Virus record (IMG/VR): IMGVR_UViG_3300034105_000506
Location: 1-43,538 of that record
DNA: 43,538 nucleotides
From: a virus
Strand: one strand, 5' to 3'
Shown here in pieces: positions 1 through 43,538 of the stretch. The first letter of the stretch is position 1, and the number at the start of each line of letters is the position of its first letter. The notes beneath the pieces were generated by a model that saw only the letters and a program-made list of their open reading frames with translations, was not told the origin of the DNA and did no database searches. A program made the position numbers and the translations under genes.

Positions 1-651
1 CCGGTCAGGGAAGACTTGACGCATTTCATCTTCGATACCAAGCTTTTCCAACATAAGGTTTTTATACAACTCTTCTCCGGCATCAAGGTCATAATTAAAT
101 CCATTGCACACTTGCTCCATTAAAATTGTAGATACTGTATGCTCAAAGGCTACAATATTTTTGTTGTCTGATATAAAACTCTTTTGTTTATTGAAGATAG
201 CTTCGCCAAGTCGAGTGTCTTGCTGACAGTACTTGCCCATCTCTAGGTTGTAACTAGTCCAGCCCAAGGTATACTCTGACTTAGGAAAGTTAAGATGTAT
301 ACCCCATGACTTGAGTGAGTTGTCTTTGAATGGGTGGGTGTTGATGTCTGGATGCATTAGCTTACTGATGATAAGTGTATCAACAATACGCTTAGGCATA
401 GTCATATTGTACAGCCTACGCATGACCGGGTAGTCATACCCCAAGATGTTGTGACCGATAATAACATCAAATTGTTTGAGGTAATTTACAAGCTCAGGCA
501 TCTGATGTTCTAACCAAAGTACTGGTTCTTGATTAGGAATCTTGGTAGCTGCACATAATACACGAGTAACTTCCTTGTGAGGATTACCTTTAGAATCTAA
601 TACTAACTCAGCTAAACCATTTCCTTCAATATCAAGTACACATACTTTCAT
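1..651 (-). CDS. DNA polymerase, N-terminal exonuclease domain (partial, runs off left edge)
   Basis: The gene starts with ATG at 651 and stays open to the window edge, giving the first 217 residues. Seen: three proofreading exonuclease motifs, D7-I-E9 (Exo I), HNILGYDYP with D73 (Exo II) and YCQQD with Y141/D145 (Exo III), in the layout of T7 gp5. The next stretch, up to FEHTVSTILMEQVCNGF, matches the linker into the polymerase domain, which lies outside the window. Known: family A phage polymerases extend the primers made by the primase-helicase and use host thioredoxin as clamp in T7; whether the thioredoxin loop exists here cannot be seen. The ATG overlaps the helicase stop by one base (TAATG), implying translational coupling with the helicase just upstream. 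Confidence 0.9.
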   Translation of the reverse strand, partial: MKVCVLDIEGNGLAELVLDSKGNPHKEVTRVLCAATKIPNQEPVLWLEHQMPELVNYLKQFDVIIGHNILGYDYPVMRRLYNMTMPKRIVDTLIISKLMHPDINTHPFKDNSLKSWGIHLNFPKSEYTLGWTSYNLEMGKYCQQDTRLGEAIFNKQKSFISDNKNIVAFEHTVSTILMEQVCNGFNYDLDAGEELYKNLMLEKLGIEDEMRQVFPDR

Positions 652-2378
652 TAGAACTCCTGTTGTTGTGGTTCAAATACTACTGAGCCATCCTCAGCAA
701 TAGCGAATCCAATTTCTTCTAGTCTGCCTGACACATGGTCATAATATAATGTACTTGCAATACCTGCTCGACCAGTCAAACGATTCTTGAGTACACGCAC
801 TAGTGTGGTGTTAGCAATCTTCTCGTCTGTGTTCTGTCGATCTCTCTCCAAGGCAATGACTGTGTTGGGTACAGATGCCAATGCACCTGAGCCACGCAGA
901 TCTTGCAGGGTAATGCGATCACCCTCTTCGTATGCCTTGTCACTCTTCTTGAGTTGTGATACGATGTCTACATGCACACCTGTACGCACAGCAATAGCAC
1001 GGAGTTCCTTCATGAGTGTATCAATAATGATACGCTCTGAGTTACCACCCTCGACATCCTTAGTCTGCATACTCATAAGTCCTGCAGCAGCAGCGGTAAT
1101 ATGGTCAAGCACAATGACATCTACCTTGAGAGAGGTTGCCATGAACTCCATACGAGCTAGTAGATTAGCCATTGCACTGTTACCTAAGTGGTCATACACA
1201 TAGAAGTTTGTGCCACACAGTTGTGCCTTAGCTGCTGCGTATTCCTCATCAGTAAGATCATCAACCATAGCCATGTTGATTTGTTTCTTGCCAAGCATGG
1301 TACGCAATTCATTCATCATTCGTCCTGCTCTAATAGCACGGACTGGTTTGTTAAGTATCAAGCTGATCATATCATCCATAGTTTCCTGTGGAGATTCCTC
1401 AAGCATGATACACCCAACACTACGACCCTCTACTAAGTGATGCATCATAAGCTCACGAAGTATAGTAGACTTACCAGACCCAGTACCGGATGCCCATAGG
1501 GTAATCTCTCCACTACGCTGACCAATCAGGAACTCTGATAGACCATCGTAAGGGAAGGGGTAGACACGAGCATGGTTCATAGCCTGTGAGTCTGTAATAA
1601 CTTTAGAGATGTGCATGATCTCATCAGGAGAATACTGTTGTGCTTCCCATAGTGCTGATACCAATTGCTTGGTCTGAGCATTCATGTAGCACTCACTAGC
1701 ATCCTTGTATGGGAGCTTAGCAATCTTGCACTTACCCGGAGGTAGTAGATCAGCAACTTCCATAGTAGCTTTCTGTCCTGCCTCATCCATGTCAAAGCAT
1801 AGGACAACTTCAGCGTATGAGTTAATGAACTCAAGATTCTCTTTGATAGACTTGGCTGCAGAGGTAGCACCATTAGGGATAGACACGACAGCCCATGTAC
1901 CACCGAGTACTTGGTTGACTGTCATACAATCAATCTCACCCTCAGTAATGATAAGCCGCTTGCCTCCTGCCTTCCATAGGTTCTGACCAAAGAGTTCTAA
2001 ACCTTTGGCACTACCACGCCAAGCAAACTGTTTGTTAGGACCACGAAGGTGTTGTCCTAATAGCTCACCACTTTGATAGTAGTTAGCAATGTGTACTTCC
2101 TTGCCATTGATCTTGGCTACCTGATAGCCATACATGCGGCAAGTCTTTTCCGTAACGCCGCGATCCTCAAGATCAATGTAAGAACCAGTGAGCACTTTAA
2201 ATTCTTTAGGGGTTGTTGTAGTAAGTTCATCTGTCATCTCTGTTCCTTTAGAAGAGCGGTAATACTTGCATTTAAAACAATACACATGATCATCATAGAC
2301 TGCAAGGTTGTCACCACTACGATCTGCACCATTCTGTACACAGCGTGGACACTCAGTCTTGCTTTGGAATAGACTCAT
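651..2378 (-). CDS. T7 gp4-like DNA primase-helicase
   Basis: This 575-residue protein primes lagging-strand synthesis and unwinds the fork as a hexameric ring. Seen: an N-terminal zinc ribbon (C10, C13, C34, C37), a TOPRIM primase core (EGEID at 146-150, DMD at 196-198), and a RecA-like helicase domain with Walker A GTGSGKST at 298-305. Near the C-terminus are a VDIVSQLKKSDK stretch and the DLRGSGAL motif typical of DnaB/gp4 helicases. Length is close to T7 gp4 (566). The first ATG overlaps the preceding gene by 26 bp and has only a weak ribosome site. A second in-frame ATG (codon 48, base 2237) is preceded by a strong AAAGGA. Starting there removes only the zinc ribbon, which mirrors the 4A/4B pair of T7. 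Confidence 0.95.
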   Translation of the reverse strand: MSLFQSKTECPRCVQNGADRSGDNLAVYDDHVYCFKCKYYRSSKGTEMTDELTTTTPKEFKVLTGSYIDLEDRGVTEKTCRMYGYQVAKINGKEVHIANYYQSGELLGQHLRGPNKQFAWRGSAKGLELFGQNLWKAGGKRLIITEGEIDCMTVNQVLGGTWAVVSIPNGATSAAKSIKENLEFINSYAEVVLCFDMDEAGQKATMEVADLLPPGKCKIAKLPYKDASECYMNAQTKQLVSALWEAQQYSPDEIMHISKVITDSQAMNHARVYPFPYDGLSEFLIGQRSGEITLWASGTGSGKSTILRELMMHHLVEGRSVGCIMLEESPQETMDDMISLILNKPVRAIRAGRMMNELRTMLGKKQINMAMVDDLTDEEYAAAKAQLCGTNFYVYDHLGNSAMANLLARMEFMATSLKVDVIVLDHITAAAAGLMSMQTKDVEGGNSERIIIDTLMKELRAIAVRTGVHVDIVSQLKKSDKAYEEGDRITLQDLRGSGALASVPNTVIALERDRQNTDEKIANTTLVRVLKNRLTGRAGIASTLYYDHVSGRLEEIGFAIAEDGSVVFEPQQQEF

Positions 2379-2634
2379 TTAAATCAATTGATCCGATCTT
2401 TGCTAGCTTGATAAGAAACTCTGGGCTTAAACAGAAACTTGCTATAGCTTGATCCTCATCTGTTCGATATCCATTAGGATCTTCAGAACAGTACACAATA
2501 AAATTCACATTGTTATTAGACATCTGAATGCGTAGGTATAGTCTATCATCACCACCGATACCAGCATCATCCGAATGTACTATAAAAGAACCAACAGGAA
2601 AATTCATCTGCAACCATCCATCTCGTTCACTCAT
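2353..2634 (-). CDS. hypothetical protein, 93 aa
   Basis: No family recognised. The product is acidic and soluble with no membrane segment. A beta-rich middle (RLYLRIQMSNNNVNFIVYCSED) suggests a small globular fold. It overlaps the next gene (primase-helicase) by 26 bp and the preceding gene by 8 bp, so it is part of the replication operon and probably co-translated. Such small inserts between nucleotide-metabolism and helicase genes are common in T7-like phages and usually uncharacterised. Confidence 0.75.
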   Translation of the reverse strand: MSERDGWLQMNFPVGSFIVHSDDAGIGGDDRLYLRIQMSNNNVNFIVYCSEDPNGYRTDEDQAIASFCLSPEFLIKLAKIGSIDLNESIPKQD

Positions 2635-2836
2635 CTTTACCCTTGCCCCACCCTAAGGTGGTGTTGTCTGACATTTGATTAAAGCCAGATTTAATTAATG
2701 CCTTGATATCGTTACGCTCGTCAACCAATTTATCATACTTGTTTTGACTTGTCGTACCATCCGTTTCAATACGCCCAAGCTTGTGACTAAGTGCTGCCAG
2801 ATCATATACCAGTTCTTCCAGTTCATTTAGATTCAT
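2627..2836 (-). CDS. hypothetical protein, 69 aa, helical/coiled-coil
   Basis: No family recognised. The first two thirds (LNELEELVYDLAALSHKLGRIE...DKLVDERNDIKALIKSG) show heptad spacing of leucine, isoleucine and valine with charged flanks, so a short coiled coil is likely. The gene starts inside the last codons of the 52-residue gene before it and has no clear ribosome site of its own, so translation is probably coupled. Function unknown. Confidence 0.7.
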   Translation of the reverse strand: MNLNELEELVYDLAALSHKLGRIETDGTTSQNKYDKLVDERNDIKALIKSGFNQMSDNTTLGWGKGKDE

Positions 2837-2981
2837 CTTTATTTATTTCTTTTGGTTTACCAAAGATAGCTTCATAATTTTTTTCATAAGTTTCACGATC
2901 AACGGGGCGATACTTATCACCCTTACCTGACTGTGACTTGTCACGCTTCTTAGCTTTGAGCCAAGGTTTATCTTTTGCCAA
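2823..2981 (-). CDS. small basic protein, 52 aa, TTG start
   Basis: The reading frame opens with TTG at 2981, seven bases after a very strong ribosome site (AAAGGAGG), and ends at TGA inside the following gene. The product begins MAKDKPWLKAKKRDKSQSG and is lysine-rich (about 14 Lys/Arg in 52 residues), with no membrane segment. It fills what would otherwise be a gap between two genes and overlaps both neighbours, like the rest of the operon. High charge suggests nucleic-acid binding, but this is inference. It is easily missed because of its length and TTG start. Confidence 0.7.
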   Translation of the reverse strand: MAKDKPWLKAKKRDKSQSGKGDKYRPVDRETYEKNYEAIFGKPKEINKDESK

Positions 2982-3174
2982 TTGAATCCTCCTTTATTAG
3001 GTATCCCCATTGTCTTAGTTTAGCTGCTTGCTTTAGTGTTATCCTACCATGCAAGGAGTCATATGCTATCAGTTCAGCACGGGCAGCATCACGTTCCTCT
3101 TGCAGGAGTGTGATTAAATCTTGTTGAGAAGTTCCTTCCATATGGGAAGTATTGGGCGGTTTTAAATCATCCAT
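2968..3174 (-). CDS. hypothetical protein, 68 aa
   Basis: The chosen start is the ATG at 3174, which has AGGAAGG eight bases upstream and overlaps the deaminase stop (ATGGATGA). An earlier in-frame ATG at 3192 lies deeper inside the deaminase gene and has no better site. The product contains a helical EERDAARAELIAYDSL segment and LKQAAKLRQWGYL near the C-terminus. No family recognised. It sits in the nucleotide-metabolism end of the replication operon. Confidence 0.7.
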   Translation of the reverse strand: MDDLKPPNTSHMEGTSQQDLITLLQEERDAARAELIAYDSLHGRITLKQAAKLRQWGYLIKEDSIGKR

Positions 3175-3517
3175 CAAACATACCTTCCTCATTTGAGAAT
3201 ATTATCTTATCAAAGACATGAGCACACCAAGGCATACAGAACTTGCATGGTCTTGCCATACCTAGCTTGCCTGTCTTACTAAATCTAAAGTTATATAATA
3301 TCATGCGGTCAGTAGGGGTTTTAATCTTACGGAAGGCATCCAACTCAGAGTGTAGGTATGGGTACATGTAACCATACTTTACAGTTTTGGGGTGTGTCTT
3401 CCAATTATTACTACCTATAGCCAACAATTGTGATTTCCTTACAATCAAACTAATGTGTGCTCTATCCCTGTCAACCGTTGAGGCGACATGATAGGCTAGA
3501 TTAACCCAGCGATCCAT
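3167..3517 (-). CDS. cytidine/deoxycytidylate deaminase-like zinc protein, 116 aa
   Basis: Seen: the two zinc signatures of the cytidine-deaminase fold, HSE (H56, catalytic-type E58) and PCKFC (C91, C94). The spacing and short length are typical of the minimal fold. Known: members deaminate cytosine-containing nucleotides, and dCMP deaminase feeds dUMP to thymidylate synthase. The following overlap with thyX (17 bp, thyX read first) strongly suggests a dCMP-to-dUMP-to-dTMP supply pair. Substrate cannot be read from the motifs; a tRNA- or base-modifying deaminase of the same fold is the alternative. An extra cysteine cluster (CMPWC) follows the second motif. Confidence 0.75.
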   Translation of the reverse strand: MDRWVNLAYHVASTVDRDRAHISLIVRKSQLLAIGSNNWKTHPKTVKYGYMYPYLHSELDAFRKIKTPTDRMILYNFRFSKTGKLGMARPCKFCMPWCAHVFDKIIFSNEEGMFDG

Positions 3518-4160
3518 TTAATGCCATCCATGATATGGGGAATGCTTTAGCACAGCAATCAGATATTGCAAGTGCTACTTGTCGGCACTCATCCTGTGCG
3601 TGTGGGTCAAGACGGAGCTGACATACCCTGTTGAAACCATAGAGGGAGCCAGTCCAATACCACTCAGTCATCATAGACTGTGGTAGTACTGTCCTTGCTT
3701 GCTCAGGACAGACACCCTCATACAGCATGAGCCTGTATGTACTGAGAGAAGATTTGATTGATTCATTATAACACTGTTGTACTAATGCGCTATCCTTCAC
3801 ATACTCAGAGGAGGAACCTTGCTTCTTGTTCTCTGCTGCTGCCCTCCAGTTACTCTGTGGTGACCAGAAGGTAGGCTCATAGTCTACATACCGTCTACTA
3901 ACTTCGTTCCATGCGAAGCCAACCTGATGCTTGGCTAGCTGCCTTGCAACAAAGATCGGAGCCTTAATATGGAACTGCAGGGTACAATGGGCAAACGGAC
4001 TCCAATGCTTATGCTTAGCGAGATAAGTAATAAGCTTTATATTCTGTAGCTCAGTGTAGTTGGCTGCTTCCTTAGCGAAAGAAACACGAGCAGCATCTAC
4101 TACGGTATTATCACTACCCATTTTGAGTAAGTGTTTTACGGACATCTCTTCGTATATCAT
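3501..4160 (-). CDS. thyX: flavin-dependent thymidylate synthase ThyX
   Basis: ThyX makes dTMP from dUMP using FAD, NADPH and methylene-tetrahydrofolate. Seen: 219 residues (usual 210-250), the ThyX motif region ARQLAKHQVGFAWNEVSRRY at about 72-91, and the conserved C-terminal block beginning ARTVLPQSMMTEWYW and ending RLDPHAQDE. In the signature RHRxxxxNExSxR the first three residues read K77-H78-Q79 instead of RHR, while NEVSRRY is intact. It is the first gene after the terminator at 4.2 kb, with GGAG ten bases before ATG, and is followed by the deaminase that would supply its substrate. Confidence 0.9.
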   Translation of the reverse strand: MIYEEMSVKHLLKMGSDNTVVDAARVSFAKEAANYTELQNIKLITYLAKHKHWSPFAHCTLQFHIKAPIFVARQLAKHQVGFAWNEVSRRYVDYEPTFWSPQSNWRAAAENKKQGSSSEYVKDSALVQQCYNESIKSSLSTYRLMLYEGVCPEQARTVLPQSMMTEWYWTGSLYGFNRVCQLRLDPHAQDECRQVALAISDCCAKAFPISWMALNGSLG

Positions 4161-4192
4161 ACTTTTGTTTCTCCGATAAGTGTTTTACTTAG

Positions 4193-4226
4193 AAAAAAGG
4201 AAGGGGGATTTCTCCCCCTCCCTTCC
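4193..4226 (-). terminator. rho-independent terminator between rusA-like gene and thyX
   Basis: On the minus strand a G-rich arm and its complement form a stem with core GGGGGA-GAAA-TCCCCC extended by GGAA/TTCC (a four-base bulge on the 5' arm), followed at once by TTTTTT. This is a canonical intrinsic terminator. It ends the SSB-resolvase transcript 84 bases after the resolvase stop, so thyX and downstream genes need read-through or their own promoter. The loop is GAAA, as in three other strong hairpins of this window. Confidence 0.85.
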
Positions 4227-4309
4227 TATGGTGGTGACAATAAAGTCAACGGATCTATCTCAGTCAACAAGTGCCGGACTGCTTGGACTAAGACCGATCA
4301 ATACACCAG

Positions 4310-4702
4310 TTATAGGTTGCTTACTGACAGAGTGAAGTAACCATCTTCACCTGTTGCTGCCCATTGCTTTGTTACATTTAGGGAAATGATTTGAGAGTCA
4401 TCTTCCCAAACCTTCTTGTTCATTGTATCAAGTATAGCTTTAGCAAAGTTATCAATATCAGGGCGAGGAGCATCTAACTCAGTAGACTTAGGCTTCTTAA
4501 CATAGAGTTCAATGTCAACAGCAAGAGAACCAGTAAGGGGTACTAGGTCTGTGCCTAGTATATCCCATACTACCTCTGCTGCTTTCTCTCTGAACTCTTT
4601 ATAAGTACCTGTGTAATACGCTCCCCATTTACCGACCCTAGGTCTTGATGCGGCAACTGGATTCAGATTAAATCTCCATTGATTAGAATGGGAGATCTTC
4701 AT
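4310..4702 (-). CDS. RusA-family Holliday-junction/branched-DNA endonuclease, 130 aa
   Basis: RusA-type enzymes cut four-way and branched DNA. Seen: the family signature RPDIDNFAKAILD (D82, D84, K88) followed by VWEDDSQI (D101/D102), which carries the catalytic acidic residues; length is typical (about 120-140). The start at 4702 was chosen because AGGA lies at the right distance. The longer open frame upstream only overlaps the SSB gene and reads as non-protein-like sequence. T7 uses the unrelated endonuclease I (gp3) at this step, so RusA replaces it here, probably trimming branched DNA before packaging. Overlaps the SSB gene by 20 bp. Confidence 0.88.
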   Translation of the reverse strand: MKISHSNQWRFNLNPVAASRPRVGKWGAYYTGTYKEFREKAAEVVWDILGTDLVPLTGSLAVDIELYVKKPKSTELDAPRPDIDNFAKAILDTMNKKVWEDDSQIISLNVTKQWAATGEDGYFTLSVSNL

Positions 4703-5225
4703 CCTCTGTTTCCTCAACATCAACAAGTGCTGGTGCAGACTTAGTTGGAGTAGCGGTTGACACGAAGCCACCATCTACTGCATCAAAACCTGAACCACCT
4801 GTAATGTTGTTGGCATTCTTCTCAATGATCTGAATGCCATTTAAGTACACACTAAGACTATTGTCTCGTGTGATAACACATGGTGAAAGCTTAAGTCTTA
4901 CCTTATCTCCACCAAACGGTACGGTATCGGTTGGGGTAGCCTGTGAATCAACACAAGGGAACTTACCTTCCTCAACATGTACTCGGCTCTTAGCCTTGAA
5001 GGTACGCAATCCATCCTTCTCCATGATACCATTGATCTTAGTAGCACCTGACTTCTTAAGGATATCCTTGAGAACTTTATCAAGTGTCTTGTCTAAGACA
5101 ACAGTAATGTTATGGTTGGCAGATGCCTCACCGAAAGCAATGTCTGGCTTAAGTAGATTGCTCCACTTAACTTCGACTACTTCAGTTACAAACTGTGGCA
5201 TCTTCTTTAACTTGCTCTTGTTCAT
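4683..5225 (-). CDS. single-stranded DNA-binding protein (gp2.5-like)
   Basis: 180 residues with a beta-rich body and a strongly acidic tail ending ETEDEDLPF. An acidic tail with a terminal aromatic residue is the hallmark of gp2.5 and bacterial SSBs and recruits polymerase and helicase. Position (next to the resolvase, after the promoter-like motif at 5.45 kb) fits gp2.5 of T7. The start at 5225 has AAGGA eight bases upstream and overlaps the preceding 78-residue gene by 44 bp. An alternative start at codon 9 has a poorer site. Body-level homology to the OB fold cannot be proven by eye. Confidence 0.82.
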   Translation of the reverse strand: MNKSKLKKMPQFVTEVVEVKWSNLLKPDIAFGEASANHNITVVLDKTLDKVLKDILKKSGATKINGIMEKDGLRTFKAKSRVHVEEGKFPCVDSQATPTDTVPFGGDKVRLKLSPCVITRDNSLSVYLNGIQIIEKNANNITGGSGFDAVDGGFVSTATPTKSAPALVDVEETEDEDLPF

Positions 5226-5418
5226 TCGTAGTTTCCTTCTTTAATGATGCGTTGATATTGTCAACTTGCATATTCAAATCCATTACAATAGTATTCATGC
5301 CAGATGCGAGCTGACTTAAGCCAGCCGAAAGCTGACTAAGATACGCAACAACACTATCGGTACGGATAGCAGGAACTTGTTCCTTTGTTTCAGTCTCGGT
5401 ATTAGTTTCAGTATTCAT
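5182..5418 (-). CDS. hypothetical protein, 78 aa, helical
   Basis: First gene after the promoter-like motif at 5.45 kb, with a perfect ribosome site (AAAGGAGG, six bases before ATG). The product opens with a threonine/glutamate repeat (MNTETNTETETKE), then an amphipathic stretch (YLSQLSAGLSQLASGMNTIVMDLNMQVDNINASLKKE) likely to form a coiled coil. No family recognised. Its 44-bp overlap with the SSB gene indicates coupled expression. Confidence 0.75.
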   Translation of the reverse strand: MNTETNTETETKEQVPAIRTDSVVAYLSQLSAGLSQLASGMNTIVMDLNMQVDNINASLKKETTNEQEQVKEDATVCN

Positions 5419-5440
5419 ATTTCCTCCTTTCTAAAAAATA

Positions 5441-5469
5441 ATATCTTCTATAGCCCCAACTATAGGGCT
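5441..5469 (-). promoter_or_regulatory. candidate phage RNA polymerase promoter (site A)
   Basis: On the minus strand the site reads TAGCCC, then TATAGTTGGGGCTATAGAAG. The 13-mer ATAGTTGGGGCTA recurs exactly at two other gene-unit boundaries in the same orientation. The 3' part CTATAGAAGA is identical to the start region of the phage SP6 promoter, a well-known T7-class promoter. It lies in the 55-bp gap before the gene at 5418. TAGCCC and GGGCTA could also pair as a small hairpin, so a different regulatory role is possible. Confidence 0.6.
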
Positions 5470-5473
5470 AATG

Positions 5474-6043
5474 TTAAGTCTTTTGATTTACCACCATGTC
5501 TGTCCATGTAGGGATCCGGGCGAGGATGAACAGAGAAATCTCTGTGCCTTCCTTAAATCCTAGGATCTCACATAAGACTGCACTATACATAGCAGCGTTG
5601 GGGTAAATGTTTTTCTGAGTTTGCTGACCAATAATACTCTTGATCTCTTGTATTCTAAAGTGATACCACGGATGGTACGCTTCGATATAGTTTGCTACAT
5701 CTTGCCAAGCTGGGTCAATGCCATCCTTATAGAATGAATTACCAAAGCCAGCAATAGGAATCTTCCTATTGAGGATGTCTACTATATCTCTAGTAGATGT
5801 GATCAACATCAGACGAGCCTCAGAGATAGGTGCATGATAGACACCAAGAGTTAAGATAGCCGAAGCTAATGCATTCTCTAAGCGTCCTGTTGTACCACTC
5901 GCGTTAAGACATGCCATTGAACTAGCGTTAGGATTATTCCTTGCTGAGTTAGCATGTGCTTCTATCACCATGTTTAATAAGACTTGGTGATTAATAGAAC
6001 CATGCGGTTCAACTACATAGGGTAGGTCAACTGTTATTTTCAT
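5474..6043 (-). CDS. small citrate-synthase-fold protein, 189 aa, catalytic residues altered
   Basis: Seen: a run of citrate-synthase landmarks in the right order. These are EAHANSARNNPNASS (cf. DHELNAST) at 29-42, GVYHAPISEA (cf. GPLHGGANEA) with H70, GFGNSFYKDGIDP (cf. GFGHRVYK..DP) at 99-111, NIYPNAAMYSA (cf. L-P-NVDFYSG) at 145-155, and SLFILARIPTW (cf. LFAIGRTVGW) at 170-180. H70 is kept, but the second active-site His is N102 and the catalytic Asp is A151. The protein is under half the usual length (370-430) and lacks most of the N-terminal domain. It overlaps the phosphoesterase gene by 4 bp (ATGA). Normal citrate synthesis therefore looks unlikely; a binding or scaffold role, or a changed reaction, is inference. 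Confidence 0.65.
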   Translation of the reverse strand: MKITVDLPYVVEPHGSINHQVLLNMVIEAHANSARNNPNASSMACLNASGTTGRLENALASAILTLGVYHAPISEARLMLITSTRDIVDILNRKIPIAGFGNSFYKDGIDPAWQDVANYIEAYHPWYHFRIQEIKSIIGQQTQKNIYPNAAMYSAVLCEILGFKEGTEISLFILARIPTWTDMVVNQKT

Positions 6044-6696
6044 AATGGCATCAGTTCTAAATAGGGTGCGCCATTAATGACAACACCACAACTAATCACA
6101 GGCTTCTTGATATTGTTCTCACCGTACTTCATACCGATGTGCTTGCGATCTACACCACAGCCTACATTCATACCGAAGATAGCATTGAGAGGGCTGACCT
6201 GCCAGTTGATACCTGCACATGAGTGATGGTGTCCTGCTACAACGGACATACCAAGTGCCTTGGCTGTGTTGAACGAGGGGTACATACTAGAGCCACCAGT
6301 ACCATGATGATAGAAGACTCTATCAACGGTATGGTTCTTTACCCATGACCACTTAGTATTGTAGACCTCATTATAAGTCTTCAAGTAAAAGTCAGGGATA
6401 CCTGCATCACCTGCAAGTCGAAGCACACGCTCATCATGGTTACCAATGGTAACTACCATGTTCTTAAAGGTAGCCTTCCATTCCTTAATCTGTTCCATTG
6501 CATCAAGGTACTCACTCACCGCACCCGGATGATCCGGATGCTTAGCATGGAAACTAATGCAATGATGGTCAACGATGTCACCGATATGTACGATGGTGTC
6601 ACACTTATACTCTGCCTTGATATCCTTCACGAACTGAAGGTAGCCATCAAGGACAGCAGGGAAATGTGTATCACCTATTACTAATACTCTACTCAC
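6040..6696 (-). CDS. calcineurin-like metallophosphoesterase, 218 aa
   Basis: Seen: the full dimetal signature, GDTH (D9, H11), GDIVDH (D40), GNHDE (N86, H87), then HHG and the late GHHH motif. Known members hydrolyse phosphoesters in proteins, nucleotides or DNA ends using two metal ions. The substrate here is unknown, and T7 itself has no such gene. The start is GTG (GTGA overlapping the previous stop by 4 bp) with GGAG nine bases upstream. It is followed directly by the citrate-synthase-like gene. Confidence 0.9.
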   Translation of the reverse strand: MSRVLVIGDTHFPAVLDGYLQFVKDIKAEYKCDTIVHIGDIVDHHCISFHAKHPDHPGAVSEYLDAMEQIKEWKATFKNMVVTIGNHDERVLRLAGDAGIPDFYLKTYNEVYNTKWSWVKNHTVDRVFYHHGTGGSSMYPSFNTAKALGMSVVAGHHHSCAGINWQVSPLNAIFGMNVGCGVDRKHIGMKYGENNIKKPVISCGVVINGAPYLELMPL

Positions 6697-6920
6697 TTAT
6701 GATTTCTCCACTTGTATGCATCTTTCCATTGTTGTGCAACGGATGGCATAGGCTCACGACCCTCTTCAACAATAGGTGCATAGAGATCAATGAGTCCATC
6801 AAAGTGATCCTTCTGCAGTTGATTCCAACTATCGTAGAGATCACCATCTCTCCACTTCTGTCCTGTCAATCGCCTATGTGGCTTCAAGTTCTGTAACACA
6901 GTCATCTTAATCGCTGTCAT
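6693..6920 (-). CDS. hypothetical protein, 75 aa
   Basis: The chosen ATG at 6920 has GAAGGAG at ideal distance and overlaps the preceding gene by 14 bp. A longer frame would need a TTG inside that ribosome site. The product (MTAIKMTVLQNLKPHRRLTG...QWKDAYKWRNHK) is rich in Trp, Lys and Asp and has no membrane segment. No family recognised. It sits two genes downstream of the RNA polymerase and is coupled by GTGA to the metallophosphoesterase. Confidence 0.7.
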   Translation of the reverse strand: MTAIKMTVLQNLKPHRRLTGQKWRDGDLYDSWNQLQKDHFDGLIDLYAPIVEEGREPMPSVAQQWKDAYKWRNHK

Positions 6921-7146
6921 CAGGTTCTCCTTCAATAAAAATTTCTACATTCATGTTTGGTTGCGGCTCTATGTTTCGCATAGAGAAGTCTAGGTACGCA
7001 GCTTGTAAGAAGATATCACTAAGGGCTTCCGTTGGAAACCAAAAGGATATTCTCTTTTTCTTTTTAACAGATGCAGCTAAGGCAGTAAACAATCTTACTG
7101 CTTCTTCTAGATCACCCTCACTAGTAACTTTAAATACCTTAGTCAT
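6907..7146 (-). CDS. hypothetical protein, 79 aa
   Basis: Begins within the stop of the RNA polymerase gene (ATGA), so it is made from the same message. The body alternates helix and strand (EEAVRLFTALAASVKKKKRISFWFPTEALSDIFLQAAYL) and the C-terminus is acidic (IEGEPDDSD). A small regulator of the polymerase, as gp0.7 or gp2 regulate transcription in T7, is possible only by position; no similarity to those is visible. Confidence 0.7.
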   Translation of the reverse strand: MTKVFKVTSEGDLEEAVRLFTALAASVKKKKRISFWFPTEALSDIFLQAAYLDFSMRNIEPQPNMNVEIFIEGEPDDSD

Positions 7147-9614
7147 TGGAAGAAATACTCCGCATCTAAAACATCCTTAATGTTTAATGAACCAGTAGGT
7201 GGTGCATCAGGTACTGTAATCTTCAATGCTTTTGATACTTCGATCCGCATGTCATCTAATAGATTGGTCGTATGCATAGCACAGAACTCTTCATTAGTAA
7301 ACATACGCATTAGATTAACATCAGGTGCAGGACAACCATATGAATCATGGATCATACTGAACTGCTCAATACCAGCACCCACCATTCTATACACAGTACA
7401 CCACATATGACTTGCATCAAGTGAGTGAATATAGTTAGGGGAGATGGCTAGATTAACTGAGCCACCATCAATTGTTTCTTTATCGGGTGATCCAAAGTGT
7501 AACTCTTTCATATCGAATAGCTTAGCGACTGATCGTCTAGTTAGTATCTCATAGTATTGGTGTACTACTTTAAACCCACACGGGGTAGTCCACTCAACAT
7601 TCTTACCTAGTTCACTAGCCATATCAGCTACCACCTTGAGCCATGCCTTGCCCTTGTTAGCCTCGACCAATGTACCCTTGAGGGCAGCATCAATGAAGGT
7701 AGCTAACTCGACAACAGCACCAGCAATCTCATCCTTACCAACCCAATCAAGGTGACCCTCAGTCTTACAGTACCTGCGAATACCATAGAAGGTAACACCA
7801 TAGGGATCAGTCATTACTGCTCTCTTACAAACAGAGCGGTCAATGTCACCCTCCCAATACTCTATAAATTTTTTCGCCCATTTTCCATTGTTAGTATCTG
7901 CATCCTGTACTGACACCATGTTAGATGTCATCACATCCGCAACATACTGATACAGATCTTCGGGCTTGTTAGTGTGTATGAGGTTAACCTTCTTGGCAAG
8001 GTAAGGGTCACGCATAAGCGCAGCCCAATGCTGAACACCGTTACATGAACCATCCATTTGCACAGGCACTTGAGTTAACCCATCAGTACGACACAGATCA
8101 AAGACAGCAGCGATACGCTGGAAGCTTGGATTCTTTTTCTTCTTATGTGATACCCACTCAGAGCGGGTAGCATAGGGATCATCATTGATTCTCTTAAGCA
8201 TGTCCATGTTATCATCGACCCACTTAACTCGTTGATCAAAGGTTGTCTTGTCCTGATCGAATAGATTAGCGACATGAATCTTTAACCAATACAAACCAAT
8301 GGATGTTTGTTTCCTTGGCTGAGCAAACTGAATAAGACCACGATCAAAGTCACTTGACTGTGGACTAAGTAGATCACATGCTGCATTAGCACGACCACGG
8401 AAGTCACATGTATAGATATGATAGAAGAACTTCAGGGGGATTAATGATTGCGCCAGTTTAATCCGGACAAGCATACGACCTCGTGATCGTTCTTCCTTAT
8501 ACCAATTGCTATATGTTTCTTCCTTGAGCTGACACCACTTAGCCTTCTCTTCCTTAGTCCCATCCTTAGGATAGGGATCAGCAAAGTCAAAGGCTGAGAA
8601 GTCATACACGGGAAGGTTAGCATCTCGTGTGTTGTTCTTAAAGAGTGCAGTCATTATCTCTAGCACCCGCTCATTGATTGACCACTCGGTATGCATCATA
8701 GCATTAAGACCAGTGACTACTATCTCTGATGGAAGGCTACCATTCTGGTGTACCTTCTCATCCCACATCACATCCTTAAACTTCTGTACTACAGGCTTAC
8801 GGATATGGGGTAGTAGATTCCCACCACTACTACTTAGAGTATGTTTAATTGGTGGGATAATCATTGGTCGATACAGCAGGGCAGCAGTAGCAATCACATC
8901 TTGATGACGCTTATTAAGTTCACTCAATATGTCATCAGTAAAGGTAACTACTACACGCTCACTCCACCGCTTGCCTGTATGCTTACGAATGTTCTTTAAG
9001 TTAATGACTTCGGACATCTCCGCTATGCGTAGCATGTGATGACCAAAGTCTTCGCGTTGTTTCCTTGAGAAGGTTTTCTTATTAAGAGTACCCATCTTGT
9101 AGGCAAACGCCTTGCATCTCTTAGTAGTCCACTTCTTCTGGTAGTGGGATTGCTTGAGCCAATCCTCACGGAATTGTTTCTTAGCCTGTTGATAGGCTAC
9201 AATCTCCACTACCATCTCAGATATAACATGTGCTATGTGTTGAGCAGTAGGCAATGGGAACAGATCGTTCTCATACTTACGCTCCCAGAAAGCAGAGTTA
9301 AACCATTCGAGAATCAGTGATCTAATAGTAATGTCTGCCATCTTAGCAGCACCAACAGCAAACAAAGGGAATGCCCATTCAGGTGTCTTCCTATTCTGTG
9401 ATACCGTATCTATCCATTGCTGGTAGAAGGGTGTAAGATGGATGACACATGCGTCAATCAATGTTTGCTCAGGGATACCCTCATCAGGGTTAGCATTGTA
9501 TGCATCCCAGTATTTATGTTCCGACAGACAAAGCATATCTTCCTCAGAGATAACTTGTAGTGCAGTTCTTTTATCTTGTTCTTCTTTAGATAATGAATCC
9601 CACAGTTTAGACAT
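7143..9614 (-). CDS. T7-type single-subunit DNA-directed RNA polymerase
   Basis: This 823-residue enzyme (T7: 883) transcribes phage middle and late genes from its own promoters. Seen: motif A MDGSCNGVQHW with catalytic D521 (T7 D537), motif B RSVCKRAVMTDPYG with R593, K597 and Y605 (T7 R627, K631, Y639), and motif C IHDSYG with H756/D757 (T7 H811/D812). The C-terminus ends YFF-Q rather than the FAFA of T7. The start at 9614 has AAGGAG six bases upstream. It lies about 8.5 kb into the early region, after many small genes, and is followed by small coupled genes and the replication block. Confidence 0.97.
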   Translation of the reverse strand: MSKLWDSLSKEEQDKRTALQVISEEDMLCLSEHKYWDAYNANPDEGIPEQTLIDACVIHLTPFYQQWIDTVSQNRKTPEWAFPLFAVGAAKMADITIRSLILEWFNSAFWERKYENDLFPLPTAQHIAHVISEMVVEIVAYQQAKKQFREDWLKQSHYQKKWTTKRCKAFAYKMGTLNKKTFSRKQREDFGHHMLRIAEMSEVINLKNIRKHTGKRWSERVVVTFTDDILSELNKRHQDVIATAALLYRPMIIPPIKHTLSSSGGNLLPHIRKPVVQKFKDVMWDEKVHQNGSLPSEIVVTGLNAMMHTEWSINERVLEIMTALFKNNTRDANLPVYDFSAFDFADPYPKDGTKEEKAKWCQLKEETYSNWYKEERSRGRMLVRIKLAQSLIPLKFFYHIYTCDFRGRANAACDLLSPQSSDFDRGLIQFAQPRKQTSIGLYWLKIHVANLFDQDKTTFDQRVKWVDDNMDMLKRINDDPYATRSEWVSHKKKKNPSFQRIAAVFDLCRTDGLTQVPVQMDGSCNGVQHWAALMRDPYLAKKVNLIHTNKPEDLYQYVADVMTSNMVSVQDADTNNGKWAKKFIEYWEGDIDRSVCKRAVMTDPYGVTFYGIRRYCKTEGHLDWVGKDEIAGAVVELATFIDAALKGTLVEANKGKAWLKVVADMASELGKNVEWTTPCGFKVVHQYYEILTRRSVAKLFDMKELHFGSPDKETIDGGSVNLAISPNYIHSLDASHMWCTVYRMVGAGIEQFSMIHDSYGCPAPDVNLMRMFTNEEFCAMHTTNLLDDMRIEVSKALKITVPDAPPTGSLNIKDVLDAEYFFQ

Positions 9615-9637
9615 GTATCTCCTTGGTTATTAGATTC

Positions 9638-10618
9638 TTATACGAGGGTAAGTGCAAACTTCATCACATCCAAAGTAGTCTCTTGATTCTTACCAAGAAG
9701 ATTACTAAAGGCTGATGATTCAAACGATGGCTTACGACCACGAGCAGGGATACGATGCTGCAGTTCCTTGGTTACTGCATTAGCAGCAAGCCAAAGGTTA
9801 GCACTACAGCCATTTAACTCAGCCCGTTCAGCATCAAAGGTATCAGCCCACTTGCGGATGGTTACAGTAGCACGGAGATAGTTCTCATAGTCATCGGGTA
9901 ATGTTGGATTAGCCACAACTGGCTCTTCAACCATACCCCATACATCCAACCAGAACTTCTGGATCTCTGACTTAGTAAGTTCCTTACGAACAAGAGTTTG
10001 TACCTTATCTTCAAAGAGTTTACCGGACATAGCGTAGAACTTAAGGGCTGATGCCATAGCCTCACGCTTCTTCTTCATGTCACCTGAGTGTACAATACGG
10101 AAGGACTTCTTACCACCTGCCATAGCCATGCTCAATGTATTCTGACATACGATACGAACAGTAGTAGGTAGTGCTTGCTCAGCAAGAGTACCATCATGAC
10201 TGTTAATGAGTGCCATATACTGTGCGATAGGATCATGTCCATTGACACCATCAATCTCGCCTGTCTTACACAAGACAACCAAACGCTTACCACCACCCAT
10301 ACTTAGAGCAGACTCAATCTTAATGTCAGCACCAAGATTGTATGCCATCTCAAAGACTTCACTATTCTGTACGATCTGATAGTCAGGTGATTGAATAGAC
10401 AAGATAGCATTGTTGTCACTACGAACAATAGCATTGTAGTCATCAGAGGTAGCATCACCTGCGGTTACTGGACCGACCTTACTAACAGTCCAATCAAGAC
10501 CAGCAATCTTCATTGCCTCAGTAGGTGACATATCTTCCTGAATAACCAAGCCAAGTCCATGCCATGCGGCAGTCTTACTATAGACTGCACCATCAGTATC
10601 TGTAATGTTATGTGCCAT
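9638..10618 (-). CDS. DUF932 (phage/plasmid-like) protein, 326 aa
   Basis: Seen: the DUF932 landmarks AWHGLG near the start (about residues 19-24), SPDYQIVQN, GGGKRLVVLCK and the central RIVCQNTLSMA block. Length is typical of the phage/plasmid-like family. Members occur on plasmids and phages next to replication or defence genes, and their biochemical role is unsettled. It is the first large gene upstream of the RNA polymerase, with a 23-bp gap between them. AAAGGA precedes ATG by six bases. It is not part of the T7 core set, so it is an accessory acquisition. Confidence 0.85.
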   Translation of the reverse strand: MAHNITDTDGAVYSKTAAWHGLGLVIQEDMSPTEAMKIAGLDWTVSKVGPVTAGDATSDDYNAIVRSDNNAILSIQSPDYQIVQNSEVFEMAYNLGADIKIESALSMGGGKRLVVLCKTGEIDGVNGHDPIAQYMALINSHDGTLAEQALPTTVRIVCQNTLSMAMAGGKKSFRIVHSGDMKKKREAMASALKFYAMSGKLFEDKVQTLVRKELTKSEIQKFWLDVWGMVEEPVVANPTLPDDYENYLRATVTIRKWADTFDAERAELNGCSANLWLAANAVTKELQHRIPARGRKPSFESSAFSNLLGKNQETTLDVMKFALTLV

Positions 10619-10672
10619 TAGTTTCCTTTAGGGTTCTCTTCATCACGGTCTTGTGTATCAAGATGCCGTATC

Positions 10673-10975
10673 TTAGTCCGCTTGTACGGAGGTAACTTCT
10701 TCTTTGGCTTGAGTTCTTTCTTCAGCCATTTGCTTTTGTCTTGCTTCATAAGTACGCTTGCAATCCCATTGCATAGTCCATAGTGATTCAATATCCTTAA
10801 TATTAATACGCTGGTTCATTGAAGCAACTTCGCCGTTTCTCACATTGAGAATGGAGAATACCACATCATACACCGCTTCAGGCTCACTGAAACGAGATGG
10901 TTCAATAAGCATAAACTGCAGCACAGTATAATTATCTTGGTCAATTGTTAATGTCTTAGTGAATGTCTCATTCAT
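10673..10975 (-). CDS. hypothetical protein, 100 aa
   Basis: Coupled to the gene before it by an ATGA overlap. The N-terminal half is strand-rich (FTKTLTIDQDNYTVLQFMLIEP) and the C-terminal third is a long charged helix (LWTMQWDCKRTYEARQKQMAEERTQAKEE). No family recognised. It is the last gene of the tRNA-adjacent pair before DUF932, followed by a 54-bp gap holding an imperfect hairpin. Confidence 0.7.
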   Translation of the reverse strand: MNETFTKTLTIDQDNYTVLQFMLIEPSRFSEPEAVYDVVFSILNVRNGEVASMNQRINIKDIESLWTMQWDCKRTYEARQKQMAEERTQAKEEVTSVQAD

Positions 10976-11241
10976 ATCTTTACCTTCTTAATTGTTTTAA
11001 TACAGCCAATCGGTATGCAATTAACATCCGATACAATAGAACCAACATCATCCCAAGTAGCAGCAACAGTAATGTACTCTTGATTACACTCATAGAGTTT
11101 AGCAATACTTATACATTGATGGGGGTGCATATCATAGATGTCTTTCTTATCCATCCATGAGTCAGCATACCCAGAGATATCTTCCCATTCGATAATAACA
11201 ATTGCGTTAATTAGTTTCTCTAACTCAGTATCAAACACCAT
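10972..11241 (-). CDS. hypothetical protein, 89 aa
   Basis: Starts 19 bases after the tRNA-Lys gene with AAAGGA seven bases before ATG. The sequence has mixed strands and helices (INAIVIIEWEDISGYADSW...YECNQEYITVAATWDDVGSIVSDVNCI), two cysteines and a basic tail. No family recognised. Its message must be separated from the tRNAs by processing. Confidence 0.68.
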   Translation of the reverse strand: MVFDTELEKLINAIVIIEWEDISGYADSWMDKKDIYDMHPHQCISIAKLYECNQEYITVAATWDDVGSIVSDVNCIPIGCIKTIKKVKI

Positions 11242-11259
11242 GATAGTATCCTTTCTTAG

Positions 11260-11331
11260 TGGGACAGAAGAGACTTGAACTCTTAACCAATCGGTTAAAA
11301 GCCGACTGCTCTACCATTGAGCTACAATCCC
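11260..11331 (-). tRNA. tRNA-Lys (anticodon UUU)
   Basis: Folds as a full cloverleaf: acceptor GGGATTG with CTGTCCC (one T-T mismatch), D stem GCTC/GAGC, anticodon stem GTCGG/CCGAT around loop CTTTTAA, T stem AAGAG/CTCTT around TTCAAGT. Discriminator base is A and CCA is not encoded. It reads AAA/AAG, frequent in this A+T-leaning genome. Confidence 0.92.
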
Positions 11332-11336
11332 TATAG

Positions 11337-11409
11337 TAGCACGGGTGGGAGTCGAACCCACACTACACAGATTTTAAGTCTGTAGACTCTGCCATTGGTC
11401 TACCGTGCC
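11337..11409 (-). tRNA. tRNA with anticodon UAA (Leu), short variable loop
   Basis: Acceptor GGCACGG pairs with CCGTGCT (G-U at the end), D stem GAC/GTC, anticodon stem ACAGA/TCTGT around CTTAAAA (anticodon UAA), T stem GTGGG/CCCAC around TTCGACT, discriminator A, no CCA. The variable region is only five bases (GTAGT), whereas bacterial Leu tRNAs normally have a long variable arm. The anticodon is clear; charging with leucine is inferred. Confidence 0.85.
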
Positions 11410-11412
11410 ATA

Positions 11413-11463
11413 GGTAGGATACATAGCATGATAGGGTCAAAGCCTATTGTATATGCACCTACC
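11413..11463 (-). other. tRNA-like hairpin between tRNA-Leu and tRNA-Arg
   Basis: A 51-base element fills the spacer. Its outer stem is GGTAGG/CCTACC and its inner 5-bp stem is ATAGG/CCTAT around a 7-base loop CTTTGAC. The inner part has the exact geometry of an anticodon arm (anticodon position UUG). The D and T arms are missing. It could be a decayed tRNA-Gln, a processing signal, or an armless tRNA-like RNA. Confidence 0.45.
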
Positions 11464-11467
11464 AAAG

Positions 11468-11541
11468 CGTCCCTGACTGGACTCGAACCAGTAACCTATC
11501 GGGTAGAAACCGATGCCTCTATCCAATTGAGATACAAGGAC
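11468..11541 (-). tRNA. tRNA-Arg (anticodon UCU)
   Basis: Acceptor GTCCTTG/CAGGGAC, anticodon stem ATCGG/CCGAT around TTTCTAC (anticodon UCU), variable loop AGGTT, T stem ACTGG/CCAGT around TTCGAGT, discriminator G, CCA not encoded. It reads AGA, a codon often rare in hosts. Confidence 0.92.
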
Positions 11542-11547
11542 AGTGGT

Positions 11548-11973
11548 TTAAAGTTCAGCAACATGCACATCAATAACATCAGCAAGTTTAGCGAATGACA
11601 TACCATGATCATTCAGTTCTGCCAAAGAGTCTTGTGCATGTGATGCATTAGTGAATCGTCCAAGTGCATCGTGCATACCTGCCCATTCACGAACACGCAA
11701 TGGTAACACAAGACTATCATTATCATAGACAGTAATGGAGTCATCACCTATACTCAACATCTGAGTGTGTTGAAGGAATTCATCTGACTTACGAGTAACA
11801 ACCTTAACATCTAACTCATCAGGGTTCTGTTGTATATACAGATCACACAGTACACCAAGACAGCAGTACATACATGCTCCATTAATATCTGTGGCATGTA
11901 GTTTACCTTGCCCTTGCTGATAAGTACCAGACTTAAGAGCATCAACCCATTGCTTAGCAATATCAATCTTCAT
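11548..11973 (-). CDS. conserved phage protein of unknown function, 141 aa (CCLGVLCD motif)
   Basis: The start at 11973 has AAGGA at good spacing; an ATG two codons earlier is less well placed. The product opens MKIDIAKQWVDALKSGTYQQ and carries the cysteine-rich CMYCCLGVLCDLY motif (about residues 35-47), which is characteristic of a phage protein family of unknown function. LREWAGMHDALGRF-like sequence (VREWAGMHDALGRF here) and a C-terminal LAELNDHGMSFAKLADVI helix also fit that family. It overlaps the gene before it by 11 bp and ends six bases before tRNA-Arg. Confidence 0.8.
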   Translation of the reverse strand: MKIDIAKQWVDALKSGTYQQGQGKLHATDINGACMYCCLGVLCDLYIQQNPDELDVKVVTRKSDEFLQHTQMLSIGDDSITVYDNDSLVLPLRVREWAGMHDALGRFTNASHAQDSLAELNDHGMSFAKLADVIDVHVAEL

Positions 11974-12241
11974 TGTCATCTTCCTTATAGTTAGGATCAA
12001 TAGAGAGAACACGCTTCATCTCATTAATATATTCATAACCTGCAGTAATCATTGCACCTTCAAGATGGTCTTCCCTAAAGGTAACATACCCATCAGTCTC
12101 CTTGTAATGCTTAGGATCTAATGTCATCTCTTCAGGTGTCCACATAGCAACAGCATACCCTTGCTTACGAATCCAAGCGTATGCTTGGTATACATTCTCT
12201 TCAATACTTTCATCCTTATTGTACACAAAGACATCAGCCAT
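11963..12241 (-). CDS. hypothetical protein, 92 aa, paralogue of the preceding gene
   Basis: The start at 12241 follows GAAGGA at seven bases; the longer open frame upstream only overlaps the neighbouring gene. The product shares a pattern with the 74-residue protein encoded just before it. Both have YxWxRxxGxAV, then a TPEE/TPDD box, PKxxK, and an LExAMxxA..YI C-terminal helix. This marks a tandem duplication with divergence. Acidic (ends KEDDNED). Function unknown. Confidence 0.75.
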   Translation of the reverse strand: MADVFVYNKDESIEENVYQAYAWIRKQGYAVAMWTPEEMTLDPKHYKETDGYVTFREDHLEGAMITAGYEYINEMKRVLSIDPNYKEDDNED

Positions 12242-12458
12242 TGTAGTATCCTTCCTTAAGCCATTCAATGTAGTTAGTAGCAGCCGCTTGCATCTCAAGT
12301 TCTACTGTCTCTCTATTAATCTTATCCTGTTTAGGTTCAACTTCTAAATCATCAGGCGTAAGTATAGTAACAGCAAACCCATGAAGACGGAGCCAATCAT
12401 ACATACGATCAGCAGTCTCATAGATAGTTTCATTAGCATCTAAGTCGGGTAAGATCAT
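12234..12458 (-). CDS. hypothetical protein, 74 aa, paralogue of the following gene
   Basis: Starts after AAAGGA, 14 bases from the tRNA-Ile gene, and overlaps its paralogue by 8 bp. Seen: MYDWLRLHGFAVTILTPDDL, aligning with AYAWIRKQGYAVAMWTPEEM of the next product, and a C-terminal helix AAATNYIEWLKEG aligning with ITAGYEYINEMKR. No outside family recognised. The pair may act as a heterodimer or serve as a diversified effector set; both ideas are inference. Confidence 0.75.
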   Translation of the reverse strand: MILPDLDANETIYETADRMYDWLRLHGFAVTILTPDDLEVEPKQDKINRETVELEMQAAATNYIEWLKEGYYNG

Positions 12459-12471
12459 AAGGTTCCTTTAA

Positions 12472-12547
12472 TAGAAGGGGCGGGAGTTGCACCCACATAC
12501 TCACACTTATAAGGTGTGCGCTATAACTGCGTTTCAGCCACCCTTCT
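12472..12547 (-). tRNA. tRNA-Ile (anticodon UAU)
   Basis: Perfect 7-bp acceptor AGAAGGG/CCCTTCT, D stem GCTG/TAGC (closing G-U pair), anticodon stem CACAC/GTGTG around CTTATAA (anticodon UAU), T stem GTGGG/CCCGC, discriminator A, no CCA. The T loop is TGCAACT instead of TTCAANT and the D loop lacks a clear GG pair, so tertiary contacts are unusual. UAU reads AUA directly, bypassing the lysidine-modified CAU tRNA used by most bacteria. Confidence 0.85.
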
Positions 12548-12551
12548 CTGT

Positions 12552-12770
12552 TTACTTCTTCTTCTTCTTGAGAGGGACAGTTCTGTTATCCATACGCATA
12601 CCACTAAGTTGGTTGTCTAATAGTTGACACCACTTAATCAAACCATCACATCGTTCATTCACTTCATGCAGTCGAGTATCATAATGCCTACGACTTAAGA
12701 TGTCACTAACAATATTGATAACAACATGTACAATAAATCCAAACATAAGAATCAGTAGCGGGATATCCAT
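12552..12770 (-). CDS. small membrane protein, 72 aa
   Basis: An N-terminal hydrophobic helix (IPLLILMFGFIVHVVINIVSDIL, about residues 3-25) is followed by a charged soluble part and a lysine-rich tail (PLKKKKK). One transmembrane segment with a cytoplasmic tail is likely. It is the last of five coupled genes and its ATG sits in the stop of the gene before it (TAATG). The tRNA-Ile gene begins four bases after its stop. Function unknown. Confidence 0.75.
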   Translation of the reverse strand: MDIPLLILMFGFIVHVVINIVSDILSRRHYDTRLHEVNERCDGLIKWCQLLDNQLSGMRMDNRTVPLKKKKK

Positions 12771-12982
12771 TAGTCTTCTTCTCCATTAATGTCAGGTAGT
12801 TCTTCAGTCCATTCATAAGTTGGTGGTATATACCAATCTTCAGGGATCATACCACTAACATACGATTTAAAATTAGCATGCATATTCTTAGTCCATGCAT
12901 CAAACTTATCTGCTGGAACTTCACCCACATCAATACCCTTCTCAGTAAGAAGGACAATCATATATGCGGTGATGATATCCAT
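12770..12982 (-). CDS. acidic small protein, 70 aa
   Basis: Joined to both neighbours by one-base TAATG overlaps. About 15 Asp/Glu against 4 Lys/Arg, with acidity concentrated at the C-terminus (EWTEELPDINGEED). Several Trp and Tyr residues near the middle suggest a folded domain. No family recognised. One of four strongly acidic proteins made in series from 13675 down to 12770. Confidence 0.72.
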   Translation of the reverse strand: MDIITAYMIVLLTEKGIDVGEVPADKFDAWTKNMHANFKSYVSGMIPEDWYIPPTYEWTEELPDINGEED

Positions 12983-13197
12983 TAGTCGATACTAATTGAA
13001 AGGGAGATATCAGAGACAGCATCATCAACCAACTCAGTAACCTTCTCACTAATAGCATCCTTGATAAGGTACTTACAATCACTACTCTCAAGGTATGCGG
13101 TAACAGCATGCTCACAGATTAGATTAATCTTATCCGTCAAGTCCTTAGTGATCAGGTCAACAAGCGTAGCAGCAGCAGTTTCAATATCAGTCTTCAT
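12982..13197 (-). CDS. acidic helical protein, 71 aa
   Basis: Predicted mostly helical (TLVDLITKDLTDKINLICEHAVTAYLESSDCKYLIKDAISEKVTELVDDAVSDI). About 15 Asp/Glu against 6 Lys. ATGA overlap with the gene before it and TAATG with the gene after it. No family recognised. Confidence 0.72.
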   Translation of the reverse strand: MKTDIETAAATLVDLITKDLTDKINLICEHAVTAYLESSDCKYLIKDAISEKVTELVDDAVSDISLSISID

Positions 13198-13412
13198 GAT
13201 TGTGTCTCCAATAGGTGGTCGAATTGACCAATGAATAGTTCTTCATCTTCGGTAAGATAGAATTTGTTATGTATCATAGTATCAAAGTCATTCAGCATAC
13301 GCTGAGCATCATCTCTCTTCTTAGGATCTTCGATCCAAAGGAAGAAGACATCAGCAACCTCACCAATAAACTTAATGTTATCAGAGATGATTGTACTACT
13401 AGAGGGTGACAT
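13194..13412 (-). CDS. acidic helical protein, 72 aa
   Basis: About 15 Asp/Glu against 6 Lys/Arg. A hydrophobic stretch FIGEVADVFFLWIEDP is followed by KKRDDAQRMLNDFDTM and a C-terminal LTEDEELFIGQFDHLL helix. Its ATG lies in the stop of the gene before it (TAATG) and its stop overlaps the following ATG. No family recognised. Confidence 0.72.
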   Translation of the reverse strand: MSPSSSTIISDNIKFIGEVADVFFLWIEDPKKRDDAQRMLNDFDTMIHNKFYLTEDEELFIGQFDHLLETQS

Positions 13413-13675
13413 TAGTCTGCTCCTGATGGTAAGGTGTCATAGGTATCCTCTTCACCACGGTAAGGTGTCAATGGATTAAAGTTCAACTCTTCAATAACAT
13501 TATCTAACAACCCTTTGATTGTATCATAGTCAACTATAGTAGGGTAGAAGTCTTTGATATCTACAGTACCCATAGTCCACTCGCCATCCTCAATAGTCCA
13601 CTCAATGCTAAAGTCTACATCAATGTTACCATAGTCTTCAGTATAGATATTCATAGTGTGATTATTAATTCTCAT
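13412..13675 (-). CDS. very acidic protein, 87 aa (possible DNA mimic)
   Basis: 20 Asp/Glu against 4 Lys/Arg in 87 residues, net charge near -16. The acidic residues are spread along strands (DVDFSIEWTIEDGEWTMG, TVDIKDFYPTIVDYD). First gene after the promoter-like motif at 13.7 kb, with AAGGA eight bases before ATG. Early acidic proteins such as T7 Ocr (gp0.3) block restriction enzymes by imitating DNA. No sequence similarity to Ocr is visible, so the role is only suggested by charge, size and position. Confidence 0.75.
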   Translation of the reverse strand: MRINNHTMNIYTEDYGNIDVDFSIEWTIEDGEWTMGTVDIKDFYPTIVDYDTIKGLLDNVIEELNFNPLTPYRGEEDTYDTLPSGAD

Positions 13676-13693
13676 CCAAGGTTCCTTTCTTCG

Positions 13694-13720
13694 TACTTAT
13701 AGTAGCCCCAACTATTCGGC
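13694..13720 (-). promoter_or_regulatory. candidate phage RNA polymerase promoter (site B)
   Basis: Contains the shared 13-mer ATAGTTGGGGCTA on the minus strand and is identical to site C over 16 bases (AATAGTTGGGGCTACT). Upstream bases TGCCG match TGCCC of site C and AGCCC of site A. It lies in the 98-bp gap before the gene at 13675, exactly where a promoter for the five coupled genes would be. The upstream gap also has GGCAACCTGCC, a short inverted repeat. Confidence 0.6.
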
Positions 13721-13773
13721 AGGTTGCCGATAGTGCAAGGCTTTGTGTTTCCCCGGCGCACACCGGATACCAT

Positions 13774-13974
13774 CTAGGATTGTTGTAGGTTAGTACGCAC
13801 CCTACCCATATGATCTTCGTCCCCATCGGCAACGGCTTTACCATAATTTGTATACCACCATCCATAGGATAGGGCATCTGTCTTGTCTCTGAATCCATTG
13901 ACATATACTCCATCTACTGTGACATTATACCACATCTCTCCTTGATACAACGCCTTGACAATCTCATACTTCAT
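13774..13974 (-). CDS. hypothetical protein, 66 aa
   Basis: The start at 13974 has GAGG nine bases upstream and overlaps the gene before it by 11 bp; a TTG two codons earlier is not needed. The product MKYEIVKALYQGEMWYNVTVDGVYVNGF...DALSYGWW looks like a compact strand-rich domain. A frame in the other phase across the same bases gives a less protein-like product and was not used. Function unknown. Confidence 0.68.
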   Translation of the reverse strand: MKYEIVKALYQGEMWYNVTVDGVYVNGFRDKTDALSYGWWYTNYGKAVADGDEDHMGRVRTNLQQS

Positions 13975-14110
13975 CTGCAATTACCTCATCAATGTAATAT
14001 GGATAAGGAAAGTGTTGCATTGCATCCGTGATAATCATCAATGCATTGTCTGCCTCTTGTGATTCAACATCATCAATCTCTGGGATCTCTACAACCATAT
14101 AGATTTTCAT
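13964..14110 (-). CDS. hypothetical protein, 48 aa
   Basis: The frame runs from ATG at 14110 (ATGA overlapping the stop before it) to TGA inside the next gene. The product starts MKIYMVVEIPEIDDVESQEA and ends PYPYYIDEVIADEV; it is acidic, with a strand-helix pattern. It exactly fills the space between its coupled neighbours, which is the main support. No family recognised. Confidence 0.65.
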   Translation of the reverse strand: MKIYMVVEIPEIDDVESQEADNALMIITDAMQHFPYPYYIDEVIADEV

Positions 14111-14295
14111 GGGTTCACCATAGGGTAAGAGTAGATGTCTACATTAACTCCGGCATAAGTCAGTCCAAGAGTCATAGCATAACGCTTAGCGTCATGTAAA
14201 CTATCAAAGATAATCTTTACTTGTCCATTCATCCGCACCACATAGCACGGGCTAGTAGTCTGCTTAGTCTTAGACTTCTTCTTCAAGGTTTTCAT
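14107..14295 (-). CDS. hypothetical protein, 62 aa
   Basis: The start at 14295 follows GGAG at six bases. A longer frame would overlap the gene before it by 62 bp without a ribosome site. The basic N-terminus (MKTLKKKSKTKQTT) is followed by a compact domain YVVRMNGQVKIIFDSLHDAKRYAMTLGL. No family recognised. Confidence 0.68.
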   Translation of the reverse strand: MKTLKKKSKTKQTTSPCYVVRMNGQVKIIFDSLHDAKRYAMTLGLTYAGVNVDIYSYPMVNP

Positions 14296-14476
14296 ACTTG
14301 TCTCCAAAGATAATAGCAATGATCTCAACATCTCTATATAGATAACGCAATCCCTTACTTACTTGTTTAGTAGACCCAGCCAATACAAAGTGTGAGCATT
14401 CAATAAAGATCTCACCCTCTCCTTTAATGGATGGGTTATATATAACAACAACATTATACGGGGCTAACTCTTGCAT
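14270..14476 (-). CDS. hypothetical protein, 68 aa
   Basis: TAATG coupling with the gene before it, and GGAGG lies close to the start. The product is strand-rich (YNVVVIYNPSIKGEGEIFIECSHFVLAG) with an acidic end (DKYENLEEEV). No membrane segment and no family recognised. Overlaps the following gene by 26 bp. Confidence 0.68.
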   Translation of the reverse strand: MQELAPYNVVVIYNPSIKGEGEIFIECSHFVLAGSTKQVSKGLRYLYRDVEIIAIIFGDKYENLEEEV

Positions 14477-14649
14477 TAATCCTCCAGTTGGTCAAAGATA
14501 ACAGAACGGAGATGATCCTTACGCTTACTATAGATGTAACCAATAGAGATGATTACATCTAACCGATCCACAGCCCATAGACTCATGAACTCTTGTTGTA
14601 ACATTTCATCCCTATCATCATAGATAATTAGTACATTCCATAGTGTCAT
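14476..14649 (-). CDS. hypothetical protein, 57 aa
   Basis: The frame begins MTLWNVLIIYDDRDEMLQQE and ends SVIFDQLED, with AAGGA 12 bases before ATG. Its TAA overlaps the following ATG (TAATG). VLIIYDDRDEML resembles the first strand and loop of a small alpha/beta domain. No family recognised. Support comes from the coupled layout and protein-like sequence. Confidence 0.62.
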   Translation of the reverse strand: MTLWNVLIIYDDRDEMLQQEFMSLWAVDRLDVIISIGYIYSKRKDHLRSVIFDQLED

Positions 14650-14652
14650 TGC

Positions 14653-14739
14653 TTAATATTCCTTATCAGTAAAGAGGTAGTTAATATAACAACTCAATAC
14701 AATACATACAATAACCCATGATGCAACCATCATAATCAT
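14653..14739 (-). CDS. tiny membrane peptide, 28 aa
   Basis: MIMMVASWVIVCIVLSCYINYLFTDKEY: almost entirely one transmembrane helix with a short charged tail. Its ATG overlaps the stop of the 34-residue membrane gene (AATGA), so the two would be made together. Very short, hence moderate confidence. Paired tiny membrane peptides in early phage regions may act on the host envelope, but nothing here shows the role. Confidence 0.5.
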   Translation of the reverse strand: MIMMVASWVIVCIVLSCYINYLFTDKEY

Positions 14740-14840
14740 TGCTTATTAATTTCCTTGTTCTCATCAATACAATAGAGTAGGCATGCTACAATGAGCACAC
14801 CAATCATGCCACCCAAGATAGGGAATATGATACCAATCAT
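14736..14840 (-). CDS. tiny membrane peptide, 34 aa
   Basis: One hydrophobic helix (MIGIIFPILGGMIGVLIVACLLYC) followed by the charged tail IDENKEINKQ. ATGA overlap with the 94-residue gene before it and with the 28-residue gene after it. The regular coupling at both ends is the main support. Function unknown. Confidence 0.55.
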   Translation of the reverse strand: MIGIIFPILGGMIGVLIVACLLYCIDENKEINKQ

Positions 14841-15121
14841 ACCTCTACCTCCGTCCACTTACTAACACCATTCATCTTATTGATAGTCTTCTTAAGTGAG
14901 TCAACATACTCCTCAAGTTTACCCACAGTAGCGGCATAATACTTAAGGGTATTAGTAAACCCTTCATTGCCCGTCTTCAAGATAGCATTAGCATCTTGTA
15001 AATCATCGCACTTACATGCTAACTCGTGAGTCTTTACCAAGAGTTCTTGTTCTCTCTTCTCAAGGTATACAATGTACGCTTGTGCTGCAGTCAACATCTT
15101 CTTTACTTCTGTTTCGTTCAT
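14837..15121 (-). CDS. coiled-coil protein, 94 aa
   Basis: Predicted almost wholly helical with leucine/valine heptads (AAQAYIVYLEKREQELLVKTHELACKCDDLQDANAILKTG... LEEYVDSLKKTINKMNG). Starts with ATG overlapping the stop before it (ATGA), AAGGAG six to eight bases upstream. A structural or partner-binding role is likely. No family recognised. Confidence 0.72.
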   Translation of the reverse strand: MNETEVKKMLTAAQAYIVYLEKREQELLVKTHELACKCDDLQDANAILKTGNEGFTNTLKYYAATVGKLEEYVDSLKKTINKMNGVSKWTEVEV

Positions 15122-15372
15122 GCTGTCTCCTTCTTAATAAAGTAAAGATACCCTTCGAACTTAATATCAAAGGAGTCATTGGACATCTCTCTTGCCCACT
15201 CGAAGCATCCTTCTAAAGTATCAAACTCTAGTGCATTAATGACATAAGAACCCTCACCCTTATAGGCAAAGACCTCAAAGCCTTTAACACATGACTCAAC
15301 AATGATACGAGTGCCAGACTTAAACTCCATCTCCACAGTCGGATCCCACTCAGCCTTATCGCCACTATACAT
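15118..15372 (-). CDS. hypothetical protein, 84 aa
   Basis: The start at 15372 has AAGGAG six bases upstream. An earlier in-frame ATG at 15423 falls inside a strong hairpin with no ribosome site, so it was rejected. The product MYSGDKAEWDPTVEMEFKSGTRIIVESCVKGFEVFAYKG is strand-rich, followed by a helix (LEGCFEWAREM). First gene after the hairpin-rich gap, which forms its leader. Function unknown. Confidence 0.7.
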   Translation of the reverse strand: MYSGDKAEWDPTVEMEFKSGTRIIVESCVKGFEVFAYKGEGSYVINALEFDTLEGCFEWAREMSNDSFDIKFEGYLYFIKKETA

Positions 15373-15410
15373 ATCATTCTCCTTGTTAAAGAAAGAAAGC
15401 AAACCATACG

Positions 15411-15634
15411 AAAGATATACCATAGGTTTCCCTACGGCATACCGTGATAGGAAATAGATTCACTAGGCAACTATCATACCTAGTGAATAGTTATTCTGTA
15501 TGCCTACGACAAGCATAGTATCGGTAACTAACCTTTGCTGATTGTTCACGTTTTAATAGTCAGCAAACTATCTAACATTGAGGAGGATGTTAGCAACCAA
15601 AGGTATACCATAGGTTTCCCTACGGTATACCGTA
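15411..15634 (-). ncRNA. hairpin-rich gene-free element, possible small RNA
   Basis: A 0.26-kb gap between coupled genes that holds six inverted repeats on the minus-strand transcript. Two 30-base hairpins (15602-15631 and 15414-15443) each have a 13-bp stem and a GAAA loop. They are near-copies whose differences keep pairing through G-U pairs. Between them lie CTAACAT/ATGTTAG with loop CCTCCTCA, TTTGCTGA/TCAGCAAA, a weak TATGC/GCATA, and ATTCACTAGG/CCTAGTGAAT (10 bp, perfect). No open frame crosses it. RNase III-type cutting at the two outer hairpins would release an RNA of roughly 160 bases. An RNA function is inference. Confidence 0.55.
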
Positions 15635-15907
15635 TTAGACATAGTGAAGGACAGATGTAATGTCCAACATATTAACATGCATACACGCTCCATCATCATG
15701 GCAAATACTGAGCCATTGATTAGCAGATACCTGACGCATCTCAATCTTAATTGAATCCCTAGCCCATCCCGGCAATGATTCAGCAACCATATCAGCCAAC
15801 CGACTCTCTTGTACATCCTTCATATCACTAAAGACACCAAGGGGAAGCGTTCCCTTATCATTATGCGCGGTGAGTACCTCAAGACTCCGACTTGTTACTA
15901 CGATCAT
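15635..15907 (-). CDS. hypothetical protein, 90 aa
   Basis: The start at 15907 follows AAGGAG at five to six bases; a longer frame upstream overlaps the preceding small gene in another phase and was rejected. The product MIVVTSRSLEVLTAHNDKG...SLPGWARDSIKIEMRQVSANQWLSICHDDG appears globular. Its stop lies four bases before the first GAAA-loop hairpin. No family recognised. Confidence 0.68.
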   Translation of the reverse strand: MIVVTSRSLEVLTAHNDKGTLPLGVFSDMKDVQESRLADMVAESLPGWARDSIKIEMRQVSANQWLSICHDDGACMHVNMLDITSVLHYV

Positions 15908-15917
15908 AGTGTCTCCT

Positions 15918-16067
15918 TTAGATTGACCAAGATACAAACCGATTAGTTGCAGCACTAACAACCTCAATACTATTGATGCATAGATTAGTATTCTTACGAA
16001 TATAATATACGCATTGATCATATGTACCTACGCAGAGAATCCTTCCTTCGTATTCTACATGAAACAT
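15918..16067 (-). CDS. hypothetical protein, 49 aa
   Basis: A frame from ATG at 16067, with AAGGAGG eight bases upstream and TAATG overlap with the stop before it, to TAA ten bases before the next ATG. The product MFHVEYEGRILCVGTYDQCVYYIRKN...SIEVVSAATNRFVSWSI looks like a small strand-helix-strand domain. Too short to assign. Confidence 0.68.
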   Translation of the reverse strand: MFHVEYEGRILCVGTYDQCVYYIRKNTNLCINSIEVVSAATNRFVSWSI

Positions 16068-16303
16068 TATACTACCTCCTTGTTAATTGTGACATACAAG
16101 GTGGAGCCATTGCTCCGGGTTGTATACTCTTCCTTGCAGCAATCAATATACTTGACTGCCTCTTCGGTATTCAGGAAATCTTCTCGGACATCCGATGCAC
16201 ACAATGAGTACATACTACATCCACCACCATCAGTAGCAGGAATTTGTTGCAACACAATCGTCATACCTGCCTTAAACGCTTCGGTAATACTTTCGAGTGC
16301 CAT
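16067..16303 (-). CDS. hypothetical protein, 78 aa
   Basis: AAGGAG precedes ATG by six bases; nine bases separate it from the gene before. Five cysteines (GGGCSMYSLCAS, IDCCKEE) are striking in so short a protein and might bind metal, but the spacing is not a recognised zinc motif. C-terminal NGSTLYVTINKEVV is strand-like. No family recognised. Confidence 0.7.
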   Translation of the reverse strand: MALESITEAFKAGMTIVLQQIPATDGGGCSMYSLCASDVREDFLNTEEAVKYIDCCKEEYTTRSNGSTLYVTINKEVV

Positions 16304-16312
16304 AGTGTCTCC

Positions 16313-16639
16313 TTAAAGGTGCAGATCAACGGCTTGAATAGCAGCCGTCAGACTATAGTCCACCACAGATACAACCACTTTCTTATCATATTCAACAACT
16401 CCCGCATCCTTAGATGGATCCTTCAAAGTGAATCCGAATTGGCGACCAGCATATGCTTTCTCAGCATAGCGAATACCATACTTCCGCATGGTAATTGTAG
16501 CAGCCTTCTCATAAGGCAATTCAAATACCTTGGCAACATAGTCAATCAAGGTAGCGGCATCACCCATAGTTCCCGATGCCTTGGCACGGATAGCATGAGT
16601 ACGAATAACTTCCATCTGAAAGGCTTGTGGCAATCGCAT
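16313..16639 (-). CDS. hypothetical protein, 108 aa
   Basis: AAGGAG is five to six bases before ATG. The first half is helical (FQMEVIRTHAIRAKASGTMGDAATLIDYVAKVFELPYEKAATITMRKYG). The second half is strand-rich with a basic, aromatic AGRQFGFTLKDPSKD segment. The helical half could suit nucleic-acid or host-protein binding. No family recognised. A strong hairpin lies in the gap before it. Confidence 0.7.
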   Translation of the reverse strand: MRLPQAFQMEVIRTHAIRAKASGTMGDAATLIDYVAKVFELPYEKAATITMRKYGIRYAEKAYAGRQFGFTLKDPSKDAGVVEYDKKVVVSVVDYSLTAAIQAVDLHL

Positions 16640-16671
16640 AGTGTTCTCCTTGTTTGGGACAGTAGATCAAT

Positions 16672-16697
16672 CGGTACACCCCTTGCAAGGTGTACCG
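16672..16697 (-). other. strong intergenic hairpin
   Basis: CGGTACACC and GGTGTACCG form a 9-bp perfect stem around an 8-base loop in the 64-bp gap between two early genes. No run of T follows on the minus strand, so it is more likely an RNA-processing or stability element than a terminator. Confidence 0.6.
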
Positions 16698-16703
16698 GAT
16701 GAT

Positions 16704-17108
16704 TCACTCTCCGATAGTTGGCAGAAGGGAATCGAAGTACGCTACCTGATCCTTGCTAGCCTTGGCAGGATTCTTAGCAACAACATCCGCTTCCCACTTC
16801 TGCCTTGGGAAACATTCCTGCAGATACGTTCGGGTGAAGGTAGCGAATCGAGTATCATCCTTCAGGTTAACATCAAACTTCCCCTTGATATAGGATGACA
16901 AAGTAATCTTATCACCATTCGGGAGAATATAGATTGAACGCTTCATGATAGCAGACATTGAACGGTTATCCACCACACCATCCTTGGTCAATACCTTGCC
17001 TTCATTGTCTTCCTTGTACTCATTACGATACCCAAGATTGATAGCATCTTGGAAAGTAGCGGCAACATTAAACGACTTGGCAATGGTAACAAACTTTGAA
17101 TAGTCCAT
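16704..17108 (-). CDS. hypothetical protein, 134 aa, first early gene
   Basis: First gene after the 0.9-kb junction, with GAAAGGA seven bases before ATG, so it is probably among the first proteins made. The product begins MDYSKFVTIAKSFNVAATFQDAINLGYRNEYKEDNEG and has a central SMSAIMKRSIYILPNGDKITLSSYIKGKF strand region. It ends with an AKNPAKASKDQVAYFDSLLPTIGE tail. No membrane segment and no recognised family. T7's first genes counter host defences, but nothing in the sequence shows that here. Confidence 0.75.
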   Translation of the reverse strand: MDYSKFVTIAKSFNVAATFQDAINLGYRNEYKEDNEGKVLTKDGVVDNRSMSAIMKRSIYILPNGDKITLSSYIKGKFDVNLKDDTRFATFTRTYLQECFPRQKWEADVVAKNPAKASKDQVAYFDSLLPTIGE

Positions 17109-17150
17109 ATTGTTCCTTTCGATAGTTACTTCCCGATGCCACGCGGCGAC

Positions 17151-17188
17151 CGGATAGGGAACCCTACTTCCGCAGGGTACCCTATCCG
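17151..17188 (-). other. two-tier hairpin in early leader
   Basis: CGGATAGGG pairs with CCCTATCCG (9 bp). After an A/A mismatch, ACCCT pairs with AGGGT around an 8-base loop. It sits 43 bases upstream of the first early gene. No T run follows, so a processing or leader-stabilising role is more likely than termination. Confidence 0.65.
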
Positions 17189-17189
17189 A

Positions 17190-17217
17190 TATCCCCCACG
17201 AAAGAACGCAGGGGATA
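17190..17217 (-). other. hairpin TATCCCC/GGGGATA
   Basis: A 7-bp perfect stem around a 14-base loop, directly abutting the two-tier hairpin. Together they form a structured leader for the first early transcript. Confidence 0.5.
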
Positions 17218-17298
17218 CCGGAAATTGTTATTCATTCACGGGTGAATCTTGCTAGGATTCTTTCCGTACTTCCCGTTAGACATCCGGGAGAGTGCATA

Positions 17299-17319
17299 CC
17301 TTGCCCCAACCAAGGGGCG
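17299..17319 (-). promoter_or_regulatory. degenerate copy of the promoter-like motif (site D)
   Basis: On the minus strand GCCCCTTGGTTGGGGCAAGG agrees with site C at about 14 of 20 positions, including GTTGGGGC, but lacks the following TA. It may be a weak promoter in the early leader, or simply a GCCCC/GGGGC hairpin. Confidence 0.3.
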
Positions 17320-17534
17320 GCAGGTAGTCCGAGTAGTCAAAGTGTGCGCGGGTAACCCGTTTGCATCCGGGTGTTCCACCGTTCATTCACACACCTATCG
17401 TACTTGCCGTTCACTTTCCCCTTGAGCAGGACGCGGAACGGGCGAGCGGTTGAATTGTCAAAGAAGGATCAGCAAACGGACGCTGACAATCTACAACGCA
17501 TCAGCCAATTAAAACCGCAGACCATGGCAGCAAA

Positions 17535-17623
17535 GTCCGATAACTTATTGGGGCTAATATAGGTTATCGGACGTTGCCCTGCAGCGGTTATCGGACGTGC
17601 CGACCCCCTCAGGTTATCGGACG
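17535..17623. repeat. iteron-like repeats of GTTATCGGAC
   Basis: Three direct copies of GGTTATCGGACG begin at 17562, 17586 and 17612 (24 and 26 bp apart). One inverted copy of the 10-base core lies at 17535-17544. Spacing near two to two and a half helix turns suggests protein-binding sites, for example for replication, packaging or a repressor. It does not match the DnaA box. Confidence 0.7.
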
Positions 17624-17627
17624 CGCC

Positions 17628-17664
17628 GGGGTGACGGGGGGTTGCGCGGGGGGATTTAGGGGGG
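17628..17664 (+). other. G-quadruplex motif
   Basis: Four G runs (4, 6, 6 and 6 long) with loops TGAC, TTGCGC and ATTTA fit the canonical quadruplex pattern on the plus strand. That is the template strand for all genes. It directly follows the iteron-like repeats. Confidence 0.65.
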
Positions 17665-17853
17665 ATACCCCTTCGCTAATTTTTGACCCCTCTAGTCGAT
17701 TCCCAGATTAAGTAGGGATCCCCCTAGCTTGCCCTGTGTGGGGTTGTTTGTGTTGATGTCCTCCGGTAGCCCCAGAGGGATCCGGGGACCCCATAGGAAA
17801 TCGACAAGGGATCAACCGGGGGGTAAACCCCGGAGTGCTCTATTCTTTGAATA

Positions 17854-17883
17854 ATCCTAGATCCCCTTTCGGGGACCTAGGAT
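17854..17883 (-). terminator. strong 13-bp GAAA-loop hairpin after the last late gene
   Basis: ATCCTAGGTCCCC and GGGGATCTAGGAT pair over 13 bp (one G-U) around GAAA on the minus strand, 168 bases after the giant gene. Only TTATTC follows, so it may slow or end late transcription or be a processing site. It has the same 13-4-13 design as the two hairpins near 15.5 kb. Confidence 0.55.
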
Positions 17884-17932
17884 CTGTATGTTTATATAAT
17901 ATTAAAATTAACACTTAGGTTAACTAGGGTTA

Positions 17933-17951
17933 CCCTTAGGTTACCTAAGGG
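17933..17951. other. perfect palindrome, possible protein-binding site
   Basis: CCCTTAGGT and ACCTAAGGG flank a single central base. The one-base centre cannot form a normal RNA loop at full pairing, so a dimeric DNA-binding site is more likely. Related CTTAGGTTA and CTAGGTTAC sequences occur nearby at about 17913 and 18005 within an A+T-rich stretch. Confidence 0.5.
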
Positions 17952-18030
17952 ACTATGTATTACTATATAATATAATAACATAATTTTAAAAACTTAAAGA
18001 CAGTCTAGGTTACTCAAGGTATCCCTTAAG

Positions 18031-18059
18031 TATCTATCTAGTAGCCCCAACTATTGGGC
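18031..18059 (-). promoter_or_regulatory. candidate phage RNA polymerase promoter (site C)
   Basis: TGCCC then AATAGTTGGGGCTACTAG on the minus strand; the core overlaps the stop codon of the giant gene. It shares 16 identical bases with site B. It reads from the end of the late genes into the junction, like the end promoters (phiOR/phiOL) that T7 uses for replication and packaging. Confidence 0.6.
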
Positions 18060-21000
18060 ATTACCTAGGAGATCACCTAGGGGACCTGAGACACCAGATA
18101 CACCATTTGACATGTCTCCACTATAAGGGGTTCCAGCTTTCTTGAGTCTAGCCTTTTCAATGGCTTGTTCCTCAAGCATATAGTTTCTGGGTTGTACCTT
18201 AGGCATAGTAGGTAATGTAGGTGTACTCTTCTGGGAACGCTTAAGCTTAGCATAAGGATAAGGATCTCTTTGGATTACATCTAGGTAAGACTGTAGTGCT
18301 CCCTTCTGATCCAAGGCTCCTGAGGCTTCTAGGGATCTAGCAGCCACAGCAACTGGACTACGGTTTAACAGAGAGTTAACTGAGGTGATATCACCAACTC
18401 CCTTTGCAACCTTCATGTAATCCGTTTGATCACCTGTGGCTCCTTCTAGGATACCACCGACACCCCGGACTATATCCTTACCAGCAGAGGCAGCAGCCCC
18501 GATACCGATAGATTCCATTGGGCTACCGTAAGATCTCCAAGTACCACCAGACATGTAACTCAAGCCACTCAGGACCTGCTCTAGGGCAGCTTGGGATGTA
18601 CCCAAGATAGGGGATGACTTGGCTACACGGACAGCAAAGGCAGCTGGGTTGTCTGCAAACTCCTCAAGGATATCTTCACCCTCTCTACCAGCAACCCACT
18701 CACGGAACAAACCAATGAGAGTATCAATAGTTCCATAGAGAACTATATTAGCTGCTAGGTAATGGAGAGTACTCCGGCTACCGTAGTCTAAGATAACACT
18801 ATCTTGGAATCCACGCATGTACGAAGAAAGAGCATACCAGAGTTTACCAAGTGGTGTCTTAGCATCAATAGAAGTAACTCTACCCAGACCCGTAGGTTCA
18901 GGTGATGAGTGCTTAACCACAAGGTCATCCAAAGCATGTCCATAAGAACTAATGACTTGTTCTAATACCTCTGGCTTAATGCCAGCTACAGGATTAGATC
19001 TGTTGTTCCAATATACATCAACCATGTTGTGGATATTGACACGACCATCACCCTTAGGGTCTACTGCCTTAATCAGATAGTCCAGATGTCTAATCTTCTC
19101 TGGAGAATTCAATCCATACTTCAAGAAGACCAAAGCTTCTTGTGGGTTGAATCCAAAGCCATACTGTCTGGCAATGGTAGAGAACTGTTTCCAAAGCTTA
19201 CGCTCAGCTCCGGCATCAGTCTCAGCTGCAATCATATAGTCTTGCATGATCTTCATTAACTTAGGATCTTCCAAGGCTGTGAGTAGTTTTTGAATTCTAC
19301 CTTTTTTGATATGCTTGTATAGCATGCGCTGTAGTCTAGTTTTAGCCATTGATCTGGTCATATTGGTTATAGCCTGTAGGGAACCAATAGACTCAGCAAC
19401 CTTAGATACAACCTCTAGACCACGAACACCAGTATCAGCTACACCCCGACTTGGGTTTGAGTTAATAAACTTTGTCTTTAGTTTAGAATCTAATTCAAAT
19501 GCCCCTTGCCCTGCTTCACCTAAGAAGCGAGAACTAAAGTCATGTTTAATATTTTCTAACCCAAAGATCATATCCCCAAGCTCAGAGTTATTCAGGAAAG
19601 CATTCTTAGAGAAACGAAGATCACCTGCAAGATACCGTAGGTTCTGAATCAGAACTCTAGGTAACGATAAAGGGTTTGCCTTTAAGGTTTCCATAATAAG
19701 TTCTGGCAAGGCTCCAAGGAAGTATCCCGGAGCAACCTTAACTTTTAGTAATGCTAAACTAATACGGGCAGCATATTGATCTTGATGCGGAAGCATAGGA
19801 AGAGTATCTGCATTATACATGTACTCATCCTTAAGTCTTTGAATACCAACTGTGATGTCTGACTGTCTGGCTTCGGTCTGTCCTTGTGACCAGTTCTCAG
19901 CCTTAGCTAAAGCATCAACATCTTCTCTAGCCTTAACAGCTATGTGTGAGAAGACATCTTCCATTGTTACACCACGAGTACCCATGAGTCTATCAAGTTC
20001 CTTCTGGAAGACGAGTTCAAAGACTCGACCATTCAAGAAGTAATTGTAAGACTCAGCAATGTTGGTTCTAATGTGTTTCAGAATAACAGGATCAGCTAAT
20101 ACTTCCTCAGGAATTAAACCGGGTACAGCTAGAGCTGTCTGTTCTTCCTGACCAACACGCATAAGGGGTCTATCAATGTTCGTACCAGTCTTTCTGTTAT
20201 GTTCACCATAGGCTCCCTTCTTGGTCTTGAAGTCTAACATCTCATTCATTTCAACTTCAATAAGATCTCTACCCTTTAGGTAGTCTTGCCACCGTTGGGT
20301 ATACATAGACTTATTGCCATTGACTGCTTCAAAGTAACGAAGCTGATCTGATTCCGAAAGATCTTTAAGGACCTTAGGCATTCGATATAAAGTAATTACA
20401 CCAGCATCATCTGTGAGAACAAAGTAGTTCTGTGAGTCAGCTCCATTAGCTAACTCAGCTAGAAGGTTTTTCTCACCAACAGTAAGTGGGTGTTCAGATA
20501 CTTCTAGAAGCTTTAGAGTTTCCTTGCTAAAGCTTTGAGTTGAATCACCCGGTCTGTAAGCGCGATCTCCAGCAAACAAGGCAGTACCTCTTGCTTCTTT
20601 TGATGAAGCGACATCTAGCCAACCAAGAACAATAAGTGTATTCACATCTAAGATTGGTGTCTTTAACTTACGCGCTCTACGAGTCTTTACAAGAGCAGCC
20701 ACAAAAGCAGAACGATCAGCTGGACTCATAGCCCCAAAGCTTTCATGGTTCAACTGAACTGGAGCATAGGTCATAGGATCTAATGGCGTACCATCAGCCG
20801 CTAAGACATGTCCCAATCCTGTGTCAGCCTGTAGTTCTAATACAGTTTGATTAGTCTGTCGTGTAACTTTTAGAAGAACATTAGTCTCTGTTGCTACTTC
20901 CTTTGCTAGCTCTGGGGATAACCCTAAAGCCACAAGATCAGCAGGAACAATATTAGTACCTTCTGAAAGCTTGGTATAACTTAGGATACCCACAGCTCTA

Positions 21001-24000
21001 ATCTTATCTGCAGCCAATCCACTATCACGCAGTCTCTTATTAACTAAGAGTTGTTGTCTAGCAATACGAGTAATCATTCTAGCTTCATCAGACTTACATT
21101 GTCTTGCAGTTCGGAAAGCTTCCTTACCTGCTGCAGTCAAGTGTCCTGTCTGTGCTCGGTTGTCTTCAAACAAACGAGATAAGAATCGAATATTCTTCTG
21201 GAGACTTCTAATGGTCTTACCTGTCTGACTAGCAGACTGGGTTGCATTAGACATCCAGCTGTTCATTGCTCTCCACCAATTTCTAGCAGCTCGTTCACTA
21301 CCACCAAAGATTACACCAATGAAATTGCTTTGACGCAATAGAACGGATGCATTCTCTTCGGAGTTACTTGTAGCAGCATCAATAAGTTTACCTTGCTTAC
21401 CCGCTGGAGTTTTCTTTAATGGCTCCATTGGAATAGTTTCTACCTTAGCCGGAACTTCCTCACCAGCCTTAGGGGCTGGAACTGGAGTAGGTTCTGGTGG
21501 TGTAGGTACAGGAGACTCTTCCTTAGTGGCATCACTTACTTTCTTTCGAGGAGTCTTAGACTCCTTGGCAACTAAAGTAAATGCAGTAGCATCCTCAGAT
21601 GTTTTAACAATATTTAATTCATCCAAAAGAATAGGAGGCATGTAAGCATCTCCAACTTCCTTGGCAGCAAGTACCATAAGCTGACGCTCTGATACAGGTT
21701 TGTAACCGGGAACAGTACCAAGCTTCTGAATATTCTCAGCCCGTAACTTATCGACTGTGATCCAGAACTTAGCTACACCATCATCACCAAAGACAGCTCT
21801 GTTAGTTTCAACAATTGCTTTGTTGATAGTAACAAACTTTGTCCATAGCGACAACAGCATAGGAGAATAAGTATCAGTTGCCTTATCTATATTCTGCATT
21901 CGTGTCCAATAGTTCTTCAAGAATAACTTTAAGAACCCTTGGTCCATTCCGTTGTCACGGAGTAGATCCTTATCATCATTAACAACCCGCTCTATTCTTT
22001 CTGTCTCAGTAGTCTTAACAACGTCTGATACAGTCTTTCGTGGAGCAGGGGGAGCAATGCCACCTGTCTTAGTAACTCTAACTGGTGCGCCTTCGCTGGC
22101 TGCAATTGGAACCGGAGTTGAAGGTAGGTCTTCCACAGGTGCTACAGCCGGAGCTGGAGTTGTAGTTGGTTCTCCTACCTCAACCTTAGGGAGTTCAACG
22201 GCAGCTGTTACAGTCTGTACTGGCACACCTTTCTTAACCTTAATCTTGGTTACAGAAGGAACACCCGGCTTAATCTTAGTTTCAGTAACACCCTTAACAA
22301 CCACAGGTGCATCAGCTTGAACTGGCATTACTACACCGTCTGAGAAGACGAGAGCATCAACGCCCATTCTATCTGCAACCTTCATAGTGGATGCCATCTT
22401 AACTTCGTTAGCCATGAACTCAGCTGCGGTCATAGTCATTACTAGTGGCTTCTTAGGAACAAACGACACAGCTTCTTTGGTTGACACTTCACTGTTTTCA
22501 ATGATGGCATCAACTTGTTTCTCTGGTCGTAGTACAGCTTCTGGAACATTACCAGTAACTTCCGAAGTAGCTCTAAACAATGTACCCTCTTCCACCTTTG
22601 TGACAGGTGTGATAACAGGAGCTGGGTCTTTCTTCTTAAGCTTAGCAGCTAAGGCTTGATTCTCTAGCAAGCGACTTCCAGCATCAACTGGATTAGATAC
22701 TGGCTTTGAAGCTGGAGCATCTTCGGCTTGCTTAACAACCGCTTTAACTGGCGTTGGCTTAGCAACAGCTTTGTCAACTGTCTGTTGCGTTTGTTTAACA
22801 TAAGCTAGTAAAGAATCTTGAATACTAACGGATGTATCAGTTGGTTCATATTTAATAGCTTGAGCAATAGTAGCCATCTTTTTTCTTAACGCAGTTCTAT
22901 CAGCACGAATAGCGGAAGGACTTCTTACCTGACCAAGTAACTCAAGAGCTTTAGCTGATAGTGCGTCATCAGATTCAACTACTAACAAACCCTTAGCTAG
23001 TAAAATTTCTTTTTCAGTTAAGAGCGTATTGTTTGTTAAACTATTCCATAATAGAGCATTCTCAAATATGACAGCTCTATATTGTTTTTCAGTTGGTGGA
23101 ACAAACTTGCCAGCTACTGTTGTAGGAGCCGCACCTTCTTGTGTTATACCTTCTTCAGTTTCTAAACTACCCGCTCTTCTAGCTTTTCTAATGTCATCGA
23201 GTACTATATTTTGATTAATTGTGACAGCAAGTTTCAGAAGATCTTTCTCAGTTTTTAAACCACCCGATTCAATTTTACTTTTAATATAAGGTAGTTTGTC
23301 ATAGAGATTATTAATCTGCTCTTCTGTCAGTGTTTTAAAGTGACTAAATTTACTAAAGACTTCCTCAATATTATCTAGAGTAAGTTCTTCACTATAGTCT
23401 TCTAGTGCTGCAAGTTTAGCTTCTTCTTTGACCTTAACTTCTTTTGTCTTTTCTGCTAGCGTTTTGGTAGTTACTTTTTTCTTTTTAGGTTTAGCAGAAG
23501 AAGGAAGTTCCCATTTACCAGAAGTTTTGTTTAAAACAATAGCTTCAGTTTCAATCATCTTATAAATACCAGTTAAGGCTTTTTCAGGAGTCATGTCTGG
23601 ACTATCAAGCAACTTTTGAATTAATACTGGATTAATATTCTGAAGTAGAGTAGGAACACTAAGATGAGTAATATCTTTGTTACTTAAGAATGTGGCAATA
23701 GAATCAATAGCAACTTCCTTAGAAGACCAGAGAGGAACATCAACATCAAAGACACCCTCTGACTTGAGAGTATCAATGTAATTCTTATGATGAACTAGAG
23801 TAACTAGATTAGCAATGTCTGCAAAGCCATTATTATTATAGTACTCTTGTAAAGTACGAATCAATGGTTTATTCAAATATGGATCTGTTATTGCTTGCTC
23901 TATTAAAGCAAGTCTATCTGTGTCACTTAAAATATTCTTTTTATTGGCAACTGTCTCATTCAACTTATTAGGGTTGTTTAAGACTGCAATAAGAGAATCA

Positions 24001-27000
24001 GCTCTAGTTCCCCAGAAGTTAAAAGCGTAAACAATTGGATTTTTATTTGGATCTAAATAATTAGTAGATTCAACTAAAGCTAAATGCCTATCTTCGTAAG
24101 TAGCAGGTAACATAGGAGTAGCATAACTACCCTGCTTAAACTCTTTGGTTTCAATATCAAATAATTTCTCTTGTATAAAACCTAAGCGTCTTCGCTTATT
24201 CATTCCACCCATTTGTTTATATTCTTGGGTGGTAAGTAACCATGCAGTCTTAACTAGCATAGATCCAAATTGAGTTTGCTTATATGAAGTATAAGCATTA
24301 ACCAAGTCTTTCATATACACAGTTAGATTACCTTGAGCATCAATAGCTTGTCTACCGTTACTCTTTAGGATTGCCATTGCCACAATAAGGGATGGGTCTT
24401 GTCTAATTTCAAATAGAAGTTTAAACTCATCCTTAGTTAGCTTAGCTTTTTCAACAACTGATTGTGCATAGTTTGGTTTGTTTTTAATCATCCAATCTCT
24501 AACCACACTGTTGAAAGAATTATAAGTAAAGTTATCAGTCTTATTCTTTGCTGCTTGTGCCATTGCTTCGGCTAAGTCTGGAACAGAAATAGCTCTAGAT
24601 GCAACCATATCAATTTCAGTAATACGAGTAATTAAGTTATTCGCAACTGCATAGTGATCGGAAGAATCAAACATACTAGCTGCAAGGATGATTCCTTTTT
24701 TCATATCATTCAAGATAGACCTAAAAGAAGATACTTCTAGGGGAGCCATTTGTGCTACTGCAAGTTGTGCTTCACTAAATAAAACCTGTGAGAATGTATG
24801 AACAAATACTTCTTCCATATTCTGTAAATGATATTCTGTTAGATAACCCGATGATAGTAGTGGATCGGTTATCTTAGCAACATTTAGATTTAATAAAGAT
24901 GGTCCATAGTTTCTTGTGAGACTATTATACATCTTTAAAGTATCTAAATAAATATCACTTGTTGCGGAGGACTGGAAGTAAGCATGTCCAATCTCATGTA
25001 AGACTGTCATTACTCTTCGTTCTGAACTGTTACCAATCCACGAAGAATTAATTGTTATTGCTTTGGTAACATCATTAAAAGCACCAACAGTAGTATATTC
25101 AATCTTACCAGTTTTTTTATTTACAATAGAATCAATTTCAAACTTTAATCCAAATACTTTAGAATCAAAGTTTAAATGAACTACCGAAGCTAATAGAATA
25201 CTTTGATCAATCTCATTAATGAAACCACCATCTACCATTTCATTTGTGAACTGATAGAACTTCTCAGCATTAGCTTTGTTGCCAGAGACTAATGAAGAGA
25301 ACTTGCTTAGGTCTTCCTTAAGTGCATTGATTAAAACTGTTCGCTTTGGATTCAACTTCTTAATCTTAAGTGCTTCTCTAACAGCAATAGTAAGTCTACT
25401 AGATGGCTTACGCTCTACTCCACTGATGTCTGCTTTCATAGCATCAACCATATTTTGGCTGACTGTATTAGTAATAGCAACTTCAGTGATTGCAGCATCA
25501 AGGATATCTAAGACTTCCTTTGGAAGATCAGCACGGAGTTCTGCCTTCTTTGATGGGTTGGCTACAATCTCTCGCGCTGTTCCCAACAAGCTAACTGCCG
25601 CCTTTTCAGCTGCATCATTCTTAGCTGCTGTAGAGATTACAGTAGATCTAGCTTCAGCAAGATTCTCAGCAACGGTTCTAGCAGATACTTTGACACCACC
25701 AAGGCTATCAGTGAGAGCCTTACGCTCTGGCTTGGACAGAGATTTAGTGTATTGTTTAATCATACCACGCCGCTGTGTTTCCATAGTGGCATAAATCTTA
25801 TCACGGGCAGGAGTTAACTTACCTGCTTCTTTTTCTTTAAGTCTTGTTATAGCAAGCTGATCTTCGGCTGCATACAGAACTCGCAATCTATCTGCTGGTC
25901 CCATGTCACGGAAGGTATCAGCAGTTCCAGTAAAGGAAGCATGTTCCTTGGCTGCAGCACTAGCTGAGTTCTTACGAGACAACTCAGTAACAAACTCCAT
26001 AATGTTACTTAGAGTACCATTAGTACCTGTGCGTTCTGCATAGGCTTGTCTGGTTTCATTGTCTAGCCGTCTAGCCATAGGAACATCAGGGGTTGCTCTA
26101 GCAGCCTCAGGAGTTGTTGCAGCACGAGCATCAGTACGATCTCTAGCTGTGGTAGTCTCTGCTTGGATGCGCTCAGCGGTAGGCTCTACACCCTCTAGGA
26201 TAGTTTCAGTAATTACTTTCTCAGGTACAGGCAGATCTACAGCCACTTCGGTACGGGTTAGCTTCTTATTAAAATAACCTAGAGTTTCCCCAAGGCGTGT
26301 ACCTTCATAAGTAAAGCGTCTGTCTCCACCCATACGAACTACAGCTTCCCCAACAGGGGCAACATTGACACCCTTAAGTCTGTTTAGGAAAGCCCCAGCT
26401 GTACTACCAGTAACTGTAGGCAGCAAACCAAAGCCAACAAAGCCCAATGCAAACCCTTCACCACCAGCCCAAGCAATGCTTGCCACATCAAAGTCTTTCT
26501 GACTTTCTGGATCGGCATAGTTAAGGGCTGCGCTATAGGCAATCAGTTTGTCCTGTCGGGCAGTCTCTTGGAGAGCACTGCCGATACCAAAGATACCACC
26601 TGTCATTACTGCAGAGTTTAGCATTCCTAAGTTCTTAGCATAGGATGGAGCCATACCCAAAGGAAGCTTGGCAATTGTTTCAGCTACATTGCGGACTGCT
26701 CTAAAAGCGGTTAGACCTGTAGTTGCAGTAGTTGCGGTTGCAGCAGCAACAGAGGGTATTAAACTAAGACCCCCTGTTACTACTGTTGCGCCTAATTCTA
26801 AAGCTGCAAATGGAATGGTATCCGGAGAATTTATAATACCACCAACCAAGTTATCGACTAACAGTCTACCAGTATCAACCCATCGTGGTTTGTACTGTTC
26901 AATTCTACTCTGAACATTACTCTTAACTAGAACTTCATTAATTCTATAATTGGCTTCATCTGCATTTGTTGCAGTGTAGATTAAATTAGGAGTAATATTG

Positions 27001-27749
27001 TTTTCTAGAAACCCTTGCTTAACCTTGGGATCTAAAGCCTCCCACCATAACTCAGGATCGAATGATAGATCAACCTTATTACGGATAGCTAGAATGTCAT
27101 CAATGCCTCTAGCAATATCTAAATCACTCTTTCCTAATAGAGCACCATAGAAAGTAGACTGAGCAAGTAATCCTTCTCTTGTGGAGAAACCTAAGTTCTC
27201 TTTAACTGTTTGTCTAGCTAAAGCATATTGCAAAAGCTCTTCTGCTTTTTGCAACCGCTGCTGGGTTGGAGTTAGAACATTCGGATTCTGTTCTTCTTGG
27301 TCTGCAATAGGTGCTAGTAGTTTAACTAGACCTCTAGCCTTATCAAGCTTATCTGGGGTTAAATCACTGTCGCCGTATTTAACCACAGCTAAAGGATTCC
27401 TACCCATAATGGCAGAGCGCATTGCTGCACCTCTGGAGTAGTCCTGAAACTCATTCGGTCCATACCCAAACCACTCGGCTATTTTATTAGCAATACCTTG
27501 CTGCCCCCCTGAAAGGGAGGACAACAAGTTGGTATTAGCCAGATACTCACTGAAGGTATCTCGTTCAATTACTTCATCATAAGAATAAGCCCACGAAGCG
27601 GGATCAAGCTTTTTAGAGACATCTGGAATCTTAGTATCACCTTGATACCCCATAAGAAACTGTGGGTCACTTGTGTAGGTTTGAAGGGTAAGTCTCGGTG
27701 TCTGGGGTGTCTCCGGTACTATAGGAAAGTTGTTTACATAATCAATCAT
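18051..27749 (-). CDS. giant multidomain ejection (internal virion) protein, 3232 aa, with zinc-peptidase motif
   Basis: About 350 kDa and 9.7 kb. The first 550 residues include a hydrophobic region (about 320-420). An HEIGHAYF zinc-peptidase motif (H918, E919, H922) is followed 57-58 residues later by EE (979-980), a possible third ligand. Proline- and alanine-rich linkers around 1850-1950 and 2050-2130 separate further domains. The C-terminal 800 residues are mostly helical and end in a flexible Gly/Ser tail. Position last in the ejection series suggests the counterpart of T7 gp16 (1318 residues), which crosses the host envelope. No lytic transglycosylase motif was seen, so the peptidase could replace it. 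Modular layout resembles phage polyvalent proteins. Domain limits are approximate. Confidence 0.8.
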   Translation of the reverse strand: MIDYVNNFPIVPETPQTPRLTLQTYTSDPQFLMGYQGDTKIPDVSKKLDPASWAYSYDEVIERDTFSEYLANTNLLSSLSGGQQGIANKIAEWFGYGPNEFQDYSRGAAMRSAIMGRNPLAVVKYGDSDLTPDKLDKARGLVKLLAPIADQEEQNPNVLTPTQQRLQKAEELLQYALARQTVKENLGFSTREGLLAQSTFYGALLGKSDLDIARGIDDILAIRNKVDLSFDPELWWEALDPKVKQGFLENNITPNLIYTATNADEANYRINEVLVKSNVQSRIEQYKPRWVDTGRLLVDNLVGGIINSPDTIPFAALELGATVVTGGLSLIPSVAAATATTATTGLTAFRAVRNVAETIAKLPLGMAPSYAKNLGMLNSAVMTGGIFGIGSALQETARQDKLIAYSAALNYADPESQKDFDVASIAWAGGEGFALGFVGFGLLPTVTGSTAGAFLNRLKGVNVAPVGEAVVRMGGDRRFTYEGTRLGETLGYFNKKLTRTEVAVDLPVPEKVITETILEGVEPTAERIQAETTTARDRTDARAATTPEAARATPDVPMARRLDNETRQAYAERTGTNGTLSNIMEFVTELSRKNSASAAAKEHASFTGTADTFRDMGPADRLRVLYAAEDQLAITRLKEKEAGKLTPARDKIYATMETQRRGMIKQYTKSLSKPERKALTDSLGGVKVSARTVAENLAEARSTVISTAAKNDAAEKAAVSLLGTAREIVANPSKKAELRADLPKEVLDILDAAITEVAITNTVSQNMVDAMKADISGVERKPSSRLTIAVREALKIKKLNPKRTVLINALKEDLSKFSSLVSGNKANAEKFYQFTNEMVDGGFINEIDQSILLASVVHLNFDSKVFGLKFEIDSIVNKKTGKIEYTTVGAFNDVTKAITINSSWIGNSSERRVMTVLHEIGHAYFQSSATSDIYLDTLKMYNSLTRNYGPSLLNLNVAKITDPLLSSGYLTEYHLQNMEEVFVHTFSQVLFSEAQLAVAQMAPLEVSSFRSILNDMKKGIILAASMFDSSDHYAVANNLITRITEIDMVASRAISVPDLAEAMAQAAKNKTDNFTYNSFNSVVRDWMIKNKPNYAQSVVEKAKLTKDEFKLLFEIRQDPSLIVAMAILKSNGRQAIDAQGNLTVYMKDLVNAYTSYKQTQFGSMLVKTAWLLTTQEYKQMGGMNKRRRLGFIQEKLFDIETKEFKQGSYATPMLPATYEDRHLALVESTNYLDPNKNPIVYAFNFWGTRADSLIAVLNNPNKLNETVANKKNILSDTDRLALIEQAITDPYLNKPLIRTLQEYYNNNGFADIANLVTLVHHKNYIDTLKSEGVFDVDVPLWSSKEVAIDSIATFLSNKDITHLSVPTLLQNINPVLIQKLLDSPDMTPEKALTGIYKMIETEAIVLNKTSGKWELPSSAKPKKKKVTTKTLAEKTKEVKVKEEAKLAALEDYSEELTLDNIEEVFSKFSHFKTLTEEQINNLYDKLPYIKSKIESGGLKTEKDLLKLAVTINQNIVLDDIRKARRAGSLETEEGITQEGAAPTTVAGKFVPPTEKQYRAVIFENALLWNSLTNNTLLTEKEILLAKGLLVVESDDALSAKALELLGQVRSPSAIRADRTALRKKMATIAQAIKYEPTDTSVSIQDSLLAYVKQTQQTVDKAVAKPTPVKAVVKQAEDAPASKPVSNPVDAGSRLLENQALAAKLKKKDPAPVITPVTKVEEGTLFRATSEVTGNVPEAVLRPEKQVDAIIENSEVSTKEAVSFVPKKPLVMTMTAAEFMANEVKMASTMKVADRMGVDALVFSDGVVMPVQADAPVVVKGVTETKIKPGVPSVTKIKVKKGVPVQTVTAAVELPKVEVGEPTTTPAPAVAPVEDLPSTPVPIAASEGAPVRVTKTGGIAPPAPRKTVSDVVKTTETERIERVVNDDKDLLRDNGMDQGFLKLFLKNYWTRMQNIDKATDTYSPMLLSLWTKFVTINKAIVETNRAVFGDDGVAKFWITVDKLRAENIQKLGTVPGYKPVSERQLMVLAAKEVGDAYMPPILLDELNIVKTSEDATAFTLVAKESKTPRKKVSDATKEESPVPTPPEPTPVPAPKAGEEVPAKVETIPMEPLKKTPAGKQGKLIDAATSNSEENASVLLRQSNFIGVIFGGSERAARNWWRAMNSWMSNATQSASQTGKTIRSLQKNIRFLSRLFEDNRAQTGHLTAAGKEAFRTARQCKSDEARMITRIARQQLLVNKRLRDSGLAADKIRAVGILSYTKLSEGTNIVPADLVALGLSPELAKEVATETNVLLKVTRQTNQTVLELQADTGLGHVLAADGTPLDPMTYAPVQLNHESFGAMSPADRSAFVAALVKTRRARKLKTPILDVNTLIVLGWLDVASSKEARGTALFAGDRAYRPGDSTQSFSKETLKLLEVSEHPLTVGEKNLLAELANGADSQNYFVLTDDAGVITLYRMPKVLKDLSESDQLRYFEAVNGNKSMYTQRWQDYLKGRDLIEVEMNEMLDFKTKKGAYGEHNRKTGTNIDRPLMRVGQEEQTALAVPGLIPEEVLADPVILKHIRTNIAESYNYFLNGRVFELVFQKELDRLMGTRGVTMEDVFSHIAVKAREDVDALAKAENWSQGQTEARQSDITVGIQRLKDEYMYNADTLPMLPHQDQYAARISLALLKVKVAPGYFLGALPELIMETLKANPLSLPRVLIQNLRYLAGDLRFSKNAFLNNSELGDMIFGLENIKHDFSSRFLGEAGQGAFELDSKLKTKFINSNPSRGVADTGVRGLEVVSKVAESIGSLQAITNMTRSMAKTRLQRMLYKHIKKGRIQKLLTALEDPKLMKIMQDYMIAAETDAGAERKLWKQFSTIARQYGFGFNPQEALVFLKYGLNSPEKIRHLDYLIKAVDPKGDGRVNIHNMVDVYWNNRSNPVAGIKPEVLEQVISSYGHALDDLVVKHSSPEPTGLGRVTSIDAKTPLGKLWYALSSYMRGFQDSVILDYGSRSTLHYLAANIVLYGTIDTLIGLFREWVAGREGEDILEEFADNPAAFAVRVAKSSPILGTSQAALEQVLSGLSYMSGGTWRSYGSPMESIGIGAAASAGKDIVRGVGGILEGATGDQTDYMKVAKGVGDITSVNSLLNRSPVAVAARSLEASGALDQKGALQSYLDVIQRDPYPYAKLKRSQKSTPTLPTMPKVQPRNYMLEEQAIEKARLKKAGTPYSGDMSNGVSGVSGPLGDLLGNAQ

Positions 27750-27786
27750 TCATATCCTTTCTGGGGGCAGTGCGCCATAAAGAGGA

Positions 27787-30700
27787 TTACTTTGCTAGCA
27801 ATCGTTTTGTAATTGTTTTAATCCAGAGATCATCTGGTGTAAATTTAGTGGCTCTGCTTTGAGGCAATAGCCAATGCATTAAAAAGTCTTGTCGGAGATC
27901 TGCAAATTGTTTTGGATCCCTTAACTTTAATTCAAACTCTCGGAATAGTTCATACTCCTTTATTTTATCTTGTTTCTTTTTATTTAAACCAGAAGGCTGA
28001 ACTACTTTATCATCAATGGCTGCAACTCTTTGCTCAACATTATAAGCTTCGACTGCAGTCTTTATCCACTGTTTTTCTACCTGTGGATCTAAAGGGAAAG
28101 ACGATGAATCAATAGAAGCAATAGCTTCATTGACAGTCATAAACTGTGTTGATCCTTGTTTCTCTTTTAATGCACGATCATTTTTTAAAGCAGTTCTAAT
28201 TTGATACTCAAGAGCAGCTGGTTCCCATTTCTTTGCTACAAAATTAGCAATGACTTTCATGTAAATAGATTTAGAAACACCATACATAGGTTGCTCATCT
28301 TCATCAAGAATTTCTTGAATAACTCTAGTTGATGTTTGTTTATCAAATGCAGATAAAAGAAAGTTTGCTGTATCTTGTGGAAGATTTCTAACATCTTCAT
28401 CTCGTGTTCTGAGAATAGAAATAGGATCACCAATGGTTTGTGACAATACAGAATCTAAATTATTTTGTGTAAGAGCTTCTCTAAGTAGTTCAGCCTTTAG
28501 ACTCTTATAACCACGCTCTTGTAAGTTCTGCCCTAATTGTTGAAATGGATCTGGACCTGTTCCAGTTTCTTTCGTTGCGTTTGGAACAGCCTGTAGTAAC
28601 GTAGCAAACGCAGAAGGCTTCGTTGGCTTCTGTGTTGTTGAGTGTCTAGAGTTACCCGGCAATGCAAACTTAGCCGGAAGGTCTGACCATTCATTTGGTA
28701 GTTCGCCTGTCTCTAAATAAAGACCAGCAAAGTCGTAGGTCTTAATCTCTAACTTAGTTGCAGGATCAGTTGAAGACATTAAATCATTACGATCTAAGAA
28801 ACTAGCTAGTTCATTTTGGAAAGCTTTGATTCTTACCGAAGGTAATACCGTTTGCTTTTGAAAGGATGCTTCAATAGGCATCGGAGCAGCAGCACCAACC
28901 ATACTTCTAACAGTACTCTTGATTGTTTCTGCATTCTTATTGGTGATTAAAATACTACCAAAGGTTGCATTGAAACGTCTGCTATATAGAGCTGAGTCTT
29001 CATTTGGTCTAACAGCATCAAAATATAAATCCAAGCCTTCAGTATCAACAGTTTCCCCTGCCTTGAAAGCATAGAAAACATTGCCTTCTTTTGACTTGTA
29101 GATATTATAACCAGTCTTGCTTAGTGTCTCTATGCCTTTTACAAAGGGAGTAGAGTTTGGTTCATATAAAATTGTTCCTTCATTTGGACCCGATGGTACA
29201 AGTAGATCCCCTTCTTTAATTATTTTAAGAACTGGCTCTCGTGGCAAGTCACCCATGTTGTTTGCTTGACCAGCATTCATTGCAGCTTCTGCATTTTTAG
29301 CAGCTTGTTTATCCCAAGGATTTAATTCCTTTTTATTCTTAAGTTTAGCTACAGCTACATCAATAACAAAGGATGCAAAATCAGCCATAGTCTTAGCACC
29401 CTTTGCTTCTGCTTGGACGCGCATAAGCTGTAAGTTTTCTTGACTAAACATAATAGGGGCTGTATCTTTACCGCCAGCAAAATCATTTCGTAGAATTGGA
29501 ACTACACCAGCAGTTTCTTTACTAGCTTCTGCTGCTGTTATAAGCTTATCATAATTTACAATTAACTCAGTACTAATTTCCTCAGTAGTCATGTTCACTA
29601 AAAAGACATCATTTTTATTACTGAATACTTTAGCAACAGCTGAACTACTTGTAAATCCTGCTTGTGATATAGCCACTGCAATTGGCTGTACTCTATGGGC
29701 AGCAGCCGAATCTCTAGTAATTATGTTATAAGAGTCAACCTTGTTGTCTTGGTGTGCTTGGTCTAAACGCAAACTCTTTTCTACATTGTCTGTATTCAGT
29801 CTATTATTACTAGCTGGTAATCTAAAGAGTGGTTCCCCATCCTGCTTTGCTGGAGTAAACCAACCATTGCTATATGTGGTAGCACTTGGTGGAACTGCAA
29901 AAGGTAATAGATTGACACCACCTTTGGTCATCATAGTTCTAAAGCCAATTGGAATGCCACCATTAGGAGCCGTTGTGTATGCTTGGTTTTTTGGGGAGAC
30001 TACAAATGAAGCTTCCCATTGACTAGCAGGAAGGATGTCTGTCCATGCCTTCATTGCGGCTTGGGACTTGCGAGTAAAGTTTTCATCTTCACTCAGTGCC
30101 GGATCAAATACAAATCCATATTTCTCTAGGATAACAGGAGTACAGGCTAAAGCTAGTCTTATTTGTTCGCCAAGAGGAAGATCACGCAACAACTTGGTTT
30201 GATCAGTTGGACTTGCTGCCCTTTCAACACCCAGATTACGATATAGCGCAGTGTATAAAGGTTGATCAACAGTTGGAAAAGTACCCTTAGCGTTGTTCAA
30301 TGCTAATTCAGCTGCACCCTCTGGTGTATAATCTACATTTACTTCTGATTGATTGGTATTTAAAACAGCTTTAACTAGTGTCTCTGGCTTTAATCCATTT
30401 GAGAAAGTTAAGTTTAGATTACGAAGAGTTATTTTATTCTTGTTTTGGTCTGTAAACATAACCATACCAGCTTGTTGTCTATTACTTGCTAGGTAACTAT
30501 CTACAAACGGTTTTAGTTTTACTGGATCTAAAACTCCATTAGTAGTAAACTGAGATCTGCGAGATTCAATAGTAGCCATCAGTCTTAAAGCAGTTTTCTG
30601 TAGAGCGGGACTTGTCTTTAAAACATTAGCAATACTATTGCCACCTGCATCTATAAGACCTTCGCGTTGTTTGGTTAATGCTAAATCTGCTACTCCAGCC

Positions 30701-32064
30701 GCATCTAACTGTAGGATTGAACCAAGGGCTGGTCCAAGAACACTGTTAGCCAAAACTTCCATATCATCTTTTGATAACCCATCTCTCATATCCATAGATC
30801 CACTCTGTACTAGAGCTAACTGTTTTTGGGATGCAATGATATCTTCAGCTCTGATATCTGATACTATTCCCATGTTCTCTATAGATACTCCACTACGAAC
30901 AGCATCAGCTAGTAGTAAAAGTCTACCCGCTTGTTCCTCATTGAAACCTTGTTTTTTTAATTGGGAACCTACTTGAGAATCTGGAATCATACTTACATAT
31001 AGACCAGCTTCAAAGTTTTCTTCTGGTGTTGCCGTATTTTTAGTACCAATGAATTTAAGTCTAGAAGCTGTCTCTGGTGTGAGATCACCTTCTACACTCA
31101 TTACAGCTGATCTTTTTCTAATCTCTGGATCAAAGTGATTTTGACCTAGTTCAGTTTTATAAACTCTTTCATCAGAACTTATTGTTCTAAGATCAGCTTC
31201 TGGGTTTATATACCACAAACCTGTTGCTGGATTTAATTTAATCATATCACGATCAGCTACATCTTTTTTTGATACATAGACTCCCTCGTTATTCCGCTCC
31301 ATAAAGTAAGGCGTTCCACCTTCGACTGAGCCGGGAGGTAATCCACCCGGTGTTTCATTTATAGGAGCTTCTCCAGAGGCAACCATATCAACGCCTGTTG
31401 CTGCAGGATCATAAGGTTGTCCACCATTCTTCATCTGCTCTAGATCATATGTTTTCTTCTGCTTACCAATGTTATTAAATTGAGCATCAAACAAAAGCTT
31501 TGTTGATGCAGCAGAGATATCTCTATCAGAGGAACGAACTCGTAAAGCAAGATCTTGGTACTTAGAACCTAAGGTCTTAATATCTAACTTAGGATCCCAG
31601 TAGTCAATAGCTGGTTGGAATAAACTACCTTCATTATTCTCTACTACCTTTCGAGCTTCTTTATCCCAGTTAGTTCTGAGGTCATTAATATTTGTAATCA
31701 ACTCATCCATGATTGGTTTTGCTACTGCTTCACCTCTAGCTTTAGCATTACTTTGTTCTGTATTCAGTTTAAGGTAGGCATCATTTAGTTTGGTTGAATA
31801 AACATCTTTAAGTTCTGCAATAGCATTACCCTTAGATGAAATCAAATGATTGATTACAGCACCAAAGGTTTCATTAGCAATCTTAAAGCCACTCTCGCCT
31901 AATGCATACCAATCAATGTCCGCACCTTCAACCCCAATAGGCTGTTGTGCAAACTGGGTTGGAGTTTCCTTGTACACATTAACGGACTCAGGTGGCACAA
32001 AGCCAGCCTTTGGTCCTTCTTCAAAGATTGTCTGTTGTAGAGGATTGAGTTCAGGTGCTGGCAT
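27787..32064 (-). CDS. large internal virion (ejection) protein, 1425 aa
   Basis: The start is ATG at 32064, with GGAG eight to nine bases upstream; a TTG five codons earlier would sit on the ribosome site itself. It overlaps the 349-residue gene by 14 bp. Predicted largely helical, with no signal peptide or transmembrane segment, and long charged helices near residues 90-200 and again near the C-terminus. No catalytic motif was recognised. Placement between a gp14-like and a giant gp16-like gene makes it the likely counterpart of T7 gp15 (747 residues), part of the periplasmic DNA-translocation tube, though nearly twice as long. Confidence 0.7.
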   Translation of the reverse strand: MPAPELNPLQQTIFEEGPKAGFVPPESVNVYKETPTQFAQQPIGVEGADIDWYALGESGFKIANETFGAVINHLISSKGNAIAELKDVYSTKLNDAYLKLNTEQSNAKARGEAVAKPIMDELITNINDLRTNWDKEARKVVENNEGSLFQPAIDYWDPKLDIKTLGSKYQDLALRVRSSDRDISAASTKLLFDAQFNNIGKQKKTYDLEQMKNGGQPYDPAATGVDMVASGEAPINETPGGLPPGSVEGGTPYFMERNNEGVYVSKKDVADRDMIKLNPATGLWYINPEADLRTISSDERVYKTELGQNHFDPEIRKRSAVMSVEGDLTPETASRLKFIGTKNTATPEENFEAGLYVSMIPDSQVGSQLKKQGFNEEQAGRLLLLADAVRSGVSIENMGIVSDIRAEDIIASQKQLALVQSGSMDMRDGLSKDDMEVLANSVLGPALGSILQLDAAGVADLALTKQREGLIDAGGNSIANVLKTSPALQKTALRLMATIESRRSQFTTNGVLDPVKLKPFVDSYLASNRQQAGMVMFTDQNKNKITLRNLNLTFSNGLKPETLVKAVLNTNQSEVNVDYTPEGAAELALNNAKGTFPTVDQPLYTALYRNLGVERAASPTDQTKLLRDLPLGEQIRLALACTPVILEKYGFVFDPALSEDENFTRKSQAAMKAWTDILPASQWEASFVVSPKNQAYTTAPNGGIPIGFRTMMTKGGVNLLPFAVPPSATTYSNGWFTPAKQDGEPLFRLPASNNRLNTDNVEKSLRLDQAHQDNKVDSYNIITRDSAAAHRVQPIAVAISQAGFTSSSAVAKVFSNKNDVFLVNMTTEEISTELIVNYDKLITAAEASKETAGVVPILRNDFAGGKDTAPIMFSQENLQLMRVQAEAKGAKTMADFASFVIDVAVAKLKNKKELNPWDKQAAKNAEAAMNAGQANNMGDLPREPVLKIIKEGDLLVPSGPNEGTILYEPNSTPFVKGIETLSKTGYNIYKSKEGNVFYAFKAGETVDTEGLDLYFDAVRPNEDSALYSRRFNATFGSILITNKNAETIKSTVRSMVGAAAPMPIEASFQKQTVLPSVRIKAFQNELASFLDRNDLMSSTDPATKLEIKTYDFAGLYLETGELPNEWSDLPAKFALPGNSRHSTTQKPTKPSAFATLLQAVPNATKETGTGPDPFQQLGQNLQERGYKSLKAELLREALTQNNLDSVLSQTIGDPISILRTRDEDVRNLPQDTANFLLSAFDKQTSTRVIQEILDEDEQPMYGVSKSIYMKVIANFVAKKWEPAALEYQIRTALKNDRALKEKQGSTQFMTVNEAIASIDSSSFPLDPQVEKQWIKTAVEAYNVEQRVAAIDDKVVQPSGLNKKKQDKIKEYELFREFELKLRDPKQFADLRQDFLMHWLLPQSRATKFTPDDLWIKTITKRLLAK

Positions 32065-33100
32065 TAGTTGTATCTCCAAACATATTAGGGTACTTAGACA
32101 TAGCTGTATAAATACTTTCTGTTAATTCTTTTGTTGTTTTAATCCGACCAGAAGTAATCTCACCACGAAGACCGCGATATACTTGGTCTTTAGATGAAGA
32201 CTCTGGGTTAACTGCAAAGGCTTCATTCCATCTATCAATGTTATAATGACCTGACTCTAATAACTTAGAGACTTCCATTGCAGATTGTTTCTCTTGACTA
32301 GAGATAACCCTGCGTTGGGAATAGATCTTATTCTCAATAGCTTCTTTGATTGGCTGTGTTGCTGTCTCTTTAACTAAGACTTGTTCAGCAAACGAAGGGG
32401 AGCCATAAGCATCATTTGGTAAAGCTTGCTTACGATCCTGTAGACCAAAGCTTGGAATGAAAGTTCCATTCTGATTGTAGATACCAATACGACCATTGAC
32501 TACCGAGGCTACATCAAACAAGTTCATTTGTTCTAGCTTCATAAAGTCAGAGGAGTGTTGGTCAGTAGATACATCAGGGTCTAGTTCATTATTCATAAGG
32601 AACTGATTAACCTTACCGCTCAATGAATTAGAATAGACCTGACTTGCCTTACTAAAGTTAGCCGTAGCCACTACAGTAGATAGCTTAGCTAACTCCGGAG
32701 CAAGAGCTGATCTTGCCCACTCTGGAGAGTTAGCCATACGATCTCTTAGGAAGAACTCCTTACTAGAGACACCACTGATATTGTTTAACTCAATAAGAGT
32801 TGTGTTAATAAAGTCACTGGTTGCCCCATCCTTACCAGATGGGTGCAACTTCTCGTATTCTTTCCAGAAGTAATTCCTGCTGTTGTTGGAAAGACTGTCG
32901 AGGGAATTATTATTCTTCCAGTAATTAAATCTATTCTGTGCGTTAGTAGGATACATCTTAGTGGCTAACTCTGTGATCTGATTAATCTTGGCAATGTCTT
33001 GCTTGTCAATCATCTCCTCAGTGTTAACTGCATCAACGGCATTGGTGTTTGTTTCAGTTGCAATCTGTTGCAATGAAGAGTATAAATCTTTTTTAGCCAT
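32051..33100 (-). CDS. internal virion-type structural protein, 349 aa
   Basis: Predicted soluble and mostly helical (MAKKDLYSSLQQIATETNTN at the start, SSQEKQSAMEVSKLLESGHYNIDRWNEAF in the C-terminal half). No enzyme motif. It sits 12 bp after the gp14-like gene and overlaps the 1425-residue gene, so it belongs to the ejection operon. A split or duplicated gp15-type subunit is one possibility. Start codon follows AAAGAGAA, a moderate ribosome site. Confidence 0.65.
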   Translation of the reverse strand: MAKKDLYSSLQQIATETNTNAVDAVNTEEMIDKQDIAKINQITELATKMYPTNAQNRFNYWKNNNSLDSLSNNSRNYFWKEYEKLHPSGKDGATSDFINTTLIELNNISGVSSKEFFLRDRMANSPEWARSALAPELAKLSTVVATANFSKASQVYSNSLSGKVNQFLMNNELDPDVSTDQHSSDFMKLEQMNLFDVASVVNGRIGIYNQNGTFIPSFGLQDRKQALPNDAYGSPSFAEQVLVKETATQPIKEAIENKIYSQRRVISSQEKQSAMEVSKLLESGHYNIDRWNEAFAVNPESSSKDQVYRGLRGEITSGRIKTTKELTESIYTAMSKYPNMFGDTTNAST

Positions 33101-33112
33101 TTGTTATTCTCT

Positions 33113-33859
33113 TTAAAATCTAAAATTACTAAAACCAGTATTACCTAAACTTGGACTTGGCATTCCACCCATGCCCATTAGACCACCGGAACCACCCGCC
33201 GCAGGTGTTTTACTTCCACCACCATACTGCATCTGAGCTTGGATACCAACAGATGCTCCCTGCAGACCAGCCTGAATTAAACCAGTAGTCAATGCAGTTG
33301 AGGAGTTGTTAGCAATACCACCCTTAGATGGGATGAAGACTCCAAGGTCTGGAGCAAAGGCATTGCCTCGTTGTCCTAGTCTTGTTTGTTGTTGTGTGAT
33401 GATGTCTTGATAGGCACTACGATGGTTTAGCTTGAGGGCTACCATGTTGCTACCTAGGGCTTCAATGTTCTGACGAAGCATTGCTCTAGCAGTTCCACTG
33501 TTTGCAGTGATACCACGGGATGTCATTGAAGACATAAACTGTGCATTGACCTGTGAGGTTTGTTTGCTTAGTGTACTCTTTTGATTTGAGAATGACTTGT
33601 CTAAATAGTACTCTGCTAGTGCTCGTTCCGTTGCAGCACCCTTTTCAATCTGAGCACTACGCTGAAGGTTGGCTTGGAACTCTCGCATAACATTTCTGTC
33701 TTGCGTTGCCTTCTGCCATTGGTTCTGAAAGTTTGCATTCCTTTGCTGAATCTCTGCTGCTTGTGCTGCTGCGTCAGCTTGGCTAGCTGACCCCAATGCA
33801 CCCATAACGCCAGAGGCTAAAGATAGTACGCCCATTCCTACTGCTACTCCTACACCCAT
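33113..33859 (-). CDS. gp14-like internal virion protein, 248 aa
   Basis: A hydrophobic glycine-rich N-terminus (MGVGVAVGMGVLSLASGVMGALGSASQA) is followed by a long Gln/Ala-rich helix (AAQAAEIQQRNANFQNQW) and a Gly/Met-rich tail. This layout is typical of gp14-like ejection proteins, which insert into the outer membrane at infection. The conserved-looking SRGITANSGTARAM segment (about residues 113-126) also recurs in such proteins. Its ATG overlaps the stop of the sulfotransferase-like gene by 10 bp. Confidence 0.75.
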   Translation of the reverse strand: MGVGVAVGMGVLSLASGVMGALGSASQADAAAQAAEIQQRNANFQNQWQKATQDRNVMREFQANLQRSAQIEKGAATERALAEYYLDKSFSNQKSTLSKQTSQVNAQFMSSMTSRGITANSGTARAMLRQNIEALGSNMVALKLNHRSAYQDIITQQQTRLGQRGNAFAPDLGVFIPSKGGIANNSSTALTTGLIQAGLQGASVGIQAQMQYGGGSKTPAAGGSGGLMGMGGMPSPSLGNTGFSNFRF

Positions 33860-34347
33860 TTGAGTCCTCTTTCTAAGAAGGATAAGATATCTGGTATTGA
33901 ATCTGTGAGATCCTCAGTACTTACCCGCATTATTTTATTTTGATTTTGATTGTTGAGCCACTCATTTAAATGAGTAGCATGCTCGTAGAATATATCTACT
34001 GGATTGATTAGGGTAGCAAAAACAGGGTGTAGTTCACATTCATCTTTAAAGACTTTGTATATACTATACATCTGAGCTAGCTTATCTTTTCTTTCTAAGA
34101 CAACAATACGAGATATTCGATTTGTGTTAAGGGTTATTAAATCAGGATACCATAGTTTTACAATATGGTTATTTAATTGTTTAGGGTCTAGTGTGTTTGT
34201 TTCCCAGTATCCCTTAGGGTTATGTTTAGGAACAACCATGTTATTGAATGCCTCCCCTATGATGGGGAGTCCTGCCTTCTTAGCACTCTGCATTACAAAT
34301 GAAGTACCAGTACGGGGACCAATACCTGTTACAACAGCTATACTCAT
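33850..34347 (-). CDS. sulfotransferase-like P-loop protein, 165 aa
   Basis: Seen: an N-terminal loop VTGIGPRTGTSFV (residues 6-18), matching the PAPS-binding loop of sulfotransferases (strand, then PRSGTS). RIVVLERKDKLAQMYSIYKV at about 79-98 resembles their second signature (RDPR...S). Known sulfotransferases move sulfate from PAPS to sugars, proteins or small molecules; this one is short (usual 250-300), and catalytic residues cannot be fixed. It overlaps the large terminase by 4 bp (ATGA) and the gp14-like gene by 10 bp, so it is expressed late with morphogenesis genes. It might modify virion parts or host surface; a kinase-like P-loop protein is the alternative. Confidence 0.6.
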   Translation of the reverse strand: MSIAVVTGIGPRTGTSFVMQSAKKAGLPIIGEAFNNMVVPKHNPKGYWETNTLDPKQLNNHIVKLWYPDLITLNTNRISRIVVLERKDKLAQMYSIYKVFKDECELHPVFATLINPVDIFYEHATHLNEWLNNQNQNKIMRVSTEDLTDSIPDILSFLERGLKWV

Positions 34348-36029
34348 TTACGATTTCTTTTTAATATAGATTTACCGAACCTACCCTTTGGAATATCCTT
34401 TCCATTCAACAAAACAGCACCGGAGATTCTATCACCTAGAAGACCAAGTACTCTTTTGTTTCCCATCCAATCTTTAATCTGATTCTTGTAGTCTTCCTGT
34501 TGTTTGTAAATCAATTCTCTATCTGGATCAATAGCCAAAGCATTAACCCAATGGGACACAGCAGCACTCAGTACATCAACACGGTCATCATGCTTAAGAG
34601 CACCCCGCTTGTTCTGTAGTCGAGTGATCTGCATCTGATTCTCTTTGTCTTGGATAACTCCAACATCAAACACAAGACGGTGTTGTGCCATGATTGGCTC
34701 AAGTGTACTTAAGATTCTATTCTCCTTAGATCCTGTAACCTTGTACTCTTCAATTCCAATCTGCCCACAACTCTGTGCAATGACAGGCTGGATAATCTTA
34801 CCGAACATACCATCACCATAGTTAGACTCATACTTAACAAGGTTAATCTTGTATTGATTAATAAGCTTACAGATCTTCATAAGGGTAACACTATCGTATC
34901 CTCCTTGAATGCCTGTCAATTCATGTATCACAATATAACCATGAGCAAAGGAAGCCACACATAGAGCTGTCTCATCCGCACCACGACCTGAGGGATCTAT
35001 GAATAAGACCGTCTGATTGTAGGGAACAAAGGATGGCTCAATATGCATAGGCTCATAAACAAGATCACCCTTCATACCAAATGAAGAGACTCTCTTATTC
35101 ACAACACTCTTAGCATGAACTACCTTGACTGGGAAGACCTGTGGATCTACATCCAATACAATTAAATCTTCTAATCTAAGGGGGTATCTTTTGACATCTG
35201 AAGTCGATGTCTTAAGCTTGTAGTGTAAGTCAAAGTTGGTCGGACCAATCTTCGCTTCAATTTCAGCAAGCTTTTCTGTGGGAAATCTTTCAGGCTGAGT
35301 CGATTCTCCCGGCTCAAAGCCCAGACCAAGAATATATTCATCAACATTTTCTATCTCTTCGGGGTTAGTTAAGTCTGGCATGACAGCCGGAAACTTAACG
35401 GTGGGGTAAATCCCACCTAGTTTATTATATACAGAGTCTTTAGATTGTGGTGTACCTAAGAATCGGATACTAGCCACATCAACTTTATTTACTACATTCT
35501 CTAACTCCAAGCATCTCTCCCAGAGTTTCTCTCTAGCCTGAGGGGAGTCAGAGTTTTCTACAATCTCAACATCATCACCAATAATCTGATCAGCATGTAG
35601 ACCTGTGATCTGTGAGGTAATACCCTTAGCAGTTACTGACAGATCCTGTCCGAACTGGGTACGGGTATGTACATTAAAACCAAAGGCACTATCCTTGTCA
35701 TTCTCTAATGGCTCAAGATCCTTCATGTAAGGAACCTGAGTTAGGATAGCTCTGGTCTGGAACACAAACTTAATAGCCCGGTCAGCCCCTGCTGATAATA
35801 CAAGTATTGTAGTATTGTGATTCAACAAGAGTAACCATGAGACATAGCATGCCATGATTACAGACTTGCCGTCACCACGCCCTGCCTGTAGGAGCATATC
35901 CTTAGTTCCTACTTGGAGCCGATGTGCCATAGCGTATTGCTTAGGGGTAGGTTGACCCAAGCCTAGGTACTTGAAACAAAAATAAAGATGGTTTCTAAAG
36001 TCTTCTAGGACTTCTGGGGGAGCTTTCAT
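34344..36029 (-). CDS. terminase large subunit (TerL, gp19-like)
   Basis: ATP-driven motor that packages DNA into the procapsid and cuts concatemers. Seen in 561 residues (T7 gp19: 586): Walker A QAGRGDGKS (K55, S56), Walker B IIGDDVE (about 152-158), then the RNase H-type nuclease with LFIDPSGRGADETAL and the late DDRVDVLSAA acidic motif. Start after GAAAGGAAG. A 123-bp structured gap separates it from the small subunit. It is followed, with overlaps, by the sulfotransferase-like and ejection genes, unlike T7 where gp19 comes near the end. Confidence 0.95.
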   Translation of the reverse strand: MKAPPEVLEDFRNHLYFCFKYLGLGQPTPKQYAMAHRLQVGTKDMLLQAGRGDGKSVIMACYVSWLLLLNHNTTILVLSAGADRAIKFVFQTRAILTQVPYMKDLEPLENDKDSAFGFNVHTRTQFGQDLSVTAKGITSQITGLHADQIIGDDVEIVENSDSPQAREKLWERCLELENVVNKVDVASIRFLGTPQSKDSVYNKLGGIYPTVKFPAVMPDLTNPEEIENVDEYILGLGFEPGESTQPERFPTEKLAEIEAKIGPTNFDLHYKLKTSTSDVKRYPLRLEDLIVLDVDPQVFPVKVVHAKSVVNKRVSSFGMKGDLVYEPMHIEPSFVPYNQTVLFIDPSGRGADETALCVASFAHGYIVIHELTGIQGGYDSVTLMKICKLINQYKINLVKYESNYGDGMFGKIIQPVIAQSCGQIGIEEYKVTGSKENRILSTLEPIMAQHRLVFDVGVIQDKENQMQITRLQNKRGALKHDDRVDVLSAAVSHWVNALAIDPDRELIYKQQEDYKNQIKDWMGNKRVLGLLGDRISGAVLLNGKDIPKGRFGKSILKRNRK

Positions 36030-36152
36030 GGGCTTCCTTTCTAAACCCCCTAGCAGGGGCTATAAACGGTTTCTCAGTCAATAGGCTATCTTGCTAGCCC
36101 AAGTACAATCAAATGGTTCCTAAGGGCATTCCTGCCCCTAGGAACCGTTGTG
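36030..36152 (-). other. structured gap before TerL, with a 14-bp hairpin
   Basis: At 36115-36146 GGTTCCTAGGGGCA pairs with TGCCCTTAGGAACC over 14 bp (one G-U) around GGAA. Without a following T run it is a likely processing site. Nearer TerL are GGCTA/TAGCC and CCCC/GGGG small hairpins. A TTGGGCTAGCAAGATAG stretch at about 36078-36094 weakly resembles the promoter-like motif. Confidence 0.6.
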
Positions 36153-36377
36153 TTAAATCTGGGTAGACTTAAATTTGAATGGCATCTTAGCCTTCATTGC
36201 CACCTCTAGGGTGTCAAGGGAGGTCGTAGGGATACCATCTAGAGCTTCCCGGTTGTCGTTGACCACGCCACGAATGACTTGGTACAGACCGGGGGTACTC
36301 TTTGTATCGTCCTGAAGATCGTCTAGAAGACGCTCAATAAGACGAGCATTTAATTGAGTGATAAGTTCTTTATTCAC
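36153..36377 (-). CDS. terminase small subunit (TerS, gp18-like), 74 aa
   Basis: RLIERLLDDLQDDTKSTPGLYQVIRGVVNDNRE (residues 12-44) follows the pattern of T7 gp18 (RMLADLSDDERRSPQLYNAINKLLDRHK), and the gene sits just before TerL as in T7. The product is shorter than gp18 (89). It helps start packaging by binding DNA and TerL. The start codon is GTG, overlapping the stop before it (GTGA), so translation is probably coupled. Confidence 0.8.
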   Translation of the reverse strand: MNKELITQLNARLIERLLDDLQDDTKSTPGLYQVIRGVVNDNREALDGIPTTSLDTLEVAMKAKMPFKFKSTQI

Positions 36378-36487
36378 TTCTTCTTGAACAGCTCAGGCAG
36401 CTTGCTCACTGGAACGACTGATCCAGCAATATAGCCAACCACGCAAAGAAGACATGCAAACCAAACTGAACCGATAAATGATGCCAT
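36374..36487 (-). CDS. small membrane protein, 37 aa, possible holin or pinholin
   Basis: The frame starts at 36487 after AAGGA and reads MASFIGSVWFACLLCVVGYIAGSVV, one membrane helix, then VSKLPELFKKK, a charged tail. The longer frame in the same phase overlaps the lipoprotein gene and is not protein-like. Its place between fibre and small terminase matches the lysis slot of T7 (gene 17.5). Holin activity is inference; a pair with the 84-residue protein is possible. Confidence 0.6.
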   Translation of the reverse strand: MASFIGSVWFACLLCVVGYIAGSVVPVSKLPELFKKK

Positions 36488-36491
36488 AATA

Positions 36492-36962
36492 TTATCCTTG
36501 TACTTTCTTATATGCAGCATCGAAGGCAGGATCTCCTGCTCTGAATGCTGCGATTGCTTCTCTAATGGTAGTAGGATCTGATTCGTCCTTGGCTTCAGCA
36601 AGCAACTTAGCTTGTTGAATCTTCTTCTCTGGGATAAACAACCCAAGAGAATATACTACCTTCTTAATTAATGTACCAATTCCTGTATACCACAGGAGTA
36701 CACATACACCCAATATAGCTAAGGCAATAAAGCCGTAGCTAAGTAGGTCTGCCCACCAAGGGGTACTGTCTTTTATATTGCCTAAGATACCCGCAATGTC
36801 CTCAGATTCACCAAGGATGTTACGGGCGTATTTGTGGGCGACTACGATGTCCTCCGTATTAAGTATCTGTAAAGCACTTGCTTGTATCTTATAAGTGCTT
36901 GATGATATCTCATTAACAGAGGAACATCCTGTAAGAAAAACTAGTAAGAATATCTTACGCAT
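36492..36962 (-). CDS. putative lipoprotein with internal membrane helix, 156 aa (spanin candidate)
   Basis: Seen: a lipoprotein signal MRKIFLLVFLTGC (lipobox LTGC, C13), a helical periplasmic stretch, a membrane helix ADLLSYGFIALAILGVCVLLWYTGI at about 71-95, and a charged C-terminal part (KKIQQAKLLAEAKDESDPTTIREAIAAFR). A lipid-anchored outer-membrane end plus an inner-membrane helix is the layout of unimolecular spanins, which fuse the membranes in lysis. The 60-residue tail after the helix is longer than usual, so this is tentative. TAATG coupling with the preceding gene. Confidence 0.6.
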   Translation of the reverse strand: MRKIFLLVFLTGCSSVNEISSSTYKIQASALQILNTEDIVVAHKYARNILGESEDIAGILGNIKDSTPWWADLLSYGFIALAILGVCVLLWYTGIGTLIKKVVYSLGLFIPEKKIQQAKLLAEAKDESDPTTIREAIAAFRAGDPAFDAAYKKVQG

Positions 36963-37216
36963 TAATTCCTTTCCAGCATCTCAATACGATACCGTAGTTC
37001 CTTCAACTCAACCATTACAGCCACCATGTTTTTTCCTAATTCAATATCAGTCTTAACTAGATCTCTAGTTATGTCTTTTAATAGAAGAAGTTCTGCCATG
37101 CTGTTGTCGATTTGAGCCTCCCTTTTGCCTAGGCGTATAATAACAGTAACTACCCCAATGGTGAGAATAGCTAATTGCAATACCGAAACATAGATACCAA
37201 TGTTATTCTCATTCAT
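36962..37216 (-). CDS. membrane-anchored coiled-coil protein, 84 aa
   Basis: An N-terminal hydrophobic helix (IGIYVSVLQLAILTIGVVTVII, about residues 6-27) is followed by a coiled coil (AQIDNSMAELLLLKDITRDLVK...VMVELKELRYRIEMLER). One membrane segment followed by a coil fits an i-spanin or a class of small holins. It starts nine bases after the fibre gene, AAGGA eight bases before ATG, and overlaps the lipoprotein gene by one base. Member of the likely lysis set. Confidence 0.65.
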   Translation of the reverse strand: MNENNIGIYVSVLQLAILTIGVVTVIIRLGKREAQIDNSMAELLLLKDITRDLVKTDIELGKNMVAVMVELKELRYRIEMLERN

Positions 37217-37225
37217 GGGAAATCC

Positions 37226-40200
37226 TTATGAAACTCTTAGTATAGTAAAGCCAACTCTTGTGCTAGTACTTGAAGTGGTTCGTGTATACAGTTGTATATT
37301 ACCAGCTCCAGAAAGAAGAGTTGGGTTATTAGGAACAACTGCTGGTGGTGCAGTATTATTAGTAAGATCTACAGTCGGAGTAGCTGTTACTTCATTACTC
37401 AATGCTGTTGCAGTAGTTATTACACCACTACCTGAAACACCCTTAAATAGTAAATAAGCAGACTCAGTACCTTCAACTGCCAAAAATAAAGTACATGTTA
37501 CATTACCTGAATTACCGTTATAATTATATTTAACTACTGTAGGAACACCGATTGCTATTGTACTTAAATCAATTGTATTATTAGTACCATTAATCATAGG
37601 TATAACGCCAAGTGAATCTACAGTTCTATCTCTCTGTAGTTTTGCTAGAGTTCTTTCATAAGCAAACGGTGCAGTAAGATCTTGAGCATCAACATAAGTC
37701 TTATTAGTTAAGTGATTTCCATCAGTTGGAACTGTACTTGCAGTTACCAAACCACTTACTACAAGCGTACTACTTAAAGTTGTAGCACCACTTACTACAA
37801 GCGTACTACTTAAGGTTGTAGCACCTGTTACCGCGAGAGCACCACTAAAGGTAGCAGCTCCAGAGTTAACTATAGTTAATCTACTTGCGGGTGTTGGGGT
37901 TCCAGTTTGTACAATAAAACTACCAGAACCAGCTCCAAGAGTTTGATTTGTAGTAGCCAATGCTCCAGCAGTAGACATGTATGTACTACCAAGTCCAGAG
38001 ATTGCAGTATCCATCACACCCTTAGTAACAATAGCATCATTCGCTGTTGTTACTGTTGTGTTTGTAGCATTAGCAACTAAGTATGCTTTACCACTAGCAG
38101 GTGTGCGTAAGATAATGTCTCCAATTTGATTAACACCTGTTGCAGACCCTGCTCGATTAATAGAAGTTGTAGCTGCAGCAGCTGTACCACCAAACGCAAT
38201 TGTAGAAGCAGCTGAACTTAGAGCAAGTGTGCTACCAAGAGTTACTGCACCAGTGAATGCACTTGTTCCAGTAACACCAAGTGTTGTAGACACAGTAAGG
38301 CTACCTGTAACTGCAGTAGCAGCTGAGGTTGGCGCAAGTGTGAGTCCAGCAGAAGAACCAATTGTAGTAGATCCTACAGTAATGCTACCAAGAGTAGCAG
38401 AACCAAACTGAACAGCACTACTAGTACCAATGCTTTGTGGTAGTGTCAAAGAAACAGCACCAGTAGCAATACTTGCTGTGATCTGGTCGCTAGAACCTGC
38501 AATACTTAGAACACCTGTGTTGTTAAGAGTTAGAGTATCCGTAGTTGCATTTGTAGTAATAGTAATACCAGACCCTACTGCAAGATTTAAAGTATCTGCA
38601 GTTCCGTCAGCCACTACATTGGGTTGTCCCGATACAGTTATTATAGAGAAAGAGTTAGGTAAAGTTAAAGAACTAGCAATATTAATTACCTTGGTTGCAT
38701 TATCACCAGTAACGGTAATACCAGAACCACCCGAAATAGTTAGTAAAGCATTATTTGAATTTGCACTAACTTCTGTAGAACCACCAGCAATTCTCTTAAA
38801 GATATTCTGTAAAGAACCACGGTCACTGTTTGTTACAGTAACAGCAGCTGTTTCACCAGTTCCTGATACTGTTATACCATCACCAGCAGATACCGTAGCT
38901 ACATAGTCTCCAGTAGTATCAGCACCAAGAGCAACAGAGTTATTAACAATAGTTGCATTGAGTGTAACACCAGCAGAACCATCAAAGGTAATATTACCAG
39001 ATAGATCTCCACCTAAAGCAAGATTCATTCCAGTTGTCCACTTAGCAGCAGAAGCAGCTGACCCAGTTAAAGTAGAGTCTGTGAATGCTAATATCTTTTC
39101 TCCCGATGCAGTTTGCATCTTAAGAGTACTACCTTGATACCATACAGCACCTTCTAAAGGACTGGTTGGTGCAGATCCTGCAATAAATCGTAAAGGTGTT
39201 ACAGCAGCAGTACTAGTAACTAAAGTTAAAAGACCAGCCATTGTACCGCCAGCCTTTGGCAAGGCAGCATTAGCAGTGGTTTGAGCTGTAGTTACATTAC
39301 TATTTGTAGTAGCTAGACTGCTGTTAGTTGCAGTTAGATTTGCTTGAACACCTACAGCATAATCATTAACAGTTTTTATAGCAGAAGAAGTAGCTGCTGT
39401 ATCAGTAAGTGTAGAGTTTAGTAAAGAAGATAATCTTACTATAGTAGAACCAGATGAAAGTTCAAGACCAGTACCAATTTTAATACCGCCTAATGCTGTG
39501 CTACTTGCAGCAGCAATAGAAAGCACACCGGGACCAGTGATACTCAGACCACTGTCATTGCCTGTACTAATCTGTACTAAACCAAGAGCACTTGTTGTAG
39601 CTGCATCCCTATAAGCAATTTGTTTAGTGGCTGAACTTGTTCTAAACTGTAAGACATCATTAAGATTCCACAGGTCACCACTAACTAATGTACCAAGTGT
39701 TGCTGCACTAGAAGGAATAGATAGAGAAGCTATTGCAGTAGTTGCAGCAGCAGTCCTTAGCTTTCCTGTCATTTGAATAGTACCATCAATAAGCATGCTT
39801 GCTTGTCTTAATGCATTAACAGCAAAGCCAGAAGCAGCAGTTGTAGAACTATTTGAATTAATAACATCCGTTAGATTAACATTTAAAACATCTGTACTAG
39901 TTAATCCTAATGTAGTACCTACTTTATAGCCACCTCTTTGGGTGGATGATCCTACATTTAGTGTGATATTTCCTGAAACATCTACATTTAAACCACTAGT
40001 TGTTGGGACTTGCACAAGACCTAAAACAGCAGCACCAGCAGTTGCTGCTGATACAGAACGGGATGTTCCAAAGTTTCTAACAGTAAGTGTACCAGATGGT
40101 GTAATTCCAGTAGTTAAATAAACAGTTACCGTTTTTGGGCTTACGCTGGTATTTAATAAAAAGAATTGTCCGGCTGCTGCAGGAACTGTAGTAGTTGGAA

Positions 40201-43090
40201 CATATGTTCTATTTTCAGAATCAGTTACAACTAACATTTCTCCTGTTGTTGCAGCAAGTGTGGATAATGAGAACACATAAGGTCTATTACCATTAACAGC
40301 TGTTCCGGCACTTCCCCAAGCATTTGTAAAAGTCTGAGGATCAGTAACTGCTTGTCCATATAAAGTAAGACCACGGACATAACCATAGTTTACAGCATCA
40401 TTATCTGCAAGAGATGCTCCTGATCTCATAGCCAGATTAGAAATAAAAGCATTACTAGCTGTGATTTCGCTGCCAATTTTAACAAGAGCATTGCTATTAA
40501 AGTACCCTAATGGCACAGCATCACTGTTATCAGATGGAGTATCAACACCACGAATCTTTTTATTAGCACCTGATTTAAATGCAGTGAAATTAGTACCATC
40601 CCAATATACAGCATTGCTTTGAATTGGAGTTACGACTGCAGCAGCTAAACCAGATATTGTTTGATAGTTAGCGACAGTTGTATCTACATACAATTTATTA
40701 GCTGCATGACTATCTACAGTGGGTGTAGCAACACCAAAGATATTTTGATTATTTGAAGATCTTAAAGCAGTAAAGCGGTTATTAGTTGAATCCCAGAACG
40801 GAGCATTTGCTTGAATCTGCGTCAGTGCAGCAGCATTGAAACCACTAAGACTCTGAAAATTATCCACTACATATTTCTTAGTAGCTGCATCTTGGTCGGC
40901 TTCTGGGTTAACTACATTACTAATCTTTTTAGTACCTGCGTTGTAGAATGCTCCACCAGCATGCGAGATTGCTCTATTATCAATAAGAGTATTTACAGCT
41001 GCATCAACACCACTAACATTTGCAATAGCCAGAGCGGCTGAAGTAAGGGTATTAATACGACCCTTAGCATCCACAGTAATCACTGGAATATTAGACGCAC
41101 TACCAACTGTTCCTGCTGTTGGTGCAGTAGCTGGCGCAGGAATACGATCCTCATTCAGAATACCAGAAGTAATTTTATCTGCGCTTATAGCTCCAATATC
41201 ACTATCTGTAAAAGCACGATGTGATACATCAAAAATACGACCCTTAGCATCGACCTTAAAATCTTTAATGGGTGATGTATTCCAAGTTGAAGCCGCTGTA
41301 TTAACAGTGGGTACAAGTGGAACAGCATCTTCTGGTAAAACAAAAGTACCACGATTAGAGGCATTAATATTTCCAAGATCAATAGCAGGAAGATTTGCTG
41401 AAGGAATTGTACCACCTGCTGCAAAGTCAATCTTACCAAGAACAATAGATGTATCACCAATAGCACTAGTTGGCAAAGTATAATTATTATCATTGGTTGT
41501 ACTTAGCTTGCTTAATGGAATACCACTAGGAAGATCTCCAGTACCCATAGCTCTATGGCTAGCACTAGTTACTCTACCTTTAGCATCATATACAATCTGT
41601 AACATATTGTTAGCATTACCAGCTGCGCTAACACCATAGGTACCAGCTCCAGTAACAGAAGTAGCTGGTAAATCATTTACTTCAATAACTCTACTAGTAG
41701 CTTCAGTTACAATACCTTTATCATTTATTACAAGACGAGGCAATGCACCTGCAGCTGTACCGCTAGCTGAACCATAAGTTCCAGCGGTTACTCCAGAAAC
41801 AGGAAGATTAGCAATACTAATAGCTGTATCAGAAACACCAGTAATAATACCTTTGTTATTAATCGCAAGAGTTAAAAGCTTACCGCTACCATATGTAGTA
41901 CCAGTAACAGTAGTTGTAGGAAGATCGGCATAAGACATACTACGATGACCAATAGAACTAATTCTACCTTTAACATCTGTAGTTAGATACACCATATTAT
42001 TGTTATTACTATCGGTACTTGATCCATACGCGGTTGCAGAAGCTAAGATATTTTCTAAAGCTGAAGAAGGAAGAGTATAAGTTACTCGTGTAGCAGAAAG
42101 CTTTTCCAAAGGAATGCTTGCATTAGCAAGTCGTTCTGCAGCTAAAGTACCCGTTACTAGATTAGTTGCATTGGTGGTTTGTCCAATTGTTGCTGCATCA
42201 GAAGCAACCGAACCATCAGCTAGATTTGTTAACTTAAGTCCCGTAGCAGTAAAATCTCCAGTGAATGTTGAAGATGATGTATTAACACCAGTTTTATGCA
42301 AAGTACCATTAACAATACCATCAACCACTGTACCTAAATTAACAAGGAAAGTATCGGCATTAAAATTAAGACCTGAAGCATCTGTAATAGTAGTTCCGGC
42401 TTGTGTGAATGCTGGCGAATTAACATCTTTAATGTAATTGTTATTCATCTTAAGATCGCCCTGTCCAAGGAAAGGACCATCTACTGCATTCTCATCATAT
42501 TTTAAAATAGCTTCATTACGAAACTTTGCTACTAATTCTTGAATGTTATACTTTAACTGATCAAACTGTAAGTTTAATTGCGTTGTGGTTAATCGTGTAC
42601 CGGGTGCAAAAGTAACAATACTGTTTATTGAAGGGGTCTTGCGCCGGATATAAACTTTATCGTATTGTCTAGTAATACCATTAATACTAGAAGAAGTAGC
42701 TTGAACAACTGGAATATCTAGGTCTGGAAAAACACTAGCCTGTAAAGTAAATGTTCTAGAATAAGGATAGTATAAATCGTTTTCAGTCTGAACTGGAATC
42801 GTACTAAGATCTTTAAATGTTAATACTTTTGTCTGCTCATTGATTGTATACCAATCTTTTGGAAAGATAAACATTTGTCTACGATCCGCAATAGTAAAAG
42901 AATATGCACCAAATTTAGTATCAAAGCCTGTATCAAAGATTCGCTCAACTTCAATCTGATCAATCAAAGGAATATTTGGTAAGAAAGCTAATGAACTTAA
43001 ATCAAAGGTGCCACTTGCTACTGATGTATTGCCATTTGAATCAAAGATAAGTGTTGCTTGTGCTATATTTAAATTATCATATGTTGTCAT
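37226..43090 (-). CDS. tail fibre protein, 1954 aa, T7-type N-terminus
   Basis: The N-terminal 150 residues hold the T7-tail-fibre attachment domain (FTLQASVFPDLDIPVVQ... YDKVYIRRKTPSINSIVTFAPGTRLTTTQLNLQFDQLKYNIQELVAKF). The shaft contains about six units of 40-50 residues built as TYGS...L...DxKGRITxxSxRxxxxxDLP (about residues 350-700), then KYVVDN/KLYVDT shaft repeats with NIFGVATP and IRGVDTP. The C-terminal half is Ser/Thr/Ala/Gly-rich, as in trimeric beta-fibres. No chaperone or depolymerase motif was seen. It determines host binding. Two exact 12-residue copies (GATTLSSTLVVS) lie near the C-terminus. It follows the nozzle gene directly; in T7 the ejection genes would come between. Confidence 0.9.
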   Translation of the reverse strand: MTTYDNLNIAQATLIFDSNGNTSVASGTFDLSSLAFLPNIPLIDQIEVERIFDTGFDTKFGAYSFTIADRRQMFIFPKDWYTINEQTKVLTFKDLSTIPVQTENDLYYPYSRTFTLQASVFPDLDIPVVQATSSSINGITRQYDKVYIRRKTPSINSIVTFAPGTRLTTTQLNLQFDQLKYNIQELVAKFRNEAILKYDENAVDGPFLGQGDLKMNNNYIKDVNSPAFTQAGTTITDASGLNFNADTFLVNLGTVVDGIVNGTLHKTGVNTSSSTFTGDFTATGLKLTNLADGSVASDAATIGQTTNATNLVTGTLAAERLANASIPLEKLSATRVTYTLPSSALENILASATAYGSSTDSNNNNMVYLTTDVKGRISSIGHRSMSYADLPTTTVTGTTYGSGKLLTLAINNKGIITGVSDTAISIANLPVSGVTAGTYGSASGTAAGALPRLVINDKGIVTEATSRVIEVNDLPATSVTGAGTYGVSAAGNANNMLQIVYDAKGRVTSASHRAMGTGDLPSGIPLSKLSTTNDNNYTLPTSAIGDTSIVLGKIDFAAGGTIPSANLPAIDLGNINASNRGTFVLPEDAVPLVPTVNTAASTWNTSPIKDFKVDAKGRIFDVSHRAFTDSDIGAISADKITSGILNEDRIPAPATAPTAGTVGSASNIPVITVDAKGRINTLTSAALAIANVSGVDAAVNTLIDNRAISHAGGAFYNAGTKKISNVVNPEADQDAATKKYVVDNFQSLSGFNAAALTQIQANAPFWDSTNNRFTALRSSNNQNIFGVATPTVDSHAANKLYVDTTVANYQTISGLAAAVVTPIQSNAVYWDGTNFTAFKSGANKKIRGVDTPSDNSDAVPLGYFNSNALVKIGSEITASNAFISNLAMRSGASLADNDAVNYGYVRGLTLYGQAVTDPQTFTNAWGSAGTAVNGNRPYVFSLSTLAATTGEMLVVTDSENRTYVPTTTVPAAAGQFFLLNTSVSPKTVTVYLTTGITPSGTLTVRNFGTSRSVSAATAGAAVLGLVQVPTTSGLNVDVSGNITLNVGSSTQRGGYKVGTTLGLTSTDVLNVNLTDVINSNSSTTAASGFAVNALRQASMLIDGTIQMTGKLRTAAATTAIASLSIPSSAATLGTLVSGDLWNLNDVLQFRTSSATKQIAYRDAATTSALGLVQISTGNDSGLSITGPGVLSIAAASSTALGGIKIGTGLELSSGSTIVRLSSLLNSTLTDTAATSSAIKTVNDYAVGVQANLTATNSSLATTNSNVTTAQTTANAALPKAGGTMAGLLTLVTSTAAVTPLRFIAGSAPTSPLEGAVWYQGSTLKMQTASGEKILAFTDSTLTGSAASAAKWTTGMNLALGGDLSGNITFDGSAGVTLNATIVNNSVALGADTTGDYVATVSAGDGITVSGTGETAAVTVTNSDRGSLQNIFKRIAGGSTEVSANSNNALLTISGGSGITVTGDNATKVINIASSLTLPNSFSIITVSGQPNVVADGTADTLNLAVGSGITITTNATTDTLTLNNTGVLSIAGSSDQITASIATGAVSLTLPQSIGTSSAVQFGSATLGSITVGSTTIGSSAGLTLAPTSAATAVTGSLTVSTTLGVTGTSAFTGAVTLGSTLALSSAASTIAFGGTAAAATTSINRAGSATGVNQIGDIILRTPASGKAYLVANATNTTVTTANDAIVTKGVMDTAISGLGSTYMSTAGALATTNQTLGAGSGSFIVQTGTPTPASRLTIVNSGAATFSGALAVTGATTLSSTLVVSGATTLSSTLVVSGLVTASTVPTDGNHLTNKTYVDAQDLTAPFAYERTLAKLQRDRTVDSLGVIPMINGTNNTIDLSTIAIGVPTVVKYNYNGNSGNVTCTLFLAVEGTESAYLLFKGVSGSGVITTATALSNEVTATPTVDLTNNTAPPAVVPNNPTLLSGAGNIQLYTRTTSSTSTRVGFTILRVS
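37752..37823 (-). repeat. 36-bp tandem duplication inside the fibre gene
   Basis: Two copies of a 36-base unit, identical except one base (AAAG versus AAGG context), encode GATTLSSTLVVS twice in frame. A third, more diverged partial unit borders them. The near-identity shows recent duplication by slippage or recombination. Confidence 0.9.
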
Positions 43091-43101
43091 ATGTGTCTCC
43101 G

Positions 43102-43538
43102 TTAACTGTCAATGGTTGTGTATTTCTGTTTAAACTTACCCTTGAACTCCATGTTCGTAATATTTACTGGAGTTGGGTATTCACTGGTAATTCTAATAGT
43201 AGTTGAATCTGAGTACCCAAGAATCTTGGATACAAACTCACCTTGCTTTTGAAATATCTCTAGAGGTAGAGTATCTTCATAGATTGTATACTCTGGTCTT
43301 GTTGGAATATAGCTTGTTGTAAATGCGGGTCTACCTCTATGGGTTACTTCGATATCATATGGTCCAGTGAAGTAGTGTCTAAAGATAGCACTACGAATAT
43401 TCAATACACCATCTATAATATTATTATTCTCATCGCGTACAAAGAGAGTACTAAGTTCTACATTCATCTTAAACTTAAGACCAATGTATACATAGTAATT
43501 ACTAATTGCATAGTTTGCACCAATGACTACAATCTCTG
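43102..43538 (-). CDS. tail nozzle/tail tubular protein B (gp12-like), C-terminal part, runs off right edge
   Basis: The frame is open across the right edge; an internal ATG at 43467 is not the start, because coding sequence continues upstream (EIVVIGANYAISNYYVYIGLKFK). The C-terminal 145 residues match the end of T7 gp12 in pattern: YIGLKFKMNVELSTLFVRDENNNIIDG, then LNIRSAIFRHYFTGPYDIEV. gp12 forms the tail nozzle to which the fibres attach. The fibre gene starts 11 bases after its stop. Confidence 0.82.
   Translation of the reverse strand, partial: EIVVIGANYAISNYYVYIGLKFKMNVELSTLFVRDENNNIIDGVLNIRSAIFRHYFTGPYDIEVTHRGRPAFTTSYIPTRPEYTIYEDTLPLEIFQKQGEFVSKILGYSDSTTIRITSEYPTPVNITNMEFKGKFKQKYTTIDS

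Follow-up and report, generated by a model that had tools for sequence, protein, structure and literature searches.

The stoperators of mycobacteriophage L5 and its relatives are many short asymmetric sites, spread across the early regions and bound by the phage's own repressor. In T7 the terminal repeat is flanked by heptamer repeats (CCTAAAG), and T7-like phages start replication from transcribed origins. DnaA boxes and iterons are asymmetric sites of 9-10 bp that occur in clusters and in both orientations. A fourth kind of site, the FleQ box, is bacterial, and we know of no phage that makes use of it. In Pseudomonas the FleQ boxes, GTCaNTAAAtTGAC, serve an NtrC-family regulator of flagellar genes that is both activator and repressor; the paper describing them found no robust consensus in its two species (PMC6120874).

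The locus described here is a cluster of four copies of a 10-base word at the late/early junction of a T7-like phage. In other phages that carry it (groups B-D, below), the site is like the L5 stoperators in that many short asymmetric copies are dispersed through early regions and partly oriented with transcription; stoperators, however, serve the own repressor of one phage, whereas here one site is found in unrelated phages and in bacterial chromosomes. As in T7, short repeats lie at the late/early junction of a T7-like phage, but word and spacing differ and the site is not confined to T7-like phages. With DnaA boxes and iterons the array shares the clustering of asymmetric 9-10 bp sites in both orientations, but its word departs from TTATCCACA after TTATC, its spacing is variable and no initiator gene was seen nearby. 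FleQ boxes and the phage site both contain GTC...TAA, and differ in sequence and in the arrangement of half-sites (PMC6120874).

The Phage and Its Late/Early Junction

The window, i.e., the whole stretch of DNA analysed, is the entire IMG/VR virus record IMGVR_UViG_3300034105_000506 (43,538 bases), the main genes of which are all on the - strand. A single-subunit RNA polymerase, a primase-helicase, a T7-type large terminase and the one-strand gene order identify the phage as T7-like (Autographivirus-type); the best named match to its RNA polymerase is only 28% identical. Since the contigs of several relatives measure 60-67 kb, the window is probably a fragment, namely the partial genome of a T7-like freshwater phage. 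Four tRNA genes (Lys-TTT, Leu-TAA, Arg-TCT, Ile-TAT) lie at 11259-12547 on the - strand, and a similar set is present in a myovirus record (G001) that also bears the site.

A late ORF of 3232 aa (18051-27749, - strand) ends at the junction; the corresponding giant ORF of relatives has 3258-5139 aa. Downstream of the array, the early genes start with an ORF of 134 aa (16704-17108, - strand) that has no PHROG match. The array is housed in the 942-base gap between these two ORFs, which is the sole long non-coding junction of the phage and the point where late and early genes meet; in a T7-like phage this point is the concatemer junction. From the array to the start of the early genes (17109-17530) the sequence is hypervariable, the window and the related record G011 being unmatchable by eye there and nearly identical in the flanking DNA.

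A sequence-only reading of this stretch had described an iteron-like array of three direct repeats and one inverted repeat with near-identical 12-base cores, bordering a quadruplex motif. All of these elements were found in place. The 10-letter word GTTATCGGAC occurs exactly four times, all within 88 bp, and nowhere else in the window at 0 or 1 mismatch. In transcription order the copies are site 1 (17613-17622, + strand), site 2 (17587-17596, + strand), site 3 (17563-17572, + strand) and site 4 (17535-17544, - strand), the inverted copy nearest the early genes; sites 2 and 3 were likewise exact copies covered by the aligned junctions described below, in which site 4 is invariant (nine of nine). 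The three direct copies have the 12-mer GGTTATCGGACG in common, and neighbouring sites start 28, 24 and 26 bp apart. The word TTATCGGAC is present four times, where a second-order Markov model predicts 0.15 occurrences. At up to two mismatches, 26 matches in the window compare with 21.2 in shuffled sequence, a near-equality that leaves only the exact cluster notable. Sites 3 and 4 could form a hairpin (DNA fold z -4.5 in the window); a hairpin or cruciform reading was set aside, as the structure is lost in the relative L105, where site 3 is degenerate, and absent where the copies are all direct.

The G-run tract bordering the array (17628-17664, + strand) is a potential quadruplex and is only loosely conserved: among nine aligned junctions, C-runs of at least three occur in eight, and four runs of at least four with short loops in three. 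Beyond it lies a box conserved in relatives, GAATCGACTAGAGGGGTCAAAAATTAGCG (17674-17702, - strand), hereafter the junction box, of which each genome has one copy on the transcribed strand. It is faced about 100 bp off by a mirror box, GGAAATCGACAAGGGATC (17796-17813, + strand). Both are GAAATCGAC boxes, and the one on the transcribed strand is kept even in relatives at 48-52% RNA polymerase identity. The junction box may mark a terminal repeat or a maturation site, or may be a promoter; since it occurs only once in each genome on that strand, it was not called a promoter of the phage RNA polymerase. Short repeats of the CCTAAGG/CCTTAGG type (17911-18019) on the late-gene side of the junction resemble the T7 heptamers in place and core.

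Conservation of the Array in Relatives

Absence of the array from close relatives with otherwise conserved junctions had been named in the sequence-only reading as the observation that would speak against it. In the 42 loci of relatives examined (L094-L135), 12 hold the junction box, and in 11 of these 12 the 220 bp downstream of the box include one or more exact sites (two or more in 10), although near-identical loci (e.g., L094/L095, L100/L106, L104/L113) make the number of independent cases smaller than 12. The RNA polymerase of the exception, L129, is 48% identical. This check thus did not speak against the reading.

In nine junctions that could be aligned, the 40 motif columns average 94% identity versus 64% for the 48 spacer columns, and 27 of the 40 motif columns are invariant versus 3 of the 48 spacer columns. 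Site 1 is the same word, GTTATCGGAC, in the opposite orientation in L104, and a variant in that flipped orientation in the likewise diverged L105 and L110. The distance between array and junction box is constant (128-138 bp). T7-like relatives at 45-67% RNA polymerase identity have a form of the junction box and no array; the same was found in the distant relatives G014, G015 and G016, the last compared over 60,000 of its 67,272 bases. Because the motif is kept where the spacers vary, inversion of site 1 is tolerated, spacings fall into classes and sites lie close to promoters (see below), the repeats are best read as putative protein-binding sites.

Occurrence of the Site in Divergent and Unrelated Phages

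Among 2.9 million viral contigs (IMG/VR), 90 stretches were found to have two cores 6-36 bp apart, versus 14 for the reversed core and 7 for a dinucleotide-preserving rearrangement. Start-to-start spacings of the decoy hits are mostly divisible by three, as in coding repeats, and those of the real hits show no three-base phase (54, 43, 40). As the loci retrieved (L004-L093) were picked for having two sites, copy numbers in them are biased and the decoy scans are the fair comparison.

Matches to proteins of the window lineage were found in 16 of 18 loci checked. Among these 16 are nine T7-like loci that encode a TerL 30-38% identical to that of the window and have a GTCCGATAAC array at most 2.6 kb downstream of the TerL 3' end. 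L018, which covers the TerL side, and L069, which covers the early side with an RNA polymerase 25% identical, belong to one lineage and are joined through the same array; the L069 record closes on itself through the array with an exact overlap of 127 bases, as a circular assembly would.

Of 16 records listed, 11 were examined. Site-bearing records include (i) YuA-like siphophages (G003-G005) with a TerL 54% identical to that of YuA, (ii) the myovirus G001, recognised by its baseplate wedge, and (iii) a group with a phrog_2-type terminase (G006, G010). Whole records of these three groups contain 14-44 copies versus less than one expected. The copies concentrate in regions of small ORFs that resemble early regions, and some of the group C sites fall within ORFs. 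Fifth-base variants of the site, TTATGGGAC and TTATAGGAC, are also common, and direct spacings peak at 14-18, 23-28 and 33-36 bp. The site is therefore not private to T7-like phages, since at least three other, unrelated kinds of phage carry it near early genes, and the array of the window is one instance of a motif in a much larger pattern.

No protein common to all four site-bearing groups (A-D) was found at blastp E<=1e-4, a threshold that distant homologues may escape. The window junction had no blastn match in named phages, the array-rich stretches of the other groups had no significant match in phages and plasmids, and in the named YuA-like phage SN1 the 50,000 of 61,858 bases read contain no site. 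A literature search for the motif gave, among the matches listed, only incidental hits and no description of it.

Position of Sites Relative to Promoters

The loci L004-L093 were pooled with the records of groups B-D, and repeated promoter sequences were counted once, giving 158 distinct sigma70-like promoters. Relative to these, sites are over-represented at -100 to -61 (21 versus 5.4 expected) and at -20 to -1 (12 versus 2.9 expected). In YuA-like phages the site either occupies the spacer that separates the -35 and -10 boxes or extends into the -10 box, with which the variant TTATAGGAC partly coincides. Near sigma54-like promoters the phage sites show no enrichment (1 versus 0.9 expected). 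These positions fit a regulator of transcription that acts as a repressor at some promoters and perhaps as an activator at others.

In groups B-D the sites are dispersed through the early region and overlap promoters, as against one cluster of four sites in the window. The sigma70 promoters predicted in the window junction are weak, and no good host promoter was found immediately downstream of the array, which is a gap in the promoter argument.

Sites in Planctomycetota Chromosomes

In a scan of bacterial genomes the pairs were mostly coding repeats, with 58 of 80 spacings divisible by three. Among Phycisphaerae, TTATCGGAC pairs occur in 19 of 298 genomes versus 4 of 298 for the reversed word, and among Verrucomicrobiae in 3 of 286 versus 4 of 286; of the 19 Phycisphaerae cases, some lie in coding sequence and one comes from a phage contig. 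An excess over the reversed word in chromosome counts (79 versus 0 in G018; 60 versus 1 in the Planctomycetota MAG G024) was discounted as host enrichment: 29 of 30 sites in G024 and 18 of 30 in G018 lie within ORFs, so that this control mostly reflects codon use. In G018, 12 of 30 inspected sites are nevertheless intergenic, though 92.7% of the sampled sequence is coding, and an intergenic test over 400 kb gave 5 sites versus 0.23 expected.

Genes next to the G018 sites include those for flagellin and a diguanylate cyclase, the flhG-fliA pair, and flgD, which is divergent from the gene of a sigma54 activator; genes for a transposase and a LacI regulator and others of no assigned family are also among the neighbours. 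At flgD, the palindrome TTATNGGAC-N-GTCCNATAA is followed by TTATCGGAC and then, in several loci, by a sigma54-like promoter. Among the best-scoring 30 of 85 flgD hits, the exact site is present in seven of eight loci with an adjacent FleQ/FlrC-like activator and in none of 22 loci without the activator, a correlation that is phylogenetically confounded; six loci have the palindrome. The adjacent activator matches the structures of ZraR, FleQ, FlrA and FlrC, among other NtrC-family ones. Phages, too, carry this flgD palindrome (TTATNGGAC-N-GTCCNATAA), in three different sequences with the 1-base gap. A site found in phages thus adjoins flagellar genes together with a regulator gene in bacteria, as expected for a flagellar enhancer-binding protein. 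For such a regulator in Planctomycetes or Phycisphaerae, a literature search gave nothing specific among the matches listed.

Other chromosomal occurrences are of several kinds. In five Phycisphaerae genomes (L331-L335) a TTATCGGAC pair with 22-bp spacing, joined in four of them by a third site, precedes a conserved gene that looks coiled-coil-like and starts with MDT; this gene had no Pfam match in the two tested. In L178 the core is part of a coding repeat (VSDN-like, by eye), as may be true of many other bacterial pair hits, and the ORF that bears it resembles a RecG-C/Fic-type regulator. Core copies in L138 lie beside an ORF with an HATPase_c_4 domain. In L157, a 4.9 Mb contig of a MAG called Heimdallarchaeota, group C phage-like DNA (L322, L323) surrounds the site cluster; phage-like DNA in this archaeal MAG is probably due to misassembly or contamination.

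A DNA search of window positions 1-20000 against the 298 Phycisphaerae genomes, with up to two candidates scored per genome, gave among the matches listed only regions over or beside the phage tRNA genes, and a host link through CRISPR was dropped on the same matches. The sole MAG with a site-bearing (YuA-like) phage contig, G017, has its own flgD without the activator and without sites.

Candidate Binder and Alternative Explanations

The sequence-only reading took the array for the sites of a DNA-binding protein and thus a regulatory element. This part of it has gained support from conservation confined to the motif, the flip of site 1, the spacing classes, recurrence in unrelated phages and overlap with promoters, and the array is quite probably a set of protein-binding sites, judged from comparative sequence evidence. 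We would call it a putative cluster of sites, with the half-site TTATNGGAC, usually seen as GTTATCGGAC, to which a sequence-specific DNA-binding protein attaches; the cluster occupies the early control region of a T7-like phage, at its left end or concatemer junction. Whether these are sites of a host-encoded regulator is about evenly balanced in our judgement. A binder from the host is likelier than one from the phage because unrelated phages share the site and blastp found no protein common to them, and the phage early protein first suggested as a binding partner is accordingly the less likely choice.

The only candidate binder with direct genomic support is a flagellar regulator, presumably an enhancer-binding protein of the sigma54 type (FleQ/FlrC-like) from Phycisphaerae-type Planctomycetota. 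Incoming phage DNA would present several sites beside the early genes, the host regulator would bind them cooperatively, and the bound regulator would set early transcription by the host RNA polymerase, by activation from upstream sites and by repression where sites overlap the promoter core. This full chain, including the identity of the binder and the direction of its effect, we put forward tentatively.

It is also conceivable, if on the doubtful side, that the phage array is truly regulatory and bound by another protein, the link to the flagellar regulator being a coincidental recurrence of a short word. The 9-mer is short, and the tRNA-region matches in Phycisphaerae and the G017 flgD without activator leave the host unproven; a coincidence would, however, have to accommodate that phages and chromosomes tolerate change at the same position 5 and share the palindromic geometry, as well as the enrichment at flagellar genes.

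An unlikely explanation is that the sites are operators of a phage-encoded regulator, an immunity repressor or an early/middle switch, that moves between phages together with its operators in the manner of stoperators. It would fit the orientation of copies, which often follow transcription through early regions (36 forward and 3 reverse in G006), and the overlap with promoter cores in YuA-like phages, as is usual for repressor sites. Against it stand the failure to find a shared protein in the four groups at blastp E<=1e-4 and the presence of the same half-site and its variants at chromosomal flagellar promoters.

That phage DNA acts instead as a decoy, titrating a host regulator (e.g., of motility or of the c-di-GMP response) with no direct effect on phage promoters, is improbable. 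Very dense clusters such as the 17 exact sites in about 430 bp of G005 do exceed the need of a single promoter, but the four sites of the window phage are few for titration before replication, and the preferred positions relative to promoters favour local action.

Harder still to credit is a T7-type terminal element, i.e., short repeats beside a terminal repeat that serve concatemer processing or packaging. The late/early junction position, in the window as well as in distant T7-like loci, and the CCTAAGG repeats on the other side of the junction would agree with it; the site is, however, not restricted to T7-like genome ends and is carried by siphophages, a myovirus and others, in early regions and with unrelated terminases, and G014-G016 keep the junction box in some form and lack the array. 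The origin or packaging site that the sequence-only reading offered as an option was not supported, given that the site recurs in unrelated phages whose terminases differ and that T7-like relatives at 45-67% RNA polymerase identity lack the array and keep a form of the box. An iteron-type replication origin, to which the direct repeats, their near-regular spacing and a hairpin of sites 3 and 4 that could aid unwinding might point, is very improbable, as site orientation and spacing differ between relatives, the hairpin is not retained in L105, the adjacent ORF has no PHROG match that would make it an initiator gene beside a regular tandem array, and T7-like phages, with their transcribed origins, have their own primase-helicase and RNA polymerase.

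Implications

Returning to the flagellar regulator as candidate binder, it is possible, though far from certain, that unrelated phages convergently collected the site of the flagellar master regulator of Planctomycetota, so that the switch between motile and sessile states gates or boosts early transcription, or that the regulator is titrated. A single short site recurs in the early control regions of environmental phages that are unrelated to one another, and no close named relative of these phages was found to have it; the site could be used to tag their hosts. The analysis provides a predicted regulatory site and a predicted regulator for flagellar genes of Phycisphaerae, and also a connection, open to experiment, between the expression of phage genes and a regulator of host motility.
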